Below are positions 1-64,000 of a stretch of DNA of 64,000 nucleotides, in pieces. The position numbers were made by a program, and so were the translations under genes. The notes below the pieces were generated by a model. That model was not told the origin of the DNA, did not search any database, and saw only the letters and a list, made by a program, of their open reading frames with translations. Positions within the stretch are counted from its first letter, which is position 1. Each line of letters opens with the position of its first letter. The stretch is from assembly GCF_902502825.2 (NCBI RefSeq), contig NZ_LR723670.1:3530501-3594500 (forward strand), written 5' to 3'. The stretch comes from Pseudorhizobium flavum (GTDB lineage: Bacteria; Pseudomonadota; Alphaproteobacteria; Rhizobiales; Rhizobiaceae).

Positions 1-1113
1 ATTGCGCTCACCTGCATCTGCACCGCTGCGCTCGGCCTCGGCTGCAAGCTCGATGGCCGCCCGTGCCACCTCGATCTCGGTCCTGGGGGAGCGACGCGCC
101 AGCTGCTCCACCCGGTTGCGGTAACTGTTGCGCGAGCCGAAATCGAGAGCCTCGTAATCGGACCTCTCGCGGAAGATCCGGTCCACATGCGAGACGTCCT
201 CGAACCAGACGCTCCACTCGGTGTCGTCGATCTCGCGCAGGCTCTTGATGATGTTGCCCATCGTGACGTTGCCGGAGGCAAGGCGGTTGTGCTCCGCCAT
301 CATGACCTCTTCGGCATCCGTGCCGGCCTGCTGGAGCCGCTCGTCGAGCCACGACACCGCAAAGCTGGATGTCTGGGAAGCGTTGCGAAGCCGGTAGAAG
401 AACTGCGTCGCGAAGGTATGGTCGGCAGCAAAAGGCTCCATGTCCTTCAGGACACCGGCGCTAGCGCCTTCGTCGTTCAGCCGGATGATGCGGTCTGCCA
501 GCTCGTTCGCCCTGATCCGCATGCGCCGGGACTTGTCCACACGCACCGCGATCCGCCGGAGGTTTTCGATGAGCACGAAGCGAAGGATGGAAGGCAGCGC
601 CCAGAGTTCACCGATTTCGAGCGGCTCCGTTTCCTGGAAGCCTTCAACGAGCGAAGCCAGCGACTCCTTCGAGACCGTGCTGTGGGTATGCGCCACATAG
701 AGCCAGGCGAGCGCCATGACCCGCGGCATGCTGTGAACGCCGACGGTTACCCGGGGAAGCTGGCGATAGAACTTCCGTGGGAAGTCGCGACGAACCTCCT
801 GGATCGCCTCTTCCACGATATAGTGATTGTCGATCAGCCATTCGGCCGCCGGCGTGATGGCCGCTCCCGCATCGACATCGGCGGCTATCGTCCGGTAGAT
901 GCGAAGAATGTCCTTCTCATTGGAGCGATGGCGACCGTAGAATTCGAAGGGCGCGAACTCCGGAAGGCGCTGCAGCCCGTCACGGCCGAATACCTGCCCC
1001 AGATCCCGCAATTCCTCGTTCTTCATGTACGCCGCACGGATCGTGTCGTTATGATCGACATGCTTGACGTCGGTATCGCGGGGGGAGGCTGACGGAGTGC
1101 TGTGAAAAGACAT
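1..1113 (-). CDS. Cyclic beta-1,2-glucan synthase-like protein (NdvB/ChvB family), N-terminal 371 residues, partial
   Basis: Reading leftwards from an ATG at 1113, an open frame of 371 codons runs off the window edge without a stop. The translation carries signatures of the N-terminal region of NdvB/ChvB-type proteins: ITPAAEWLIDNHYIVEEAI near residue 75, a LPRV stretch, and IGELWALPSILRFVLIENL near residue 150, followed by alternating helical segments. Family members are very large inner-membrane proteins (GT84 plus GH94 modules) that make periplasmic or secreted cyclic glucans. Only the N-terminal region is visible, so length and the catalytic modules cannot be checked. Overlapping frames at 8-352 and 187-1092 are shadows. 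The gene could be a shorter paralogue rather than the main ndvB, so no symbol is given. Confidence 0.85.
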   Translation of the reverse strand, partial: MSFHSTPSASPRDTDVKHVDHNDTIRAAYMKNEELRDLGQVFGRDGLQRLPEFAPFEFYGRHRSNEKDILRIYRTIAADVDAGAAITPAAEWLIDNHYIVEEAIQEVRRDFPRKFYRQLPRVTVGVHSMPRVMALAWLYVAHTHSTVSKESLASLVEGFQETEPLEIGELWALPSILRFVLIENLRRIAVRVDKSRRMRIRANELADRIIRLNDEGASAGVLKDMEPFAADHTFATQFFYRLRNASQTSSFAVSWLDERLQQAGTDAEEVMMAEHNRLASGNVTMGNIIKSLREIDDTEWSVWFEDVSHVDRIFRERSDYEALDFGSRNSYRNRVEQLARRSPRTEIEVARAAIELAAEAERSGADAGERN

Positions 1114-1429
1114 GGTTCTTCTGTCTACGCTTCGATCTGGAGCCGTGGGGCATATGCCTGCAGGACAAGCCGTTCATCGTCGTGCCGATCAAGGCACCCT
1201 GGTGACCAGAAAGTCTCCGAGACCGGGAAAATAGAGGGGAGTCCGGATTTTGCAAACAGCGTCTGCCTGAGGAGGGAATCGTGCAGTTCGCGCTTAACCC
1301 GCGCAGGCTGAACGCAAGCTGAATGACGGCCACCGCGCGTGCCGGGGCTTACCTTGCGGGAGCGCCATGCTATGGGTGTCCCCGCGGCTCCGACAGGCTA
1401 TCAACTTTACCACGAAGGCAAATAGAAAC
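1114..1429. other. Divergent intergenic region, no gene seen
   Basis: This stretch separates the leftward glucan-synthase-like gene from the rightward amidohydrolase and must hold both promoters. Short frames exist (for example 1049-1333 on the minus strand) but lack family features. No clear operator palindrome or terminator was recognised. Confidence 0.4.
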
Positions 1430-2602
1430 ATGACGATCCACATCCCGAACGACATGCCGGAGCTGGTGGCAATCCGGCATCATCTCCACCAGCATCCGGA
1501 ACTCGGCCTATCGGAATACGGAACGTCAGAATACCTTGCCGGCATGTTGTCCACCCTCGGGTATGAGGTGGCGCGGGGGCTCGCGAAGACGGGACTGGTG
1601 GCAACGCTCCGGAACGGCACGAGCAACCGGTCGCTCGGCATTCGCGCCGACATCGATGCGCTGCCGATCCTGGAGGAGACGGGGGCAGCACATGCCAGCA
1701 AGACCGATGGCCTGATGCACGCCTGCGGGCATGACGGCCATATGACCATGCTGCTGGGCGCTGCCCGGCTTCTCGCCGAAAGACGCAATTTCGATGGAAC
1801 GATCCACCTGATCTTCCAGCCGGCAGAAGAGAATTTTGGCGGCGCCCGGCTGATGATCGAGGACGGGCTGTTCGCGCGCTTTCCGTGCGATGCCGTCTTT
1901 GCGCTCCACAACGATCCGGGCCTTCCATTCGGAGAAGTCCATCTGCGGGAAGGGCCGATCATGGCGGCGGTCGACGAGTGCCGCATCGTTGTCAACGGCC
2001 GGGGTGGCCACGGGGCCGAGCCCCAGGAAACGGCCGACCCGATCATTGCCGGCGCAAGCATCATCATGGCGCTGCAGACCGTCGTATCACGCAACCTGCA
2101 TCCGCTCGATCCCGCCGTCGTCACGGTCGGTGCCTTTCATGCCGGACAGGCGAGCAATGTCATTCCGGAACGGGCCGAAATGTTGCTGACCATCCGGTCC
2201 TTCGTTCCCAAGGTTCGTGACCTGCTCGAGGCGCGCATTCGTGCGGTGGCGGAGGGACAGGCGACAAGCTACGGCATGTCGGTCAGCATCGAATACGAGC
2301 GCGGCTACGAGCCGACCGTCAACCACGCTGCGGAGACGGAGTTCGCCCGGCAGGTGGCCAGGCGCGTGGTCGGCCCGGCGAAGGTGCACGATGTCCCGCG
2401 CCCGATGATGGGAAGCGAGGATTTTGCCTACATGCTGGCCGAAAGGCCCGGCAGCTACTTCTTCCTGGGCACGAGGCGGACGCAGAAGGACCCGCCGCTT
2501 CATCATCCGCGGTACGATTTCAATGACGACGTCCTGCCGATCGGCGCGGCCCTGTGGGTCGAGCTCGCGGAGAGTTGGCTGCCAGCGAGCAACCGAGCCT
2601 AA
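1430..2602 (+). CDS. M20 family amidohydrolase (hippurate hydrolase / N-acyl-amino-acid deacylase type)
   Basis: A cytoplasmic di-metal hydrolase that releases amino acids from N-acyl or related amides; the substrate is not predictable. The 390-aa product matches the usual length of the M20D group. Visible motifs are the metal site HACGHDGH near residue 103, the catalytic EE pair in QPAEENFGGA near 138, a lid/dimerisation segment GRGGHGAEP near 190, and the late metal ligand in GSEDFAYM near 330. I start at ATG 1430 because the preceding 21 codons of the longer frame carry no family sequence; the Shine-Dalgarno is weak (GAAGG). It stands alone on the plus strand and converges with the dehydratase gene at 2617. 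Confidence 0.9.
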   Translation: MTIHIPNDMPELVAIRHHLHQHPELGLSEYGTSEYLAGMLSTLGYEVARGLAKTGLVATLRNGTSNRSLGIRADIDALPILEETGAAHASKTDGLMHACGHDGHMTMLLGAARLLAERRNFDGTIHLIFQPAEENFGGARLMIEDGLFARFPCDAVFALHNDPGLPFGEVHLREGPIMAAVDECRIVVNGRGGHGAEPQETADPIIAGASIIMALQTVVSRNLHPLDPAVVTVGAFHAGQASNVIPERAEMLLTIRSFVPKVRDLLEARIRAVAEGQATSYGMSVSIEYERGYEPTVNHAAETEFARQVARRVVGPAKVHDVPRPMMGSEDFAYMLAERPGSYFFLGTRRTQKDPPLHHPRYDFNDDVLPIGAALWVELAESWLPASNRA

Positions 2603-2616
2603 GCAGAGAGGGGCGG

Positions 2617-3588
2617 TCAACCGAACCGCTTGAAGGCCGCGTCGAAGACATCGTTGTCGATGTTGCCTCCTGAGGCGATGACGATGACCGTATCGCTAAG
2701 CGTCTCGCCATGAAACAGAGCGGCGGCGAGCGCCACGGCACCGCCGGGCTCGACCGCGATCTTCAGACGGCTGAACGCAAGCACGACTGCCTGAAGCGCC
2801 TCGTCATCGCTGACGGCGATGCCCGGTCCGGCAAGCCGCGACAGGATCGGAAAGGTGAGGCTGCCCGGTTGCGGGGTGACGATCGCGTCGCAGATGGAGC
2901 CGGTCTGGCTGGCATTCCGCTGAATGGTCCCCGCTTCCAGCGAGCGCGCGAAGTCGTCGAAGCCGAGGGGCTCACACGTCCGGACCCGAAGAGCGGGCGC
3001 CTTCGCTTCAAGCGCCAGCGCAACGCCGGACGCCAAGCCACCGCCGCCGGTGGGAACGAGTACATCTGCCGTCCCGATGCCCTCTTCCCCTGCCTGCTCG
3101 GCGATCTCCAGGCCAGTGGTGCCCTGTCCCGCGATGACCAGCGGCTCGTCAAAGGGGCGGATCAGCGTCAGGTTCCGCTCATGGGATAGTTTGGCGCCGA
3201 TGGCATCCCGATCCTCCGTTGCCCGATCATAGAGAACGACCTCGGCACCGAACGCCTTGGTGTTGGCGATCTTGATGCGCGGAGCGTCCGACGGCATGAC
3301 AATGACGCTGGGGATATTGTGAAGTTTCGCCGCAAGAGCCACACCCTGCGCGTGATTGCCGGACGAGAATGCGATCACACCCTTTTCTCGAACCTCGGGC
3401 GACAAGGCCGAGATGGCGGACCATGCGCCCCGGAACTTGAAGGATCCGGTGTGCTGCAGGCATTCGGGCTTCACGAAGATACGTCGTCCGGCGATCTCAT
3501 CGAGGAAGGGCGAGGAAAGGAGCGGCGTGCGCCGCACCCGACCGGCAAGACGGTCGCGTGCGGCTTCGATCATCTGGATGCTTGTCAT
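2617..3588 (-). CDS. PLP-dependent threonine/serine dehydratase-like protein
   Basis: A fold-type II pyridoxal-phosphate enzyme of 323 aa, expected to deaminate a hydroxy-amino acid such as threonine or serine to a keto acid. The Schiff-base lysine is K51 in GSFKFRGA. The substrate loop SSGNHAQGVALA and the phosphate-binding PTGGGGLASG follow in the expected order. It lacks the C-terminal ACT regulatory domain of biosynthetic IlvA, so a catabolic role is likelier. Similar proteins occur in hydroxyectoine gene sets (EutB), but no other ectoine genes are seen here. It lies 39 bp after the aldehyde dehydrogenase and is probably co-transcribed. Confidence 0.85.
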   Translation of the reverse strand: MTSIQMIEAARDRLAGRVRRTPLLSSPFLDEIAGRRIFVKPECLQHTGSFKFRGAWSAISALSPEVREKGVIAFSSGNHAQGVALAAKLHNIPSVIVMPSDAPRIKIANTKAFGAEVVLYDRATEDRDAIGAKLSHERNLTLIRPFDEPLVIAGQGTTGLEIAEQAGEEGIGTADVLVPTGGGGLASGVALALEAKAPALRVRTCEPLGFDDFARSLEAGTIQRNASQTGSICDAIVTPQPGSLTFPILSRLAGPGIAVSDDEALQAVVLAFSRLKIAVEPGGAVALAAALFHGETLSDTVIVIASGGNIDNDVFDAAFKRFG

Positions 3589-3603
3589 GTTGGACCCTGT
3601 TGA

Positions 3604-3622
3604 GGCGCCGATAGCCGGCGCC
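3604..3622. other. Intercistronic hairpin between aldehyde dehydrogenase and dehydratase genes
   Basis: A 7-bp perfect GC stem (GGCGCCG / CGGCGCC) with a 5-nt loop sits in the 39-bp gap. No T-tract follows on either strand, so an mRNA-processing or stability element is likelier than a terminator. Confidence 0.35.
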
Positions 3623-3627
3623 CTTGA

Positions 3628-5061
3628 TCAGGGCAACGTATAGGCAGTTTTCACCACAGTGAAGAACTCGGCTGCGTATTTCCCCTGCTCGCGCGGACCG
3701 AAGGAAGATGCCTTGCGACCGCCGAACGGCACATGGAAATCGACGCCTGCTGTCGGGAGGTTGACCATGACCATGCCGGCCTCGGAGTTGCGCTTGAAAT
3801 GCGTCGCGTACTTGAGGCTGGTGGTGGCGATACCCGCGGACAGACCGAAAGGCGTATCGTTGGCGACAGCGAGGGCCTCGTCGTAATCCTTCACCCGGAT
3901 GACGCTCGCCACCGGCCCGAAGATCTCCTCGCGGGAAATGCGCATCTGGTTCGTTGCTTCGGTAAAGAGCGTCGGCTGCAGGTAGAAGCCAGGAGTTTCG
4001 CGCTCGATGCGCTCGCCGCCGAACGCTAGCTTGGCGCCTTCCTTCTTGCCGATCTCGATATAGTCCATGTCCTGCTGGAGCTGCTTCTCGTCCACGACCG
4101 GCCCGATATGCGTGCCCTGCTTGAGAGCATTGTCGACGTTGAGCGTCTTCAGCTTATCCGTCAGCGCCGCCACGAACCTGTCATGGATGCCTTCGGTCAC
4201 GATGATGCGCGACGAAGCGGTGCAACGCTGGCCGGTGGAGAAGAAGCCGGAATTCGCTGCCGCCTCCACGGCGACATTGAGATCGGCATCGTCCAGAACC
4301 ACCATCGGGTTCTTGCCGCCCATTTCCAGCTGGAACTTACGGTTATGCTCGATGGAAGCGAGCGCCACGCGCTTGCCCGTCCCGGTGGAGCCGGTGAAGG
4401 TGATGCCCGCAAGATCCGGGCTGTCCAGCATTGCCTGACCAACGACGGAGCCGCGGCCCATGACCAGGTTCAGCACACCCTTCGGCAGGCCCGCACGGTG
4501 CAGAATGTCGACGATCGCCCAGGCGCAACCCGGAACCAGGTCGGCAGGCTTGAACACGACAGTATTGCCGTAGCAGAGCGCCGGCGCGATCTTCCACGCA
4601 GGAATGGCGATCGGGAAATTCCACGGGGTGATGATGCCGATCACGCCGAGCGGCTCGCGGGTAATTTCCACGCCGATGCCAGGACGGGCGGATGGCACAA
4701 CCTCGCCCGTCAGCCGCAGCGCTTCGCCAGCGAAGAAATCAAAGATTTGGGCCGCACGGATGGTTTCGCCGATCGCCTCCGGCAGCGTCTTGCCTTCTTC
4801 GCGCGCCAGGAGCTTGCCAAGCTCCTCCTTGCGCGCCAGGATTTCGTCCGCGGTCTTCTTCAGAATCGCGTGGCGCTCGAGGATCCCGGACTGCGACCAC
4901 TTCGGGAAGGCCGCCTTGGCAGCGGCAATCGCCTGCTTGGCATCATCGGCGGAGCCCTGTGCATAGGAACCGACGACGTCGTTGGTGTCGGAGGGGCTGA
5001 TGTTCCTGGAGGCGTCGCTGCCCACCCATTCGCCGGCAATGAGGTTCTGGTAGATGGTCAT
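3628..5061 (-). CDS. NAD(P)-dependent aldehyde dehydrogenase, alpha-ketoglutaric / succinic semialdehyde type
   Basis: A 477-aa aldehyde dehydrogenase of standard length that oxidises an aldehyde to its acid in the cytoplasm. The cofactor-binding TPWNFPIAIP, the general-base glutamate in LEMGGKNP near residue 246 and the nucleophile C280 in GQRCTASS are all intact. Overall pattern is closest to alpha-ketoglutarate-semialdehyde dehydrogenases of sugar-acid and hydroxyproline breakdown, but succinate-semialdehyde dehydrogenase activity cannot be excluded. AAGGAG stands 9 nt before the ATG. Its neighbours are the endonuclease-like gene 36 bp upstream and the dehydratase 39 bp downstream, all leftward. 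Confidence 0.88.
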   Translation of the reverse strand: MTIYQNLIAGEWVGSDASRNISPSDTNDVVGSYAQGSADDAKQAIAAAKAAFPKWSQSGILERHAILKKTADEILARKEELGKLLAREEGKTLPEAIGETIRAAQIFDFFAGEALRLTGEVVPSARPGIGVEITREPLGVIGIITPWNFPIAIPAWKIAPALCYGNTVVFKPADLVPGCAWAIVDILHRAGLPKGVLNLVMGRGSVVGQAMLDSPDLAGITFTGSTGTGKRVALASIEHNRKFQLEMGGKNPMVVLDDADLNVAVEAAANSGFFSTGQRCTASSRIIVTEGIHDRFVAALTDKLKTLNVDNALKQGTHIGPVVDEKQLQQDMDYIEIGKKEGAKLAFGGERIERETPGFYLQPTLFTEATNQMRISREEIFGPVASVIRVKDYDEALAVANDTPFGLSAGIATTSLKYATHFKRNSEAGMVMVNLPTAGVDFHVPFGGRKASSFGPREQGKYAAEFFTVVKTAYTLP

Positions 5062-5097
5062 GATGCACGCTCCTTGTGTCTTCGGTCGGGGCCTGAC

Positions 5098-5973
5098 TTA
5101 CGACGTCGAGCTGTCGCGTTCAATAGTATGACTAATGTTTTCCGGACGCTCATCCGCACCCCCTTCCACGTTCGGCAGCCGGACGCGGGCCTTTATCGGC
5201 AGATGATCCGACGCCACACGGGCAAGCGGCGTATCATGAGCGGCAACGGGACCTAGTATCTCGGGGCGGTTGGCCATGATCCGGTCGAGCGCCAGCACGG
5301 GAAGGCGGGACGGGAAGCTGGGTACTGCCGGCGGCAGACCGAAGATGGACGTCAGCGTGTTGAGCGAAGAGCGGTCGCCGAGGCGCCACTCGTTCAGATC
5401 GCCCATCAGCACAGTCGGCTGGTCGTCGCGGGAGCGGAGGAGATCGATGATCATGCGAGTCTGCTGGTGGCGGGACCGGTGAAGAAGACCAAGATGCGCG
5501 GCGATGACGCGCAGGCTGCTCCCGTCCTTCAGATCTAGCTCGGTCATCAGCGCGCCGCGAGGTTCGAGCCCCGGCAGCTTCACCTGGTGGACGTCACGGA
5601 TCAGTCCCTCGCGGAACAGGATCACATTCCCGTGCCAGCCATGCGCCTTGGAGCGACCGCCAAGCGGCACCGGCAAAAGCCCCGTTTCGCGTTCGAGCCA
5701 GTCGAGGTCGAGGAGACCGCGACGCTCTCCAAACCGGGTATCGGCTTCCTGCAGCGCAAGCACGTCCGCGGTGATCTCGCGGATCACCTCCTTCGTGCGA
5801 TAGGGATCGAACTTCCCGTCGACACCGACGCACTTATGGACATTGTAGGACGCGATCAGCAGCCCCTCGCCTGCATCCTCGCCGGACGCGCCGCCTGCAG
5901 CCTTCCCCCGTCGCCGGTGCTCCCGGATGGAGGCGAGAATATTGGCCGAAAGTCGTTCTCGTCGCGTCCTCAT
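5098..5973 (-). CDS. Endonuclease/exonuclease/phosphatase (EEP) family protein
   Basis: A 291-aa protein of the metal-dependent EEP superfamily, whose members cut DNA or dephosphorylate inositol- or lipid-linked phosphates. Visible motifs are SYNVHKC near residue 42, the metal-binding glutamate in LALQEAD near 77, GDLNEW near 190 and the C-terminal SDHLPI. There is no signal peptide. The gene follows the phospholipase-D-like gene by 36 bp; this pairing is common in rhizobia and suggests a role in lipid or envelope phosphate metabolism rather than DNA repair, but that is inference. GGAG precedes the ATG. Confidence 0.8.
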   Translation of the reverse strand: MRTRRERLSANILASIREHRRRGKAAGGASGEDAGEGLLIASYNVHKCVGVDGKFDPYRTKEVIREITADVLALQEADTRFGERRGLLDLDWLERETGLLPVPLGGRSKAHGWHGNVILFREGLIRDVHQVKLPGLEPRGALMTELDLKDGSSLRVIAAHLGLLHRSRHQQTRMIIDLLRSRDDQPTVLMGDLNEWRLGDRSSLNTLTSIFGLPPAVPSFPSRLPVLALDRIMANRPEILGPVAAHDTPLARVASDHLPIKARVRLPNVEGGADERPENISHTIERDSSTS

Positions 5974-6009
5974 GGTTCTCCAGCAAGCGTCTTCATTGAT
6001 CCGCTCAGT

Positions 6010-7467
6010 TCAAAGATAAGGTGACCCGAGCCAGAGCATCCTGTCGAGCAGCCGCGCCGGGAACGGCCGGTTCCTCAAGCCATCCAGTGTAACCTGGGTT
6101 GCAGTGGAAATGGCGAGATCAATCCTTCGTTCCAGCTCCTGCGCGAAAGAACTGTCGATCACCTCGAGGTCGACCTCGAAGTTGAGGCGCAGCGAGCGGG
6201 GGTCTAGGTTCGAAGAACCGACGAAAGCCCAGCACCCGTCGATCGCCATCAGCTTGGAATGATTGAACGCTCCCGGCGCCCGCCAGATCCGGCAATAGTT
6301 CTTCAACAACTGGTCGAACTGGCCGGTCATCGCCCGATCGACGAGCGTCAGGTTGTTTGCCTGCGGCACCACCACGTCGACCTCAACCCCGCGCCTCGCA
6401 GCCGTGACCAGGGCGGTGATCAATTCCCGGTCTGGCAAGAAATAGGGGGATGCGATGCGTATCGACCGGCCTGCGACGGAGAACGCGCCCATCAGCATCT
6501 TGTGGTTGGTTTCGACGCTGCGATCGGGACCAGAGGCGACCGCCCGGATCGCCACGGGCTGGCCCGGCTCGCTCGTCGGCGAGATGATCTGCCATGGTTC
6601 GCCGTGGAGATCCTCGCCGGAACTGAAACGCCAGTCGGAGGCGGCAATGGCAAAGAGATCCGCAACGACCGGCCCCGTGATCCTGAAATGCGTATCAACC
6701 GCGCAATCTGCCCCGAAAAGCTCACCGGAGAACGCTTCGCGAATGTTGACGCCACCGGTGAATGCCACGCAGCCGTCGACGACCAGTATCTTCCGGTGGG
6801 TGCGCAGATTGGCATAGGGCAATCGCAGGCCCATGATGACATTGCCGTTGAAAACGTCGACCGTCACGCCACCATCGCGCAGCATCCCCAGCACGCTCGG
6901 TACCGAGTAGCGAGCGCCGACCGCATCGATCAACACCCGCACCGCCACTCCCCGTCGGACTGCGGCCGTGAGGGCCTCAACGAAACGGCGTCCCACCCGA
7001 TCGCGATCGAAGATGTAGGTTTCGAGAAGGATCGACCGCTGCGCCTCGTCGATTGCCGTCAGCATCGCGCGGTACGCATCATCACCGGTAACGTGCGTCT
7101 CGATGGAGTTGCCGGTGGTGATGTCGTGTTCGGTCACCCGGTCGCCCAGGATCTTCATTGCGGCGAAGCGCTCGCCGAACCGTTCGGCGATCATTTCTCC
7201 GGTCGCGTCATAGGCCTCGAAATGATCCCGGGCGTGGCCCAGGAGCAAACGCCGGTCACTGATCGCGCTGCGGCGGATGCGGTTGATACCCGCGATGAAG
7301 TAGAGGACCGCCCCCACGATCGGCGACAGGATGATGATGCCGACCCAGCCGATTGCCGACCGCACCTCCTCCTTCGTCATAGCCGCGTGGATGGCAGCCA
7401 TTGCCCCCAGCACAAGCGAGAGCAGGAAGAGGATGTGGGGCCAGTACGGCTCAATGGCGGTCAGCAT
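6010..7467 (-). CDS. Phospholipase D superfamily protein, cardiolipin synthase type
   Basis: A 485-aa inner-membrane enzyme expected to join phosphatidylglycerol units (or similar) into cardiolipin. Two N-terminal membrane helices (about residues 10-30 and 37-58) precede two HKD motifs: HRKILVVD near residue 220 and HSKLMAID near 400, both with the full HxK-x4-D pattern and followed by GG(V)N or GSSN. I begin at ATG 7467; the longer frame opens at a TTG and adds only 12 codons. The architecture fits bacterial Cls. Rhizobia often carry more than one such gene, so the symbol is left empty. Confidence 0.85.
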   Translation of the reverse strand: MLTAIEPYWPHILFLLSLVLGAMAAIHAAMTKEEVRSAIGWVGIIILSPIVGAVLYFIAGINRIRRSAISDRRLLLGHARDHFEAYDATGEMIAERFGERFAAMKILGDRVTEHDITTGNSIETHVTGDDAYRAMLTAIDEAQRSILLETYIFDRDRVGRRFVEALTAAVRRGVAVRVLIDAVGARYSVPSVLGMLRDGGVTVDVFNGNVIMGLRLPYANLRTHRKILVVDGCVAFTGGVNIREAFSGELFGADCAVDTHFRITGPVVADLFAIAASDWRFSSGEDLHGEPWQIISPTSEPGQPVAIRAVASGPDRSVETNHKMLMGAFSVAGRSIRIASPYFLPDRELITALVTAARRGVEVDVVVPQANNLTLVDRAMTGQFDQLLKNYCRIWRAPGAFNHSKLMAIDGCWAFVGSSNLDPRSLRLNFEVDLEVIDSSFAQELERRIDLAISTATQVTLDGLRNRPFPARLLDRMLWLGSPYL

Positions 7468-7536
7468 GATGCGAAGATATAGGCAGCTCTTCGCCCCCCG
7501 CAATCAGCGACCGCGCGATGCCGGTTGCGGCTTTCG

Positions 7537-8895
7537 TCACACAGCGCCGATCTCCTTCGCGAATGCATCCAGGGAGGCTTCGAAGGTATCGAAAATGGTG
7601 TTGATCTGCTGCTCGTCGACGATCAATGGCGGGCAGAGCGCGATACTGTCTCCGATCGCCCGGCCGATCACGCCCTTGTCCAGCATGAGGGCGGCGAACT
7701 TCGGGCCCAACTGCCCGGCAGTAAAACCGTCCCTGGGATGGAGTTCCAGTGCGCCGATCAGGCCGACGCCCCGCGCCTCCACCGCCAGCGGATGGGCTTC
7801 CAGTGCCTTCAGGCGCTTGATGAAGAGCGAGCTGAGCTCGCGTACATTGCCGACCAGGTCGCGCTCCTCGATGATTGCGAGGTTCTCCAGCGCGACGGCG
7901 GCTGCGACCGGATGGCCGCTCGCGGTGAAGCCATGCCCGAATGTTCCGATCTTCGCCGACTCGTCAGCCAACGGCGCATAGACCCGTTCGTTGATGAGCA
8001 AGGCAGAGATAGGCTGGTAGGACGAAGACAGCTGCTTTGATACGGTGATGATGTCGGGCTGCAGCCCGAAGGTCGTGGTACCAAACATTTCGCCGGTCCG
8101 TCCGAAGCCGCAGATCACCTCGTCGGCGATCAGCAGGATGTCGTATTTGCGGAGGACCGCCTGTATGGCATTCCAATATCCTGCAGGCGGCACGATGACG
8201 CCGCCCGCGCCCATGACCGGTTCACCAATGAAAGCGGCCACGGTCTCAGGGCCCTCCTTGAGGATCAGGTCCTCCAGATCTCTAGCGCATCGCGCGACGA
8301 AGTCCTCTTCCGTCTCGCCCTCCTGCGCGAAGACGCGATAATGCGGACAGGTCGTGTGCAGGACATTCGACAGCGGCAAGTCGAAGGACCGGTGATTGTT
8401 GGGAAGGCCGGTCAGGCTGGCGCTCGCGATGGTGACCCCGTGATAGCCCTTGACCCGGGAAATAATCTTCTTCTTCTCCGGTTTGCCAAGAGCATTCGAC
8501 CGGTACCAGACAATCTTCATGGCTGTGTCGTTGGCTTCCGAGCCGGAATTGGTGAAGTACACCTTCGACATCGGCACCGGCGCCATCTGGATCAGCTTTG
8601 CCGCAAGGTCGACGGATGGTCCATGCGTGCGACCCGTAAAGGTGTGGTAGTAGGGCAGGATCGACATCTGCCGCACTGCGGCGTCAACCAACCGCTGCTC
8701 CCCGAAGCCCACGGCGACGCTCCAGAGCCCGGACATCGCCTCGATGTAGCGCTTGCCGTTGTTGTCGTAGACATAGACGCCTTCGCCCCTGTCTATGACG
8801 AGCGCGCCATCACGCTCCAGCGCCCGTGCATTGGTATAGGAATGCAGCTGGTAGGCCTGGTCGCGGGCTTCCACGGAATTGGGCTGAACGGTCAC
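7537..8895 (-). CDS. Class III PLP aminotransferase (omega-amino acid / polyamine:pyruvate type)
   Basis: A 452-aa fold-type I aminotransferase that moves an omega-amino group (for example of putrescine, beta-alanine or GABA) to pyruvate or another keto acid. Motifs seen: FTNSGSEANDTA (phosphate site), KGYHGVTIAS, ADEVICGFGRTG (PLP-ring aspartate) and the Schiff-base K287 in SKQLSSSY. The start is set at GTG 8895 because a clean AAGGAG lies 6 nt upstream; the longer frame begins at another GTG at 8925 without such a signal. It lies 69 bp before the cardiolipin-synthase-type gene on the same strand. Confidence 0.88.
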   Translation of the reverse strand: MTVQPNSVEARDQAYQLHSYTNARALERDGALVIDRGEGVYVYDNNGKRYIEAMSGLWSVAVGFGEQRLVDAAVRQMSILPYYHTFTGRTHGPSVDLAAKLIQMAPVPMSKVYFTNSGSEANDTAMKIVWYRSNALGKPEKKKIISRVKGYHGVTIASASLTGLPNNHRSFDLPLSNVLHTTCPHYRVFAQEGETEEDFVARCARDLEDLILKEGPETVAAFIGEPVMGAGGVIVPPAGYWNAIQAVLRKYDILLIADEVICGFGRTGEMFGTTTFGLQPDIITVSKQLSSSYQPISALLINERVYAPLADESAKIGTFGHGFTASGHPVAAAVALENLAIIEERDLVGNVRELSSLFIKRLKALEAHPLAVEARGVGLIGALELHPRDGFTAGQLGPKFAALMLDKGVIGRAIGDSIALCPPLIVDEQQINTIFDTFEASLDAFAKEIGAV

Positions 8896-8983
8896 GATCG
8901 TCTCCTTGGCAAAATCACACTGCACTCATATCGCCAAGCCGGACTCGCGTCAGCAGCGAAAAACGGCGCATGATGTCTCAGAT

Positions 8984-10417
8984 CTACCTAGCAGCCATGG
9001 CGGCAACGGGCGGCGCTGCGCCGTCCGGTATCGGGCTGACGTAATCCTGGCCCTTGCGGCGACGGCGAAGGTCGGCCCAAGCGGCCTCGCGTAGATCGGC
9101 ATTCTGAAGCGCGGCAAGGCCGGTCGCCGCCATGACCTTCGCGGTCGCAACCATGCCCTTGTGCGCCAGGGCGCTCTGGCCTTGGGCGACGACCTGCCAG
9201 GTATGAAGCTGCGTACCGACTGCCAGCGTGGGACCATAGGCCTGAACGGTGGGCACGACCCAGCTCACATCGCCCACATCTGTGGATCCCCCCATCTGCC
9301 GGATCTCGTTGTGCGGGGGCAGGATGAAGTCGGCGAGCGGGATATCGCGCGGGTCGAGCCGCTCCTGGCTCCAACTCGCGGCGATGTCCTCAGGCGTCAA
9401 TGTCGCGCGGATCTTCTCGGCGAACGCAATCTCGTCGCTGTCGAATGGGGGCGGTCCAAGGCCTTCCCAAATGCCCTGCATCGCGTCCATCAATGGCGTG
9501 TTGACGATGATGTTCGAGACGCCGGCGAGGATGGTGCTTTCCATCCGCGTTTCCGTCATCAGCGCAGCTCCTTCTGCAACCTTCTTGACCCGCTCGATCA
9601 AGGTCAGGAGGCCGCCGAGCTCCGTTGCCCGCACCACATAGCGGACCTTTGCATAAGCTTGGACGACGTTGGGCGAAATCCCGCCAGCATCGAGAATCGC
9701 ATAATGGATGCGGTAGTCCGACGGCATGTGCTCGCGCATATAGTTGACGCCGACATTCATGAGTTCCACCGCGTCCAGCGCACTACGACCGAGCTCAGGC
9801 ACGGCGGCCGCATGTGCGGTGCGGCCGAAGAATTCGAAATCGATCCTGCAGTTGGCCAGGGATGTCTCCCGCTGCACGCCCGCAAAATTGCTGGGATGCC
9901 AGCTGATGGCGATGTCTACGTCCTCAAAGGCACCCGATCTCACCATGAAGGCTTTGGCGGCTCCACCTTCCTCGGCCGGGCAACCGTAGTAGCGAACGCG
10001 GCCCGGGGTCCCGGTCTGTTGCAGCCAGTCCTTCAGCGCGGCGGCCGCGAGCAAGGAGGCTGATCCGAGCAGGTTGTGGCCGCAGCCATGGCCGTTGCCA
10101 CCAGTTACGACCGGATCGTGGGAGGTGAGGCCGGCCTTCTGGCTGAGGCCCGCCAGTGCATCATATTCGCCGAGGAAAGCAATGACCGGGCCGCCTGCGC
10201 CGGCTTCGCCGATCAACGCCGTCGGAATGTCGGCAACATTCTCCGTGATCCGGAAGCCCTGCTTCTCGAGCATGTCGCGATGAGCGGCAGCCGACTCCGT
10301 CTCCATGTAGCAGGTTTCCGGCGTCGTCCACACACGGTCGCTGAGGTCGATGAAGGACTGCCTTTTCTGATCCACCATGTCCCAGATGACCGGATGGTTC
10401 GGCGTGATGTAAGTCAT
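8984..10417 (-). CDS. M20 family amidohydrolase, p-aminobenzoyl-glutamate hydrolase (AbgB) type
   Basis: A 477-aa cytoplasmic metallo-amidohydrolase. The region GNGHGCGHNLLG near residue 105 holds metal ligands, PAEEGGAAK near 145 the catalytic pair, and GGSTDVGDVSW near 375 the late metal site typical of AbgB-like proteins rather than of the hippurase group. AbgB-type enzymes split aminoacyl-amide bonds such as that of p-aminobenzoyl-glutamate. The gene diverges from dppABCDF, which suggests it works on small peptides or acyl-amino acids brought in by that transporter; this is inference. Start taken at ATG 10417; the 39 extra codons upstream in the longer frame lack family resemblance. Confidence 0.85.
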   Translation of the reverse strand: MTYITPNHPVIWDMVDQKRQSFIDLSDRVWTTPETCYMETESAAAHRDMLEKQGFRITENVADIPTALIGEAGAGGPVIAFLGEYDALAGLSQKAGLTSHDPVVTGGNGHGCGHNLLGSASLLAAAALKDWLQQTGTPGRVRYYGCPAEEGGAAKAFMVRSGAFEDVDIAISWHPSNFAGVQRETSLANCRIDFEFFGRTAHAAAVPELGRSALDAVELMNVGVNYMREHMPSDYRIHYAILDAGGISPNVVQAYAKVRYVVRATELGGLLTLIERVKKVAEGAALMTETRMESTILAGVSNIIVNTPLMDAMQGIWEGLGPPPFDSDEIAFAEKIRATLTPEDIAASWSQERLDPRDIPLADFILPPHNEIRQMGGSTDVGDVSWVVPTVQAYGPTLAVGTQLHTWQVVAQGQSALAHKGMVATAKVMAATGLAALQNADLREAAWADLRRRRKGQDYVSPIPDGAAPPVAAMAAR

Positions 10418-10893
10418 TCGGCTTCGCCCCTGCTGCAGTGCCCGACGGGTGCGGACGGTACCGGTATTCCGGGACGGCCGCAAATGCAGCGGCCGAAGAT
10501 GCCCGCTATTCACATCGAATTGCTCCAAGCTCAAAGCATCTCGACAAGCACGAGGTATTCGCTATGCTCCCGCGCCACAGTCCGGCCGCAATTTTCCAAG
10601 GATGCCACAAATGGTGGCAAAACGTGTCTAATTGCGGAGCATTCGAGGCACATTGTTCTTCGAAGTCCGGACGGGGCGCCCGGGAAACAGATTCACGGAC
10701 GCGACAGACAGGAGCGTAGGCCGGTCATCCGGCTGCGAGCCAAAAAGGGGTAAAGCTTGATCGTCGACCGGGTTGAGAATCCGGGTCGGCAGGAGGTGAA
10801 GCAAAAAAGACTGAAAGGATGCGAAAAGCGCATCGACACCACGTCTCAATCGGATCCGGCGCCTTGCCGGCCACAAAAACTGGGAGAATACCC
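10418..10893. other. 476-bp divergent intergenic region upstream of dppA
   Basis: No credible gene lies here; the overlapping frames are low-complexity shadows. It must contain the promoter of the dpp operon and that of the leftward amidohydrolase. The first half is GC-rich and the part around 10600-10660 is more AT-rich, but no sigma-54 or clear palindromic operator could be recognised by eye. Confidence 0.4.
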
Positions 10894-12489
10894 GTGAAAC
10901 ACAAGATCACACTTGCTGCAGCACTGCTTTCGGCGACCTTCTTCGCCACCGCCGCCAGCGCCAAGACCTTTGTATATTGCTCGGAAGGCTCGCCGGAAGG
11001 CTTCGACCCGGGCATGTACACTGCCGGCACGACATTCGATGCCTCGGCTCATCCGATCTACAGCCGCCTCATGGAATTCAAGCCCGGCACGACCGAGGCT
11101 GAACCCGGTCTCGCCGAAAGCTACGAAGTCAGCGAAGACGGCACGGTCTATACGTTCAAGCTGCGTCCCGGCGTCAAGTTCCATACGACCGAGTTCTTCA
11201 CGCCGAGCCGCGAGCTGAACGCGGACGACGTGATCTTCTCGCTCGAGCGTCAGATCAACTCCGAACACCCCTGGAACCAGTACGTTGCGGGCACGTCATG
11301 GGAATATGCTGCAGGCATGGGCTTCCCGGAACTGATCAAGTCGATCGAGAAGGTTGATGACCTGACAGTCAAGATCACGCTCAATCGTCCGGAAGCCCCG
11401 TTCCTCGCAAACCTCGCAATGCCCTTCGCTTCCATCGTCTCCAAGGAATATGCCGACAAGCTGGAAGCCGAAGGCAAGAAGGAGCAGCTGAACCAGATGC
11501 CCGTCGGCACCGGTCCGTTCTCCTTCGTCGGCTACCAGCAGGATGCGGTCATCCGCTACAAGCAGAACGCCGACTACTGGGGCGGCGCACCAAAGATCGA
11601 CGATCTCGTCTTCGCGATCACCACCGATGCGGCGGTTCGCTACCAGAAGCTGAAGGCTGGCGAATGCCACCTCATGCCGTTCCCGAACGCAGCCGACGTG
11701 GAGTCGATGAAGGCTGACGAGAACCTGACGGTTCTGGAGCAGGAAGGCCTGAACGTCGCCTACCTCGCCTACAACACGACCCAGGCTCCGTTCGACAAGG
11801 TCGAGGTGCGCAAGGCACTCAACAAGGCGATCAACAAGGAAGCGATCGTCGAAGCCGTCTTCCAGGGCATGGCGACACCCGCCAAGAACCCGATCCCGCC
11901 GACCATGTGGTCGTACAACGAGGCGGTCGAAGATGACGCCTATGACATCGAAGCTGCCAAGAAGATGCTTCAGGACGCAGGGGTAGAAAACCTCTCCATG
12001 AAGATCTGGGCGATGCCGGTATCGCGTCCGTACATGCTCAACGCACGTCGCGCTGCCGAAATCATCCAGGACGACTTTGCCAAGATCGGCGTCAACGTCG
12101 AGATTGTTTCCTACGAGTGGGCCGAGTATCTCGATCGCTCGAAGGCGAAGGATCGTGACGGCGCCGTCATGCTCGGCTGGACAGGCGACAACGGCGACCC
12201 GGACAACTTCCTCGACACCCTGCTCGGCTGCAACGCCGTCGGCGGCAACAACCGTGCCCAGTGGTGCAACGAGGAGTTTGATGCCCTGGTAACGAAGGCG
12301 AAGGTGACCTCGGACCGCGCGGAACGGGCAAAGCTCTACGAAGAGGCGCAGGTGGTCTTCAAGCGTGAAGCTCCCTGGGCGACCATCGACCATTCGCTGT
12401 CGATCGTTCCCATGCGCAAGGAAGTCTCCGGCTTCGTCCAGAGCCCGCTCGGCGATTTCACCTTCGAAAACGTCGATATCGCCGAGTAA
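10894..12489 (+). CDS. dppA: Dipeptide ABC transporter, periplasmic binding protein
   Basis: A 531-aa binding protein of the SBP_bac_5 family, closely resembling enterobacterial DppA along its whole length: KTFVYCSEGSPEGFDPGMY at the mature N-terminus, GTGPFSFVGYQQ, PFPNAADV, IPPTMWSYN and GWTGDNGDPDNF. The Sec signal peptide covers about residues 1-23 with a likely cut after ASA. The start is GTG 10894, seven nt after GGGAG; the longer frame from 10819 has no signal sequence at its front. It binds dipeptides and, in rhizobial Dpp systems, delta-aminolevulinate. It is first in the dppABCDF operon and is separated from dppB by a strong hairpin. Confidence 0.93.
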   Translation: MKHKITLAAALLSATFFATAASAKTFVYCSEGSPEGFDPGMYTAGTTFDASAHPIYSRLMEFKPGTTEAEPGLAESYEVSEDGTVYTFKLRPGVKFHTTEFFTPSRELNADDVIFSLERQINSEHPWNQYVAGTSWEYAAGMGFPELIKSIEKVDDLTVKITLNRPEAPFLANLAMPFASIVSKEYADKLEAEGKKEQLNQMPVGTGPFSFVGYQQDAVIRYKQNADYWGGAPKIDDLVFAITTDAAVRYQKLKAGECHLMPFPNAADVESMKADENLTVLEQEGLNVAYLAYNTTQAPFDKVEVRKALNKAINKEAIVEAVFQGMATPAKNPIPPTMWSYNEAVEDDAYDIEAAKKMLQDAGVENLSMKIWAMPVSRPYMLNARRAAEIIQDDFAKIGVNVEIVSYEWAEYLDRSKAKDRDGAVMLGWTGDNGDPDNFLDTLLGCNAVGGNNRAQWCNEEFDALVTKAKVTSDRAERAKLYEEAQVVFKREAPWATIDHSLSIVPMRKEVSGFVQSPLGDFTFENVDIAE

Positions 12490-12509
12490 TCGCGCGTAAT
12501 TGATGAATC

Positions 12510-12548
12510 TGCCGCGGGATACGTTGCGTTTCCCGCGGCATTTGCTTT
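12510..12548 (+). terminator. Hairpin with T-rich tail between dppA and dppB
   Basis: A perfect 10-bp stem (TGCCGCGGGA / TCCCGCGGCA, loop 11 nt) is followed by TTTGCTTT. It lies 20 bp after the dppA stop. Inside an operon, such a structure commonly makes partial termination or protects the upstream mRNA, giving more binding protein than permease. Confidence 0.7.
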
Positions 12549-12638
12549 ATGAGCGCCCAAAAAATGAAGTGAAACCACTTCAAGCGCCACGTGCGGGGTT
12601 CGATACCTGACGCGGCTCAAGACACAGAAGGTTTCCTG

Positions 12639-13643
12639 ATGTTCGGCTTTCTCCTGCGGCGTCTCGCCGTTCTGATCCCGACCTTTATCGGGGTCTCAAT
12701 CATTGCATTCTCGTTTATCCGGCTATTGCCGGGCGATCCCGTCGCACTTCTCTCGGGCGAACGTGTCATGTCGCCGGAGCGGCACGCGCAGATCAGCGCC
12801 CAGCTCGGCATGGACCGGCCGCTGGTCGTTCAGTACCTGGATTATCTTGGCGGCGTCGTAACCGGCGACTTCGGCTCCTCCATCGTCTCGAAGACACCGA
12901 TCCTCGACCAGTTCCTGGCGCTTTTCCCGGCAACCGTGGAATTGTCGCTCTGCGCAATCTTCCTGGCTGTCATTATCGGCATCCCTGCCGGCGTGATTGC
13001 TGCCATCAAGCGTGGCTCGTTCTTTGACCAGTCGCTGATGGGCATCGCCCTTGTCGGCTATTCGATGCCGATCTTTTGGTGGGGACTTCTGCTGATTATC
13101 CTGTTCTCCGGCATTCTGCAGTGGACGCCGGTCTCGGGTCGCATCTCGCTGATGTACTTCTTCCCGCAGGTCACCGGCTTCATGCTGATCGACTCGCTCT
13201 TGTCCGGTCAGAAGGGCGCCTTCATGTCGGCGCTGAGCCACCTGGCTCTGCCGTCGATCGTGCTGGCGACTATCCCGCTCGCGGTCATCGCCCGTCAGAC
13301 CCGTTCGGCAATGCTCGAAGTACTCTCGGAAGATTATGTACGCACGGCACGTGCCAAAGGCCTGTCGCCATTCCGCGTCGTAGGCATTCATGCACTTCGC
13401 AATGCGATGATCCCGGTCATCACCACCATCGGCCTGCAGATCGGCGTCATGCTCGCAGGTGCCATCCTGACCGAAACGATCTTCTCCTGGCCGGGTATCG
13501 GCAAGTGGATGGTCGACAGCGTCTTCCGGCGCGACTACCCGGTCATCCAGGGAGGGCTGCTGCTGATCGCCGCGATCATCATGTTCGTCAACCTGATCGT
13601 TGATCTGCTCTACGGGCTGATCAACCCCCGTATCCGGCACTAG
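12639..13643 (+). CDS. dppB: Dipeptide ABC transporter permease DppB
   Basis: A 334-aa inner-membrane permease with six predicted membrane helices, starting FGFLLRRLAVLIPTFIG and carrying LLPGDPV in the first periplasmic loop as is usual for DppB/OppB. The cytoplasmic EAA loop that contacts the ATPases is seen as YVRTARAKGLSPFRVVG near residue 230. ATG 12639 lies 7 nt after AGAAGG; the longer frame includes 16 non-homologous codons. It forms the pore with DppC and is followed by dppC after 14 bp. Confidence 0.93.
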   Translation: MFGFLLRRLAVLIPTFIGVSIIAFSFIRLLPGDPVALLSGERVMSPERHAQISAQLGMDRPLVVQYLDYLGGVVTGDFGSSIVSKTPILDQFLALFPATVELSLCAIFLAVIIGIPAGVIAAIKRGSFFDQSLMGIALVGYSMPIFWWGLLLIILFSGILQWTPVSGRISLMYFFPQVTGFMLIDSLLSGQKGAFMSALSHLALPSIVLATIPLAVIARQTRSAMLEVLSEDYVRTARAKGLSPFRVVGIHALRNAMIPVITTIGLQIGVMLAGAILTETIFSWPGIGKWMVDSVFRRDYPVIQGGLLLIAAIIMFVNLIVDLLYGLINPRIRH

Positions 13644-13657
13644 AAGGAGAAAATCCC

Positions 13658-14581
13658 ATGGCCGATACCATCAATGACATCGACAATTCCCCGGAAGTCA
13701 TTTCGAGCGCGGCGCTGCGCCGCAAGATGCTGAAGGAATTCTGGTTCTACTTCTCCGAAAACCGCGGCGCGGTGATTGGTCTTTTCGTCTTTGTGGCGCT
13801 TGTGCTGACTGCGATCTTCGCACCGCTGATTGCACCGCATTCGCCCTTCCAGCAGTATCGCGACGCCGTTCTGCTTCCCCCGGCCTGGCTGGAGGGTGGC
13901 AATATGAGCTATCTTCTCGGAACCGACCCGGTCGGACGGGACATCCTTTCGCGCCTGATCTACGGTTCGCAATACTCGCTCTTCATCGGCGTATTCGTGA
14001 CGACGCTGTCGCTGACGAGCGGCATCCTGATCGGCGTCATAGCGGGATACTATCGCGGTTGGGTCGATACCGTGATCATGCGGCTGATGGACATCATCCT
14101 CGCCTTCCCGTCGCTGCTGCTGGCACTTGTGCTGGTGGCGATCCTTGGACCTGGGCTGATCAATGGCATGATCGCCATCGCCCTCGTGCTGCAGCCGCAC
14201 TTCGTGCGCCTGACGCGCGCTGCCGTGATGACGGAAAAGACCCGCGACTACGTCACCGCATCGCGCCTCGCCGGCGCCGGTCCGTTGCGCCTGATGTTCC
14301 GCACGATCCTGCCGAACTGCACGGCACCGCTCATCGTGCAGGCGACGCTCTCCTTCTCGAACGCCATCCTCGACGCGGCAGCCCTCGGCTTCCTCGGCAT
14401 GGGCGCACAGCCGCCGGCACCGGAATGGGGCACGATGCTTGCCGAAGCGCGTGAGTTCATTCTCCGCGCCTGGTGGGTCGTTACCTTCCCGGGTCTGGCG
14501 ATCCTCATCACCGTCTTGGCCATCAATCTGATGGGTGACGGTCTGCGCGACGCGCTTGACCCGAAACTGAAGAGGTCTTGA
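13658..14581 (+). CDS. dppC: Dipeptide ABC transporter permease DppC
   Basis: A 307-aa second permease subunit with a soluble N-terminus of about 35 residues, a first helix near residues 38-62, the LLGTDPVGRDILSRLIYGS signature of the OppC/DppC group near 87-105, and an EAA loop DYVTASRLAGAGPLRLM near 200. It pairs with DppB. A strong AGAAGGAG precedes the start, and its stop is 2 bp from the dppD start. Confidence 0.93.
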   Translation: MADTINDIDNSPEVISSAALRRKMLKEFWFYFSENRGAVIGLFVFVALVLTAIFAPLIAPHSPFQQYRDAVLLPPAWLEGGNMSYLLGTDPVGRDILSRLIYGSQYSLFIGVFVTTLSLTSGILIGVIAGYYRGWVDTVIMRLMDIILAFPSLLLALVLVAILGPGLINGMIAIALVLQPHFVRLTRAAVMTEKTRDYVTASRLAGAGPLRLMFRTILPNCTAPLIVQATLSFSNAILDAAALGFLGMGAQPPAPEWGTMLAEAREFILRAWWVVTFPGLAILITVLAINLMGDGLRDALDPKLKRS

Positions 14582-14583
14582 CC

Positions 14584-15438
14584 ATGGCGCTGCTGCAAAT
14601 CGACAACCTCACCGTCGAATTCGAAACCGCCTCCGGCTGGTTCCGCGCCGTCGACGGCGTCTCCATCTCCGTCGAAAACGGGGAAGTTCTGGCGATCGTG
14701 GGTGAATCCGGCTCCGGGAAATCGGTCGCCATGCTTGCTGTCATGGGCCTCCTGCCCTGGACGGCAAAGATTACGGCCGACCGGATGCTCTTCGAAGGTC
14801 GGGATATCCAGAACATCAGCGGAGCCGAGCGCCGCAAGCTGATCGGCAAGGACATCTCGATGATCTTCCAGGAGCCCATCGCAAGTCTCAACCCCTGCTT
14901 CACGGTCGGCTTCCAGATCGAGGAGGTGCTGCGTATCCATCTCGGGCTGGACAAGAAGGCACGCCGCGAGCGGGCGATCGAGCTGTTCCGGCAGGTGGGT
15001 CTTCCCAATCCGGAGGAACGGCTCAACCACTTCCCGCACCAGATGTCCGGTGGCCAGTGCCAGCGCGTCATGATCGCCATTGCCATCGCCTGCGATCCGA
15101 AGCTGCTGATTGCTGACGAGCCGACCACTGCGCTTGACGTGACGATCCAGAAACAGATCCTGGATCTCCTGATGTCGCTGCAGGCAAAGAACGGCATGGG
15201 CCTCATCATGATTACCCATGACATGGGCGTGGTCGCCGAAACGGCCGATCGCGTGGTCGTGCAGTACAAGGGCAAGAAGATGGAGGAGGCCGATGTCCTC
15301 TCCCTCTTCGAAAACCCCAAGAGCAACTATACCCGGGCGCTCCTCGCCGCCCTTCCGGAAAGCGCCACCGGCGACCGTCTGACAACGGTCTCCGAGTTCT
15401 TCGACAGCGCGCCGGAATCCGTGGAGACACGCGCATGA
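14584..15438 (+). CDS. dppD: Dipeptide ABC transporter ATPase DppD, short form
   Basis: A 284-aa nucleotide-binding subunit with Walker A GESGSGKS near residue 40, Q-loop IFQEPIASLNP, signature MSGGQCQRVMIA near 155, Walker B LLIADEPTTALD and switch histidine in ITHDMG. Usual DppD proteins run to about 325 aa with a C-terminal oligopeptide (HPY) extension holding cysteines in a CxxxxxRCPxA context; here the chain ends about 35 residues after YTRALLAALP and has no such motif. Start taken at ATG 14584; the longer frame opens at a TTG inside the dppC stop region. Its stop overlaps the dppF start (ATGA). Confidence 0.92.
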   Translation: MALLQIDNLTVEFETASGWFRAVDGVSISVENGEVLAIVGESGSGKSVAMLAVMGLLPWTAKITADRMLFEGRDIQNISGAERRKLIGKDISMIFQEPIASLNPCFTVGFQIEEVLRIHLGLDKKARRERAIELFRQVGLPNPEERLNHFPHQMSGGQCQRVMIAIAIACDPKLLIADEPTTALDVTIQKQILDLLMSLQAKNGMGLIMITHDMGVVAETADRVVVQYKGKKMEEADVLSLFENPKSNYTRALLAALPESATGDRLTTVSEFFDSAPESVETRA

Positions 15439-16286
15439 CTGAAGCATCGAACGACATCATGCTCGAGGTTCGCGATATCAAGCGTGACTACGAGCTTCCG
15501 GGTGGTCTCTTCAAGCCGAAGAAGATCGTCCATGCCGTCAAGGGTGTTTCATTCAAGCTGGAACGCGGCAAGACGCTGGCCATCGTTGGCGAGTCCGGCT
15601 GCGGCAAGTCGACGCTTGCCCGCATGCTGACCTTCATCGACGAACCGACGGCCGGGGACCTCATCATCGACGGCAAGAAGATCGACACGCGTCCAGGCCA
15701 GCTGACCGCCGAAATGCGCCAGAAGGTGCAGATCGTCTTTCAGAACCCCTATGGGTCGCTGAACCCGCGCCAGAAGATCGGCGACGTCCTTGGCGAGCCG
15801 CTGCTGATCAACACCAAGATGTCCGCGGAGGAGCGGCGTGACCGCGCCACCCAGATGCTGGTGAAGGTCGGGCTGGGGCCGGAACACTACAACCGCTACC
15901 CGCACATGTTCTCGGGCGGCCAGCGGCAGCGGATCGCCATCGCCCGCGCGCTGATGCTGAACCCGAAGCTGCTGGTCCTCGACGAGCCGGTGTCCGCGCT
16001 CGACCTTTCGGTCCAGGCGCAGGTTCTGAACCTGCTCGCGGACCTGCAGGACGAGTTCGGGCTGACCTATGTCTTCATCAGCCACGATCTCTCCGTCGTC
16101 CGCTACATCGCCGACGAGGTCATGGTGATGTATTTCGGCGAGGCGGTTGAGTACGGCACCCGTGACGCGGTGTTCTCCGATCCGAAGCACGAGTACACCC
16201 GAACGCTGTTTGCCGCGACGCCGCGGGCCGATGTTGACTCCATTCGTGCCCGTGTCGCACGCAAGAAGGCGGCGACTGCGGCCTGA
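15435..16286 (+). CDS. dppF: Dipeptide ABC transporter ATPase DppF, short form
   Basis: A 283-aa second ATPase with Walker A GESGCGKST near residue 56, Q-loop VFQNPYGSLNPRQ, signature FSGGQRQRIAIARAL, Walker B LLVLDEPVSALD and ISHDLS. Like DppD here, it stops soon after EYTRTLFAATP and lacks the cysteine-containing HPY tail of the enterobacterial protein. The start overlaps the dppD stop by 4 bp, so translation is probably coupled. It ends directly against the stop of pbpC, which is read the other way, with no base between. Confidence 0.92.
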   Translation: MTEASNDIMLEVRDIKRDYELPGGLFKPKKIVHAVKGVSFKLERGKTLAIVGESGCGKSTLARMLTFIDEPTAGDLIIDGKKIDTRPGQLTAEMRQKVQIVFQNPYGSLNPRQKIGDVLGEPLLINTKMSAEERRDRATQMLVKVGLGPEHYNRYPHMFSGGQRQRIAIARALMLNPKLLVLDEPVSALDLSVQAQVLNLLADLQDEFGLTYVFISHDLSVVRYIADEVMVMYFGEAVEYGTRDAVFSDPKHEYTRTLFAATPRADVDSIRARVARKKAATAA

Positions 16287-18371
16287 TCACTCCACAAAGA
16301 TCCTGACGCTGGCGGCACGCCCGGCAGCGTCGATCACCGTCAGCGTGGCGTAACCTACACCATCCGGCTTCCACTCGCTGGTGCGGCGATAGGAAAGGCC
16401 CTCCAGCGGCCTGCCGTTCGCCAGCCAGCGAAAAGGGGCCTTGCCTCCCTGAAGCTTGAGCGCCAGCGGCATTTCGCGGGTTCGCGACGTCACACCGAGG
16501 TCGACCTTCGCGCCTTCCGGCGGGTAGACGATCTGCGGCGCCGGCGCGCCGGCCGACGCGGCAATCAGCCCGCCGGCCGTCATGGAGAAGCGGCGCTGGC
16601 TTATGGGTAGATCGCCCTGGGCGATCCGCATAGCGCCGGCAGGCGGCCGGGGCAGCGGCGTGTGCACGACACCCGATCGTGCGAAGGCCTCAAAGAGGAT
16701 AGGCGCCGCCGTCTGGTATCCGGAAATGCCGGGCACGGCACCGTTGTCCGCCCTGCCAACCCAGACGCCGAGGACGTGGCGCCCATCATAGCCGACCGAC
16801 CAGGCATCGCGATAGCCATAGCTCGTGCCCGTCTTGTAGGCGATGCCGAGGCGGGGGCTTCCGAGCGGCGGCAGGATGTCGGACAGGATGTCCGTCACAT
16901 GCCAGGCCGCCGACGGCTCCAGAAGCGGTCCACGCTCAAGCTCTGCCGGCTCGGTCGTGATCCCGTTACCGAGCCGAACCGGAGCGCCCTGGTTGGCAAG
17001 GGCCGCATAGGCCTGCACCAGATCGCCCAGCGTGATGCCCAGGCCACCGAGACCAATTGCGAGTCCAGGCGCCTCGTGCGGCGGCAGCACCGTTCGCACC
17101 TCCGCGCGGCGAAACCGCGACATCAGCCTGGATGGCCCAACGACGTCGAGCAGCCTGACGGCTGGAACGTTCAACGACAGCTGCAGCGCATGGCGCACGG
17201 TCACGTCGCCCTGATAACCCATGTCGAAGTTCTCCGGCCGATATCCGAAGAAATCGGAGGGGCGGTCCTCGATGATGGTTTCCTGTGAAACCAGACCCTG
17301 CTCAAACGCGAGCCCGTAGATGAAGGGTTTCAGGGTCGAGCCGGGCGAGCGGTTCACCCGGGTCATGTCGATCCAGCCGGATCGGCTCGAATCGAAATAG
17401 TCGGAAGAGCCAACCTCCCCGATGATCTCGCCCGTCGCGGCGTCGGCCATGACCATGGCGACCGCAACCTTGGGGCTGAGCTTCGAGGCCGCCTCACGGG
17501 CAACGTCTTCCAGTGCCTCTTGCACACTACTTCTCAGCGTCGTGCTATGTTCCTGAACCGTCGGGTAGTTGCGGATTGCTGCTTCAGCCAGATGCGCCGC
17601 ATGGCTTGGAAGCTCTCGTCGCCGTTGGGGCAGGGGATCGCGGGTCGCGCGCTGCAATTCGCCTTCGCCTATGACATCCGCCACGCCGAAACGCGCCAGA
17701 ACCCGCTCCCGCGCCGCCATTGCTTGCGCCCACTTCCGATCCGGCCTGCGGCCCTCCGGCGCCTGCGGCAGGGCGACGAGGAGCGCTGCCTCCGCCACGG
17801 TGAGCCGCTTCGGCTCCTTCCCGAAATAGGCGAGGCTTGCTGCCCGCACGCCCTCCAGGTTGCCGCCGTAGGGCGCATGAGTCAGGTAAAGCTCGAGAAT
17901 TTCATTCTTCGTGAGCCGCCGCTCGAGCTGGACCGCACGCACCACCTGCAGCAGCTTCGCCGAGAGGGAACGAGTCTCGCGCGGTTCGATCAGCCGCGCG
18001 ACCTGCATCGTCAATGTTGATGCGCCTGATACGACGCGACCACTGGTCAATAGCTGCAGGAATGCACGTCCGGCGGCAAGAGGATCAACACCAGAATGGT
18101 CGAAGAAGCGCCTGTCCTCGTAGGCGACGAGCATCCTCAAGAAACGGGGATCGACATCCTCGATCTTCGTTTCGAGGCGCCAACGCCCTTCGGCTGTCGC
18201 AAAGGCTCGGAGCAGGGCACCCTCGGCATCAACAACCTCGGGCGAAACGACGAGCGCCCGCTCCAACGGCGGTGGATAGGCCCGGTCCGCGGCCTTGAGC
18301 CCGAACGCTGTCGCCACAGCAGCGGCGACCACCATGCCCAGACCAACGGCAATCCCTTGGAACCTGTTCAT
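16287..18371 (-). CDS. pbpC: Penicillin-binding protein 1C (peptidoglycan glycosyltransferase/transpeptidase)
   Basis: A 694-aa class A penicillin-binding protein anchored by one N-terminal helix (about residues 7-27). The GT51 domain shows EDRRFFDHSGVD near residue 88 and a LTMQVARL stretch; the transpeptidase domain shows S345 in SPGSTLKPF, SLN in QLSLNVPA and KTGTS near 515. The C-terminal BiPBP_C domain (about 600-694) identifies the PBP1C subtype. It polymerises and may cross-link peptidoglycan. It begins 1 bp after the stop of the alpha-2-macroglobulin gene, an association seen across many proteobacteria. Confidence 0.93.
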   Translation of the reverse strand: MNRFQGIAVGLGMVVAAAVATAFGLKAADRAYPPPLERALVVSPEVVDAEGALLRAFATAEGRWRLETKIEDVDPRFLRMLVAYEDRRFFDHSGVDPLAAGRAFLQLLTSGRVVSGASTLTMQVARLIEPRETRSLSAKLLQVVRAVQLERRLTKNEILELYLTHAPYGGNLEGVRAASLAYFGKEPKRLTVAEAALLVALPQAPEGRRPDRKWAQAMAARERVLARFGVADVIGEGELQRATRDPLPQRRRELPSHAAHLAEAAIRNYPTVQEHSTTLRSSVQEALEDVAREAASKLSPKVAVAMVMADAATGEIIGEVGSSDYFDSSRSGWIDMTRVNRSPGSTLKPFIYGLAFEQGLVSQETIIEDRPSDFFGYRPENFDMGYQGDVTVRHALQLSLNVPAVRLLDVVGPSRLMSRFRRAEVRTVLPPHEAPGLAIGLGGLGITLGDLVQAYAALANQGAPVRLGNGITTEPAELERGPLLEPSAAWHVTDILSDILPPLGSPRLGIAYKTGTSYGYRDAWSVGYDGRHVLGVWVGRADNGAVPGISGYQTAAPILFEAFARSGVVHTPLPRPPAGAMRIAQGDLPISQRRFSMTAGGLIAASAGAPAPQIVYPPEGAKVDLGVTSRTREMPLALKLQGGKAPFRWLANGRPLEGLSYRRTSEWKPDGVGYATLTVIDAAGRAASVRIFVE

Positions 18372-18372
18372 C

Positions 18373-21300
18373 TCACCGGGCCGCCAAAACCTCCATACGC
18401 CCCGCTGCTGTGCGGGCGGAGAATTGCGGACGATACATGTCCTCCACCTGCGCGGCGGGATGATCGTAGGTTCCGGGGGTCACGGCACGAACGACATAGG
18501 CGAGCGTGATATCGCGATTGTCGCCTGTGTTGCGATTGAAGGCGGCGACAAACCGGTCGTTGCGGAACTCCGTATGAGCCGGCTCGACCTCCTCGATCCA
18601 GTCGAAGTTCGCGAGCTGCGCGCTGTCTACAAGGCTGGGATTGTCGATCTCGAATCCCGCAGGGAGCAGGTCCTGCACCAGGATCCGCGATGGCCAGTCA
18701 TTGGTCTCCGTGATGGTCAGTACCGCAACATAACGCTCGTTCTGTCGCGCCTGGGATACATTCGCCGGTTCCCCGTCCAGTGTGTAGTAGCTCCGGTCGA
18801 TGGCGAAGCCCTCCCCACCGGCGGCGAGCGGACTGGCTGGAGCCGCGACCGTGGTGACGGTGGCCGAAAGCGCCTCGTCGCCATTGTTGGTGACGGTCAG
18901 CGGGTGATCGAGGACCGCCTCACCCGCCATGCGCGTCATCAGGGTCCCGGTATGCGACGCGCCGTTCACTTCGAGGTCAATGTCCTCGTCCCCGGTCTGC
19001 AAGGCGCGGGCGGCAAGCAGCATCCAGGCTTGCTCCTGGGTACTCGTGTAGCTCTTCTGTTCCCACTCCCGTGCAACGATGCCCGCAAGTGCCGGAACGA
19101 TTGGCGGGACAGGCCTGCTCTCCGCAGCAAGGGCCAGCACTGCCGCGCCGTCGCGCAGGGAAGAGCCGTAATCTGACCGGACCAGGCTCACCTGATGGAG
19201 CTGCGACTGCTCCGCCATTCCCAGTGCATCGGCAAAGATCGACCGGGACCTTTGTGCATCCCCGTAGAGTGCCAGTGATGCCGCGATATGCGCCTTGGCG
19301 AGCGGCGTCGGGAACTCGCCCAGCATAGTGTCCGCATAATAGCGAAGGTCGCTGATCGCAGCCTTGCGGTTGCGCGCCAGGACATATAGCGAATAGGCGA
19401 TCTCGTTGCCCTGGTCGCGGACATTGTTGGTGTAGGACAGCGTGTTCTGCAGGTTCTCCAGCGCCTGGACAACCGCCCGCTCCGGCACGTCATAGCCCTG
19501 CTCCCTTGCCCGGGAGAGGAAATCTGTGACGTAGGCATCCAGCCAGAGTTCGCCGCCTCCCGGCCCCCAGAGGCCGAAGCTGCCGGACGACGACTGGTTG
19601 GAGAGGATGCGGCGGATCGCATCCTGCACCCGTTGCTTCACCTCGCCGTCCTCGGTCAAGCCATTCCGGGCTGCCAGTTCGCTCAGGTAGAGAAGCGGCA
19701 AGGCACGGCTCGTCGTCTGCTCGGTGCAGCCATAAGGATAGCGGTCAAGGCTCATCATGAGGGCCGGGATGTCGAACGCGCTCGAGCGGCTGACATTAAG
19801 GCTGACGGAAGCGCCCGGGAGGATGCTGTCCGCCAGAAGGTCACCGCTCACGGTCAGGCTGTTTCCGGGTGCCAGCGCGATCACTCGGCGCTCGGTCATA
19901 GGCAGCGTCGCAGGCCTTACCGGCAGGTGAAGAACCTGCTCCAGCGACAAGCCTGCGGCATTGCTCAGCCGAAAGGTCACCTGCCCGTCTCCCGGCTCCA
20001 GACCGGTGAGAGGAATGGTGAGGTCCGTCCTTCCGCCTGCGTCCAGCGGGAGGCTCTGTCGGGTCTCGTCCACGGAAATCGCATCATTGGTGTCGATGGC
20101 AAGCTCGTACGGGCCAGGCGCGCCGTCCGTGTTTGCGAAATCAAGCCTCAGCTCTGCCTCGTCGCCCGGCGCCAGGAAGCGAGGCAGGCTAGCGGTCACG
20201 ACCACCGGATCGCGAATGACGACATCCTTGACGGCATGACCCACGCCACTCCTGGACCAGGCAACCGCCATCACCCGCGCGGTGCCATTGAATTGGGGAA
20301 TGTCGAACGAGACATTCGCCCTGCCCTCGCCATCCACGCGAATCGGTCCGGAGAAGAATGCCACCAGTTTCTCGGTCGGTGGTTCGCCCTGCAGGGCCAT
20401 GCTGCCACCATCGCCTCCTGTCCGGATACGGCCAGTAGCACCGAGAGATCCATCGATGAGCCGACCGTAGATGTCGCGAATCTCCATTCCCAGCCGGCGC
20501 TGGCCAAAATACCATTCATCGGGAGCAGGCGGTTCGTAGCGGGTCAGGTTGAGGATGCCGACATCCACGGCTGCCACCGTGACATAGGCTTCCTCGCCGA
20601 CACCGGCACCGGCGACCTGCAGCGAGATGTCAAGGGGCTGCCGCGGCAGCGTCTGATCGGGCGCGTCGAGGACGATCTCCAGGTCGCGGTCCTGTGGATC
20701 GACCTTCAGCCAGCTGACACCGATCGCCCGCATCGGCATCCGGCTCTCCTGACTGTCGCCAGGGCGGAACAAAGTTGCCGTCACATAGGCACCGGCGCCC
20801 CAATCGGCGGTAACGGGAATCTCCACCTCGCCCCCGCCTGCTGCCAAGCTCTCGGTCTGCACGGAGATGAGTTCTTCCGACCCTGCGACGACGAGCAACT
20901 CCCCGGCATGGCGGGACGCAATCTTAAGTCTGGCGGTATCTCCCACCGCATAGCTTTGCTTGTCGAGCGCGATCTCGAGAGCGTCGGGCGTTTCGGTCGA
21001 TGTCGCCGTGACGAACCAGCCCGCGTCGAACTCCACCCCCGATGCGGCGCCGATTTCGTTGTCTTCCACCTCCAGCCGATAGCGCCCCCACGTAACAGGC
21101 ATGGAGATTCGCGCGCCTTCTTGTTCCAGGTCCACGCGGCCATCGGAAACCTGGCTGGTGCGGGTCACGGGCTCAAAGCGCCAGGCTGATCCCTCCCGAT
21201 ACCATTGGTATTCCTGCTCCACCTTCAGCAGTTTCCAGCCAAGCCCCCGGAGCGGCAGTCGCTGACCATCAGGATCAATGCCGATCAGATGAAAGTTGGC

Positions 21301-23811
21301 GACGGCATTTTCAGGAAGGTCACCAGTGAACTCGGGCTTTATTCCGATCCGCGCACCATCCGGCTTGACCGGCAAGGTCAGTTTCCGCTCGACTGCCCGA
21401 CCTCCGGCCTCCTGCATGCGAATGACTATGTCGGCGGCGACAAGCTGCGTTGTCGCCGGAACTTCGTCGACAGAGACATCGACGTTCGCCTTCCCGTCCT
21501 CATCCAGGTCGGGAAGCCCGTCGAGCGGCAGGCGAAGGGTTTCGCTCGCCTCCTCGTCGGTCAGGCCGAACTTGTATCCCGGATAGGCTTCCCGTTCGCG
21601 GGTCGGTCTCAGCACGACCTCTCCCTCGAGCGAAAGCCCTGAAGCCGGTGCGCCGTATAGGTAGCGGCCGTCGATCGAGACAGGCACCGTGCTCCCCGGA
21701 TCCACTTGGCTTGCGGTACTGGCGATATCGAACTCGATCCGATCCGGAACGAAATCATCGACAAGAAAGGATTTCTCGGCAATCGGCGAGCCCTTGGGAT
21801 CGGTGAAGACCTGCATCGTCCAGGTGCCGCGCATGGCCGTTCCCAGCAGCGGCAGGTCTAGCGCATAGCCGCCGAGCTCACCCTCCCTGACCTCCCGCCG
21901 GTCCTCTACCCCATCGGGGCGCAGGAAGACGAAGGTCAGCGGCAGTCGTTCTATGGCATTGGCATCGACATCCCGGGCAAGCGCCGATGCATGGACAGTC
22001 TCGCCCGGCCGATAGATGCCGCGTTCTGTCCAGAGCATGAGATCGATTGCACCCGGGGCAGGTCTTCCCGTGACACCGCGATCGGAGAGGTCGAAGCCGG
22101 CTCGCGTCATGTCGAGGAAGACATAGTCCGAATCCCCCTTCCGCGCAGTGACCATCGCCGGCGCCGTTGACGCCGTCCCGCGGATCAGCCCCGCGGTGAA
22201 GACGGCGCGGCCATCCGCATCGGTCGTTGCGGTTCCGAGCACGTCGTTATTCTTGGCCAGCAACTGGAGCTCGATGCCCTGCAACGGCTTTGCGGATGCC
22301 AGCGATCGGGTGAAGACATGAAGGCCGTCGGTTCCGGCATAGGTAGAAAGCCCGATGTCGGAAACGACAAACCATTGGGTCGCCTTGCTGTTCCATTCCT
22401 GGCTCGGAGCATTGGCCGCTTCCGCGGTCAGCATATAGACGCCGGGCTTGCGCGCCGGTAGCGCCTCATCCACGGGGAAGCTGGTGACGACCTCCTTGTT
22501 GAGATCCTGACCCATCTCGATCGAGCCCTCCCAGACGAGCTCTCCGCTTTCCTGCTCAATCCGGGAGGCGCTGTAACCGTCCATCTGGGTAAGGAATTGC
22601 GAATTGGTCATCAGCGACACGAGGTTTCTATCGCCGACACGGTAGAGCTTGAGTTCCGCCTGGTCCGTATTGACCGAGACGAGCGGGATGCCGCGCCGCG
22701 CAGTGGACGGCAGGACGAAGGCGTCGCCGGTGAAGCGGACAGCTGGCGAGCGGTCCTTCAAGTAAAGCTCAAGATCAACCTGCTGCTGCAGGTCCTCGTC
22801 CACGGAAGACGGCAGGCCGCGGCGGAGCGAGAGCGCGAGCTTCTGCCCGTGGGTCAGGCCCTCGACGCAGATCTGATTGTCGCTTGCTTCCAGAGCAGCC
22901 GGAGCCCTGCCATCGACAACGACGAACGGCGAATAGTCCGTTGCTTTCAGGAGCGGTTCTGAGAATTGAACGCAAGCACGCGGGCTGGCGCTGTCGGAAT
23001 CGATGGTATTCCCGACCACCCGGAATCCCTGCCGCTCGCGCAGGTCATCATAGGCAGCCTGAACAGTTTGCGACCGCACCAGCGCCAGGCTCTCTCTGTA
23101 GGCGGTAAGGGCAGGGCGGTAGTTCTGCTGCCGCTCGAGTGCGGCGGCAAGTACGGCCAACGCGTCCGCACGAGCCTGTGCCGTCCTGCTGAGCTGGTAG
23201 CCGTTGATGGCAGCCAGCACCGCATCGCTGGCCATCGCGTAGTTGCCGACTGCCGTCCCCGCCGCCCGCGACGTTTCCGTCCAGAGAGCACCGTCCTCTG
23301 GCATGAGAGACAAGGCACCTTTGAAGTTATAGAGCGCATTGTCGATATTGCCGGCGAGAAGCTCGTTCTGGGCGATAGCCTTCAATTCATCTGCGCCATA
23401 ACCCTGCTGATTGTCCCCCAGCGCAAGATCGGACTTGTATTCACGCGCCTCGCGCAACAGATCGTCGGACAGGAAGCCAAGCCGGGTCGGAGCGCCGATA
23501 TCGGGCTCTGCATCCGCCTCGACGATCTTGCCGGCGACTGCCCCCGGAAAGCTGTTGAGTTGGTCGAAGTCCGACTTGAGGAAGCACCACTGCGCCCTGA
23601 CATTGTAGGTGAACGCCTTGCAGGCCTTGTCGCCGATGCAGGCCGCCTCGCACTGGGCCTGCGAGACGTTCTGGACCGTGCGGAGGTCGAAGCCGAAATA
23701 ATCCCCGTCCGGCGTAATCTCCAGGCGCCGCTCCGCCGCCTGGAGAGGCGCTGCCAGAGCTAGAATGGTGAGGGCAAATGCAGAGAAATCGACTATTGCG
23801 CGCTTAGACAT
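18373..23811 (-). CDS. Bacterial alpha-2-macroglobulin with N-terminal PAN/apple domain
   Basis: A 1812-aa periplasmic protease-trap protein. A Sec signal (about residues 1-26, cleaved after LQA) has no lipobox cysteine, so the protein should be soluble rather than the lipoprotein form known from Escherichia coli. Residues about 28-85 hold a cysteine-rich PAN/apple-like segment (QAQCEAACIGDKACKAF), then a helical stretch to about 250 and MG domains. The thioester motif is intact as GCTEQT with C1362, followed by an alpha-helical TED domain and a receptor-like C-terminal domain. It is transcribed ahead of pbpC with a 1-bp gap; together they are thought to guard and repair the wall after host or competitor proteases breach the outer membrane. 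Confidence 0.92.
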   Translation of the reverse strand: MSKRAIVDFSAFALTILALAAPLQAAERRLEITPDGDYFGFDLRTVQNVSQAQCEAACIGDKACKAFTYNVRAQWCFLKSDFDQLNSFPGAVAGKIVEADAEPDIGAPTRLGFLSDDLLREAREYKSDLALGDNQQGYGADELKAIAQNELLAGNIDNALYNFKGALSLMPEDGALWTETSRAAGTAVGNYAMASDAVLAAINGYQLSRTAQARADALAVLAAALERQQNYRPALTAYRESLALVRSQTVQAAYDDLRERQGFRVVGNTIDSDSASPRACVQFSEPLLKATDYSPFVVVDGRAPAALEASDNQICVEGLTHGQKLALSLRRGLPSSVDEDLQQQVDLELYLKDRSPAVRFTGDAFVLPSTARRGIPLVSVNTDQAELKLYRVGDRNLVSLMTNSQFLTQMDGYSASRIEQESGELVWEGSIEMGQDLNKEVVTSFPVDEALPARKPGVYMLTAEAANAPSQEWNSKATQWFVVSDIGLSTYAGTDGLHVFTRSLASAKPLQGIELQLLAKNNDVLGTATTDADGRAVFTAGLIRGTASTAPAMVTARKGDSDYVFLDMTRAGFDLSDRGVTGRPAPGAIDLMLWTERGIYRPGETVHASALARDVDANAIERLPLTFVFLRPDGVEDRREVREGELGGYALDLPLLGTAMRGTWTMQVFTDPKGSPIAEKSFLVDDFVPDRIEFDIASTASQVDPGSTVPVSIDGRYLYGAPASGLSLEGEVVLRPTREREAYPGYKFGLTDEEASETLRLPLDGLPDLDEDGKANVDVSVDEVPATTQLVAADIVIRMQEAGGRAVERKLTLPVKPDGARIGIKPEFTGDLPENAVANFHLIGIDPDGQRLPLRGLGWKLLKVEQEYQWYREGSAWRFEPVTRTSQVSDGRVDLEQEGARISMPVTWGRYRLEVEDNEIGAASGVEFDAGWFVTATSTETPDALEIALDKQSYAVGDTARLKIASRHAGELLVVAGSEELISVQTESLAAGGGEVEIPVTADWGAGAYVTATLFRPGDSQESRMPMRAIGVSWLKVDPQDRDLEIVLDAPDQTLPRQPLDISLQVAGAGVGEEAYVTVAAVDVGILNLTRYEPPAPDEWYFGQRRLGMEIRDIYGRLIDGSLGATGRIRTGGDGGSMALQGEPPTEKLVAFFSGPIRVDGEGRANVSFDIPQFNGTARVMAVAWSRSGVGHAVKDVVIRDPVVVTASLPRFLAPGDEAELRLDFANTDGAPGPYELAIDTNDAISVDETRQSLPLDAGGRTDLTIPLTGLEPGDGQVTFRLSNAAGLSLEQVLHLPVRPATLPMTERRVIALAPGNSLTVSGDLLADSILPGASVSLNVSRSSAFDIPALMMSLDRYPYGCTEQTTSRALPLLYLSELAARNGLTEDGEVKQRVQDAIRRILSNQSSSGSFGLWGPGGGELWLDAYVTDFLSRAREQGYDVPERAVVQALENLQNTLSYTNNVRDQGNEIAYSLYVLARNRKAAISDLRYYADTMLGEFPTPLAKAHIAASLALYGDAQRSRSIFADALGMAEQSQLHQVSLVRSDYGSSLRDGAAVLALAAESRPVPPIVPALAGIVAREWEQKSYTSTQEQAWMLLAARALQTGDEDIDLEVNGASHTGTLMTRMAGEAVLDHPLTVTNNGDEALSATVTTVAAPASPLAAGGEGFAIDRSYYTLDGEPANVSQARQNERYVAVLTITETNDWPSRILVQDLLPAGFEIDNPSLVDSAQLANFDWIEEVEPAHTEFRNDRFVAAFNRNTGDNRDITLAYVVRAVTPGTYDHPAAQVEDMYRPQFSARTAAGRMEVLAAR

Positions 23812-23901
23812 GATGTCCCCCGAACGCTGCTATCGTGGGGGCCATCTTCTTCCTTGCGGGGCGTATGTCAATGTGGTCTCGACTGCGGCCCGGCTCCCGG
23901 C

Positions 23902-25071
23902 TTACGTTACCCGTTCGAGAATCGAAACGTAGTTGGCGACGGCCGCGCCACCCATGTTGAAGACGCCAGCCTTCCCGGCATTCGGCAGTTGCATGTCGCC
24001 GGCCTCGCCGCAGAGCTGCATCGCCGCCATGACGTGCATGGAGACCCCGGTGGCACCTACCGGATGCCCCTTCGATTTCAAGCCGCCAGAAGGATTGACC
24101 GGCAGCTTCCCGCCCTTCGCGGTCAGTCCCTCGCGGACGACCTTGTAGCCCTCGCCGGGCTTGGCCAATCCCATGGCCTCGTATTCGATGAGCTCGGCGA
24201 TCGTGAAGCAGTCATGGGTTTCGACAAAATCGAGATCATTCAGCGTCAGCCCCGCCTCCGAAAGGGACTTTTGCCAGGCAAGGCGCGCACCGTCGAACGC
24301 AATGGGATCGCGGCGCGACATGGCGAGGATGTCGTTGACATGCGTTCGGGCGCGGAAGGCAACGGCGCGCTGCATTCCTTCTGCAACGTCGGGGTGGGCG
24401 AGCACCAGGGCTGCCGCTCCGTCCGAAACGAGGGAGCAGTCGGTCCGTCGAAGCGGTGCCGCGACATAGGGATTCTTGTCGGAGACCGTGTTGCAGAAGT
24501 CGAAGGAGAAGTCCCTCTGCATGTGAGCATAGGGGTTGGCCATGCCATTTGCATGGTTCTTGGCGGCAATCATCGCCAGTTCTTCCGAGCGGTCGCCATA
24601 TCGCTGGAAATAGGTGTTCGCAATCCGCCCGAAGAGTCCGGCAAAGCCGCCTTCGATATCTGCTTCCTCCTCACGGAATGACGCGCCCAGAAGCACGTCG
24701 CCCGTCTCCTTGGTCGGCAAGGAGGTCATCTTCTCCGCGCCGACGACCAGCGCAACGCGGCCTCGCCCCGATCCGATGAAATCCAGCGCCGAATAGATCG
24801 CCGCCGACCCGGTCGCACAGGCGTTCTCCATCCTGGCTGCCGGCGTATGGGTGAAGCCATCTGCAGCCATGGCGACAAGCGCACCCTGAAAATCCTGTTT
24901 GGTAAAGCCGTTGTTGAAGACGCCGACAAAGATGCCATCAACGTCCTTGGCCTCGATGCCCGCATGAGCGAGCGCCGGGTTGATCACTTCCGCCATGAGC
25001 TCTCGCGTGGTGGGCGCTTCGGATTTCCCGAACTTCGAGTGTGCCCAGCCGACGATCTGTGCTGTTGTCAT
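23902..25071 (-). CDS. Thiolase-family acyl-CoA acetyltransferase (SCP-x/lipid-transfer type)
   Basis: A 389-aa thiolase-fold protein. The reactive cysteine lies in ENACATGSAA near residue 86, the histidine-bearing ETHDCFTIAE near 288, and the GHPVGATG signature near 340. This set resembles the SCP-x/type-2 thiolase-like group, which cleaves or makes beta-ketoacyl-CoA; the acyl substrate is unknown. I start at ATG 25071, 8 nt after AGGAGG; 16 codons of the longer frame are dropped. It is a single leftward gene between the alpha-2-macroglobulin gene and a small rightward gene. Confidence 0.87.
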   Translation of the reverse strand: MTTAQIVGWAHSKFGKSEAPTTRELMAEVINPALAHAGIEAKDVDGIFVGVFNNGFTKQDFQGALVAMAADGFTHTPAARMENACATGSAAIYSALDFIGSGRGRVALVVGAEKMTSLPTKETGDVLLGASFREEEADIEGGFAGLFGRIANTYFQRYGDRSEELAMIAAKNHANGMANPYAHMQRDFSFDFCNTVSDKNPYVAAPLRRTDCSLVSDGAAALVLAHPDVAEGMQRAVAFRARTHVNDILAMSRRDPIAFDGARLAWQKSLSEAGLTLNDLDFVETHDCFTIAELIEYEAMGLAKPGEGYKVVREGLTAKGGKLPVNPSGGLKSKGHPVGATGVSMHVMAAMQLCGEAGDMQLPNAGKAGVFNMGGAAVANYVSILERVT

Positions 25072-25297
25072 CTTCTTCCTCCTGCCGCATTTGCTCGATG
25101 ATTTTCGCGTCTCCTGCACAAGTTATATGCGATCCTGGCTGCCGGTCCATCAGCAGCAGCCAGAATGCTTCGGCGCGACTCCCGGAAAGCGTCGGAAGAC
25201 CAGCTCGGGCGTGGAACATTGACCCTGACCCGGCTCTCCATTAGAACGCCGCCACAAGCCCTCGGACGATAGGGTGCGAACGCTCCGGAGTAAGCGG

Positions 25298-25708
25298 ATG
25301 GCGCAACTTCCGCCACGATTGCGGACATCATCATCCAGAGAGAGACGGAGACCGGCCGAGACTTGGTGGCTTCGGATGATGCTCGGGCTCTTTCTCGCTG
25401 CCTTCGGCAGCTTGATTGCCGATGCCAGCCACCTCGTCCGACCCGATACCGCCACGCATACCGACGCAATGGGCTCGGACATGGCCCATCCGTCCAAGCG
25501 GGAACCCTCCCGTGTCGTGGTCATCGACGTTCGGCGCGATAGCGTGTCCGCGTCGGCATCTGCGGATGGCGGCAGCTTCCTGCCACCTCCAGCGCACTGG
25601 TCGTTCCCTGTCGATGCCCCTGGCGCGTATCGCTTCGTAGTACAAAGCGCGACAGCAGGCACCAACACCTCGCCATTCCAACCGCGAGCACCTCCGGCCG
25701 CGGCCTGA
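25298..25708 (+). CDS. Small hypothetical protein with N-terminal hydrophobic segment
   Basis: A 136-aa frame with one hydrophobic stretch (about residues 28-45, LRMMLGLFLAAFGSLIAD) after a basic N-terminus, which could be a signal anchor or late signal peptide, and a proline/alanine-rich tail. GGAG stands 7 nt before ATG 25298, which favours real translation over the competing minus-strand frames (25150-25668, 25331-25681). No family was recognised. It is followed 84 bp later by secDF in the same direction. Confidence 0.45.
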   Translation: MAQLPPRLRTSSSRERRRPAETWWLRMMLGLFLAAFGSLIADASHLVRPDTATHTDAMGSDMAHPSKREPSRVVVIDVRRDSVSASASADGGSFLPPPAHWSFPVDAPGAYRFVVQSATAGTNTSPFQPRAPPAAA

Positions 25709-25792
25709 CGCGTGGATGAAAGATCATCCGCAGGCTAGAAATCAGCGCCCCGGCCGCGTGACGCGCCGCGAGGGCCGAGCAGGAACAATGAC

Positions 25793-28333
25793 ATGAGAAA
25801 TTCTCCCTGGGTGGTGGCGACTTACGCCTTCATCATCTTCATCGGCATATTGGTTGCCTTGCCGAACGTACTCTCCCAGAGCACTCTCGATCGCTTGCCC
25901 TCGTGGCTGCCCCATGACCGCGTCTCGCTTGGCCTCGACCTTCGCGGCGGCTCGCACCTTGTGCTGGAAGTGGATCGCGCCGACCTCGTCAACGAACGAC
26001 TCCAGAACCTGCTGCAGGACAGCCGCCGGGTGCTTCGCGACAACGCGATCGACGTGGCTGGGGTGCGTCGCAGTGGAGACGCCATCACGGTGACGCTGCG
26101 CGACCCCGCGCAACGCGGAGCCGCCGTCGACCAGCTGGAAACCCTTGCCAATCCCGTGGGCCTCGGCACGGCCGTGGGGCAGACGGACCTGAGCATCCAG
26201 ACTCCGGCTGACAACACCATTACGCTGGCCTACACCGAAGCCGGCATCACGTCGCACGGCAGTGCCGCTGTCGAGCAGAGCCTCGAGATCATTCGCCAGC
26301 GCGTCGACCAGGTGGGCGTGGCAGAGCCAACCATCCAGCGGGTAGGCGACGACCGGGTTCTGGTTCAGCTGCCTGGGGAGCAGGATCCCTCGCGGCTGCG
26401 GCAGTTGCTCGGCTCCACTGCGAAGATGAGCTTCCATCTGCTGGGCAATCAGGGCGAGCCGGGGGTCACCATGCTGGCCGACGACCAGGGTCAGCAGTTC
26501 CCGGTTCTCGACCGGGTGGAACTGTCCGGCGATCGTCTGACCGATGCACGCGCTGCCTTCGACCAGCAGACCAACGAGCCCGTCGTAAACTTCCGCTTCG
26601 ACACCGCCGGTGCAAGCCGCTTCGCCCAGATCACCCAGGCTAACGTCGGACGTCCCTTCGCAATCGTCTTGGACAACAAGGTGCTGAGCGCTCCTGTCAT
26701 CCGCCAGCCGATCACCGGTGGCTCGGGACAAATTTCCGGCGGCTTCTCCGTCGAGGAGGCCAACACGCTTGCCGCGCTGCTTCGCGCAGGCGCACTGCCG
26801 GCAAAACTTACCGTCATCGAAGAGCGTACCGTCGGCGCCGACCTCGGTTCCGATGCCATCGAGATGGGGATCTTCACCGGCTTCATCGGCTTCGGTCTGG
26901 TGGTCGGCTTCCTTCTGCTGCTCTATAGCGGCTGGGGCCTGATCGCCAACGTCGCTCTCTTCATCAATGTCATCCTGACCTTCGCGGCGCTGACGCTGCT
27001 CGGGGCGACGCTTACTCTGCCTGGTATCGCGGGTATCGTCCTCGGCATCGGTATCGCCGTTGATGCGAACGTTCTCATCAACGAGCGCATCAAGGAGGAA
27101 AGCCGGAAAGGCCGGAGCGCCTTCGCCGCGATCGACGCCGGCTTCCAGCGTGCCTACTCAACCATCGTCGACAGTAACGTCACGACGCTGATAGCAACGG
27201 TCCTGCTGTTCTGGTTCGGCTCCGGGCCGGTTCGCGGCTTCGCGATCACCATGGGCCTCGGCATCATCATCTCGATGTTCACCGCAGTTGCGATCGTTCG
27301 CATCGCGATGGTGTGGGTGGCCGGAAGGAGGAAGCTCAAGAAGATCGAGATCAAGCCGCTTCTGCCCATCAACCTGGTTCCGGATGGCACGCAGATCCGG
27401 TTCATGAAGGCACGGTTCTTCGGGATTGGTGTCTCGCTCTTCCTTTCCGTCGCGTCGATCATCCTGTTCTTCACACCCGGGCTCAACTACGGCGTGGACT
27501 TCAAGGGCGGGATCCAGATGGAGGTTGCGACCGAAGGTCCGGCTGACCTTGCTGCCTTCCGTAGCGGTCTGGGCGAACTCGGGCTTGGCGAGGTGGCGCT
27601 TCAGGAATTCGGCAGCTCCAATCACATTCTCGTTCGTGTCGAGCGGCAGCCGGGAGGCGAGGAGGCGCAAACGGCTGCTGTGGAGCAGTTGCGGGCCGAG
27701 GTGGTCAACATCGATCCCACCTCAAAGGTGGAGCGGACGGAAGTTGTCGGGCCGAAGGTCAGCGACGAACTGGCAACGGCAGGCATTCTCTCCGTCGTGC
27801 TGGCTGCACTGGCGATGCTCATCTACATCTGGGTGCGTTTCGAGTGGCCCTTCGCCGTGGGCGCCATCGCCACGTTGATCCTCGACGTCACCAAGACCAT
27901 CGGCTTCTTCGCCATTACCGGGCTCGATTTCAACCTGACGGCAATCGCGGCAGTCCTCACCCTCGTCGGCTATTCGGTCAACGACAAGGTGGTGGTCTAC
28001 GACCGGATGCGCGAAAACATGCGTCTCTACAAGAAGATGCCACTCCGCGAATTGATCGACCGATCGATCAACGAGACATTGGCACGAAGCCTCTACACAT
28101 CCGCCACGACCTTCCTGGCGATGATCCCGATGGCGATCTGGGGCGGCAGTGCCGTTTCGAGCTTCGCCATTCCGATGGTCTTCGGTATCGTCATCGCGAC
28201 ATCGTCGTCCGTCTTTATCGCAGCGCCGATCCTGCTCTTCCTCGGAGACTGGCGCACCCGCCGCGCCAAGGCAGCCGCGGAGGCCGCCGAGGACACGGCG
28301 CTGGAGGACGGTGAACGGCCAAAGCAAGCCTGA
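25793..28333 (+). CDS. secDF: Fused protein translocase subunit SecDF
   Basis: An 846-aa inner-membrane protein combining SecD and SecF, the RND-type proton-driven helper that pulls secreted proteins across after SecA/SecYEG. The SecD half has LGLDLRGGSHLVLEVD near residue 45, a large periplasmic P1 domain and six helices from about 360; the SecF half opens with LNYGVDFKGGIQMEV near 565 and a second set of six helices (IWVRFEWPFAVGAI). Fusion is common in rhizobia. It ends 20 bp before a strong rho-independent terminator. Confidence 0.93.
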   Translation: MRNSPWVVATYAFIIFIGILVALPNVLSQSTLDRLPSWLPHDRVSLGLDLRGGSHLVLEVDRADLVNERLQNLLQDSRRVLRDNAIDVAGVRRSGDAITVTLRDPAQRGAAVDQLETLANPVGLGTAVGQTDLSIQTPADNTITLAYTEAGITSHGSAAVEQSLEIIRQRVDQVGVAEPTIQRVGDDRVLVQLPGEQDPSRLRQLLGSTAKMSFHLLGNQGEPGVTMLADDQGQQFPVLDRVELSGDRLTDARAAFDQQTNEPVVNFRFDTAGASRFAQITQANVGRPFAIVLDNKVLSAPVIRQPITGGSGQISGGFSVEEANTLAALLRAGALPAKLTVIEERTVGADLGSDAIEMGIFTGFIGFGLVVGFLLLLYSGWGLIANVALFINVILTFAALTLLGATLTLPGIAGIVLGIGIAVDANVLINERIKEESRKGRSAFAAIDAGFQRAYSTIVDSNVTTLIATVLLFWFGSGPVRGFAITMGLGIIISMFTAVAIVRIAMVWVAGRRKLKKIEIKPLLPINLVPDGTQIRFMKARFFGIGVSLFLSVASIILFFTPGLNYGVDFKGGIQMEVATEGPADLAAFRSGLGELGLGEVALQEFGSSNHILVRVERQPGGEEAQTAAVEQLRAEVVNIDPTSKVERTEVVGPKVSDELATAGILSVVLAALAMLIYIWVRFEWPFAVGAIATLILDVTKTIGFFAITGLDFNLTAIAAVLTLVGYSVNDKVVVYDRMRENMRLYKKMPLRELIDRSINETLARSLYTSATTFLAMIPMAIWGGSAVSSFAIPMVFGIVIATSSSVFIAAPILLFLGDWRTRRAKAAAEAAEDTALEDGERPKQA

Positions 28334-28352
28334 GTCTGAAGCAGGAACAGGA

Positions 28353-28386
28353 AGGGGCGGATGCTGCATCCGCCCCTTTTTTCTTT
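28353..28386 (+). terminator. Rho-independent terminator of secDF
   Basis: A perfect 11-bp stem (AGGGGCGGATG / CATCCGCCCCT) with a 3-nt CTG loop runs directly into a T-tract (TTTTTTCTTT). It is the clearest intrinsic terminator in the window. Confidence 0.9.
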
Positions 28387-28409
28387 AGTCGAATCGGAAG
28401 GAGACGATA

Positions 28410-28838
28410 TTGGCCGCCTATGCCACGCTGTTTGCGGCCGCCTTCCTGGCCGCGACGATCTTTCCTATGCAGTCGGAGGCGATTCTCGTCGGCCTGATCT
28501 TGTCCGGCGACTATTCCACGCCGGCCGTCGTCGCCGTGGCATCGGTCGGCAACACCTTGGGAGCGGTGATCAACTGGGCGCTCGGGCGCGGTATCGAGCG
28601 GTTCCGTAACCGCCGCTGGTTCCCGGCATCACCTGAGAAACTCGAAAAGGCGCGTAACTGGTACCACCGCTATGGAAAGTGGTCGCTCCTGTTGAGCTGG
28701 CTTCCGATCGGGGGCGACGCAATTACGGTCATTGCCGGCGTCCTTCGGGAGCCGCTGCCAACCTTCCTGCTGCTGGTCTTCATCGGCAAGGGGGCGCGCT
28801 ACCTCGTACTGGCTGCCGCGACCCACGGGCTCCTGTGA
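28410..28838 (+). CDS. YqaA/DedA-like small membrane protein
   Basis: A 142-aa integral membrane protein of the YqaA group within the SNARE-associated/DedA superfamily. It shows ATIFPMQSEAILVGLILSG at the first re-entrant segment, GNTLGAVINWALGRGIERF with the conserved glycine/arginine pattern, and a C-terminal helix. DedA proteins are linked to lipid-carrier or polyprenyl-phosphate flipping. The start is TTG 28410, supported by AAGGAG 6 nt upstream. It begins just past the secDF terminator, so it needs its own promoter or read-through. Confidence 0.82.
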   Translation: MAAYATLFAAAFLAATIFPMQSEAILVGLILSGDYSTPAVVAVASVGNTLGAVINWALGRGIERFRNRRWFPASPEKLEKARNWYHRYGKWSLLLSWLPIGGDAITVIAGVLREPLPTFLLLVFIGKGARYLVLAAATHGLL

Positions 28839-28839
28839 G

Positions 28840-30000
28840 TCACCATGCAGCCTTGTAGATTGCCAGCGCGTCGGATTCCCCGACCGGTCGCGGATTGTTG
28901 ACGAGAAGCCGCGTCTGCTTCATCGCATCCGCCGCCATGGCCGGCAGATGTTCCTCACCGATACCGACATCCCGCAGACGCTGTGGCAGGGCGAGGCGCG
29001 CAGAGAGCCCCTCGAGACAATCGATAAATGTCCTGCAACGGGTCTTGATATCCCGCTCCCCGGCGAGGTGCGGAAAGGCATCGACTGCGATGTCCGCATA
29101 GGCTGTCTCTGCATGGGGTACGTTGAACCGCATCACATGCGGAAGGACGAGCGCGTTCGAAAGCCCATGCGGAACGTGAAATCTGCCGCCGATCGGATAG
29201 GCGAGTGCATGCACGGCGGCGACGGGCGAGTTGGCGAAAGCCTGACCCGCCAGCATTGAGCCAAGCAGCATGGCACCCCGTGCTTCCCGATCCGCGCCAT
29301 CCAGGACCGCACGTTCGATGTTGGCGCCCAGCAACTGCAGCGCCTGTCGCGCCAGCATCTTCGACAAGGGGTTGTTGTTTGCGTTAAGCGAGGCGTACGC
29401 TTCGATAGCATGCACCATGGCGTCGATGCCGGTGGCGGCCGTGATCGCTGGCGGAAGGCCAAGTGTCAGATCCGGATCAAGAACGGCGATATCCGGCAGC
29501 AGGATCGGTGAGGACACGCCGCGCTTTTCGTCAGCCCCAACGGTGATGATGGAAACCGGCGTCACTTCCGATCCCGTGCCGGCAGTGGTTGGCACCAGAA
29601 CGAGCGGCTTGCGCGGCCCCTTCGCATTCCCTACACCCCAGGCTTCATCTATGTCCTCGCCGGAGCCGAGCAACAGGGCTGCAATCTTCGCGACGTCGAG
29701 CGAAGAGCCGCCGCCGAAGCCGACCACGCCGGTGACACCGGCTGCCTGACCGGTTTGCACCGCCTTCAGCACCGTGGCGAGCGAAGGATCGGCCTCCACC
29801 GCATCGAACACAGTCGCCGAGACGCCAGCTTCCGACAGGGACTGCAGGGCTGCATCGCATAGGCCCAGCCTGCGCAGGCCCGCGTCCGTCACGAGCAGAA
29901 CGCGAGAGCCGCAGCGTCCTTCGATAGTCCTGCCAAGATCGCTCGCGGCGCCGGGCCGAAAGACGATCCGGGCAGTTGTAGCGAAGACGAACGGTTCCAT
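28840..30000 (-). CDS. Iron-containing (group III) alcohol dehydrogenase
   Basis: A 386-aa NAD(P)-dependent dehydrogenase. The nucleotide site GFGGGSSLDVAK lies near residue 90, VPTTAGTGSEVTP near 133, and the metal site is formed by residues around DAMVHAIEAY near 190 and the histidines of PHGLSNALVLPHV near 275. Substrates in this family range from 1,3-propanediol to hydroxy acids and cannot be told here. ATG 30000 follows GGGAGG; the longer frame adds 7 codons. Its stop abuts the end of the YqaA-like gene (convergent). Confidence 0.87.
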   Translation of the reverse strand: MEPFVFATTARIVFRPGAASDLGRTIEGRCGSRVLLVTDAGLRRLGLCDAALQSLSEAGVSATVFDAVEADPSLATVLKAVQTGQAAGVTGVVGFGGGSSLDVAKIAALLLGSGEDIDEAWGVGNAKGPRKPLVLVPTTAGTGSEVTPVSIITVGADEKRGVSSPILLPDIAVLDPDLTLGLPPAITAATGIDAMVHAIEAYASLNANNNPLSKMLARQALQLLGANIERAVLDGADREARGAMLLGSMLAGQAFANSPVAAVHALAYPIGGRFHVPHGLSNALVLPHVMRFNVPHAETAYADIAVDAFPHLAGERDIKTRCRTFIDCLEGLSARLALPQRLRDVGIGEEHLPAMAADAMKQTRLLVNNPRPVGESDALAIYKAAW

Positions 30001-30092
30001 GCACTCCTCCCGGCATTGCACCGGAAGGCTTGTCCCGGCAGACCATCAAAGCCGTACCGGGCACCGATGGCAAGGCCAGATGGTACCAATGT

Positions 30093-33000
30093 TCAGCCGA
30101 TCGCCATGAGGCTGGCGTTGCCGCCGGCTGCCGCCGTGTTGACCGAGGTGGACACTTCTTCGAGGAGCCAGGCGAGGCAGTAGGCGTCCGCCTTTTTCTC
30201 GAGGGCCTGCGGTTGCGCCGCCTGCACCAGTACCAGCGGACCCGCGATTTGGGCGATCCGCGCGCTCATTGTCCGAACCCGCTCCGGTTCACCTTCCACC
30301 AGCGCACCGGCATAGGGCCCTTCGGTCGACCAGTCGCTCGACCATCTGAGCCGGGCAGCGGCGCTAACCGGCAGGGTCGCAACCATCGGTCTCAGCCCGG
30401 TAGCCTCGTCGATCACCACGTGGTTGCCTGTGGCCAACACCGCCCCCAGCTGGTGCAGCAACCCAGTCTCCGTCTCCGGCGCAAGCAGGATGCGCCCCCT
30501 GGGGTGGAGAGCGTAGAGATTGTTTTCACCGACCGGTCCGGGAAGCTGGATGTCGAGACCAAGTGTCGAGGCGCTGCCCATGGCAGCAGCGATCTCGGCC
30601 ATCTCGGCCTTGCCTGTTGCCTGCAGCCAGCGCACATAGTCAAGCAGCACCGGATCGGTGTGGACGGAACTGTGCTGCGGTGGCACTGGCGGATTTTCCA
30701 CCAGCCGGCCGAGATAAAGCGGTCCGCCAGCTTTCGGTCCGGTGCCAGAAAGCCCGCGTCCGCCAAACGGCTGCACACCCACCACGGCGCCGATGATGTT
30801 GCGGTTGACATACAGATTGCCCGCCCTGATGCGGCTCGTCACATGCGCAATGGTTTCGTCGAGCCGCGTGTGGAGCCCGAATGTGAGCCCATAGCCTGTC
30901 GCGTTGATGTCATCGATCAGCCTGTCGAGCTCGCTACGACGATAGCGGATCACGTGCAGGACGGGGCCAAAGACCTCCCGCTCCAGGTCCTTCAACGACT
31001 GCAATTCGATGATCGTCGGCGACACGAAAGTGCCTGCCGCTGTTTCCGCAGGCAGGTCGACTTGCTCGACCCTGCGCCCCAGCTCGCGCATCTTCTCGAT
31101 ATGGGATTCGATCGACGTTCTCGCTTCTTCGGTAATGACCGGACCGATATCGACGCTGAGACGATCCGTCCGGCCGATGGACAGCTCCTTCAGCGCGCCC
31201 TTGAGCATGTTCAGTGTCCGCTCCGCGACTTCCTCCTGCAGGCACAGGACGCGGAGTGCGGAGCAACGCTGGCCCGCACTGTCGAAGGCCGAGGCAATGA
31301 CATCGGCCACCACCTGCTCGGCAAGAGCCGAAGAGTCGACGATCATGGCATTCTGGCCACCCGTTTCGGCGATCAGCGGGATTGGCTTGCCGTTCGGCAG
31401 CAACCGGTCGGAGAGCTGTCGCTGGATAACGCGTGCAACCTCTGTCGATCCGGTGAACATCACTCCGCAGGTTTCCGCAGCACCGACCAATGCCGCGCCA
31501 ACCCGCCCGTCCCCCGGGACGAACTGCAGGACACGCTCCGGAACGCCGGCTTCGTGCAGAAGGCGAATGGCTTCTGCGGCAATGAGCGGCGTCTCCTCGG
31601 CAGGCTTCGCCAGCACCGGGTTGCCGGCGACAAGTGCCGCTGCCACCTGACCCGTGAAGATCGCCAGTGGAAAGTTCCAGGGGCTGATGCAGACGATCGG
31701 GCCAAGCGGCTTGTGCGCCGCCCCCAGTGTCCGTCGTGCCTGCGCTGCGTAGTAACGCAGAAAATCGACGGCCTCGCGTACTTCGGCAATGGCATTGGGA
31801 AGCGACTTACCAGCCTCGCGCATGATCAATCCCAGCAGGACCGGCATGCGCGCCTGCATCAGGTCCGCCCCCCGCTCCAGCTGTGCAGCCCGCTCAGCCG
31901 GAATGACAGCCGACCATTCCAGCGCGACTTCAGCCGCCAACCGGACTGCTCCTTGCGCCTCCTCCTCACTCGCCTCGATCACCTGGCCGACCACATCCGC
32001 ATGATCGGCAGGATTCAAGACCCCCCGCGCGATCCCGCTCGGGCGCATGCCTTCAACCAATGGAACCGCCGACCAATTCATGGTGGCGCTTCGCTGCAGC
32101 TCTGCACTGAGTGCAGCCAAGGTCTCTTCGTTCGAAAGATCGAGACCGGAGGAGTTTGGCCGGGCCTTCCCGAAGATATCCCGCGGCAGCGCGATTTGGT
32201 CGTGCCGCGAACCTGGACTGGCCATGGCGCGAACGACGGATACCGGATCGGCGACAAGCTCTTCGACCGAAACCGTCTCATCGGCGATGCGGTTGACGAA
32301 GGACGAGTTCGCGCCGTTCTCCAGCAGCCGTCGAACGAGATAAGCAAGCAGCGTCTCGTGCGTGCCAACCGGCGCATAGATGCGACAGGGCCTGTCAAGC
32401 TTGTCGGCACCGACGACCTCCTCGTAGAGCGGCTCACCCATCCCATGCAGGCACTGGAACTCATACTTGCCGACGTGGAAGTCCGGTCCAGCGAGATGAT
32501 AAATTGTCGAAAGCGTTTGGGCGTTGTGGGTCGCGAACTGCGGGAAAACGAGATCTGTCGCGCCCAATAGCTTCCTGGCGCAGGCGACATAGGACACGTC
32601 CGTGTGGACCTTGCGGGTAAAGACCGGATAGTCCTCCAACCCGTCCAGCTGGGCACGCTTGATCTCCACATCCCAATAGGCGCCCTTCACCAGCCGCACC
32701 ATGATGCGATGACCCGAACGGCGGGCAAGATCGATGATGAAGTCGAGCACGAAGGGGCAGCGTTTGCCGTAGGCCTGCACAACAAACCCCATGCCGTCCC
32801 AGCCGGAGAGATCCGGATCGAGGCACAGCTCCTCCAGGAGGTCGAGCGAAAGCTCCAGCCGGTCGGCCTCCTCGGCGTCGATGTTGAGCCCGATGTCGTA
32901 GCCCTTGGCGAGCAGCGCCAGCGCCTTCACCTTGGGCAGGAGTTCGCCCATGACGCGGGATGCCTGAGACCGCGTATAACGCGGATGCAGTGCAGACAGC

Positions 33001-33794
33001 TTGATGGAGATCCCCGGACCCTCGTAGATGCCACGCCCGTTCGAGGCCTTGCCGATCGCATGGATCGCGGTCTCATAGTCGCGGAAGTAGCGCTCGGCAT
33101 CCGCCGCGGTCGTGGCCGCTTCTCCCAGCATGTCGTAGGAATAGAGGAAGCCCTGCTCCTCCAGGTCGAGGGACCGCTTCAGCGCCTCGTCGATCGTCTC
33201 GCCAGTGACGAACTGCTCGCCCATCATGCGCATCGCCATGTCGACGCCACGCCGAATCACAGGTTCGCCGCACCGGGCAATGAGCCTTGTGAGTGCCGCG
33301 GAGAGCCCGCGGTCATTGACGGTAGCCGACAGCTTGCCGGTGACGACGAGACCCCAGCTCGCTGCGTTCACGAAGAGCGATCGCCCGCCGCCGACATGCG
33401 ACTTCCAGTCGCCGGCGGAGATCTTGTCGCGGATGAGGGCGTCGCGCGTGGCCGTGTCGGGGATGCGAAGCAGCGCCTCCGCGAGGCACATCAGCGCCAC
33501 GCCTTCCTGGCTCGACAGCGAATACTCGTGCACCAGCCCCTCGACACCCGACCCGGTATGCTTCTCCCGAAGCGCCGTGATCAGCTTTCGGGCAGTATCC
33601 TTTATGTCGAGGCGCATGGTTTCCGGCAGCGTCGCTCCATCCAGCAGCGGCTGCAGGCATTCCGGCTCTGGCCGGCGGTAGGCGGCCGTGATTGCCTGCC
33701 GAAGTGGCGTCTGCGGCCGGATGGGCGGTGCGAAATCGGCAAAGGGCGTTCCGCCCGGGTGAGTGTTGGAACGAAGCTGGGCCTGGCTGGACAT
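30093..33794 (-). CDS. putA: Bifunctional proline dehydrogenase / delta-1-pyrroline-5-carboxylate dehydrogenase PutA
   Basis: A 1233-aa enzyme that turns proline into glutamate in two steps with channelled intermediate. The FAD-binding PRODH barrel covers about residues 150-450 (ISIKLSALHPRY, MVRLVKGAYWD). The P5C dehydrogenase domain runs from about 530 to 1000 with AETGGQNAMIVD and nucleophile C844 in GQRCSALR, followed by the conserved C-terminal domain. There is no ribbon-helix-helix DNA-binding domain at the N-terminus, so unlike enteric PutA it should not regulate itself. Start at ATG 33794 after a GGAAGAG. The divergent Lrp-type gene is the likely activator. Confidence 0.95.
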   Translation of the reverse strand: MSSQAQLRSNTHPGGTPFADFAPPIRPQTPLRQAITAAYRRPEPECLQPLLDGATLPETMRLDIKDTARKLITALREKHTGSGVEGLVHEYSLSSQEGVALMCLAEALLRIPDTATRDALIRDKISAGDWKSHVGGGRSLFVNAASWGLVVTGKLSATVNDRGLSAALTRLIARCGEPVIRRGVDMAMRMMGEQFVTGETIDEALKRSLDLEEQGFLYSYDMLGEAATTAADAERYFRDYETAIHAIGKASNGRGIYEGPGISIKLSALHPRYTRSQASRVMGELLPKVKALALLAKGYDIGLNIDAEEADRLELSLDLLEELCLDPDLSGWDGMGFVVQAYGKRCPFVLDFIIDLARRSGHRIMVRLVKGAYWDVEIKRAQLDGLEDYPVFTRKVHTDVSYVACARKLLGATDLVFPQFATHNAQTLSTIYHLAGPDFHVGKYEFQCLHGMGEPLYEEVVGADKLDRPCRIYAPVGTHETLLAYLVRRLLENGANSSFVNRIADETVSVEELVADPVSVVRAMASPGSRHDQIALPRDIFGKARPNSSGLDLSNEETLAALSAELQRSATMNWSAVPLVEGMRPSGIARGVLNPADHADVVGQVIEASEEEAQGAVRLAAEVALEWSAVIPAERAAQLERGADLMQARMPVLLGLIMREAGKSLPNAIAEVREAVDFLRYYAAQARRTLGAAHKPLGPIVCISPWNFPLAIFTGQVAAALVAGNPVLAKPAEETPLIAAEAIRLLHEAGVPERVLQFVPGDGRVGAALVGAAETCGVMFTGSTEVARVIQRQLSDRLLPNGKPIPLIAETGGQNAMIVDSSALAEQVVADVIASAFDSAGQRCSALRVLCLQEEVAERTLNMLKGALKELSIGRTDRLSVDIGPVITEEARTSIESHIEKMRELGRRVEQVDLPAETAAGTFVSPTIIELQSLKDLEREVFGPVLHVIRYRRSELDRLIDDINATGYGLTFGLHTRLDETIAHVTSRIRAGNLYVNRNIIGAVVGVQPFGGRGLSGTGPKAGGPLYLGRLVENPPVPPQHSSVHTDPVLLDYVRWLQATGKAEMAEIAAAMGSASTLGLDIQLPGPVGENNLYALHPRGRILLAPETETGLLHQLGAVLATGNHVVIDEATGLRPMVATLPVSAAARLRWSSDWSTEGPYAGALVEGEPERVRTMSARIAQIAGPLVLVQAAQPQALEKKADAYCLAWLLEEVSTSVNTAAAGGNASLMAIG

Positions 33795-33922
33795 CGGGCT
33801 CTTCCGAAGGTGAAACGACGATGCCTGAATAATACTTCGGAGCAGGTCGGACGACAGACTTTTCAGGGCCAGCATGATAGACTAATCGTCTTTTAATGGC
33901 TCCGAGATAAAGAAAATTTCCT
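33795..33922. promoter_or_regulatory. putA-putR divergent control region
   Basis: These 128 bp separate the putA and putR start codons and are AT-rich compared with their surroundings. Lrp-family PutR proteins bind such shared regions and activate putA when proline is present. No single palindrome stands out by eye. Confidence 0.55.
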
Positions 33923-34384
33923 ATGCAGATCCCAAAAGATAGCCAACTTGATGCATTTGATCGGAAGATTCTGGAGATAGTCTCCGAAGACGGGAGGATC
34001 GCGGTTACCGAACTCGCGACCCGTATTGGTCTCTCAAAGACCCCGTGCGCCGCGCGGCTCAAACGCCTTATTGAAGAAGGTTACATCCTGGGCTTCCGGG
34101 CGATGCTCGATCCTCAGAAGCTCGGGCTCGAGCATGTGGCTTTCGCGGAAGTGACCCTGTCGGACACCCGGGAGAAAGCCTTGGCGGAATTCAACCAGGC
34201 CGTGTGGAAGATCAGAGAAGTGGAGGAGTGCCACATGATCGCCGGGCGTTTCGACTATCTCCTGAAGGTCCGCACGCCGAATATCCGCCGCTACCGCGAG
34301 ATTCTCGGCGAGAAGATCTCGAGCCTGCCACATGTGGCAAGCACGTCCACTTCGGTCGCCATGCAGTCCGTGAAGGAACGTTGA
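33923..34384 (+). CDS. putR: Lrp/AsnC family regulator of proline use
   Basis: A 153-aa regulator with an N-terminal winged helix (about residues 10-60; VTELATRIGLSKTPCAARLKR) and a RAM/AsnC ligand-binding domain (about 72-150; GLEHVAFAEVTL, EVEECHMIAGRFDYLLKVRT). Its length and divergence from putA match rhizobial and Agrobacterium PutR, which activates putA in response to proline and represses itself. Its Shine-Dalgarno is weak. It converges with nnrU, the two stops being 3 bp apart. Confidence 0.88.
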   Translation: MQIPKDSQLDAFDRKILEIVSEDGRIAVTELATRIGLSKTPCAARLKRLIEEGYILGFRAMLDPQKLGLEHVAFAEVTLSDTREKALAEFNQAVWKIREVEECHMIAGRFDYLLKVRTPNIRRYREILGEKISSLPHVASTSTSVAMQSVKER

Positions 34385-34387
34385 GGC

Positions 34388-35077
34388 CTAGAGGCTGCGG
34401 ATGAAGAGCAGCGGGTCGCCGCCGAACAGCCAGGCATGCCCGCCCGCCAGCAGCCATGCAGCCAGAACCGCCGTACCGACCACTGCCAGGAGCATCGGCA
34501 TGTCGAACCGCAGCCGTGCCCGCCCCTGCAGGATTGCCGCGAAAGGAACAATCGACGTATCCGCTGCCATCTCCGTTAAGGCGTCACCGTGCTTCTTGCG
34601 GCTGCGTTTCTCCATCATCGCCATGCTGCCGGCGCTGAAAATCGCAAAGCCTCCGAAGAGGAGCAGCGAACGCAGGTCGCCGTTCGGCGGAATATGGCCG
34701 AGCGCCCAAAGGACGAAGCCCCACAGTACCGGATGTCGCGTCACCGCAACGATGGCGCCCGGCTCGCCCCCTCCGCGCCGCGCGGTGGTCGAAAACGGGT
34801 TCCGGCTCAAGAGCCCGGCAAGAACGAAGAAAAGGCCCAGCGGTGCTGCGGCGAAGGCCACATGTCCTTGCCATGCGGCAGGCACCCACAGTTCGATGTA
34901 GTCAAGATTGAACGCAGAATAGAACAGCCAGGCCAGTGCGACCAGCGAGACGGCGGAGTAGAGCGCGATATAGGTGCCGTGTCCAAGGTGCGACACGAGC
35001 GTTCCCCGGATGCGGGGCGACGCAGGAATGGAGTGAAGGGCGACGAAAACGGTGAACGCTGCCAGGAATTGCGTCAT
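34388..35077 (-). CDS. nnrU: NnrU family membrane protein
   Basis: A 229-aa integral membrane protein with about six helices, resembling the NnrU family near nir and nor genes in denitrifiers. The segment VAVTRHPVLWGFVLWALGH near residue 110 carries the conserved RHP-W-G-GH pattern shared with isoprenylcysteine-methyltransferase-like proteins. NnrU was first linked to nitrite and NO reductase expression or activity; its exact role is not settled. It follows the 51-aa protein by 28 bp, so both probably answer to the NnrR-type box at 35312. Confidence 0.82.
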   Translation of the reverse strand: MTQFLAAFTVFVALHSIPASPRIRGTLVSHLGHGTYIALYSAVSLVALAWLFYSAFNLDYIELWVPAAWQGHVAFAAAPLGLFFVLAGLLSRNPFSTTARRGGGEPGAIVAVTRHPVLWGFVLWALGHIPPNGDLRSLLLFGGFAIFSAGSMAMMEKRSRKKHGDALTEMAADTSIVPFAAILQGRARLRFDMPMLLAVVGTAVLAAWLLAGGHAWLFGGDPLLFIRSL

Positions 35078-35105
35078 GGCCGGACCTCGTCTCGATCTGC
35101 CGCGG

Positions 35106-35261
35106 CTATTGCTGCAGGAACAGCACGGCCGCGATCGCTACAGAAAATAGGACGGCGGCAAAGGAACTGTAGCCCTGCAGCACGCCCATTCTCTTGAGTG
35201 CGATCGCGAAGGCGACGATGATCGGGGTGGCAAGCGCAAGGCCGACTTGGGCATCAGTCAT
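35106..35261 (-). CDS. 51-aa two-helix membrane protein at the head of the nnrU unit
   Basis: A very small protein with two hydrophobic helices (about residues 4-20 and 27-48) joined by a short basic turn (LKRMGVLQG). ATG 35261 has AAGGATG upstream; the longer 66-codon frame adds a non-hydrophobic front and ignores this site. It starts 57 bp from the centre of a TTG-N8-CAA box, the expected distance for FNR/NnrR activation. No family was recognised. A small accessory of the Nor or NnrU membrane machinery is a reasonable inference. Confidence 0.65.
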   Translation of the reverse strand: MTDAQVGLALATPIIVAFAIALKRMGVLQGYSSFAAVLFSVAIAAVLFLQQ

Positions 35262-35311
35262 CTTGGAACATCCTTTTTGCGCCCATTCTAGGCGCCAAAC
35301 CTTCACCGTCT

Positions 35312-35325
35312 TTGCGATTTGACAA
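35312..35325. promoter_or_regulatory. NnrR/FNR-type box between nnrU unit and norEF
   Basis: TTGCGATTTGACAA fits TTG-N8-CAA. Its centre is about 62 bp before the norE ATG and 57 bp before the start of the leftward 51-aa gene, so one site can serve both directions with start points near the class II (-41.5) position. Confidence 0.75.
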
Positions 35326-35380
35326 AGAACAAGCCGCAGCCGCTCGCCATCTTCACCCGCAACGAAACTGGAGATGACAG

Positions 35381-35932
35381 ATGGCGGACGTCCCGGCTTC
35401 CCATGCAGAGCCCGTTGACGAGGGAGGAGATCTTCTCCTCTGGATCCTGGTGTGGAGCGAACTGGTTACCTTCGGCATTCTCTTTGCCGCATTCCTGGTG
35501 GTCTCGCTTTTCCAGCCCGCCGAATTCGCAGCCGCCAAGCTTCAGCTCTCCACCCGGATTGCCGGCTTCAACACGATCGTGCTCCTTGCCAGCAGCTGGA
35601 CGGCGGCCCTCGCCGTGCATGCCGTCTCGAACCGCCGCCTGCAGCAGGTTTACCTTGCGGCAACTGCGGTTCTCGGATTCGGCTTCGTCGCCGTCAAGCT
35701 TGCAGAATACGCCGCCGAGATCCCGGCGGCCGGAGATGCCGCCTTCGGCTCCTTCTTCGAGCTTTACTTCCTCATAACCGGCTTTCATCTGGCCCATGTT
35801 GCCTTCCTGGCCCTGGTCCTGTTGCTCATCGCCTGGAGGCCGCGCCAGTCCAACGTCGTGATGGCCACAACGATCTGGCACGTCGTCGACCTCATCTGGC
35901 TGGTAATGTTCCCGCTCCTCTACCTCGGATGA
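35381..35932 (+). CDS. norE: NorE, cytochrome oxidase subunit III-like protein of the nor cluster
   Basis: A 183-aa membrane protein with five helices, homologous to subunit III of cytochrome oxidases. Seen features are LLLWILVWSELVTFGILFAAF at the first helix, FELYFLITGFHLAHV near residue 130 with the subunit-III glutamate/histidine pattern, and a final WHVVDLIWLVMFPLLYL. NorE is not part of the active NorCB core but supports its assembly or activity. GGAG precedes the start, and the stop overlaps the norF start. Confidence 0.88.
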   Translation: MADVPASHAEPVDEGGDLLLWILVWSELVTFGILFAAFLVVSLFQPAEFAAAKLQLSTRIAGFNTIVLLASSWTAALAVHAVSNRRLQQVYLAATAVLGFGFVAVKLAEYAAEIPAAGDAAFGSFFELYFLITGFHLAHVAFLALVLLLIAWRPRQSNVVMATTIWHVVDLIWLVMFPLLYLG

Positions 35933-36222
35933 ATGTCATGACCGCGAGGCAGTCTGCTCGTCTCTTCACCAGCGCCAACTGGGTCATGATGCTCGCCATC
36001 GTCGGAGCGCTGATGGCAGCTCAATGGAAACATCAGGCTGTACCGTTGGCGATCCTTGCCCTGCTCCTCGTTTTTACCGTCATCAAGGCACGGCTGATCA
36101 TCCTCGACTTCATGGGCTTGCGCTCCGCACGTCCCGCCATGGCGATTGCACTCTGGTCCTGGCCGACCCTCTTTTCGTTCGCATCCCTGGGTCGTGCCCT
36201 CGGCTCTTACTGGTTCGGATAA
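35929..36222 (+). CDS. norF: NorF, small membrane protein of the nor cluster
   Basis: A 97-aa protein with three hydrophobic helices (ANWVMMLAIVGALMAAQW, LAILALLLVFTVIKARLII, ALWSWPTLFSFASLG), matching NorF / oxidase subunit IV-like proteins that accompany norE. The start at 35929 overlaps the norE stop (ATGA), indicating coupling; an ATG at 35938 is an alternative three codons shorter. The longer upstream frame is a shadow of norE. A 233-bp gap with its own box precedes norC. Confidence 0.82.
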   Translation: MNVMTARQSARLFTSANWVMMLAIVGALMAAQWKHQAVPLAILALLLVFTVIKARLIILDFMGLRSARPAMAIALWSWPTLFSFASLGRALGSYWFG

Positions 36223-36312
36223 GTCTCTGCGCCGCAGCTTATTAGCCGGCTACCTGCCAGGGTGGTCGGCTGCTTGTATTTCAGGCCATGCCGCCGGCTA
36301 CCGCTGATGTAT

Positions 36313-36326
36313 TTGCCAAAAAGCAA
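36313..36326 (+). promoter_or_regulatory. NnrR/FNR-type box upstream of norCBQD
   Basis: TTGCCAAAAAGCAA fits TTG-N8-CAA. Its centre is 136 bp before the norC ATG, implying an untranslated leader of about 95 nt if activation is class II. No other gene lies between norF and norC. Confidence 0.7.
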
Positions 36327-36455
36327 AGAAGGGCAGCCTGAAAAATCGCAAACACAGCATGGCCCACCGAGTCCGATCTGACATCGCGTCGGTGGCCGCG
36401 ACGCAAACATGCCCGCCGGAGATCAGCTGGACGGGCGCCAGGAAAGGACCTCGGC

Positions 36456-36908
36456 ATGTCAGAACGCCTGACAAAGACCGGAGCGCGCAACGTCTTCTAC
36501 GGCGGGTCCGCGTTCTTCTTCGCGATATTCCTCGGGCTGACGGCGCACAGCCACTACTACATACGCACCACCTCCACCGACGAATCGACGCTGACGGATG
36601 CCGTCGCGCGCGGCAAGCATGTCTGGGAGGAGAACTCCTGCATCAACTGCCACTCGCTCCTCGGCGAGGGCTCCTATTTCGCACCTGAACTCGGCAATGT
36701 CTGGATCCGCTATGGCGGCCACGAAGACGCTGAAACGGCTCGCGACACGCTGAAGGGTTGGATGGCGGCCATGCCCACCGGCATCGAGGGCCGTCGCCAG
36801 ATGCCACAGTTCAACCTCACCGACCAGCAACTCGACGACCTCGCTGCCTTCCTGGAATGGACGAGCCGGATCAAGACGCAGAACTGGCCGCCAAACGACG
36901 CCGGCTGA
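36456..36908 (+). CDS. norC: Nitric oxide reductase cytochrome c subunit NorC
   Basis: A 150-aa membrane-anchored cytochrome c that feeds electrons to NorB. One N-terminal helix (about residues 12-31) is followed by a periplasmic domain with the haem-binding CINCH (C62, C65, H66) and the distal methionine in RRQMPQF near 115. A good AGGAAAGGA stands before the start. It is first in norCBQD and is preceded by an NnrR-type box at 36313. Confidence 0.95.
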   Translation: MSERLTKTGARNVFYGGSAFFFAIFLGLTAHSHYYIRTTSTDESTLTDAVARGKHVWEENSCINCHSLLGEGSYFAPELGNVWIRYGGHEDAETARDTLKGWMAAMPTGIEGRRQMPQFNLTDQQLDDLAAFLEWTSRIKTQNWPPNDAG

Positions 36909-36931
36909 CCCGAGGGAAAAGGAAGACCACC

Positions 36932-38275
36932 ATGAAATATCAAACCCAGAAGGTCGCGATGCTGTATTTCTACGGCGCGCTCGGCCTCTTCGTAGCCCAG
37001 GTCCTGTTCGGCGTCCTAGCCGGTACGATCTACGTCCTGCCCAACACGCTCTCCGAGCTCCTGCCGTTCAACATCGTGCGGATGATCCATACCAACGCAT
37101 TGATTGTCTGGCTGCTGATCGGCTTTATGGGTTCCACCTACTACCTGCTTCCGGAGGAGGCGGAAACGGAGCTCTACAGCCCGAAGCTCGCCATCATTCA
37201 GTTCTGGCTCTTCCTCGGCGCCGCAGCGGTTGCCGTGGTGGGCTACATGTTCAAGATCCACGAAGGCCGCGAGTTCCTGGAGCAGCCCTTCATCATCAAG
37301 GTCGGCATCGTCGTCGTCTGCCTGATGTTCCTGTTCAACATCACCATGACCGTCCTCAAGGGCCGCAAGACGGTCGTCACCAACATCCTGATCTTCGGTC
37401 TCTGGGGTGTGGCGATCTTCTTCCTCTTCGCCTTCTACAACCCGGCCAACCTGGCGCTCGACAAGATGTACTGGTGGTACGTCGTCCATCTGTGGGTCGA
37501 AGGTGTCTGGGAGCTGATCATGGCCTCCATTCTCGCCTACCTGATGATCAAGCTGAACGGGATCGACCGCGAAGTCGTCGAGAAGTGGCTCTACGTCATC
37601 GTCGGCCTGGCCCTCTTCTCGGGCATCCTCGGCACCGGCCACCATTTCTACTGGATCGGCGCTCCGGGCTACTGGCAGTGGATCGGCTCGCTCTTCTCCA
37701 CGCTTGAAGTGGCACCCTTCTTCACCATGGTGATCTTCACCTTCGTGATGACCTGGAAGGCCGGTCGCAAGCATCCGAACCGTGCCGCGCTGCTGTGGTC
37801 GATCGGCTGCTCCGTCATGGCCTTCTTTGGCGCCGGTGTCTGGGGCTTCCTGCACACCCTGTCGTCGGTGAACTTCTATACCCATGGCACGCAGGTCACT
37901 GCCGCCCACGGCCACCTCGCCTTCTTCGGCGCCTATGTCATGCTGAACCTCGCGGTCATGGCCTATGCGGTACCGGAAATCCGTGGCCGCGCCCCGTACA
38001 ACCAGATGCTCTCAATGGTCAGCTTCTGGATCATGTGCACGGCGATGTCGGTGATGACCTTCGCACTGACCTTCGCAGGCGTGCTGCAGGTCCATCTCCA
38101 GCGCGTCCTCGGCGAGAGCTACATGGACGTCCAGGACCAGCTGGCGATGTTCTACTGGGTCCGCCTCGGTTCGGGGGTCTTCGTCCTCCTGTCCGCCCTC
38201 ATGTTCCTCTGGGCCTTGTTCGTGCCGGGTCGCCAGCGGCTTCCCTCCGCCTCGGCGGCAGTTCCGGCCGAATGA
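36932..38275 (+). CDS. norB: Nitric oxide reductase catalytic subunit NorB
   Basis: A 447-aa, 12-helix haem-copper-superfamily protein that reduces two NO to N2O with a haem b3-FeB centre. Haem and FeB ligands are visible: H53 in MIHTNALIVW, the HLWVEGVWE glutamate/histidine segment near residue 185, the paired histidines of GTGHHFYWIG near 235, and two histidines in TAAHGHLAFFGAY near 330. It lacks the N-terminal quinol-oxidising extension of qNor, consistent with a separate NorC. ATG 36932 follows GGAAG; the longer 505-codon frame starts inside norC. Confidence 0.96.
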   Translation: MKYQTQKVAMLYFYGALGLFVAQVLFGVLAGTIYVLPNTLSELLPFNIVRMIHTNALIVWLLIGFMGSTYYLLPEEAETELYSPKLAIIQFWLFLGAAAVAVVGYMFKIHEGREFLEQPFIIKVGIVVVCLMFLFNITMTVLKGRKTVVTNILIFGLWGVAIFFLFAFYNPANLALDKMYWWYVVHLWVEGVWELIMASILAYLMIKLNGIDREVVEKWLYVIVGLALFSGILGTGHHFYWIGAPGYWQWIGSLFSTLEVAPFFTMVIFTFVMTWKAGRKHPNRAALLWSIGCSVMAFFGAGVWGFLHTLSSVNFYTHGTQVTAAHGHLAFFGAYVMLNLAVMAYAVPEIRGRAPYNQMLSMVSFWIMCTAMSVMTFALTFAGVLQVHLQRVLGESYMDVQDQLAMFYWVRLGSGVFVLLSALMFLWALFVPGRQRLPSASAAVPAE

Positions 38276-38277
38276 GA

Positions 38278-38308
38278 GGTGCGGCCCCGTCACGACCGGG
38301 GCCGCACC
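38278..38308 (+). other. Strong GC hairpin between norB and norQ
   Basis: A perfect 12-bp stem (GGTGCGGCCCCG / CGGGGCCGCACC) with a 7-nt loop begins 3 bp after the norB stop. No T-tract follows, so it more likely stabilises or delimits norCB mRNA than ends transcription. Confidence 0.65.
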
Positions 38309-38335
38309 CACCTCCTCCGTTGAAAGGATCCGACA

Positions 38336-39148
38336 ATGAACCTCCATCTTTCCGCCACAGCGCCCGGCAAGGCGCTGGTGCCTCACTACATCCCGGCGGG
38401 CAACGAGTGCGAACTCTTCGAACTGGCCTGGAAGCGCAAGCTACCGCTTCTTCTTAAAGGTCCGACTGGGTGCGGCAAGACCCGCTTCGTCAGCCATATG
38501 GCCGCCAGACTAGGCCTGCCGCTCTCCACCGTCTCCTGCCATGACGACCTTGCCGCCGCTGACCTCACAGGGCGCTATCTCCTGAAGGGTGGCGACACAG
38601 TCTGGGTCGATGGTCCCCTTACCCGCGCCGTCCGCAATGGCGGCGTCTGCTATCTCGACGAGGTCGTGGAAGCCCGCAAGGATGTCGCCGTCGTCCTGCA
38701 CCCTCTGACCGACGACCGTCGTATCCTGCCGCTCGAGCGAACCGGCGAGACGCTGGAGGCTCCCGCAGAGTTCATGCTCGTCGTGTCCTACAATCCCGGC
38801 TACCAGAACATCCTGAAGGCCCTGAAGCCGTCGACGAAGCAGCGCTTCGTCGCGATCGAGTTCGATTTCCTGCCGAAGGAGCAGGAGATCGCGATCGTTT
38901 CCGCCGAAAGCGGCCTTGAGGAGCGCCATGTGGCACCGCTGGTCAATCTCGCTCAGAGGCTGCGCGCGATGAAGGGACACGATCTCGAAGAAGGCGTTTC
39001 GACGCGCCTCCTCGTATACTGCGCATCGCTGATCGAGAGCGGGTTGACACCGCGCGAGGCGATCTCCGCAGCGATGATCGAGCCGTTGACGGACGATCCG
39101 GATGTACGGCTGGCGCTACGCGAAGTGGCAGGCGCAATCATACCCTGA
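38336..39148 (+). CDS. norQ: NorQ, MoxR-type AAA+ ATPase for NO reductase activation
   Basis: A 270-aa AAA+ ATPase with Walker A GPTGCGKT (residues 42-49), Walker B GVCYLDEVVE near 100, a sensor-1 segment VVSYNPGYQ and a sensor-2 arginine region near 220. NorQ and NorD form a hexamer/VWA pair that inserts the non-haem iron into NorB. The start has AAAGGATC upstream. Its stop is 7 bp before the norD start. Confidence 0.93.
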   Translation: MNLHLSATAPGKALVPHYIPAGNECELFELAWKRKLPLLLKGPTGCGKTRFVSHMAARLGLPLSTVSCHDDLAAADLTGRYLLKGGDTVWVDGPLTRAVRNGGVCYLDEVVEARKDVAVVLHPLTDDRRILPLERTGETLEAPAEFMLVVSYNPGYQNILKALKPSTKQRFVAIEFDFLPKEQEIAIVSAESGLEERHVAPLVNLAQRLRAMKGHDLEEGVSTRLLVYCASLIESGLTPREAISAAMIEPLTDDPDVRLALREVAGAIIP

Positions 39149-39155
39149 GGCAATC

Positions 39156-41054
39156 ATGTTCGAGTTCCTGGAACTGGAAGAAACCGTCGGGAAGACATGG
39201 CATCGCCTTGTCGGTCAGACCCGCAGCATGCCGCGCTATCCCGAGCAGGCCGTACGCCTTGACGAGGTCTCTCCCGTGCTGGCCTCCTGCTTTCGCGGCT
39301 TCGGCGGCGAAAGCACTTGCCAGTTGGTGCCTGCGGCACAGAAGACCAACGGCCACAGGCTGAAATTGCGACAATTGATCGGCCTCGGAGAGGAACGGGT
39401 AGCGCGCATAGGCCGTGACTTCGCGCGCGTCATGTTGCCGGCAGAAATTGACTTCTTCCCGGACCGGGCCCTCAACCGCAGTCTCTATATCTGGCTCACC
39501 GCCTATCTCGCGCTCGCCCCGTCACGGGGGATCAATGCGGACGAGCCGCTGGCGCGTGACCTTGCCCGGATCGACCGGGCGGAGGAGACGGTCCGGGAGG
39601 TGCTGAAGGCCTTCCCAGGTCTGCGGGCAAGTTATCGCAACCTCTGCGGCGCCATTCTAGCCGAGCGGCAGCGCGGAAAGCTGCCGCCGGTGGAACAGCT
39701 CGTTGAGAACAGGATCCTGAGCATCCTGCGAAAGGCGGCCTCGCTAGAGGATCCGCTGCCCGCATCGATCTTTCCGCGACAGTCGCCGCCCGGCTACCAG
39801 CCGATGATGGATGTGCCCCTCTGGCCGGAGTTCTTTCATACCAGCGAGACGGCACCCGCCAATTCCGAAACTGACAGTCCACTAGGTGATGCCAGCGCAC
39901 CTGCCGGCGGCAAGCGCTTCGTCGCCCAGCGGGAGGCCGTCGACGACAAGCGCAACGAGCGGAGCCCGTTCATCCTGAATCGCTTCGAGAAGATTCTCGC
40001 GATGGCCGAGATGGTCAATGTCGACCGTCCGACCGACGACAAGGATGATGAGGACGGCAAGGCCGCGGACGATCTTGACGACATGGTTCTCGGCCGCCGT
40101 CGCGAACGCCCCTCGTCGCGATTTCGCTTCGACCTCGACCTGCCGCCGGAAATGCTCGACCTGAGCCACATAGAAGCGGAACTCAGCTACCCCGAATGGG
40201 ACTACCGGAAATCGACCTATCTCAAGAGCTACTGCCGCGTACTGGCGGCACCGGCTTCCGAGAAGGGAGATGCGCTGGCGACCGATGACGAGACACGGAG
40301 GCTCGTGAAGAAGGTCCGCCGTCAATTCGAGATCCTGAGGCCGCGCCATGAGCTGCTGAAGGCACAGCTGGACGGCTCGGAGCTCGACATGGATGCCGTG
40401 GTCCGCTCGCGGACCGACCTCATCGCCGGCGGGCAGGGTAGTGATCGCATTCACCTGATGAGCCGGCCGCAGACCACGGATCTGGCGGTGACCATCCTTG
40501 TCGACGTGTCACTCTCCACGGATGCATGGATCGACAATCGCCGCGTTCTCGATGTCGAGAAGGAAGCGTTGCTGGTGCTGGCGCAGGGCCTTTCCGCCTG
40601 CGGTACCGACCATTCGATCCTGACCTTCACGTCGCGGCGCCGCTCATGGGTTCGTGTCGAGACAGTCAAGGGTTTCGACGAGGCGATGGGGCAAGCGGTC
40701 GAGAATAGGATCGGCGCTCTGAAGCCCGGTTACTATACGCGGCTCGGCGCTGCGATGCGCCATGCGACCGCCGAACTGCAGAAGCGGCCGAATCGCACAA
40801 AGCTCCTGCTGGTGCTGACGGATGGAAAGCCGAACGACATCGACCATTATGAGGGTCGTTTCGCTCTGGAAGACAGCCGCCGTGCGGTCCAGGAAGCGCG
40901 CCGCAACGGCACCAAGGTCTTCGCCGTGACGGTCGACCGGGACGCCCAATCCTACCTGCCGATCATGTTCGGCCGCAATGAATATGCGCTCGTCGGCGAC
41001 ATCTCGAAATTGCCGGCAGCACTGCCGGCAATCTATCGCGGCCTGACGACTTAG
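39156..41054 (+). CDS. norD: NorD, VWA-domain NO reductase activation protein
   Basis: A 632-aa cytoplasmic protein with a C-terminal von Willebrand A domain (about residues 440-630). The MIDAS metal motif is seen as DVSLSTD near residue 450, with the later TDGKPND aspartate near 560. The central part (about 250-340) is acidic and of low complexity. It is the partner of NorQ in maturing NorB. The longer frame begins inside norQ and is rejected in favour of ATG 39156. A terminator hairpin follows. Confidence 0.92.
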   Translation: MFEFLELEETVGKTWHRLVGQTRSMPRYPEQAVRLDEVSPVLASCFRGFGGESTCQLVPAAQKTNGHRLKLRQLIGLGEERVARIGRDFARVMLPAEIDFFPDRALNRSLYIWLTAYLALAPSRGINADEPLARDLARIDRAEETVREVLKAFPGLRASYRNLCGAILAERQRGKLPPVEQLVENRILSILRKAASLEDPLPASIFPRQSPPGYQPMMDVPLWPEFFHTSETAPANSETDSPLGDASAPAGGKRFVAQREAVDDKRNERSPFILNRFEKILAMAEMVNVDRPTDDKDDEDGKAADDLDDMVLGRRRERPSSRFRFDLDLPPEMLDLSHIEAELSYPEWDYRKSTYLKSYCRVLAAPASEKGDALATDDETRRLVKKVRRQFEILRPRHELLKAQLDGSELDMDAVVRSRTDLIAGGQGSDRIHLMSRPQTTDLAVTILVDVSLSTDAWIDNRRVLDVEKEALLVLAQGLSACGTDHSILTFTSRRRSWVRVETVKGFDEAMGQAVENRIGALKPGYYTRLGAAMRHATAELQKRPNRTKLLLVLTDGKPNDIDHYEGRFALEDSRRAVQEARRNGTKVFAVTVDRDAQSYLPIMFGRNEYALVGDISKLPAALPAIYRGLTT

Positions 41055-41076
41055 GGCGGGGGCGTCGGCTGCACGG

Positions 41077-41122
41077 AAGAGCCCGGCGGGACATCCCCCA
41101 GCCGGGCTCTTTCTGTTTCTGT
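41077..41122 (+). terminator. Terminator of norCBQD
   Basis: A perfect 10-bp stem (AGAGCCCGGC / GCCGGGCTCT), extendable by an A-T pair, with a 13-nt loop and a T-rich tail (TTCTGTTTCTG) lies 23 bp after norD. It also sits just past the stop of leftward hemN and may limit transcription from both sides. Confidence 0.8.
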
Positions 41123-41136
41123 AGAAGTTCTTTTGT

Positions 41137-42489
41137 CTACGCGGCCTTGCTGTAGGTCCGCTGCGAGGCTCCGAGATAGGCATCGAACGCAGCCGCAACG
41201 GCGCGAATGACAAAGCGATGGGCGTCATTGACCTGGACCGTACCGGCACCACGACGGATCAGTCCGTCGCTTTCCAGCGCGTCAAGCGCCTTGTTATCCT
41301 TCAGCAGGAGGTCCGCGTCGAAATCATGCGCGGCGCAGATTGCAGCCACGTCAACCGAGAAGTCGCACATCAGCCTCTCGATAACTTCAGCACGGAGCCG
41401 GTCTTCCGACGTCAGCGCGTAGGTCTTGGCCGTCGGCAGTTCGCCGGTGGAGACGCGGTTGGCGTAGAGGCCGGGCGGCACTTCGTTCTGATGGTATCCC
41501 TGGCCGAGCCTGCCGATCGCCGACGCACCGAGGCCGACGAGCGTCTCACAGGCATCGGTGGTATATCCCTGGAAGTTCCGGTGCAGGCGTCCTTCGCGTT
41601 GTGCAACGGCCAACTCGTCATCAGGCAAGGCGAAGTGGTCGAGACCGATCTGTCGATAGCCGGCCGCCACGAGCCTCTCCGCAATCGCCTCCGCCTGGGC
41701 GTGGCGTCCCTGCGCATCCGGAAGTGCAGCCTCGTCGATCAGTCGCTGGTGCTTCTTGAAGGTGGGGATATGGGCGTAGCCGAAAACCGCGAAGCGATCC
41801 GGACGCATCTGGACGGCAGTGTCCACCGTTTCGACGCAGGATTCGACCGTCTGGAACGGTAACCCGTAGATCAGGTCGAAATTGATGGCATGGATGCCAT
41901 TCGCCCTCAAGCCATCAACGGCCTTCAACGTCGTCTCCGCAGTCTGGATGCGGTTGATCGCCTTCTGCACCTTCGGATCGAAGCTCTGCACGCCAAGGCT
42001 CGCGCGCGTGACGCCGGAACGTCCGAGCGCTTCCATCATCTCCGCCTGCAGCCGGCGGGGGTCGATCTCGACCGCCGTGTTGACCTCGGGAGCAAAGCCC
42101 AGCTTCGTCCGCAATGCCTGCATCAGCGCAACGAATTCCTCGGGCTCGATGATTGTCGGAGTGCCTCCACCGAAGTGAATCTCACCGACATTGAGGCTGT
42201 CTTTCCGCTGAGCGGCGACCAACTCGATCTCGCGGTGCAGGACGTCGAGATAATCGAGGATCGGCTTGTCCTTCTCCGTAATGGTCGTGTGACAGCCACA
42301 GTACCAGCACATGGAGCGGCAGAAGGGGATGTGGAGGTAAAGTGAGGTGGCACGGTTGGTTGGAATCGAGCTCAACCAGCCGGCGTAGGTGCCGGGGACA
42401 ATATCGGCCGTGAAGTTCGGAGCGGTGGGATAACTCGTATAGCGCGGCAGGCGCGCCTCGCCGTATTTTTCCACGATGGACTGCGACAT
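41137..42489 (-). CDS. hemN: Oxygen-independent coproporphyrinogen III oxidase HemN
   Basis: A 450-aa radical-SAM enzyme that makes protoporphyrinogen IX when oxygen is low, supplying haem for NorCB and other cytochromes. The cluster motif is C57xxxC61xxC64 in FCRSMCWYCGC, whose extra cysteine is typical of true HemN rather than HemW. FGGGTPT follows near residue 107, and the C-terminal HemN domain is present. It is divergent from the DUF2249 cassette, with a TTG-N8-CAA box 66 bp from its ATG. Confidence 0.92.
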   Translation of the reverse strand: MSQSIVEKYGEARLPRYTSYPTAPNFTADIVPGTYAGWLSSIPTNRATSLYLHIPFCRSMCWYCGCHTTITEKDKPILDYLDVLHREIELVAAQRKDSLNVGEIHFGGGTPTIIEPEEFVALMQALRTKLGFAPEVNTAVEIDPRRLQAEMMEALGRSGVTRASLGVQSFDPKVQKAINRIQTAETTLKAVDGLRANGIHAINFDLIYGLPFQTVESCVETVDTAVQMRPDRFAVFGYAHIPTFKKHQRLIDEAALPDAQGRHAQAEAIAERLVAAGYRQIGLDHFALPDDELAVAQREGRLHRNFQGYTTDACETLVGLGASAIGRLGQGYHQNEVPPGLYANRVSTGELPTAKTYALTSEDRLRAEVIERLMCDFSVDVAAICAAHDFDADLLLKDNKALDALESDGLIRRGAGTVQVNDAHRFVIRAVAAAFDAYLGASQRTYSKAA

Positions 42490-42548
42490 GGAAATCTTCC
42501 TTCTAGCATTTCAGCTCAAGGAACTACCGGCGATCCACGGGGGCGTCT

Positions 42549-42562
42549 TTGCGCAATGTCAA
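42549..42562. promoter_or_regulatory. NnrR/FNR-type box between hemN and the DUF2249 cassette
   Basis: TTGCGCAATGTCAA fits TTG-N8-CAA. Its centre is 66 bp before the hemN ATG and about 138 bp before the first cassette gene. The distance to hemN fits class II activation; control of the cassette from the same site is possible with a longer leader. Confidence 0.72.
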
Positions 42563-42693
42563 TTGATCGGTGCACCAGCGGGATTGTTTGTCGCACCACA
42601 AAGTGGGCCGCTAACGGCCGCGATAGGTTGAGATCGGGATGAGTTCGGCCTGCTCTCCCACCCATCATCAACCAGGCCTTCGGAAAGACATAG

Positions 42694-42966
42694 ATGTCGA
42701 ATACTGCCGAGATCCCTCTGATCGACGTGAGGCTCATTCCGCCTCCGGAGCGTCACCCGCGCATCTTTGGTCTGTTGACCACACTTGAGCCAGGCGCCGC
42801 GATGCATGTCGCGAGCGACCATGACCCGCGACCGCTGCACTATCAGATCGAAAGCCGCTACCCGGAACAGTTCGACTGGAACTATCTTGAACAAGGGCCG
42901 ATGACCTGGCGCGTCGAGATCACGCGCGCAAAAAGCTCCGGCTGCGACTGCTGCTGCGGACACTGA
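42694..42966 (+). CDS. DUF2249 protein with cysteine-rich C-terminus
   Basis: A 90-aa soluble protein made almost wholly of one DUF2249 domain (LIDVRLIPPPERHPRIFGLLTTL, near residues 8-75), ending in a striking metal-binding-like tail, SGCDCCCGH. DUF2249 proteins resemble SirA/TusA-like folds and are common near nitrite and NO genes, but no biochemical role is settled. The tail could hold iron, copper or zinc, or form a sulfur-relay or NO-sensing site; this is inference. It is first of four tightly spaced genes, 11 bp before the 12-TM gene. Confidence 0.75.
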   Translation: MSNTAEIPLIDVRLIPPPERHPRIFGLLTTLEPGAAMHVASDHDPRPLHYQIESRYPEQFDWNYLEQGPMTWRVEITRAKSSGCDCCCGH

Positions 42967-42977
42967 GGAACAGAGAC

Positions 42978-44333
42978 ATGCAAGGCGCCTCGATTTCCCG
43001 CTGGACCATGACCTACTTCGCGACGTCGCTCGTCTTTCTTCTGATCGGGCAGGCACTTCTTGTCGTGGGTTTCGGATACCCTGTTCTGCAGGTCGAGGCG
43101 CCGGAAACGCTGGTCATCGTCCATCTGCTGGCGATCGGCTGGCTAGGGCTGCTGTTCTGCGGCGCCTTGCTTCAGTTCGTCCCTGTTCTCGTAGCTCGCC
43201 CCCTCCATGCGCCGTCGCTCGCGCTCCACGCGTTGATCCTGCTCATCGTCGGACTTCTTCTTCTCTGCCTCGGTTTCCTCCACCTGGGGGGACGCATCGA
43301 GGTCAGTGCCTTCCTCCTGCCGATGGGGGCAATGCTGCTGACGATCGGATTCGGCTTCATCATCTACATGATCGGCGGGACGCTGGTCGCCGGCACACCA
43401 CTCGCTTTGCCGGCCCGCTTCGTTGCGTTGGGCCTTCTGGCACTTGGCGGCACGGCCGGTCTCGGATTTCTCTTCTCTCTTCAGCTGTCAGGCCTCACCG
43501 GCAGTACACCGCTAGCGAATTTCCTGCCTGACGGCCTGTCGATCCATGCCTATCTCGGTCTCGTCGGCTGGATGAGCGTCAGCGCCTTCGGCGTCAGCTA
43601 CCGCCTGTTGGCGATGTTCCTGCTGGCACCGGAGCGGGAGCGGCGGACGAGCCAGTTCGCGTTTTATCTGCTTGCAGCCTCGACAACGATTGCCATGTCG
43701 CTTGTGCTTGTCCTTCTGCTGAATGGCACGATACACGGCCTTATCTACGCCAGCCTGGCACTCGCCGCCGTCGCTGCGCTTCTCTTCAGTTCAGACGTCG
43801 TCGTCATGTATCGACAGCGCAAGCGAAAGGCGCTGGAGCTGAATACTCTCATCACTGCTGTCGCCGTAGGCGCCCTGCTGGTTTCCGTGCTGGCCTTCAT
43901 TCTGCTGGCCACCTTTGGAGAACTCCAGCGACAGCTCGCACCCCTCGTCTATCTCGTCTGCTTCGGATGGCTGACGACGCTTGGCCTGGGCCAACTCTAC
44001 AAGATCGCTGCCTTCATGACATGGCTGGAGCATTACGGCCCCGTGCTCGGCCGACAGGCTGTTCCGAGGGTACAGGATCTTGTCAATGAACGCCGCGCCT
44101 CCAGATGGTTCTACCTCTATATCTGTGCGGTGGCCGCGGCTGTTCTCGCGCTTCTTCTGGGATCCATTGCCCTCTTCCGCACTGTCGCCTTGCTGCAGAC
44201 CGTGTCGGTCGGCATGCTGGCGCTCGAGATCGCCCGCACCCGCCGGCTGCGCTATGTATCACTTTCGTCGGGCAGTGCGGTGACCATGCCGCGCCCGAAT
44301 CTCTTCCTGCCCCACCCGCTCGAAAGGAAATGA
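42978..44333 (+). CDS. 12-helix, histidine-containing membrane protein of the NO regulon (haem-copper-oxidase-like)
   Basis: A 451-aa protein predicted to cross the membrane 12 times. Histidines sit within or near helices: VIVHLLAIGWLG near residue 43, LSIHAYLGLVGWMSVSAFG near 190 and WLEHYGPVLG near 350. The HAxLxLVGW pattern recalls subunit-I-like haem proteins (CcoN/NorB/NnrS superfamily), but the HEMLFG motif of NnrS and the full ligand set of NorB are absent. It may bind haem and handle NO or sense the quinone pool; neither is shown. It lies between two DUF2249 genes in one tight operon. GAGGAAC precedes the start. Confidence 0.7.
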   Translation: MQGASISRWTMTYFATSLVFLLIGQALLVVGFGYPVLQVEAPETLVIVHLLAIGWLGLLFCGALLQFVPVLVARPLHAPSLALHALILLIVGLLLLCLGFLHLGGRIEVSAFLLPMGAMLLTIGFGFIIYMIGGTLVAGTPLALPARFVALGLLALGGTAGLGFLFSLQLSGLTGSTPLANFLPDGLSIHAYLGLVGWMSVSAFGVSYRLLAMFLLAPERERRTSQFAFYLLAASTTIAMSLVLVLLLNGTIHGLIYASLALAAVAALLFSSDVVVMYRQRKRKALELNTLITAVAVGALLVSVLAFILLATFGELQRQLAPLVYLVCFGWLTTLGLGQLYKIAAFMTWLEHYGPVLGRQAVPRVQDLVNERRASRWFYLYICAVAAAVLALLLGSIALFRTVALLQTVSVGMLALEIARTRRLRYVSLSSGSAVTMPRPNLFLPHPLERK

Positions 44334-44335
44334 CT

Positions 44336-44854
44336 ATGGCCACAGAATTCAAGACGCTGGATGTTCGGCCGATCCTTGAGTCGGGCGGCGAGCCTTTCCA
44401 GGCCATCATGGGAGCAGTTGACGCGCTGGCTCCGGGCGAGGGCCTGAAACTTCTCGCTCCCTTCCGGCCACAACCGCTGTTCACGGTCATGGCGCGGCGT
44501 GGCTTCGACTATGAACTCGAAGAACTGCAGGATGGCGACTTCGAAGTCCGGTTCCTGCCCAAACAGGCCGAGCCGGAAATCCGGTATTCGGGAGATGGTC
44601 CGTCGCCCGACCTCTGGCCGGAACCTTCGATAGACCTTGACCTGTCGGAACTGGATCCCCCGGAGCCGATGGTCAGGCTGCTAGCGGAAGCAGAGCGTCT
44701 CGATCCAGGGGAGGTCATCTTCGCCGTCCTGTCTCGTGAACCGTTGTTCCTGTTTCCCGAGCTGACGAGCCGTGGACATCAATGGGTCGGCAACTTCGAC
44801 GCGACCGGAAACCTTTATCGCATCATGATCCGTATCGGATCGAGGGCCGAGTGA
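44336..44854 (+). CDS. Tandem DUF2249 domain protein
   Basis: A 172-aa soluble protein with two DUF2249-like units: residues about 5-75 (FKTLDVRPILESGGEPFQAI, LLAPFRPQPLFTVMARRGF) and about 98-170 (LDLSELDPPEPMVRLL, VIFAVLSREPLFLFPELTSRG), joined by an acidic linker. Unlike the 90-aa cassette protein it has no cysteine tail. AAAGGA lies 7 nt before ATG 44336, 2 bp after the 12-TM gene; ATG 44330, overlapping that stop, is an alternative. The longer upstream frame is a shadow. Confidence 0.75.
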   Translation: MATEFKTLDVRPILESGGEPFQAIMGAVDALAPGEGLKLLAPFRPQPLFTVMARRGFDYELEELQDGDFEVRFLPKQAEPEIRYSGDGPSPDLWPEPSIDLDLSELDPPEPMVRLLAEAERLDPGEVIFAVLSREPLFLFPELTSRGHQWVGNFDATGNLYRIMIRIGSRAE

Positions 44855-45147
44855 TGCGCAGTAACCATCAGAACGATCTGACGGCACGGGTCCGTGAGGC
44901 TTTGACCGCCGTCATCGATCCAGAGCTGGGCAAGAATGTCGTCGCACTGGGCCTTATCTACGGCATCGAAGCAAGCGACGCGGGAACTGTTCGGATTACG
45001 ATGACGACGACGACGCAAGGATGTCCGGCTTCTGCCTTCCTGGTAGATGCCGTTCGCTATGCGACCCGGTCAGTCGATGGCGTACTTGAGGCGGATGTCC
45101 GACTGACCCACGAACCACGCTGGGACCCGGGGATGATGGCCCCCTGA
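44854..45147 (+). CDS. DUF59/MIP18-family iron-sulfur assembly-like protein
   Basis: A 97-aa protein of the DUF59 family (MIP18, SufT, PaaD). It shows the family opening VREALTAVIDPELGKNVVALGLIYGI near residues 10-35, TMTTTTQGCPAS with the conserved cysteine near 58, and a closing RLTHEPRWDPGMM near 88. Members help load iron-sulfur clusters or metals onto target proteins. Its start overlaps the preceding stop (TGATG), so it belongs to the cassette, where it may mature or repair an NO-sensitive metal centre. The longer frame starts inside the preceding gene. Confidence 0.82.
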   Translation: MRSNHQNDLTARVREALTAVIDPELGKNVVALGLIYGIEASDAGTVRITMTTTTQGCPASAFLVDAVRYATRSVDGVLEADVRLTHEPRWDPGMMAP

Positions 45148-45180
45148 ACGAGGGGACCATCAAGACACGCTGCCCGGCGC

Positions 45181-46392
45181 TCAGCCGATCTTGCGCCTGA
45201 CCCGTGTCAGCATCGGCGCATATTCGACCAGGAAAAGACCGAAGGCCAGCAGCCAACTCGCACCCGAGATTACGTACAGCAGCCGGGCATGGTCCGGGAG
45301 GAAATCCGCTATCGGTCGGACAATGGCTGCGAGCACAATCGCAACATAGATGATCGAGGTCGTGCGGGATGCGGTCAACACGCGGCCGGTGTGCCCACGG
45401 GTGGCACGGGTCATCACGGCAAGCATCATCGAGGTCACGGTACCGACCGTCAGAACATGCAGGGCAGCGGTCGGCGAAACCACGCCGAGAGCCGCGACGG
45501 CAATACCGAGAAACCCGAGCGGCACGAAGAGATAAGCCACGTGCAGAACCGTGACCAGATGCTCATCCAGCGTGGTCCAGCCACGCCAGCGCGTCAGCCG
45601 CGCTGCATGAAGCATGAAAGCGGCACAGGTCAAAGCGGCAACGATCCATCCTTCCGCAAGAAGCACCCAGGCGGCGAGTGCGGCAACTCCGGTAAGAATC
45701 GCCACGCTGTCAAAGCGGCTGTAGGGGGCCGGGAAGTCCGTGCGACCGACCTTGTTGATCCAGTTCCGGGTGAAGCTTGGGATGATGCGCCCACCGATGA
45801 TCATCACCAGTACGACATAGGCGGAGACCGCAAGCTTGATCGCGATATCGGGATGGCCACCCTGCATCACCTGGAGATGAAACAGGATATTGCCGGAGGT
45901 GAGGGCGAGCAGTCCCCCCATGACCTTCAGGTCCTTCCACTTCCGGCCAGCGACGACCTCCCGCACACAGATCAGCAACAAGGTCGGCAGAAACAGGCTG
46001 TCTATGGCGGCCACCGTTCCCGTGGCGATGTTCGGAATCAGGAATACAAGCCGCCCGACCAACCACAATGCAAACAGCCAGAACAGCGGCCAGCTGGACA
46101 CCGGCAGCCTGCCCGTCCAATTCGGCACCGCCGTCAGAAGAAAGCCGGCGAGCACGGCGGAGGAATAGCCGAACAGCATTTCATGCGCATGCCAATGGGC
46201 AGGGCCATAATCCTCGGCGACCGGTAGAAGGCCCGTCAGGCTTGCGATCCAAAGAGCCATGGTGACGACGGCCCACACGGCCGCGCCGAGAAAGAACGGC
46301 CGGAACCCATAAGAAAAAAGCACTGGCGCGCTCTGCGACAGCCCCCTCGGAATGCCGCCCTTTCGGGCTTGTTCTGCGGAACCTAAGGCCAT
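45181..46392 (-). CDS. nnrS: NnrS family haem-copper membrane protein
   Basis: A 403-aa protein with about 12 helices and the NnrS signature HAHEMLFGYSSAVLAGF near residue 75, whose histidines bind haem and copper in characterised relatives. NnrS relieves nitrosative stress, probably by limiting iron-NO damage, and is often NnrR-controlled. ATG 46392 follows AAGGAGAG 7 nt away; the longer 432-codon frame crosses the regulatory box. It diverges from nirK and shares its control region. Confidence 0.9.
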   Translation of the reverse strand: MALGSAEQARKGGIPRGLSQSAPVLFSYGFRPFFLGAAVWAVVTMALWIASLTGLLPVAEDYGPAHWHAHEMLFGYSSAVLAGFLLTAVPNWTGRLPVSSWPLFWLFALWLVGRLVFLIPNIATGTVAAIDSLFLPTLLLICVREVVAGRKWKDLKVMGGLLALTSGNILFHLQVMQGGHPDIAIKLAVSAYVVLVMIIGGRIIPSFTRNWINKVGRTDFPAPYSRFDSVAILTGVAALAAWVLLAEGWIVAALTCAAFMLHAARLTRWRGWTTLDEHLVTVLHVAYLFVPLGFLGIAVAALGVVSPTAALHVLTVGTVTSMMLAVMTRATRGHTGRVLTASRTTSIIYVAIVLAAIVRPIADFLPDHARLLYVISGASWLLAFGLFLVEYAPMLTRVRRKIG

Positions 46393-46448
46393 GAATACTC
46401 TCCTTCTGTATCTTGATCTTTGTCTATTCCGGGAGAGCAGAAGGGTCT

Positions 46449-46462
46449 TTGCGAATGCGCAA
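46449..46462. promoter_or_regulatory. Perfectly symmetric NnrR-type box between nnrS and nirK
   Basis: TTGCGAATGCGCAA has fully symmetric five-base arms (TTGCG / CGCAA) around a 4-bp spacer, the best such site in the window. Its centre is 63 bp before the nnrS ATG and about 120 bp before nirK. A second, poorer TTG-N8-CAA match lies at 46482-46495, closer to nirK. Confidence 0.82.
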
Positions 46463-46575
46463 TGAAAATCGCTCGCCAAATTTGTCTTGGCTCAAAGATG
46501 CTATTGCGAACCAATACTAGTTTCCGTGACCAGAGAGACGGAGATGGCTCCGCCACTCAGTCTAGGAGAAAGACG

Positions 46576-47706
46576 ATGACACAGTTCAATTTGACCAGAC
46601 GTTCGATGTTGGCCGGTGCTGCCATTGCCGGCGCCATTGGTCCGCTCGTCCAGGCCTCGTTCGCCAGGGCGAATGAGGAAGTCGCCCCCATCACCACCCC
46701 GACGGATCTGTCTGCGCTGAAGCGCGTCAAGGTCGACCTGGTAAAGCCCCCATTCGTTCATGCCCACACCCAGAAGGCCGATGGCCCGCCGAAGATCGTC
46801 GAATTCACAATGACGATCCAGGAAAAGAAGATGGTCATCGACGACCAGGGCACCGAACTTCACGCCATGACGTTTGACGGTTCTGTCCCTGGTCCGATGA
46901 TGGTGGTTCACCAGGACGACTACGTCGAGCTGACGCTGATCAACCCGGAAACGAACGAACTGCAACATAACATCGACTTCCACTCGGCAACGGGTGCGCT
47001 GGGCGGTGGAGCGCTGACGATCGTCAACCCCGGCGAGAAGGCTGTGTTGCGCTTCAAGGCCACCAAGGCAGGTGTCTTCGTCTACCATTGCGCACCTCCC
47101 GGGATGGTTCCGTGGCACGTTACCTCGGGCATGAACGGCGCGATCATGGTATTGCCGCGCGAAGGCCTGACGGACGGCCACGGCAAGGAACTGGTCTACG
47201 ACAAGATCTACTATGTCGGCGAACAGGACTTCTACGTGCCGCGCGACGAGGCGGGCAACTTCAAGAAGTATGACAGCGTGGGCGAATCCTATGCCGACAC
47301 TCTGGAAGTCATGCGGACCCTGACACCCACGCACATCGTCTTCAACGGCGCCGTCGGTGCCTTGACGGGCGAGAACGCCATGACCGCCGCTGTCGGCGAA
47401 AAGGTGTTGATCGTCCATTCGCAGGCAAACCGCGACACCCGTCCGCACCTGATCGGCGGCCATGGCGACTATGTCTGGGCAACCGGCAAGTTCCGCAACC
47501 CTCCGGATCTGGACCAGGAGACCTGGTTCATCCCTGGTGGCACCGCCGGCGCAGCCTTCTACACCTTCGAGCAGCCGGGCATCTACGCCTACGTGAACCA
47601 CAACCTGATCGAGGCTTTCGAACTCGGCGCCGCGGCACACTTCAAGGTGACCGGCGACTGGAACGACGACCTGATGACGGCCATCGTTTCGCCGACCGGA
47701 AGCTGA
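46576..47706 (+). CDS. nirK: Copper-containing nitrite reductase NirK
   Basis: A 376-aa periplasmic enzyme reducing nitrite to NO. All metal ligands are present with the expected spacing: type 1 copper H131, C172, H181 and M186; type 2 copper H136, H171 and H342. The N-terminus ([16 protein letters not shown]) carries twin arginines, indicating Tat export of the folded protein. AGGAGAA precedes ATG 46576; the longer frame from 46420 crosses the promoter. nirV follows in the same direction after a hairpin. Confidence 0.96.
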
Positions 47707-47717
47707 TCGACAACCGG

Positions 47718-47740
47718 AGGCGCGGGTTCGCCCGCGCCTT
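47718..47740 (+). other. Hairpin between nirK and nirV
   Basis: An 8-bp perfect GC stem (GGCGCGGG / CCCGCGCC) with a stable TTCG loop, bordered by an A-T pair, begins 11 bp after the nirK stop. Only two T residues follow, so partial termination or nirK mRNA protection is likelier than full termination. Confidence 0.6.
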
Positions 47741-47798
47741 CAAACCTCATATGACATGTTGACGGGCCACTGCCCGAAGTTCGCCCAAGGAGGCGATC

Positions 47799-48707
47799 AT
47801 GTCCGCCGCAGCAAGCAAGACCGCTTTCTCACTCTTCCAGACCGCCCTTCCACTGGCCTTAATTTCGGCTCTCGGCATCGGCATTGCTCACCAGGCTGGG
47901 TTCTTCGCGGCCGCTCCGTCCACGGCTGCGCTCTACCAGCCACAGACTGTGGTCATCCCGCCCCGTACCTTCCAGTATCGGACAGACGGGGAGTACGTAC
48001 GGGGAGTTAACCCGATCGACGCTCCGAAATCGACTGTCACGCGTACAGATGCACTCACCATCATGAAGTATCAGGTGACGCTGTCGGAATACGACGCTTG
48101 CGTCATGGAAGGCGCCTGCGCGCCTGCGGCACATCCGAGCACATCCGACACGAACCTTCCCGTCACCGGCGTCAACTACGAAGACGCCCAGGCGTATGCG
48201 CGCTGGCTTTCGGAAAAGACCGGCGAATATTGGACCTTGCCATCCGATCAGGACCTGGCGTTTGCCGCCGGCAAGAGCTTTCCCGACGATGCCTCCGGGC
48301 TCGATCCAGACAACAAGAATCCGGCCCTGAAATGGATCGCCGACTACGAACGTGAAGCCGCGTCGCGATCAAAGCGGAATCCGGCACCGCAGCCTATCGG
48401 CAGCTTCGGGGAAAACGAATTCGGCCTTGCCGATTTCGGTGGAAACGTCTGGGAGTGGACAAGCACCTGCCACAGACGGGTCAACCTCTATGACAACGGG
48501 AGCCAGAAGGGCGTGGAGACCATCTGCGGCGTCAACGTGGCCGTCGGACCACATCGTTCGCCGACCAGCAGCTTCATCCGCGACCCTCGCGGCGGCGGTT
48601 GTTCGGTGGGGACGCCGCCGGACAATCTGGGCTTCCGGCTGGTGAAGTCGGCGGCGTGGTATGCCCCGGTCCTGCAGATGGTTCGCGCGAAGGGCCTGGC
48701 AGGTTAG
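47799..48707 (+). CDS. nirV: NirV, formylglycine-generating-enzyme-like protein
   Basis: A 302-aa protein with an N-terminal membrane helix or signal (about residues 10-33) and an SUMF1/FGE-sulfatase domain: MKYQVTLSEYDACVMEGAC near 90, VTGVNYEDAQAYARWLSEKTG near 125, and NEFGLADFGGNVWEWTSTC near 205. NirV accompanies nirK in many denitrifiers; its function is unknown, and the fold need not imply formylglycine formation. AGGAGG stands 5 nt before the ATG. The nnrR gene follows 79 bp later. Confidence 0.9.
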   Translation: MSAAASKTAFSLFQTALPLALISALGIGIAHQAGFFAAAPSTAALYQPQTVVIPPRTFQYRTDGEYVRGVNPIDAPKSTVTRTDALTIMKYQVTLSEYDACVMEGACAPAAHPSTSDTNLPVTGVNYEDAQAYARWLSEKTGEYWTLPSDQDLAFAAGKSFPDDASGLDPDNKNPALKWIADYEREAASRSKRNPAPQPIGSFGENEFGLADFGGNVWEWTSTCHRRVNLYDNGSQKGVETICGVNVAVGPHRSPTSSFIRDPRGGGCSVGTPPDNLGFRLVKSAAWYAPVLQMVRAKGLAG

Positions 48708-48786
48708 TCGGGCGCCGTCTGGCCTCGCCTCTTCCGACAGCGGCAGTGATCATGTATCCTGCACCGCGATATCGGAGAGTGACAGA

Positions 48787-49482
48787 GTGAAGATCGACAA
48801 GAGCCTGGTCCGGGCATTCCCGCTGTTCGAAAAGATGAGCGACGAAAGCCTGGAGAAGCTGCTGGCGCATTCCACCTCGCGGCGCGTCCCACCCGGCGAA
48901 GCCGTTTTCGAGCAAGGGGCAGCGGCGACGCATTTCTTCCTGCTTCTCCATGGACGCCTCAAGGTCACGCAGGTGACAGCGAGCGGCCAGCAGATCATCG
49001 TCCGCGTAGTCCACCCCGGGGATCTCTTCGGTTTCGCGAAGGCGCTGCAGCGAGCAGACTACCCGGGAACGGCGATTGCCGCCGCTGAAAGCGTTGCACT
49101 CAGTTGGCCGACGCATCTCTGGCCAGAGTTCATCGACCACCATCCCCGCCTTGCCGTCTCGGCAATGCACACGATCGGTCAGCGTCTCGAGGAGGCCCAT
49201 ACCCGAATTCGTGAGATGTCGACCGAGGAAGTGGAGCGGCGCGTCGCCCACGCGGTGCTCCGTCTGACGAAGCAGGCTGGCAAGGCCGAGGGCTCAGGCG
49301 TAAGGATCGACTTCCCGATTTCGCGCCAGGACATCGCCGAGATGACGGGAACGACGCTCCATACCGTTTCACGGATCCTAAGCGCCTGGGAAAGCAAGGG
49401 GCTTGTGGAAGGCGGGCGCCAGAAGCTCCTCGTCCGCGATATCAAGGGCCTATCGGACTTGGCTGAGACTGCCAAGGATTAG
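48787..49482 (+). CDS. nnrR: NnrR, Crp/Fnr-family NO-responsive regulator
   Basis: A 231-aa transcription factor with an N-terminal cyclic-nucleotide-binding-like domain (about residues 15-120) and a C-terminal winged helix (ISRQDIAEMTGTTLHTVSRI near 178-197). It contains no cysteine, so it cannot carry the FNR iron-sulfur cluster, fitting the NnrR/DNR branch that activates nir and nor genes upon NO. The recognition helix has histidine where FNR has glutamate, which may suit the TTGCG half-sites seen nearby. I start at GTG 48787 (GGAG 9 nt upstream); the longer frame is not homologous. Confidence 0.9.
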   Translation: MKIDKSLVRAFPLFEKMSDESLEKLLAHSTSRRVPPGEAVFEQGAAATHFFLLLHGRLKVTQVTASGQQIIVRVVHPGDLFGFAKALQRADYPGTAIAAAESVALSWPTHLWPEFIDHHPRLAVSAMHTIGQRLEEAHTRIREMSTEEVERRVAHAVLRLTKQAGKAEGSGVRIDFPISRQDIAEMTGTTLHTVSRILSAWESKGLVEGGRQKLLVRDIKGLSDLAETAKD

Positions 49483-49510
49483 GTCTGAACCGAGGCCGCG
49501 GACGCCGCGG

Positions 49511-51241
49511 TCACATTGTCCCGTTTCTTTGAAGCGGAGCGTGGCCGGATGCCGTAGCGTCCCTGCTGATCGCCATGGATATCGCCTGTCCCAACTGCTC
49601 TTGCGTAAACGGCTTGACGAGCCGCGACAGGGCTCCGACCGATGCGCCATCCGGAAGCTCGGCATAGCCGGATGCCAAAATGATTGGCTGTCCCGGATTG
49701 GCGCTAAGCAACGAGCGGGCAAGATCGGCTCCCGACATTCCGGGCATGGCGTGGTCGGTGATAACCAGATCGAAACTCTGCCCTGAGTTCACGATTTCCA
49801 GGGCCGCCTGTCCGGAATTGGCTTCCGTGACCCTGTGGCCAAGGTCTTCCAGCATGTCGACCGTGCCCATGCAGACAAGGACATCGTCGTCCACCACCAG
49901 TATCCGCAGGGAGACGGCAGCCTCGGCCTCCGTGGAAGCGCTCCAAGCAGATTGCTCCCCGGCCTGCTCGGAAACGTCATCCTTGGCGACGGGCAGCCAA
50001 AGCTCTGCCGTGGTCCCTTCGCCAGGGGTGCTGTGAAGCTGCAGAATTCCCCCTGACTGGGCAGCCAGCCCGTGGACCATCGAGAGTCCGAGACCCGTTC
50101 CCTTGCCGAGCCCCTTGGTGGTGAAGAAGGGCTCGGCCGCACGCGCAAGCGTCTCTTCGTCCATACCCGAACCGGTATCGGCAACCCGCACCCGCAGATA
50201 ACGTCCGGCCGACAGCCCTGGCGGGAGATCGTGATCGCCGGGAATGGTTTCTTCGGCGTCGATCGAGATGACGCCTTCCTGCTGGATTGCATCGCGGGCG
50301 TTGACGGCAAGGTTGAGGATCGCCAGCTCGAGCTGGTTGGCATCCACGAGGGCCAGAGGCAGTTCACTTGGCAGCCGGTTCTCGAGCCGGATGGTCGGTC
50401 CCACCGCCCGTTGCAGCAGCCCTTCGATGCTGCCGAGGAGTTGCACGAGATCGACGGCCTGAGGCTTGAGCTCCTGCCGGCGTGCGAAGGCAAGCAGGCG
50501 CTGGGTCAGTGCCGCGCCACGTTCGGCAGCCTGGACCGCATTGTCGAGCAACCGAAGGTTCTTCTCCTCGGGCGGGATGCGTTTGCGCAAAAGGCTGAGG
50601 CTGCCAAGCGCTGCCATCAGCAGATTGTTGAAATCATGGGCGACCCCACCAGTGAGTTGTCCGATTGTATCCAGCTTCTGGGCCTCGAAGAGTTGCGCCA
50701 TCGCCTCCTCCCGCTCCCGGGTACGAAGCTCGATCCGGTTTTCCAGTTCCTCGTTGAGGGTCTGCAGCTGCTGATAGGACGTCTCGAGTTCGGCTGTCCG
50801 CTCCTGAACCCTGCGCTCAAGGTCCGCATTCAGCCGCTCCAGCTCCCGGGTTTTCCGATAGAGTTCCACGAAGACCCGCACCTTGGCACGCAGGACTTCC
50901 GGGACAATCGGGACGGACACATAATCGACCGCGCCGGCCGCGTAGCCCCGCAGGCGGTCGGGTTCGGTCATCATCACAGCCGATACGAAGATCACTGGGG
51001 TCTTCTCGAAACGAGGGTGGGCGCGGATCAGCTCCACGAGCTCGAATCCATCCTGCTCGGGCATGCAGACATCGACCAGAATCACGGCGACATCTGTGCG
51101 GAGAAGATGTTCCAGCGCCTCCCGCGCCGACTGAGCCACGAGCAGGTTTTCGCCAAGCTCCTGGAGGATTACCTCGTAGCTCAAGAGCTTGGCGGGCTGG
51201 TCGTCCACGAGCAGAATGTTGACGGGATCAGGCATGGTCAT
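49511..51241 (-). CDS. Hybrid histidine kinase: receiver - coiled coil - kinase - receiver, soluble
   Basis: A 576-aa cytoplasmic protein without membrane helices. Order: receiver domain (about residues 5-125, ILLVDDQPAK with the phospho-aspartate in LVDVCMPEQDG), a long coiled coil (about 130-190), a HisKA-type domain with H202 in GGVAHDFNNLL, an ATPase domain (NAVNARDAI-like N-box as NLAVNARDAI, then DTGSGMD and GKGTGLGLSMV), and a second receiver (about 455-570, ILVVDDDVLV, ITDHAMPGMSG). It begins 1 bp after the stop of the poly-HAMP kinase (TGAGATG), so the two are translated together and its first receiver may take phosphate from that kinase. Confidence 0.88.
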   Translation of the reverse strand: MTMPDPVNILLVDDQPAKLLSYEVILQELGENLLVAQSAREALEHLLRTDVAVILVDVCMPEQDGFELVELIRAHPRFEKTPVIFVSAVMMTEPDRLRGYAAGAVDYVSVPIVPEVLRAKVRVFVELYRKTRELERLNADLERRVQERTAELETSYQQLQTLNEELENRIELRTREREEAMAQLFEAQKLDTIGQLTGGVAHDFNNLLMAALGSLSLLRKRIPPEEKNLRLLDNAVQAAERGAALTQRLLAFARRQELKPQAVDLVQLLGSIEGLLQRAVGPTIRLENRLPSELPLALVDANQLELAILNLAVNARDAIQQEGVISIDAEETIPGDHDLPPGLSAGRYLRVRVADTGSGMDEETLARAAEPFFTTKGLGKGTGLGLSMVHGLAAQSGGILQLHSTPGEGTTAELWLPVAKDDVSEQAGEQSAWSASTEAEAAVSLRILVVDDDVLVCMGTVDMLEDLGHRVTEANSGQAALEIVNSGQSFDLVITDHAMPGMSGADLARSLLSANPGQPIILASGYAELPDGASVGALSRLVKPFTQEQLGQAISMAISRDATASGHAPLQRNGTM

Positions 51242-51242
51242 C

Positions 51243-54200
51243 TCACTCGTGGAGCCACATGCGCAGTGCCGAAAGCAGCTCCTGCGTATTAACCGGCTTG
51301 GCAAGGTAATCCGAAGCGCCCGCCTCCAGGCATTTCTCACGGTCGCCCTTCATCGCCTTGGCCGTCAGCGCGATGATCGGCAGGCGGCTGTGACGTTCGT
51401 CCTTACGGATTACCTGCATTGTCTCATATCCGTCCATGCCCGGCATCATGATATCCATGAGAACCAGCGAAATATCGGACTGGGCGTTGATGATCTCGAT
51501 CGCTTCACTTCCCGTGGTTGCCGTCAGTACCTTCATGCTGCGCCGTTCCAGAACGCTGCTCAAGGCGAAGATGTTTCGCGCGTCGTCATCGACGAGCAGC
51601 ACCGTCTTGCCGGCAAGCTCCACGTCCGAACTATGCAGCTTTTCGAGCATGTCCTGCTTGGCAGGTGGCATGTCAGCGATCACCCGGTGCAGGAAGAGGG
51701 AGGTCTCGTCAAGCAGACGTTCCGGCGATTCAACCCCCTTCACCACCACGCTCCGCGCCATGGTCTGCAGTCGGGCACTTTCGGCCGGAGAGAGATCGCG
51801 TCCCGTGAACACGACAACGGGCACATCCGTCATCCTCACATCTTCAGAGATCCTCTCCAGCACCTCAAACCCCGACATGTCGGGCAGTGACAGGTCGAGG
51901 ACGACGCAGTCGACTGGCTCGTTCTCCAGTATTTGAAGCGCCTCCGACCCGGTACCGACACTGGTTATATCGATATCGCTGTGACCGAGCAGGGCGGTGA
52001 TGCTGAAGCGTTCGTTTTCGTCATCCTCGACGAGCAGGAGACGCTTCCGGCTGGTTTCCGAGAAGCTCTTCAATCGCGAAAAGACTTCTCCTAGCCCGTC
52101 GCTGGTCGCCGGCTTGTGCGTGAAGGCGAAGGCCCCACGCGTGAGGCCATGCTGGCGGTCTTCGTCCACGCTGATGATCTGTACCGGGATGTGGCGGGTC
52201 TCAGGGCTCTGCTTCAATTGGCTGAGAACAGTCCAGCCGAGCATGTCGGGGAGGCAGATATCGAGCGATATGGCAGTCGGACGATAATCCCGGGCCAGCG
52301 TCAGCGCATCCGTGCCGCGGCCGGCGATCAACACCTTGAAGCCCTTGTCGCGTGCAGCATCCCGCAGCAAAGAAGCATATCCGGGGTCATCTTCGACGAC
52401 CAGCAGGATGGCGTCGCGACCACTGATCTCGTAGCGATCGTCGTCGGGCACTTCACTGACGCTTGTGGGCCGGCGAGGAAGGCCGTGATTGTGGCTCTTC
52501 ATCCCGCCCGTGGTGCTACGGACCGGCTGCGTCGCCGCCCCGACGAATGTCAGCGGAAGGTAGAGCGTGAATGTGCTCCCCTCGCCTGGGGTGCTGGAAA
52601 GCTGGATCTCACCGCCCAGAAGGTTGGCAAGTTCGCGACTGATTGCCAGTCCCAGTCCGGTCCCGCCATAGTTCCTGCTCGTCGAGGCATCCGCCTGCTG
52701 GAATGCCTCGAAGATGATCTTCTGCTTCTCGACCGGAATGCCGATGCCGGTATCGGAAACATGGAAGGCAATGACGGCTGGTGCGTTCTTGAGGGAAGGG
52801 CGGCTCTCACTCCATCCACTTGCTGCCGTTTCAACTCTTAACTGGACACCGCCCTCGGAGGTGAACTTGAACGCGTTCGACAGGAGGTTCTTAAGTATCT
52901 GCTGCAACCGCTTGGCATCGGTGATCAGAGTGCGGGGCAGGCTGTCATCCAGGTCGACCGCGAAGGTAAGTGCACGGGATTCCGCCTCGTGCCGGAATGG
53001 CCGCGCCATCACTTCGAGAAGATTGCCGAGGGCGAGCTCCTCGGCTTCGACGGAGACCGTTCCTGACTCGATCTTCGACAGGTCCAGGATATCGCTGATA
53101 AGATTGAGAAGGTCGGTGCCCGCACCATGGATCGTCTTCGCGAATTCAACTTGCTTGGACGATAGGTTTCCATCGGGGTTCTCCCCGAGCTGCTGCCCGA
53201 GGATCAGGATCGAATTGAGTGGCGTCCTTAGTTCGTGCGACATATTGGCCAGGAATTCGGACTTGTATTTCGAGGTGAGCGCCAGTTCCGTCGCCTTCTC
53301 CTCGAGAGCCCGTCTTGCCTGCTCGATCTCCTGGTTCTTCGCCTCCACCTCCACATTGCGTTCTTCCAGCTGCTGGGCCTTCTGCTCCAGCTGCTCGTTG
53401 GTCTGCTGCAGTTCGCTCTGCTGCGTTTGAAGTTCCGCCGCGAGTTGCTGCGACTGCTGCAGCAAGGCTTCGGTCTGCATCGTCGCTTCGATCGAGTTCA
53501 GCAGGATTCCCATGGACGATGTGAGCTGTTCCAGGAAGGAAAGCTGCAGCTCGGTGAAGTTCGCGACCGAGGTCAGCTCAACCACGGCCTTGACCTGTCC
53601 CTCGAAGAGGATCGGCAGGACGATTGCACTGCGCGGCAGGGCCGAGAAGGTTCCCGAGCCTATCGGCACGACATTGTCCGGCATGTCGCTGATCAGGATC
53701 TGCCGGCCATCACGCGCGCACTGGCCGATCAAACCCTCGCCGAGCTGCATCCTGCGCGGATGCGATTGGCCAACGCCGTCCGCATAGGTCGCAAGCAGCA
53801 CCAGTGCCGGTTCGTCGACCTCCTGCTTCACTTGATAGACGACGCCCTGATGTGCGCTCACCAGCGGCGCCAGCTCCCGCAGCAGCGTCTGGCCCACGAG
53901 AGCAAGTTCCCGCTGGCCCTGCAGCGTGGTGGTCAGGCGGGCGAGATTGGTCTTCAGCCAGTCCTGGTCGGTATTCTGCTCTGTGGTAAGTCGAAGATTA
54001 CCGATCATCGTATTGATATTGTCCTTGAGCTCAGCCACTTCTCCCCGTGCCTGGACCTGGATGGACCGCGTCAGATCACCCTTCGTCACCGCCGTGGCAA
54101 CCTCGGCGATGGCGCGCACCTGGGTTGTCAGGTTCGCGGCCAGAAGGTTTACGTTGCCGGTGAGATCTTTCCAGATACCAGCCGTTCCCGGGACTCTCGC

Positions 54201-57200
54201 CTGGCCGCCCAACCGCCCCTCGACGCCGACCTCTCGCGCAACCGAGGTCACCTGGTCGGCGAAGGTAGCGAGGGTGTGGGTCATGTTGTTGATGGTGTCT
54301 GCAAGGGCAGCAACCTCCCCCTTCGAGGCGACGGTCAGATTTTGGGTGAGGTCCCCATTCGCAACCGCGGTCACCACCTTGACGATCCCTCGGACCTGTT
54401 CGGTGAGGTTTGTCGCCATGACGTTGACGGTATCCGTCAGATCCTTCCAGGTGCCCGCCACGCCGGGCACCTGGGCCTGGCCACCGAGCTTGCCTTCGGT
54501 CCCGACCTCGCGGGCCACGCGCGTCACTTCACCGGCAAAGGCGTTCAACTGATCAACCATCGTGTTGATCGTGTTTTTCAGCTCGAGGATCTCACCTTTC
54601 ACCTCGACGGTGATCTTGCGGGACAGGTCACCGCGCGCAACGGCCGTGGTGACCTCGGCAATGTTGCGCACCTGCGTGGTGAGGTTGGCCGCGAGAAGGT
54701 TGACGTTGTCGGTCAGGTCTTTCCAGGTGCCCGCGACACCGGGGACCACGGCTTGGCCGCCGAGCCGCCCGTCCGTCCCCACCTCGCGAGCGACGCGCGT
54801 CACCTCGCCGGCGAATGACCGCAACTGGTCGACCATCGTATTCAGCGTGTCCTTCAGCAGGAGCATTTCGCCGCGCACATCGACCGTGATCTTTCGGGAA
54901 AGGTCGCCGCCGGCGATCGCCGTCGCGACTTCGGCGATATTGCGGACCTGCGCTGTCAGGTTGCCCGCCATGGAGTTGACGTTGTCGGTCAGGTCCTTCC
55001 ACGTGCCGGCAACGCCCGGCACCTGGGCCTGGCCGCCGAGATTGCCTTCCGTCCCGACCTCTCGCGCGACACGCGTCACTTCGCCGGCAAAGGCATTCAA
55101 CTGGTCCACCATCGTGTTGATGGTGTCCTTCAATTCGAGGATTTCGCCCTTCACGTCGACGGTGATCTTCCGCGACAGGTCACCGCGCGCGACCGCAGTC
55201 GTTACCTCGGCAATGTTGCGGACCTGGTCGGTGAGGTTCGAGGCCATGGAATTGACGTTGTAGGTCAGATCCTGCCACGTACCGGCAACGCCCGGCACCT
55301 GGGCCTGGCCACCAAGCTTCCCTTCCGTTCCCACCTCGCGCGCAACGCGCGTCACCTCCGAGGCGAAGCGGTTCAACTGGTCGACCATGGTGTTGAGGGT
55401 TTCCTTCAACTGAAGGATCTCGCCCTTCACGTCGACGGTGATCTTCTTCGACAGGTCGCCATTGGCGATTGCGGTCGACACCTCGGCGATGTTACGCACC
55501 TGAGCCGTCAGGTTGGATGCCATGGAGTTGACGCTGTCGGTCAGATCCTTCCACGTCCCGGCAACGCCGCGCACATTCGCCTGGCCGCCCAGCTGACCTT
55601 CAGTTCCGACTTCGCGGGCAACACGTGTCACTTCCGAAGCGAATCCGTTCAGCTGGTCCACCATCGTGTTGATGGTTTCCTTCAGTTCGAGAATTTCACC
55701 TGAGACGGTCACCGTGATCTTCTTCGAAAGATCCCCCTGCGCGACGGCGGTCGCCACCTCGGCGATGTTGCGCACCTGCGCCGTGAGGTTGGATGCCATG
55801 GAGTTAACGCTGTCCGTGAGGTCCTTCCATGTTCCGGCAACGCCGCGGACATTGGCCTGGCCGCCCAGCTGACCCTCGGTCCCGACCTCGCGGGCGACGC
55901 GCGTGACTTCACCGGCAAAGCCGTTCAACTGGTCGACCATCGTGTTGATGGTCTCCTTGAGCTCGAGGATCTCGCCCTTCACGTCGACGGTGATCTTCTT
56001 CGACAGGTCGCCATTGGCGATCGCTGTCGAGACTTCAGCAATGTTGCGGACCTGCGCCGTCAGGTTTCCGGCCATGGAGTTGACGTTCTCGGTCAAGTCC
56101 TTCCAGGTCCCAGCAACGCCGCGCACATTCGCCTGACCGCCCAGTCGGCCCTCGGTACCGACCTCTCGGGCGACGCGCGTGACTTCGCCGGCGAACGAAT
56201 TGAGCTGGTCGACCATCGTGTTGATTGTCTCCTTCAGCTCGAGAATCTCGCCCGACACGGTCACCGTGATCTTCTTCGACAGGTCGCCGTTAGCGATCGC
56301 CGTCGAGACTTCAGCGATGTTTCGCACCTGGGCCGTGAGGTTGGAGGCCATGGAATTGACGTTGTCGGTGAGGTCTTTCCAAGTGCCGGCGACACCCGGC
56401 ACTTTCGCCTGTCCGCCAAGCCGTCCCTCGGTGCCGACTTCACGCGCAACGCGCGTCACCTCGCCCGCAAACCCGTTCAGCTGGTCCACCATCGTATTGA
56501 TGGTTTCCTTCAGCTCGAGGATTTCGCCCGACACGTCGACCGTGATCTTGCGCGAAAGGTCACCACGCGCCACGGCTGTGGTCACCTCGGCAATATTGCG
56601 AACCTGATCGGTCAGATTGCCGCACATGGCATTGACCGAGTCCGTCAGGTCCTTCCATGTGCCCGCAACCCCCGGCACGATCGCCTGGCCGCCAAGCTTG
56701 CCTTCCGTGCCGACTTCCCGGGCGACTCGCGTCACTTCCGACGCGAAGGACCGCAACTGGTCCACCATCGTGTTGATCGCTTCCTTCAACTGGAGGATCT
56801 CGCCCCGAACATCGACGGTGATCTTCTTGGACAGGTCACCATTCGCGACGGCGATCGTCACGTCGGAAATGTTTCGCACCTGCGCCGTCAGGTTAGACGC
56901 CATGGAATTGACGCTTTCGGTCAGGTCCTTCCAGACGCCGGTCACTTCCGGAACATGCGCCTGGCCACCGAGTTTGCCGTCCGTCCCGACTTCCCGGGCG
57001 ACGCGCGTTACCTCTGAGGTGAAGACACCCAGCTGCCGGATCATGCCGTTGACGATCTCCGCCGAACGCAGGAACTCCCCTTTCAGGGGGCGTCCATCGA
57101 CATCGAGAGGCACCGTGTGGAGCAGGTCACCCTTGGCAACAGCCGAGATCGTCCGCGTCATAGCATGGGTCGGCCAGACGAGATCGTCGATCAGAGCGTT

Positions 57201-57551
57201 GACGGAATCCTCCATGTCACTCCAGGCACCGCCCGAAAGGCTTAGCCGAACACGATTCTTCGTCCGCCCGTCCCGGCCCACGAGCTGGCCTACATGGTCA
57301 AGCTGTGCCGCCATGCGCTGGTTGGCTGCGATGATGTCGTTGAAGGCATCCGCGACCCGGCCTGACAGGCCGGTATAGTCGGAGCTCAGCCTTGCTGTGA
57401 AGTCGCCCCCGCGAACCCGTTGCAGGACATCCAGCAAGGCCGCCAACTGCAGTGCCTCGCCTGTGGACATGCCGGCTGATCCCTCGGATGAGACCAGCTC
57501 GGCGGCTGACCGATCCGGATTGTCTGCCGAATTCTCGCGTGCCTTGACCAA
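51243..57551 (-). CDS. Giant soluble poly-HAMP hybrid histidine kinase with three receivers
   Basis: A 2102-aa protein with no evident membrane segment. After an N-terminal region with further HAMP-like sequence (about residues 30-179), 11 tandem 92-residue HAMP-type units fill residues 180-1191, each opening [19 protein letters not shown] or a close variant. Then come a GAF-like domain (about 1215-1365), a coiled coil, HisKA with H1439 in [10 protein letters not shown], an ATPase domain, and three receivers ([29 protein letters not shown]). Poly-HAMP kinases of fungi (Nik1/Os-1 group) sense osmotic and wall stress; the bacterial role is unknown. TTG 57551 has GAGGGGG upstream; ATG 57470 is an alternative start. 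Confidence 0.9.
53979..57014 (-). repeat. Eleven in-frame tandem repeats of 276 bp encoding HAMP-type units
   Basis: The units are exactly 92 codons each and highly alike at DNA level, with recurring stretches at every unit's start and around the INTMVDQL codons. Units 4-6 share a NVRGVAGTW variant that the others lack, suggesting recent duplication within the array; the last two (10 and 11) have drifted most. Confidence 0.9.
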
Positions 57552-57701
57552 CTGCGCCCCCTCAAAGTCGATACACGATCGGCAAAAAATAGGGCGGCGA
57601 TCATCTGCGGCAACGGCCAGCGCGATTTAGCCGATCATCCCGCCACGCCTGTCATCCCAAAGACACAAAGGTTGTAGAGGGAAGGCTGTCGGAGAGCCCT
57701 G

Positions 57702-58763
57702 CTATGCTTCTTCCGCCTTGTCTTGTCGACGACCCGCGACCGACTGGCGCTCGACGATGTGGCAGGCAAGCTCAACCCGGCGGGGCAGTGCAGGCGATCC
57801 CGCACATATGTCGCGCAGAAGATCCACTCCCGTCATCCCGATCTCCCGTGCCGGTATGTGCACCGTTGTCAACGGCGGGCTAAGGAAGGCTGCCTGGGGA
57901 AGATCGTCCATCCCCATCACTGAAACGTCCGCAGGAACGCCATAGCCGGCGCGTTCAAGGGCACGCATGGTACCCACGGCAAGACTCTCACCGGCTGCCA
58001 GGACGGCGGTAAAGTCAAGCCCACGCTGCCCGATCCGATCCGAGATGACCTGATCGGCGAGTTCCGGCAGCCAGTCATCGACCGACATTACGAGGTCCTC
58101 CGGATGGGGCAGTCCATGCTGCGCCAGGGCATCCCGCCATCCTTCCAACCGCCTCACGATGGTTCTGCGGCCTGGACGCATGAGAAACAGGATGCGCTCA
58201 TGTCCCCGTTCGATCAGATATTCCGTCGCCAGTTGGGCGGCCGACCTGTTGCAGGGCGTGACGCTTGAGAGCCTCATGAGCGGATCATCGCCATTGATCA
58301 GAACGACCGGCTTGCCAACGTCGCGGGTGGCCGCAAGCATTCGCTCGTCATCCACCGTCAGGAACAGCAGGCCGGCAACCTCTTCATCAAGCCTCGCCTC
58401 CTCGAGGACCCTCTGCTCCTCGGCGGCGTCCGCCACGGGCCTGGTAACGATCTCGATCCCGACTGCCTCGGCCCTTTCACGAATTCCCTCAAGGACATAG
58501 AGCGTGAACTGATTTCGCACGTAATCGATCATTGCCGCGCTCGAGGCCGCAAGGACAACCTTTGTTCCGGCCACCGGCTTCGGCAAGGCGTAGTTCGCAT
58601 CGCGTGCCGCATCCAGGATACGCTGGCGAACATCCTCGCGGACGCCCTTCTCCCCCGAGAGGGCGCGCGACACGGTGCTGAGCGACACGCCGACCTTGGC
58701 CGCGATATCCTCCAGCCGTACGCGTCGCGGTTTCTTACCGCGCTTGCCCATCCCGCCATTCAT
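57702..58763 (-). CDS. LacI-family regulator of the uronide locus
   Basis: A 353-aa repressor with an N-terminal helix-turn-helix and hinge (RLEDIAAKVGVSLSTVSRAL near residues 16-35) and a periplasmic-binding-protein-like sugar domain (about 70-345). ATG 58763 lies 7 nt after GGAGG; the longer 466-codon frame runs through the divergent control region. It is divergent from the GH105-kduI genes and so probably represses them until an unsaturated uronide or its breakdown product binds. Confidence 0.88.
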   Translation of the reverse strand: MNGGMGKRGKKPRRVRLEDIAAKVGVSLSTVSRALSGEKGVREDVRQRILDAARDANYALPKPVAGTKVVLAASSAAMIDYVRNQFTLYVLEGIRERAEAVGIEIVTRPVADAAEEQRVLEEARLDEEVAGLLFLTVDDERMLAATRDVGKPVVLINGDDPLMRLSSVTPCNRSAAQLATEYLIERGHERILFLMRPGRRTIVRRLEGWRDALAQHGLPHPEDLVMSVDDWLPELADQVISDRIGQRGLDFTAVLAAGESLAVGTMRALERAGYGVPADVSVMGMDDLPQAAFLSPPLTTVHIPAREIGMTGVDLLRDICAGSPALPRRVELACHIVERQSVAGRRQDKAEEA

Positions 58764-58889
58764 CGATGCGCCTCCACACTTGACAAACTGCAAAAAATTT
58801 TCAGATTGCGCAAGAATTTTTCCAATGTTTACATCCGCCGCAGCCGGAGGAGGCGCCTGTCCCAATTTGGACGGAGTGGGAGGATGCAC
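58764..58889. promoter_or_regulatory. LacI/GH105 divergent control region with possible operator
   Basis: These 126 bp hold both promoters. An AT-rich block (about 58785-58835) contains the perfect palindrome TTGCGCAA at 58806-58813, centred on CG as LacI operators usually are, flanked by A/T runs. The outer arms are only partly symmetric, so the operator is tentative. Confidence 0.45.
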
Positions 58890-59990
58890 ATGCAAGGATC
58901 GGCTGGAGAAATCCGCCGCAAGCTCGACCTGCTGGTCGCGGGGATGACCGGCCTGCGCCACGATGGTCGATTCGACGAGCCCAATCTTGACGGTAGCGCA
59001 GGCGACTACATCTCCTTCGACAGCTGGGAATGGCCGCAGGGCGTCGGCCTCTACGGCCTCATCCGCCTTTGGCTGTTCACCGGCCGCCAGGACCTGAGGC
59101 AACTGGTCGAGGACTGGTATGCCGAACGAATCGTTGCCGGACTGCCCTCCCTCAACGTCAACACCACAGCACCCATGCTGGGCCTTTCCGTTCTGTGGCG
59201 AGAGACCCGTGATCCGCGCTGGCAGAAGCCGCTAGACTCCTGGGCGGACCGCGTGATGACCGAGATGGGGCGAACGGAGGAGGGTGCCTTCGAGCATCAC
59301 GTCTCCGACAAGGTCAATCATCACGAGCTCTGGGACGATACGCTCTACATGGTAGCGCTGTTTCTCGCCTCCTACGGGCAGGCAAGCGGTCGCCAAGAGC
59401 TCATCGACGAGGCGGCGCGCCAGTTTCTCGTCCATGCCCGCTACCTCTCCGACCGCAAGACCGGCCTGTGGTTCCATGGTTGGACATTCGACGGCCGGCA
59501 TAACTTTGCTGATGCACGCTGGGCACGTGGCAATGCGTGGATCACTGCAGGCATTCTTGATCTGTTTGACTTGGCGGAGATGGCGAGGCCCGTGAAGGAT
59601 TTCCTCCTCGGTGTGCTCGTGGCGCAGGTAAACGCACTGCTACCGCTCCAGACAGGTTCCGGTGCGTGGCGGACGCTGCTCGATGATCCGACCTCCTACG
59701 AAGAGATCTCTGCGACTGCGGGGATCGGTTATGGACTTCTCAAGGGACATCGCCTGGGGCTGGGTACCCCTGCATGGCGGGTGGCAGGGTTCAAGGCCGT
59801 CGAGGCGGTGCTGAACAATATCGATGAGACCGGTACGGTGCTCAACGTCTCCTACGGCACGCGGATGGGTCACGACCTGCAGTTCTACAGGGACATTCCT
59901 CTCCAGCCGACCGGCTACGGGCAGGCGCTGTCAATCCTCTGCCTGTCGGAAGCCCTTCGGCACATTGATGCAGGAGTGCGGGCAGCATGA
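58890..59990 (+). CDS. GH105-type unsaturated uronyl hydrolase
   Basis: A 366-aa (alpha/alpha)6-barrel hydrolase expected to release the 4,5-unsaturated uronic acid from the end of oligosaccharides left by a lyase (rhamnogalacturonan, pectin or ulvan). The likely catalytic aspartate lies in NHHELWDDTLYMV near residue 150, and RWARGNAWITAGILDL near 210 is the second conserved segment. No signal peptide is seen, so it acts in the cytoplasm on imported oligomers. GGGAGG lies 6 nt before ATG 58890; ATG 58884 is an alternative. Its end overlaps kduI. Confidence 0.87.
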   Translation: MQGSAGEIRRKLDLLVAGMTGLRHDGRFDEPNLDGSAGDYISFDSWEWPQGVGLYGLIRLWLFTGRQDLRQLVEDWYAERIVAGLPSLNVNTTAPMLGLSVLWRETRDPRWQKPLDSWADRVMTEMGRTEEGAFEHHVSDKVNHHELWDDTLYMVALFLASYGQASGRQELIDEAARQFLVHARYLSDRKTGLWFHGWTFDGRHNFADARWARGNAWITAGILDLFDLAEMARPVKDFLLGVLVAQVNALLPLQTGSGAWRTLLDDPTSYEEISATAGIGYGLLKGHRLGLGTPAWRVAGFKAVEAVLNNIDETGTVLNVSYGTRMGHDLQFYRDIPLQPTGYGQALSILCLSEALRHIDAGVRAA

Positions 59991-60823
59991 CAATGAAGAT
60001 CCTCTACGGTGCAGGTCCGCAAGATGTCAAAGGCTACGATACCGAGCGGTTGCGTGCCGAGTTCCTGGTCGAGGATCTCTTTCGTCCAGACACTGTCAAT
60101 TTCACTTATACCCATGTCGATCGGTTGATCCTCGGCGGCGCAGTTCCGGTGTCGAAGACGCTGGAATTCGGTAGCGGCGAGTACATCGGAACGCCCCACC
60201 TCCTGTCCGCCCGGGAGATGGGCATCGCCAATCTAGGAGGACCAGGCACCGTCACCGTCGACGGCCAGAGCTTCGACCTTAGCAATCGCGACGTGCTCTA
60301 TGTCGGCCGGGGCGCACGCCTACTCACCGCATCAAGCGTGTCGGCAGAGCGACCTGCCCGCTTCTACATGAACTCGGTACCCGCCGGCACCGACGTCCCG
60401 CACCGTCTCATCACCCAGGCAGAATCGAAGCCGCTTGATCTCGGGGACGCGCGGCGTTCCAACAAGCGCCAGTTGCGCATGTACATCCACCCGGAGGTCG
60501 CGCCGTCTTGCCTGCTACTGATGGGGATCACCGATCTCGCCGAGGGCAGCATCTGGAACACCATGCCTCCACACCTGCATGAGCGGCGCATGGAAGCCTA
60601 TTGCTACTTCGACCTGTCGGCTGACGATCGGGTGATCCACCTGATGGGGCGTCCCGAGGAAACCCGGCACCTGATTGTTGCCGACGGGAACGCGGTGCTT
60701 TCGCCGGCCTGGTCGATCCACATGGGGGCCGGAACCGGGCCCTACGCCTTCGTCTGGGGAATGACTGGCGAAAACCAGGAATACAATGACGTGGCACCCG
60801 TTGCCCTCTCCGAACTGAAGTGA
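59987..60823 (+). CDS. kduI: 5-keto-4-deoxyuronate isomerase KduI
   Basis: A 278-aa cupin-type zinc enzyme that isomerises 5-keto-4-deoxyuronate (released by GH105-type enzymes) to 3-deoxy-D-glycero-2,5-hexodiulosonate. Zinc-binding residues are seen in MPPHLHERRMEAY near residue 200 and in the late histidine of WSIHMGAGTG near 245. Other family marks are VDRLILGGAVP near 46 and LRMYIHPEVAPSCLL near 165. The start overlaps the preceding stop (ATGA). It places the locus in pectin-type or related uronate use. Confidence 0.95.
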   Translation: MTMKILYGAGPQDVKGYDTERLRAEFLVEDLFRPDTVNFTYTHVDRLILGGAVPVSKTLEFGSGEYIGTPHLLSAREMGIANLGGPGTVTVDGQSFDLSNRDVLYVGRGARLLTASSVSAERPARFYMNSVPAGTDVPHRLITQAESKPLDLGDARRSNKRQLRMYIHPEVAPSCLLLMGITDLAEGSIWNTMPPHLHERRMEAYCYFDLSADDRVIHLMGRPEETRHLIVADGNAVLSPAWSIHMGAGTGPYAFVWGMTGENQEYNDVAPVALSELK

Positions 60824-63309
60824 GTGCCACACTGATGAACGCACAACCACATTGGATGCATAAGCCGCTTAGATCGGGGAACCCGGTCCAATACTGGCAG
60901 TTGGGCGCGCTCTCCGAAGAACGATTCGACGTGCCGGATGCACCGATGCAGGGGGAGATGGATCCCTTCTTCTTCCTCACCAAGGTGAAGAACTTCATCC
61001 CACATGAGTATCCGTGCCGCACCCAGTTTGCGGAGACCTACCGTGACAAGCGGCCCGATGTGCGCGGCCTCTTCGAGGCATCCCGCTGGTGGCTGCCGTT
61101 CGACTCACCCCGCCTCGATCTGTCCGGCTTCTGGTTCCGCCCGACGCGGCTTGCGACCTGGGCGCGGACGTATATCGTGTCAGATACCGCGGGAACCGCG
61201 GCGATCCGGCTTGGAACCTGCGGAGGCGCCGTCGTCTGGGTCAATGGTGAAGAGATGGGCTGGATGGCGCCCTATAGCCGCAACCTGGAAGCCAAGCAGG
61301 AGTTCGACCTGCCGCTCTCGCAGGGGCTGAACGAGATTACCATCTTCTTCGACGATCTCGCCGAACGCGACGCCCGCTACTTTTTCCAGATGGACTACCT
61401 TTCAGGTCCTGGCGCGCGCCTTTCTCTACCGGTTCCGGTGGCGGGTTCAGTGGCCGAATGCCTGGAAGCCGCGCTGGGTGGAATGCATTTCGACCGTCCG
61501 CACTATTTTAGCGGCGACATCGCGCTGAAGCTGGCGGCACCACTTCCCGTAGAGGTCCAGGTAAATGTGGCCATCGAAGGCGACTTCATGTCGACCGAAC
61601 GTTTCGACCGCGACTTTGTCCTGGCGGCTGGCGCAACGGACCTGAACATCGGACCCTCGGAAGATTGCCCAGCCGATTTCCGTCATTTCCGTATCACGCT
61701 GGCCGCCGGTGGCTTCGTCGCTTCCCGTTCGCTGGGCGTCGAGATCTGCCATGTTGCTCGTCAGGGAACGGCGCCGGCAACTCTTTCCGGCCGGATCACT
61801 GAAGCCTTGGACGAGGTCTCGGAACACTCGGAACGCGACACGGTGCGTGCCTTCGCCCGTCTCGCGAGCGGCCGCGGCGGATCCGAGACCGACGCCATGA
61901 TCCAGGAGATTCTTCCCTCCATCGAAGACTGCCATGACTGCGCTGACTTCTCGCTGGTGCCGCTGATCTGGTCGAGGGCGGTTTGGGGTGCAGACATCGG
62001 CGACGCAACGCGGAGCCGGATCGACAATGCCATTCTCCACTATCGCTACTGGATGGACGAGCCTGGCAACGATGTTCAGTGGTATTTCTCTGAGAACCAC
62101 GCCCTGCTCTTCCACACCTCCGCTTATTTGGCCGGCCACCTGCTGCCCGAGGCAACCTTCGCCCGCTCGGGGCGGATCGGCCGGGAGCAGAGCCGGATCG
62201 GCGCCGAAAGGGTCAGGGCCTGGCTCGACCACTTCGAGAAATGGGAAATGGCGGAATACAACTCCGCCCCCTACTTCCCGATCGATTTGAAGGGACTGAC
62301 AGCCCTCGCCGCGCTTTCCCCGGATACCGACATCGCCGAGCGGGCGAAAGCCGGGATCATCCGTCTTTGCGAGGTCATTGCCCGCTCCGCTCATCACGGC
62401 ATGGTCACGGCGGCACAGGGCCGGTCCTATGAGCATACGCTCTGCGCCGGACGGTCGCTGGAGCTTTCCGGTGTCGCGCGGCTTCTCTGGGGCAAAGGCT
62501 GGTACGGCCGGCGGGTGCACGCCCTCCCGCAACTGGCGGTCTGCCTGCGCGATCACGGCCTGCAGGTTCCGGCCAATCTCGAGGCTATCGCCGATCACCA
62601 GTACGCAGCGCACCAGGAGTGGCGCTTTGCCCAGGGCGAGAACCGCTTCGCCGCCCTCTACCATTACAAGGGCAAGCACTTCGCCATGGGGTCGGCGGTG
62701 CATTACCGCTGGGGCGACTGGGGATATCAGGAGACAATCCTGCACTTGCGCCTCGGCGAAAGACCCGAGGCTGCGATCTGGATCAACCACCCCGGCGAGA
62801 CGATCCAGTTCGGCTACGGCCGGCCATCCTATTGGGGTGGCTGCGGCACCGTTCCACGGGTCCAGCAGTATCGTGGGCTCGCGGTGCTCGACTTCAGGCT
62901 GAAGCTGGAACAGCCTGATTTTACCCACGCCTGGTTCCCGCAGGCGGAGTTTGACGAGGTGCGGGCCAAAGGCCGCTCCGCGCTCGCGAGAAGCGGTGGA
63001 GGAGCAGTGTTCCTGAAGGGCAGCAGCGATCTGGTTCCTGTGGAAGAAGGTCCTTCCGCGGGAAGCGAGCTACGACAGCACGGTGCGAACACCCGCTGGA
63101 TCGTGCGCATTTGCGAAGCCGAGGACCTGCAGTCCGTCGAGAATCGTTTTTCTGCGCTGGCAGTGACGGAGGGGGCAGGCGATAGCTGGACAGTCGAGGA
63201 TCCGGAATACGGCCCTGTCCGCTTCCTGGCGGACGGCTCAGTGGAGGCGGAGGGCCGGCGACTGCTGCGAAGTGATTATACGGTCGCAGGCGACACCATT
63301 ATGATCTAA
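60820..63309 (+). CDS. Uncharacterised 829-aa protein of the uronide locus, probable glycan-active enzyme
   Basis: Not recognised as a named family. An N-terminal beta-rich part (about residues 1-220) includes GGAVVWVNGEEMGW, like the lectin-like domains of large glycosidases. A helical middle (about 330-620) contains WYFSENHALLFHTSAYL near 424 and GRSYEHTLCAG near 540, suggesting an (alpha/alpha)-toroid as in lyases and exo-uronidases. A beta-rich tail follows (YHYKGKHFAMGSAVHYRWG near 615). No signal peptide is seen. It starts at a GTG overlapping the kduI stop; ATG 60835 is possible. Its place between kduI and a sugar-binding protein suggests a cytoplasmic glycosidase for imported uronides. 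Confidence 0.75.
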   Translation: MSATLMNAQPHWMHKPLRSGNPVQYWQLGALSEERFDVPDAPMQGEMDPFFFLTKVKNFIPHEYPCRTQFAETYRDKRPDVRGLFEASRWWLPFDSPRLDLSGFWFRPTRLATWARTYIVSDTAGTAAIRLGTCGGAVVWVNGEEMGWMAPYSRNLEAKQEFDLPLSQGLNEITIFFDDLAERDARYFFQMDYLSGPGARLSLPVPVAGSVAECLEAALGGMHFDRPHYFSGDIALKLAAPLPVEVQVNVAIEGDFMSTERFDRDFVLAAGATDLNIGPSEDCPADFRHFRITLAAGGFVASRSLGVEICHVARQGTAPATLSGRITEALDEVSEHSERDTVRAFARLASGRGGSETDAMIQEILPSIEDCHDCADFSLVPLIWSRAVWGADIGDATRSRIDNAILHYRYWMDEPGNDVQWYFSENHALLFHTSAYLAGHLLPEATFARSGRIGREQSRIGAERVRAWLDHFEKWEMAEYNSAPYFPIDLKGLTALAALSPDTDIAERAKAGIIRLCEVIARSAHHGMVTAAQGRSYEHTLCAGRSLELSGVARLLWGKGWYGRRVHALPQLAVCLRDHGLQVPANLEAIADHQYAAHQEWRFAQGENRFAALYHYKGKHFAMGSAVHYRWGDWGYQETILHLRLGERPEAAIWINHPGETIQFGYGRPSYWGGCGTVPRVQQYRGLAVLDFRLKLEQPDFTHAWFPQAEFDEVRAKGRSALARSGGGAVFLKGSSDLVPVEEGPSAGSELRQHGANTRWIVRICEAEDLQSVENRFSALAVTEGAGDSWTVEDPEYGPVRFLADGSVEAEGRRLLRSDYTVAGDTIMI

Positions 63310-63360
63310 CGCATGCTAACCGGACGGAAGGAGGCTCCGTCCACAAAGGGAGGAAATGAA

Positions 63361-64000
63361 ATGAAAACAACGTCGATGATCGCGGGGCTTGCCCTCGCAC
63401 TCCTGACATCCACGGCCGCAGTCGCCGGTGATGTCCGCGTCATGTGGTATTCCGACGGCGTCGAGGGTGAGGTCATGAAGGACCTCGTCGATCGCTTCAT
63501 GAAGGAGAACCCGGGGATCAACGTGATCCTCGACAATGTCGCCTACAGCGTCATCAAGGAGCAGCTGCCGGTGCAGTTGGAGGCCGGGAACGGCCCCGAT
63601 ATTGCCCGGGTCACCGCGATCAAGGACCTTGCCCGCCACTGGCTCGACCTGCGGCCGCTGGTGAAGGATCCTGCCTACTGGGACGAGAACTTCGGCGACA
63701 AGGCCGATTGGATGCGCCCGGATGGCTCCGACCAGATCTCCGGCTTCATGACCCAGCTGACGCTGACAGGTGGCTTCGCCAACAAGACGCTTTTCGATCA
63801 GGCGGGCGTCGAGGTCCCCGGACCTCAGGCGACCTGGGAGGAATGGGCGGAGGCGGCCAAGAAGGTGGCTGAAAGCCAGCAGGTCCCCTTCCCGATGGCG
63901 ATCGACCGTTCGGGGCACCGAATCACGGCTCCCATGCTTTCCTATGGAGCGAACTATATCGGTGCGGACGGGAAGCCTGCCCCGCTCGACCAGGGTGGCA
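63361..64000 (+). CDS. ABC sugar transporter periplasmic binding protein, 5' part
   Basis: The first 213 codons of a family-1 extracellular solute-binding protein, open at the window edge. A Sec signal peptide (about residues 1-22, cleaved after VAG or AVA) leads into DVRVMWYSDGVEGEVMKDLV and NGPDIARVTAIKDLARHWLDL, the lobe-I pattern of oligosaccharide binders. GGGAGG stands 7 nt before the ATG. It presumably captures the unsaturated oligouronides degraded by the genes just upstream; permease and ATPase genes would be expected beyond 64000. Confidence 0.88.
   Translation, partial: MKTTSMIAGLALALLTSTAAVAGDVRVMWYSDGVEGEVMKDLVDRFMKENPGINVILDNVAYSVIKEQLPVQLEAGNGPDIARVTAIKDLARHWLDLRPLVKDPAYWDENFGDKADWMRPDGSDQISGFMTQLTLTGGFANKTLFDQAGVEVPGPQATWEEWAEAAKKVAESQQVPFPMAIDRSGHRITAPMLSYGANYIGADGKPAPLDQGG

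Follow-up and report, generated by a model that had tools for sequence, protein, structure and literature searches.

A four-gene DUF2249/DUF59 cassette beside nnrS in Pseudorhizobium flavum, with a predicted single-haem membrane protein of the oxidase fold, as a possible accessory module of N-oxide respiration

The question raised by this locus is what a compact set of four genes, lodged between hemN and nnrS in a 64,000-nucleotide stretch of the Pseudorhizobium flavum genome (the window), does among genes of nitrite and nitric oxide (NO) reduction. The four open reading frames, here called A, B, C and D, lie on one strand within 42694..45147 and are separated by gaps of 11, 2 and -1 bp (Table 1). 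Both the ORF calls and the family matches of the flanking genes agree with the first-pass annotation, which had described this layout and had proposed a membrane haem protein served by a cluster delivery and repair set for NO-damaged centres. A further scan covered 86 of 116 listed ORFs, selected by eye so as to exclude mainly those that overlap the cassette or one another, and it gave four hits. An in-frame ATG at 44330, overlapping the stop of B, is an equally possible start of C, and the start of nirK is provisional, since the ORF as listed overlaps that of nnrS.

Table 1. Positions of the cassette genes, the candidate promoter boxes and the neighbouring genes within the window.
Feature	Position	Strand	Remarks
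norB	36932..38275	+	cNOR catalytic subunit; name by homology and position
norQ	38336..39148		after norB; name by homology and position
norD	39102..41054		after norB; name by homology and position
hemN	41137..42489	-	oxygen-independent coproporphyrinogen III oxidase; TIGR00538 above cut-off
TTG-N8-CAA box TTGCGCAATGTCAA	42549..42562		-145 from A; 60 bp from divergent hemN start
TTG-N8-CAA box TTGTCGCACCACAA	42588..42601		-106 from A; probable Fnr/NnrR-type box
A	42694..42966	+	90 aa; DUF2249, PF10006 E 3e-28; DrpA-like; CDCCCGH tail
B	42978..44333	+	451 aa; 12-TM, haem-copper oxidase fold; predicted single-haem protein
C	44336..44854	+	172 aa; tandem DUF2249; DrpB-like without DUF1858 domain
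D	44854..45147	+	97 aa; PF01883 E 1e-17; DUF59 / FeS_assembly_P, 'metal-sulfur cluster assembly factor'
nnrS	45181..46479	-	PF05940 E 2e-112
nirK	46420..47706	+	copper nitrite reductase; TIGR02376 above cut-off
nirV-like	47799..48707	+	FGE-sulfatase domain protein; PF03781
Crp/Fnr regulator	48661..49482	+	NnrR by position, name inferred

The set had earlier been placed in an NO regulon and described as lying behind a TTG-N8-CAA box; such a box is indeed present, but there are two of them. The one nearer to hemN probably serves that divergent gene, and the other is probably the cassette's own, since among the best 80 of 445 loci 40 have at least two boxes ahead of the cassette genes and 53 have one at -125..-90. 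At least one box was present upstream in 64 of the 80 loci, against 5.4 expected. Boxes occurred in 56 of the 58 loci with cNorB, NirK or NnrS (51 of the 58 having one at -125..-90), compared with 8 of the other 22, in which all three proteins were absent from the stretch read. A conserved upstream box is a feature of the NnrR regulon, and the recurrence of Fnr-type boxes in NO-related loci suggests that the regulon placing was right. The Crp/Fnr regulator encoded downstream reached no NCBIfam equivalog cut-off, and Rrf2 neighbours were nearest to NsrR, yet under the NsrR equivalog cut-off.

A survey of the 12-TM family had been suggested as a check on the novelty of the set, and in it B was linked to DUF2249 and DUF59 genes in all of the best 80 of the 445 loci found, the close relatives keeping B, C and D in a fixed order. 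Matches outside 0.6-1.6 times the seed length did not enter the profiles. Once score thresholds were applied to 81 loci (the window plus L001-L080), 73 retained A, 80 retained C and all 81 retained D. Looser arrangements were seen further out. None of 17 second-tier loci, several of them near contig ends, had C or D within 1.5 kb; eight loci (L094-L101) carried A and C without B and D; an annotated DUF59 gene was found in none of four haloarchaeal B stretches, two of which had a DUF2249 gene; and in Cupriavidus neither a DUF59 nor a DUF2249 gene was found near B. Proteins at eight loci that had been taken for NorB variants were rejected as such, because the seven that were aligned all look CcoN-like (cbb3 subunit); two A5 members matched the ccoN model, and the other CcoN names rest on likeness.

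The cytosolic proteins of the cassette belong to recognizable families. Against the DUF2249 model (PF10006, gathering cut-off 29.5 bits), A scored 97.8 and C 113.3 bits, and C contains two DUF2249 stretches, as had been noticed before. The second half of C also matched TusA (PF01206, E 1.5e-7, 31.6 bits vs a cut-off of 28.6). TusA sulfurtransferases have a conserved sulfur-carrying cysteine; C has no conserved cysteine, and A has none outside its variable tail. This cysteine tail, which gave A its first description, does exist, but it is lineage-specific, its four cysteines being conserved in merely 53-71% of the 73 A proteins. By comparison, H21 and H43 occur in 73 of 73. Among 12 DUF2249 proteins in a wider comparison, the three that are haloarchaeal or fused to hemerythrin lack both. 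D was correctly recognized as a DUF59 protein (PF01883, 64.5 bits vs a cut-off of 23.5) with a conserved DPE motif and C57, and it fell short of the SufT and PaaD equivalogs, the best score being 77.5 bits vs 143.4 (SUF_assoc). The B family has no invariant cysteine, and the tail of A is not conserved. The earlier idea of cluster delivery or repair at NO-damaged centres found no direct support here.

Protein B is the least familiar member. It matched no Pfam or NCBIfam model, the 39 family members gave only scattered weak matches to Pfam (best E 0.004), and the B profile matched no PDB sequence. The first-pass annotation had allowed that the case for a new system would fall if the family already had a defined function; on the Pfam and NCBIfam searches the B family appears to be without one, which is no claim that it is unpublished. 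The predicted structure consists of 12 long helices, as was anticipated from the sequence, and its core forms three four-helix units resembling the NorB and CcoN catalytic subunits (PF00115) over about 390 residues. From this model we are highly confident that B has the haem-copper oxidase superfamily fold, a confidence that applies to the fold alone. Sequence comparison was weak: hhalign of whole-length B against NorB plus CcoN gave a local match alone with a probability of 0.6%, and the unit-wise hits were B EU1 on CcoN EU3 (E 0.0017) and B EU2 on CcoN EU3 (E 0.028), so that the relation to the oxidases rests on the fold together with ungapped register tests. Haem-copper oxidase homology (HCOH) proteins, reportedly described by Pei et al. 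in 2014 as built of three evolutionary units, are reported to have 12 TM helices, the oxidase fold, two conserved histidines and a denitrification or NO context, features that B shares.

In haem-copper oxidases and NO reductases, histidines on helices 2, 6, 7 and 10 bind the low-spin haem, the high-spin haem and CuB or FeB. Membrane histidines had been noted in B, and they are there, but only H49 (helix 2) and H190 (helix 6) are conserved. The family has no conserved histidine on helices 7 or 10, where NorB and CcoN have theirs, and B therefore cannot be an oxidase or NO reductase of a known type; the earlier remark that its motifs fit neither NorB nor NnrS was confirmed. With CcoN it shares a GW motif on helix 10. 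Both H49 and H190 sit at registers shifted from the oxidase ligands. The H190 register on NorB was weak in the close set, where 99 of 300 shuffles reached it; with the diverse set, 5 of 300 did so. Register tests gave no clear signal for CcoN EU1 and NorB EU1 on both references, for CcoN EU2, NorB EU2 and NnrS EU3 on CcoN, or for close-set B EU2 on NorB. The two histidines would suit one haem, as the earlier idea of a membrane haem protein implied, and we consider it likely that B binds one; a pocket placed between four-helix units one and two is, on balance, slightly favoured.

B might instead be a haem-free transporter or scaffold that retains just the oxidase fold. The haem is a predicted cofactor, and of 12 genes compared in the 28 of 80 loci that carry all eight genes asked for, B had diverged most, which would suit such a role. 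The two histidines, however, stay invariant among bacterial and archaeal homologues that share 20-39% identity, and they sit at ligand registers, so that a haem-free B appears improbable. D was also considered as an outlier of that comparison and rejected, NirV being equally divergent (53.0 vs 52.6% median identity).

The closest precedent is the Drp system of Thermus, with which the cassette shares single and tandem DUF2249 genes beside genes of N-oxide respiration. Compared with strain JL-18, A shares 51% identity with the DUF2249 protein that occupies the drpA position and C shares 35% with the one at the drpB position, and homologues of B and D (the latter 43% identical) lie downstream. 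The Thermus locus differs in the DUF1858 domain of DrpB, in two intervening genes, one a 144-aa ORF and the other for a protoglobin, and in having different regulators. The T. parvatiensis stretch holds two DUF2249 genes and B with no annotated D, and that of T. thermophilus HB8 holds a remnant of B alone, followed by the D homologue TTHB138, whose PDB titles (2CU6, 3CQ1-3) name no function. In Thermus, drpAB is reported to form a two-gene operon driven by a promoter of its own (PMC6282519); B and D may thus not be co-transcribed with it. DUF2249 proteins are reported to rise with denitrification in haloarchaea and to adjoin it in bacteria, their function being unknown, and a link to the oxidase superfamily is cited there from Pei et al. 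2014 (PMC11218638). Our literature search turned up no experimental work on B or D, and no mention of 'metal-sulfur cluster assembly factor' together with DUF2249.

NnrS, too, belongs to the NO regulon and is an oxidase-like membrane protein, and B could be a stand-alone handler of NO or iron-nitrosyl of this sort, lowering nitrosyl-iron, with the other genes merely co-regulated. The 12-TM oxidase-like build of B, the shared regulon and the adjoining nnrS gene favour this, as do the tandem NnrS pair in all eight of the B-less A-C loci and the description of NnrS as a protein that contains haem and protects the iron pool (PMC11526790). The constant linkage of B, C and D in the best 80 loci argues, however, that the partners matter, and all 12 genomes with B among the 60 surveyed also have NnrS, which B consequently does not replace. 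Moreover, the invariant histidines of B are off the registers best kept in NnrS, namely H97 (EU1 X) and H341 (EU3 X+2, clear on NorB alone), which point to the ordinary low-spin haem site; NnrS H99 aligns with B H49, so that this contrast is not absolute. Neither B nor any of 39 family members matched PF05940, and a paralogous origin from NnrS was rejected. A stand-alone role seems to us rather unlikely. Less probable still is a set dedicated to assembling cytochrome c NO reductase by inserting its haem or FeB. The norB-norQ-norD genes lie upstream, norD being 1.6 kb away with hemN alone between, and COG4309 has been suggested as relevant for NO reductase (PMC1274295), but the 22 loci lacking cNorB, NirK and NnrS in the stretch read, the absence of cNorB from 2 of the 12 B genomes and of B from 10 of 20 cNorB genomes, and a Thermus B that adjoins nitrate reductase weaken this role to the point that we regard it as very improbable.

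A sensory role, in which the module would sense nitrate or NO and tune respiratory transcription with B as transmembrane relay, is what the Thermus work brings to mind. There, mutants in drpA and drpB show faulty regulation of dnr and nar, and the double mutant loses its nitrate dependence (PMC6282519). The role proposed for DrpAB was that of a nitrate sensor and not one in repair. In the rhizobial order A-B-C, the gene for B stands between those of the DrpA and DrpB homologues. Yet Crp/Fnr genes and boxes are already at these loci, A-D have no DNA-binding or kinase domain in Pfam or NCBIfam, and the Thermus study itself reports a loss of enzyme activity for which expression does not account. 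We judge this role unlikely.

Tentatively, and with somewhat less than even confidence, we prefer to see A-D as an accessory module for N-oxide respiration and for exposure to NO, whose role would include cofactor maintenance. H49 and H190 would together ligate a single low-spin b haem, seated between four-helix units one and two of B, and B would act as the membrane partner joining A and C; its redox or NO-bound state might then control the cytosolic C and D, and these could help to mature or re-metallate iron enzymes damaged by NO. The targets would be nitrate reductase in Thermus and NO-exposed Fe-S and haem enzymes in P. flavum. A more specific version must be called doubtful: B, having lost both classical haem sites, would hold a bis-histidine haem in that pocket of the pseudo-threefold fold, the third, which is normally empty, and be the missing transmembrane link of DrpA- and DrpB-type proteins, the haem controlling DUF59-assisted metallo-cofactor maturation under N-oxide respiration in a module found in Pseudomonadota, Deinococcota and Campylobacterota.

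The Thermus study leaves open how the signal reaches the cytosol (PMC6282519). The cassette names a membrane partner for the DUF2249 proteins, with two key residues and an oxidase-fold pocket. It also names a DUF59 partner in the cytosol, of which a relative has a solved structure, and with partners, residues and pocket named, the DUF2249 question becomes directly testable in laboratory rhizobia. The cassette may help to keep metal enzymes working during NO production, and B would be an example of a respiratory oxidase fold reused without its catalytic site.

The four cassette genes lie where the first-pass annotation had placed them, and the spacing it stated (11, 2 and -1 bp) is exact. They are flanked by hemN and nnrS, both on the opposite strand, then come nirK, nirV and a Crp/Fnr gene, and norBQD lies upstream of the cassette in the window. 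In the nearest genome compared, the copy of B is 98% identical to that of the window. Elsewhere in the window, a very long ORF matching a custom histidine-kinase profile adjoins a second signalling-like ORF.

Features of the window discussed in the text
Feature	Position	Strand	Length	Description
Box 1	42549			TTG-N8-CAA
Box 2	42588			TTG-N8-CAA
A	42694-42966	+	90 aa	DUF2249 protein
B	42978-44333	+	451 aa	without family assignment
C	44336-44854	+	172 aa	two DUF2249 stretches; second half scores as TusA too
D	44854-45147	+	97 aa	FeS_assembly_P (DUF59) protein
ORF	49511-51340			response-regulator/histidine-kinase-like
ORF	51243-57551	-	2102 aa	histidine-kinase profile match

In its close relatives, B is constantly associated with C and D. 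Relatives of B were sought in one genome per species, and neighbours were counted in stretches of up to 8 kb either side of B. In the best 80 of the 445 loci obtained, C and D lie downstream of B without exception (80/80 each), the order is invariably B-C-D and A is directly upstream in 71, while cNorB (43/80), NirK (44/80), NnrS (46/80), HemN (38/80) and a Crp/Fnr gene (52/80) occur nearby. A separate sample from the same phylum contained a B match in 45 of 398 genomes, and the close-tier loci fetched from it showed B-C-D in 11/11 (C being short in L113) with A beside 7, a count that leaves out two already-seen genomes and may overlap in species with the first set. The first-pass annotation had named rare linkage to DUF2249 and DUF59 as evidence against a new system; B-C-D was found in 80/80 and 11/11 loci, and therefore this test does not refute it. 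A CcoN-like (cbb3 oxidase) gene is present, at most about 8 kb from the cassette, at L018, L033, L037, L047, L053, L071 and L077.

Among 60 relatives, B is present in 12 (in G026 split into two pieces), DUF2249 and NnrS both occur in 12/12 B-bearing genomes, and cNorB occurs in 10/12 B-bearing against 10/48 B-less genomes, uncorrected for kinship. Eight loci of relatives (L094-L101) have A and C without B, each with two divergent NnrS genes in tandem, and D was not found in any of them (0/8) within the stretch read; one of these eight genomes, G036, additionally has a B cluster. Thus D accompanies B, and A and C are able to occur alone.

When window positions 36932-48707 were compared with the 28 complete loci among L001-L080, the best 80, B was the most divergent of 12 genes, with a median identity of 48% (45-63%), against 53% for D (44-63%), 53% for NirV (47-79%) and 90% for NorB (85-99%). 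The divergence of B is compatible with an accessory protein, not a core enzyme, and proves nothing in this respect. Some accessory genes (B, D, NirV) diverge far faster than the adjoining enzymes.

A single TTG-N8-CAA box had been described before the cassette; the box is indeed present, in two copies. In the 300 bp before the cassette it occurs in 64/80 loci, where dinucleotide shuffles predict 5.4. Of the loci whose stretch includes cNorB, NirK or NnrS, 56/58 have it (51/58 at -125 to -90), against 8/22 of those without them (2/22 at -125 to -90), the loci being related to each other and the counts therefore not independent. Around 17 loci without most of these genes, 4 of 86 ORFs matched Rrf2; three were placed (L047, L050, L068), closest to NsrR and below the NsrR equivalog cut-off.

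The sole invariant histidines of B are H49 (helix 2) and H190 (helix 6), in 39 close sequences, in 17 reaching into the second tier and in 15 diverse ones, 20-39% identical to B, that take in Thermus, Campylobacterota, Cupriavidus and haloarchaea. Oxidases are built of three four-helix units (EU1-3), and in the HxH of CcoN helix 10 the first histidine (X) is the high-spin and the second (X+2) the low-spin haem ligand; the low-spin haem is bound by EU3 X+2 and a helix-2 histidine, and the binuclear site by EU3 X and a helix-6 histidine. When each unit's inner helix was compared with CcoN helix 10, H49 fell at X+2 and H190 at X; unit-wise hhalign gave this placement weakly, and ungapped profile scores gave it at values reached by 0/300 shuffles. 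With NorB as reference the best registers were the same, the scores being reached by 6/300 (H49) and 99/300 (H190) shuffles for the close set and by 0/300 and 5/300 for the diverse set. For the oxidases themselves the helix-2 histidine gave a weak register, and the helix-6 histidine gave a clear one (X+2) with NorB alone as reference. From the pseudo-threefold symmetry we infer that EU1 X+2 and EU2 X make a third, unused pocket, whose pair B would carry; the helix-7 and helix-10 ligands are absent from B, independently of this reading. Unlike B, NnrS keeps EU1 X (H97) and EU3 X+2 (H341), an ordinary low-spin site, the H341 register being clear on NorB and not on CcoN, and most NnrS members share H99, opposite H49 of B. 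The fold class of B, with its two histidines, we take to be the HCOH class of Pei et al. (2014).

In the second tier, to which the Magnetococcales protein L122 belongs, neither C nor D lay within 1.5 kb of the B relative (0/17 fetched loci); in 8/17 an ORF matches a DUF2249 profile, one overlapping B, and all three tested ORFs (L122, L127, L132) are DUF2249-hemerythrin fusions, divergent from the B relative. A plasmid protein search with L122 as query pointed to Thermus, Aliarcobacter, Cupriavidus and haloarchaea. Three T. thermophilus plasmids carry, in order, nar genes, two DUF2249 genes, a 144-aa ORF, protoglobin, B and DUF59; a T. brockianus plasmid has this set without nar, and T. parvatiensis has B and two DUF2249 genes, with no annotated D. 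The 144-aa ORF of JL-18 (L139:5656-6090) matched the final portion of COX1 at E 4e-5, which is below cut-off, and may therefore be a single-unit oxidase relative within the Thermus cassette; an ORF of equal size occupies the corresponding place, after the drpB position and before protoglobin, in L148, L149 and L150. HB8 pTT27 (L147) has a B remnant, the last third, then the D gene TTHB138 (structure 2CU6), and no nar gene is annotated in the stretch read. Aliarcobacter has B and D behind a gene that matches DUF2249 weakly (E 6e-5, below cut-off). On Cupriavidus pHG1, hemerythrin and Crp/Fnr genes flank B and NnrS is nearby, with neither DUF2249 nor DUF59 annotated in the stretch. In Haloferax larsenii a multicopper oxidase gene precedes B and a qNOR-like gene is near; DUF2249 is annotated in 2/4 and DUF59 in 0/4 haloarchaeal stretches.

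The drpA-position protein of Thermus JL-18 is 51% identical to A, with which it has RH and DHDP motifs in common (absent in 3/12 more distant aligned DUF2249 proteins), and the drpB-position protein is 35% identical to C. According to the Drp study, a Thermus drpAB double mutant no longer grows anaerobically on nitrate, and its nitrate reductase activity is low although the subunits are present in amounts like those of the wild type; DrpA was located in the periplasm, and DrpB was both cytosolic and membrane-associated; on signal crossing the authors offer only speculation, and they favour nitrate sensing (PMC6282519). All four DUF2249 genes of Haloferax mediterranei are up under denitrification (PMC11218638). 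In the literature searched, no more than three papers mention DUF2249 or COG4309, and none pairs DUF2249 with the DUF59 product name. D bears the family name of factors that mature Fe-S and metal sites, and therefore we tentatively prefer, with less than even confidence, a role of the cassette in cofactor maintenance to pure signalling. B, whose gene in rhizobia separates those of the two DUF2249 proteins, is the natural candidate for the membrane part missing from the DrpA/DrpB scheme.
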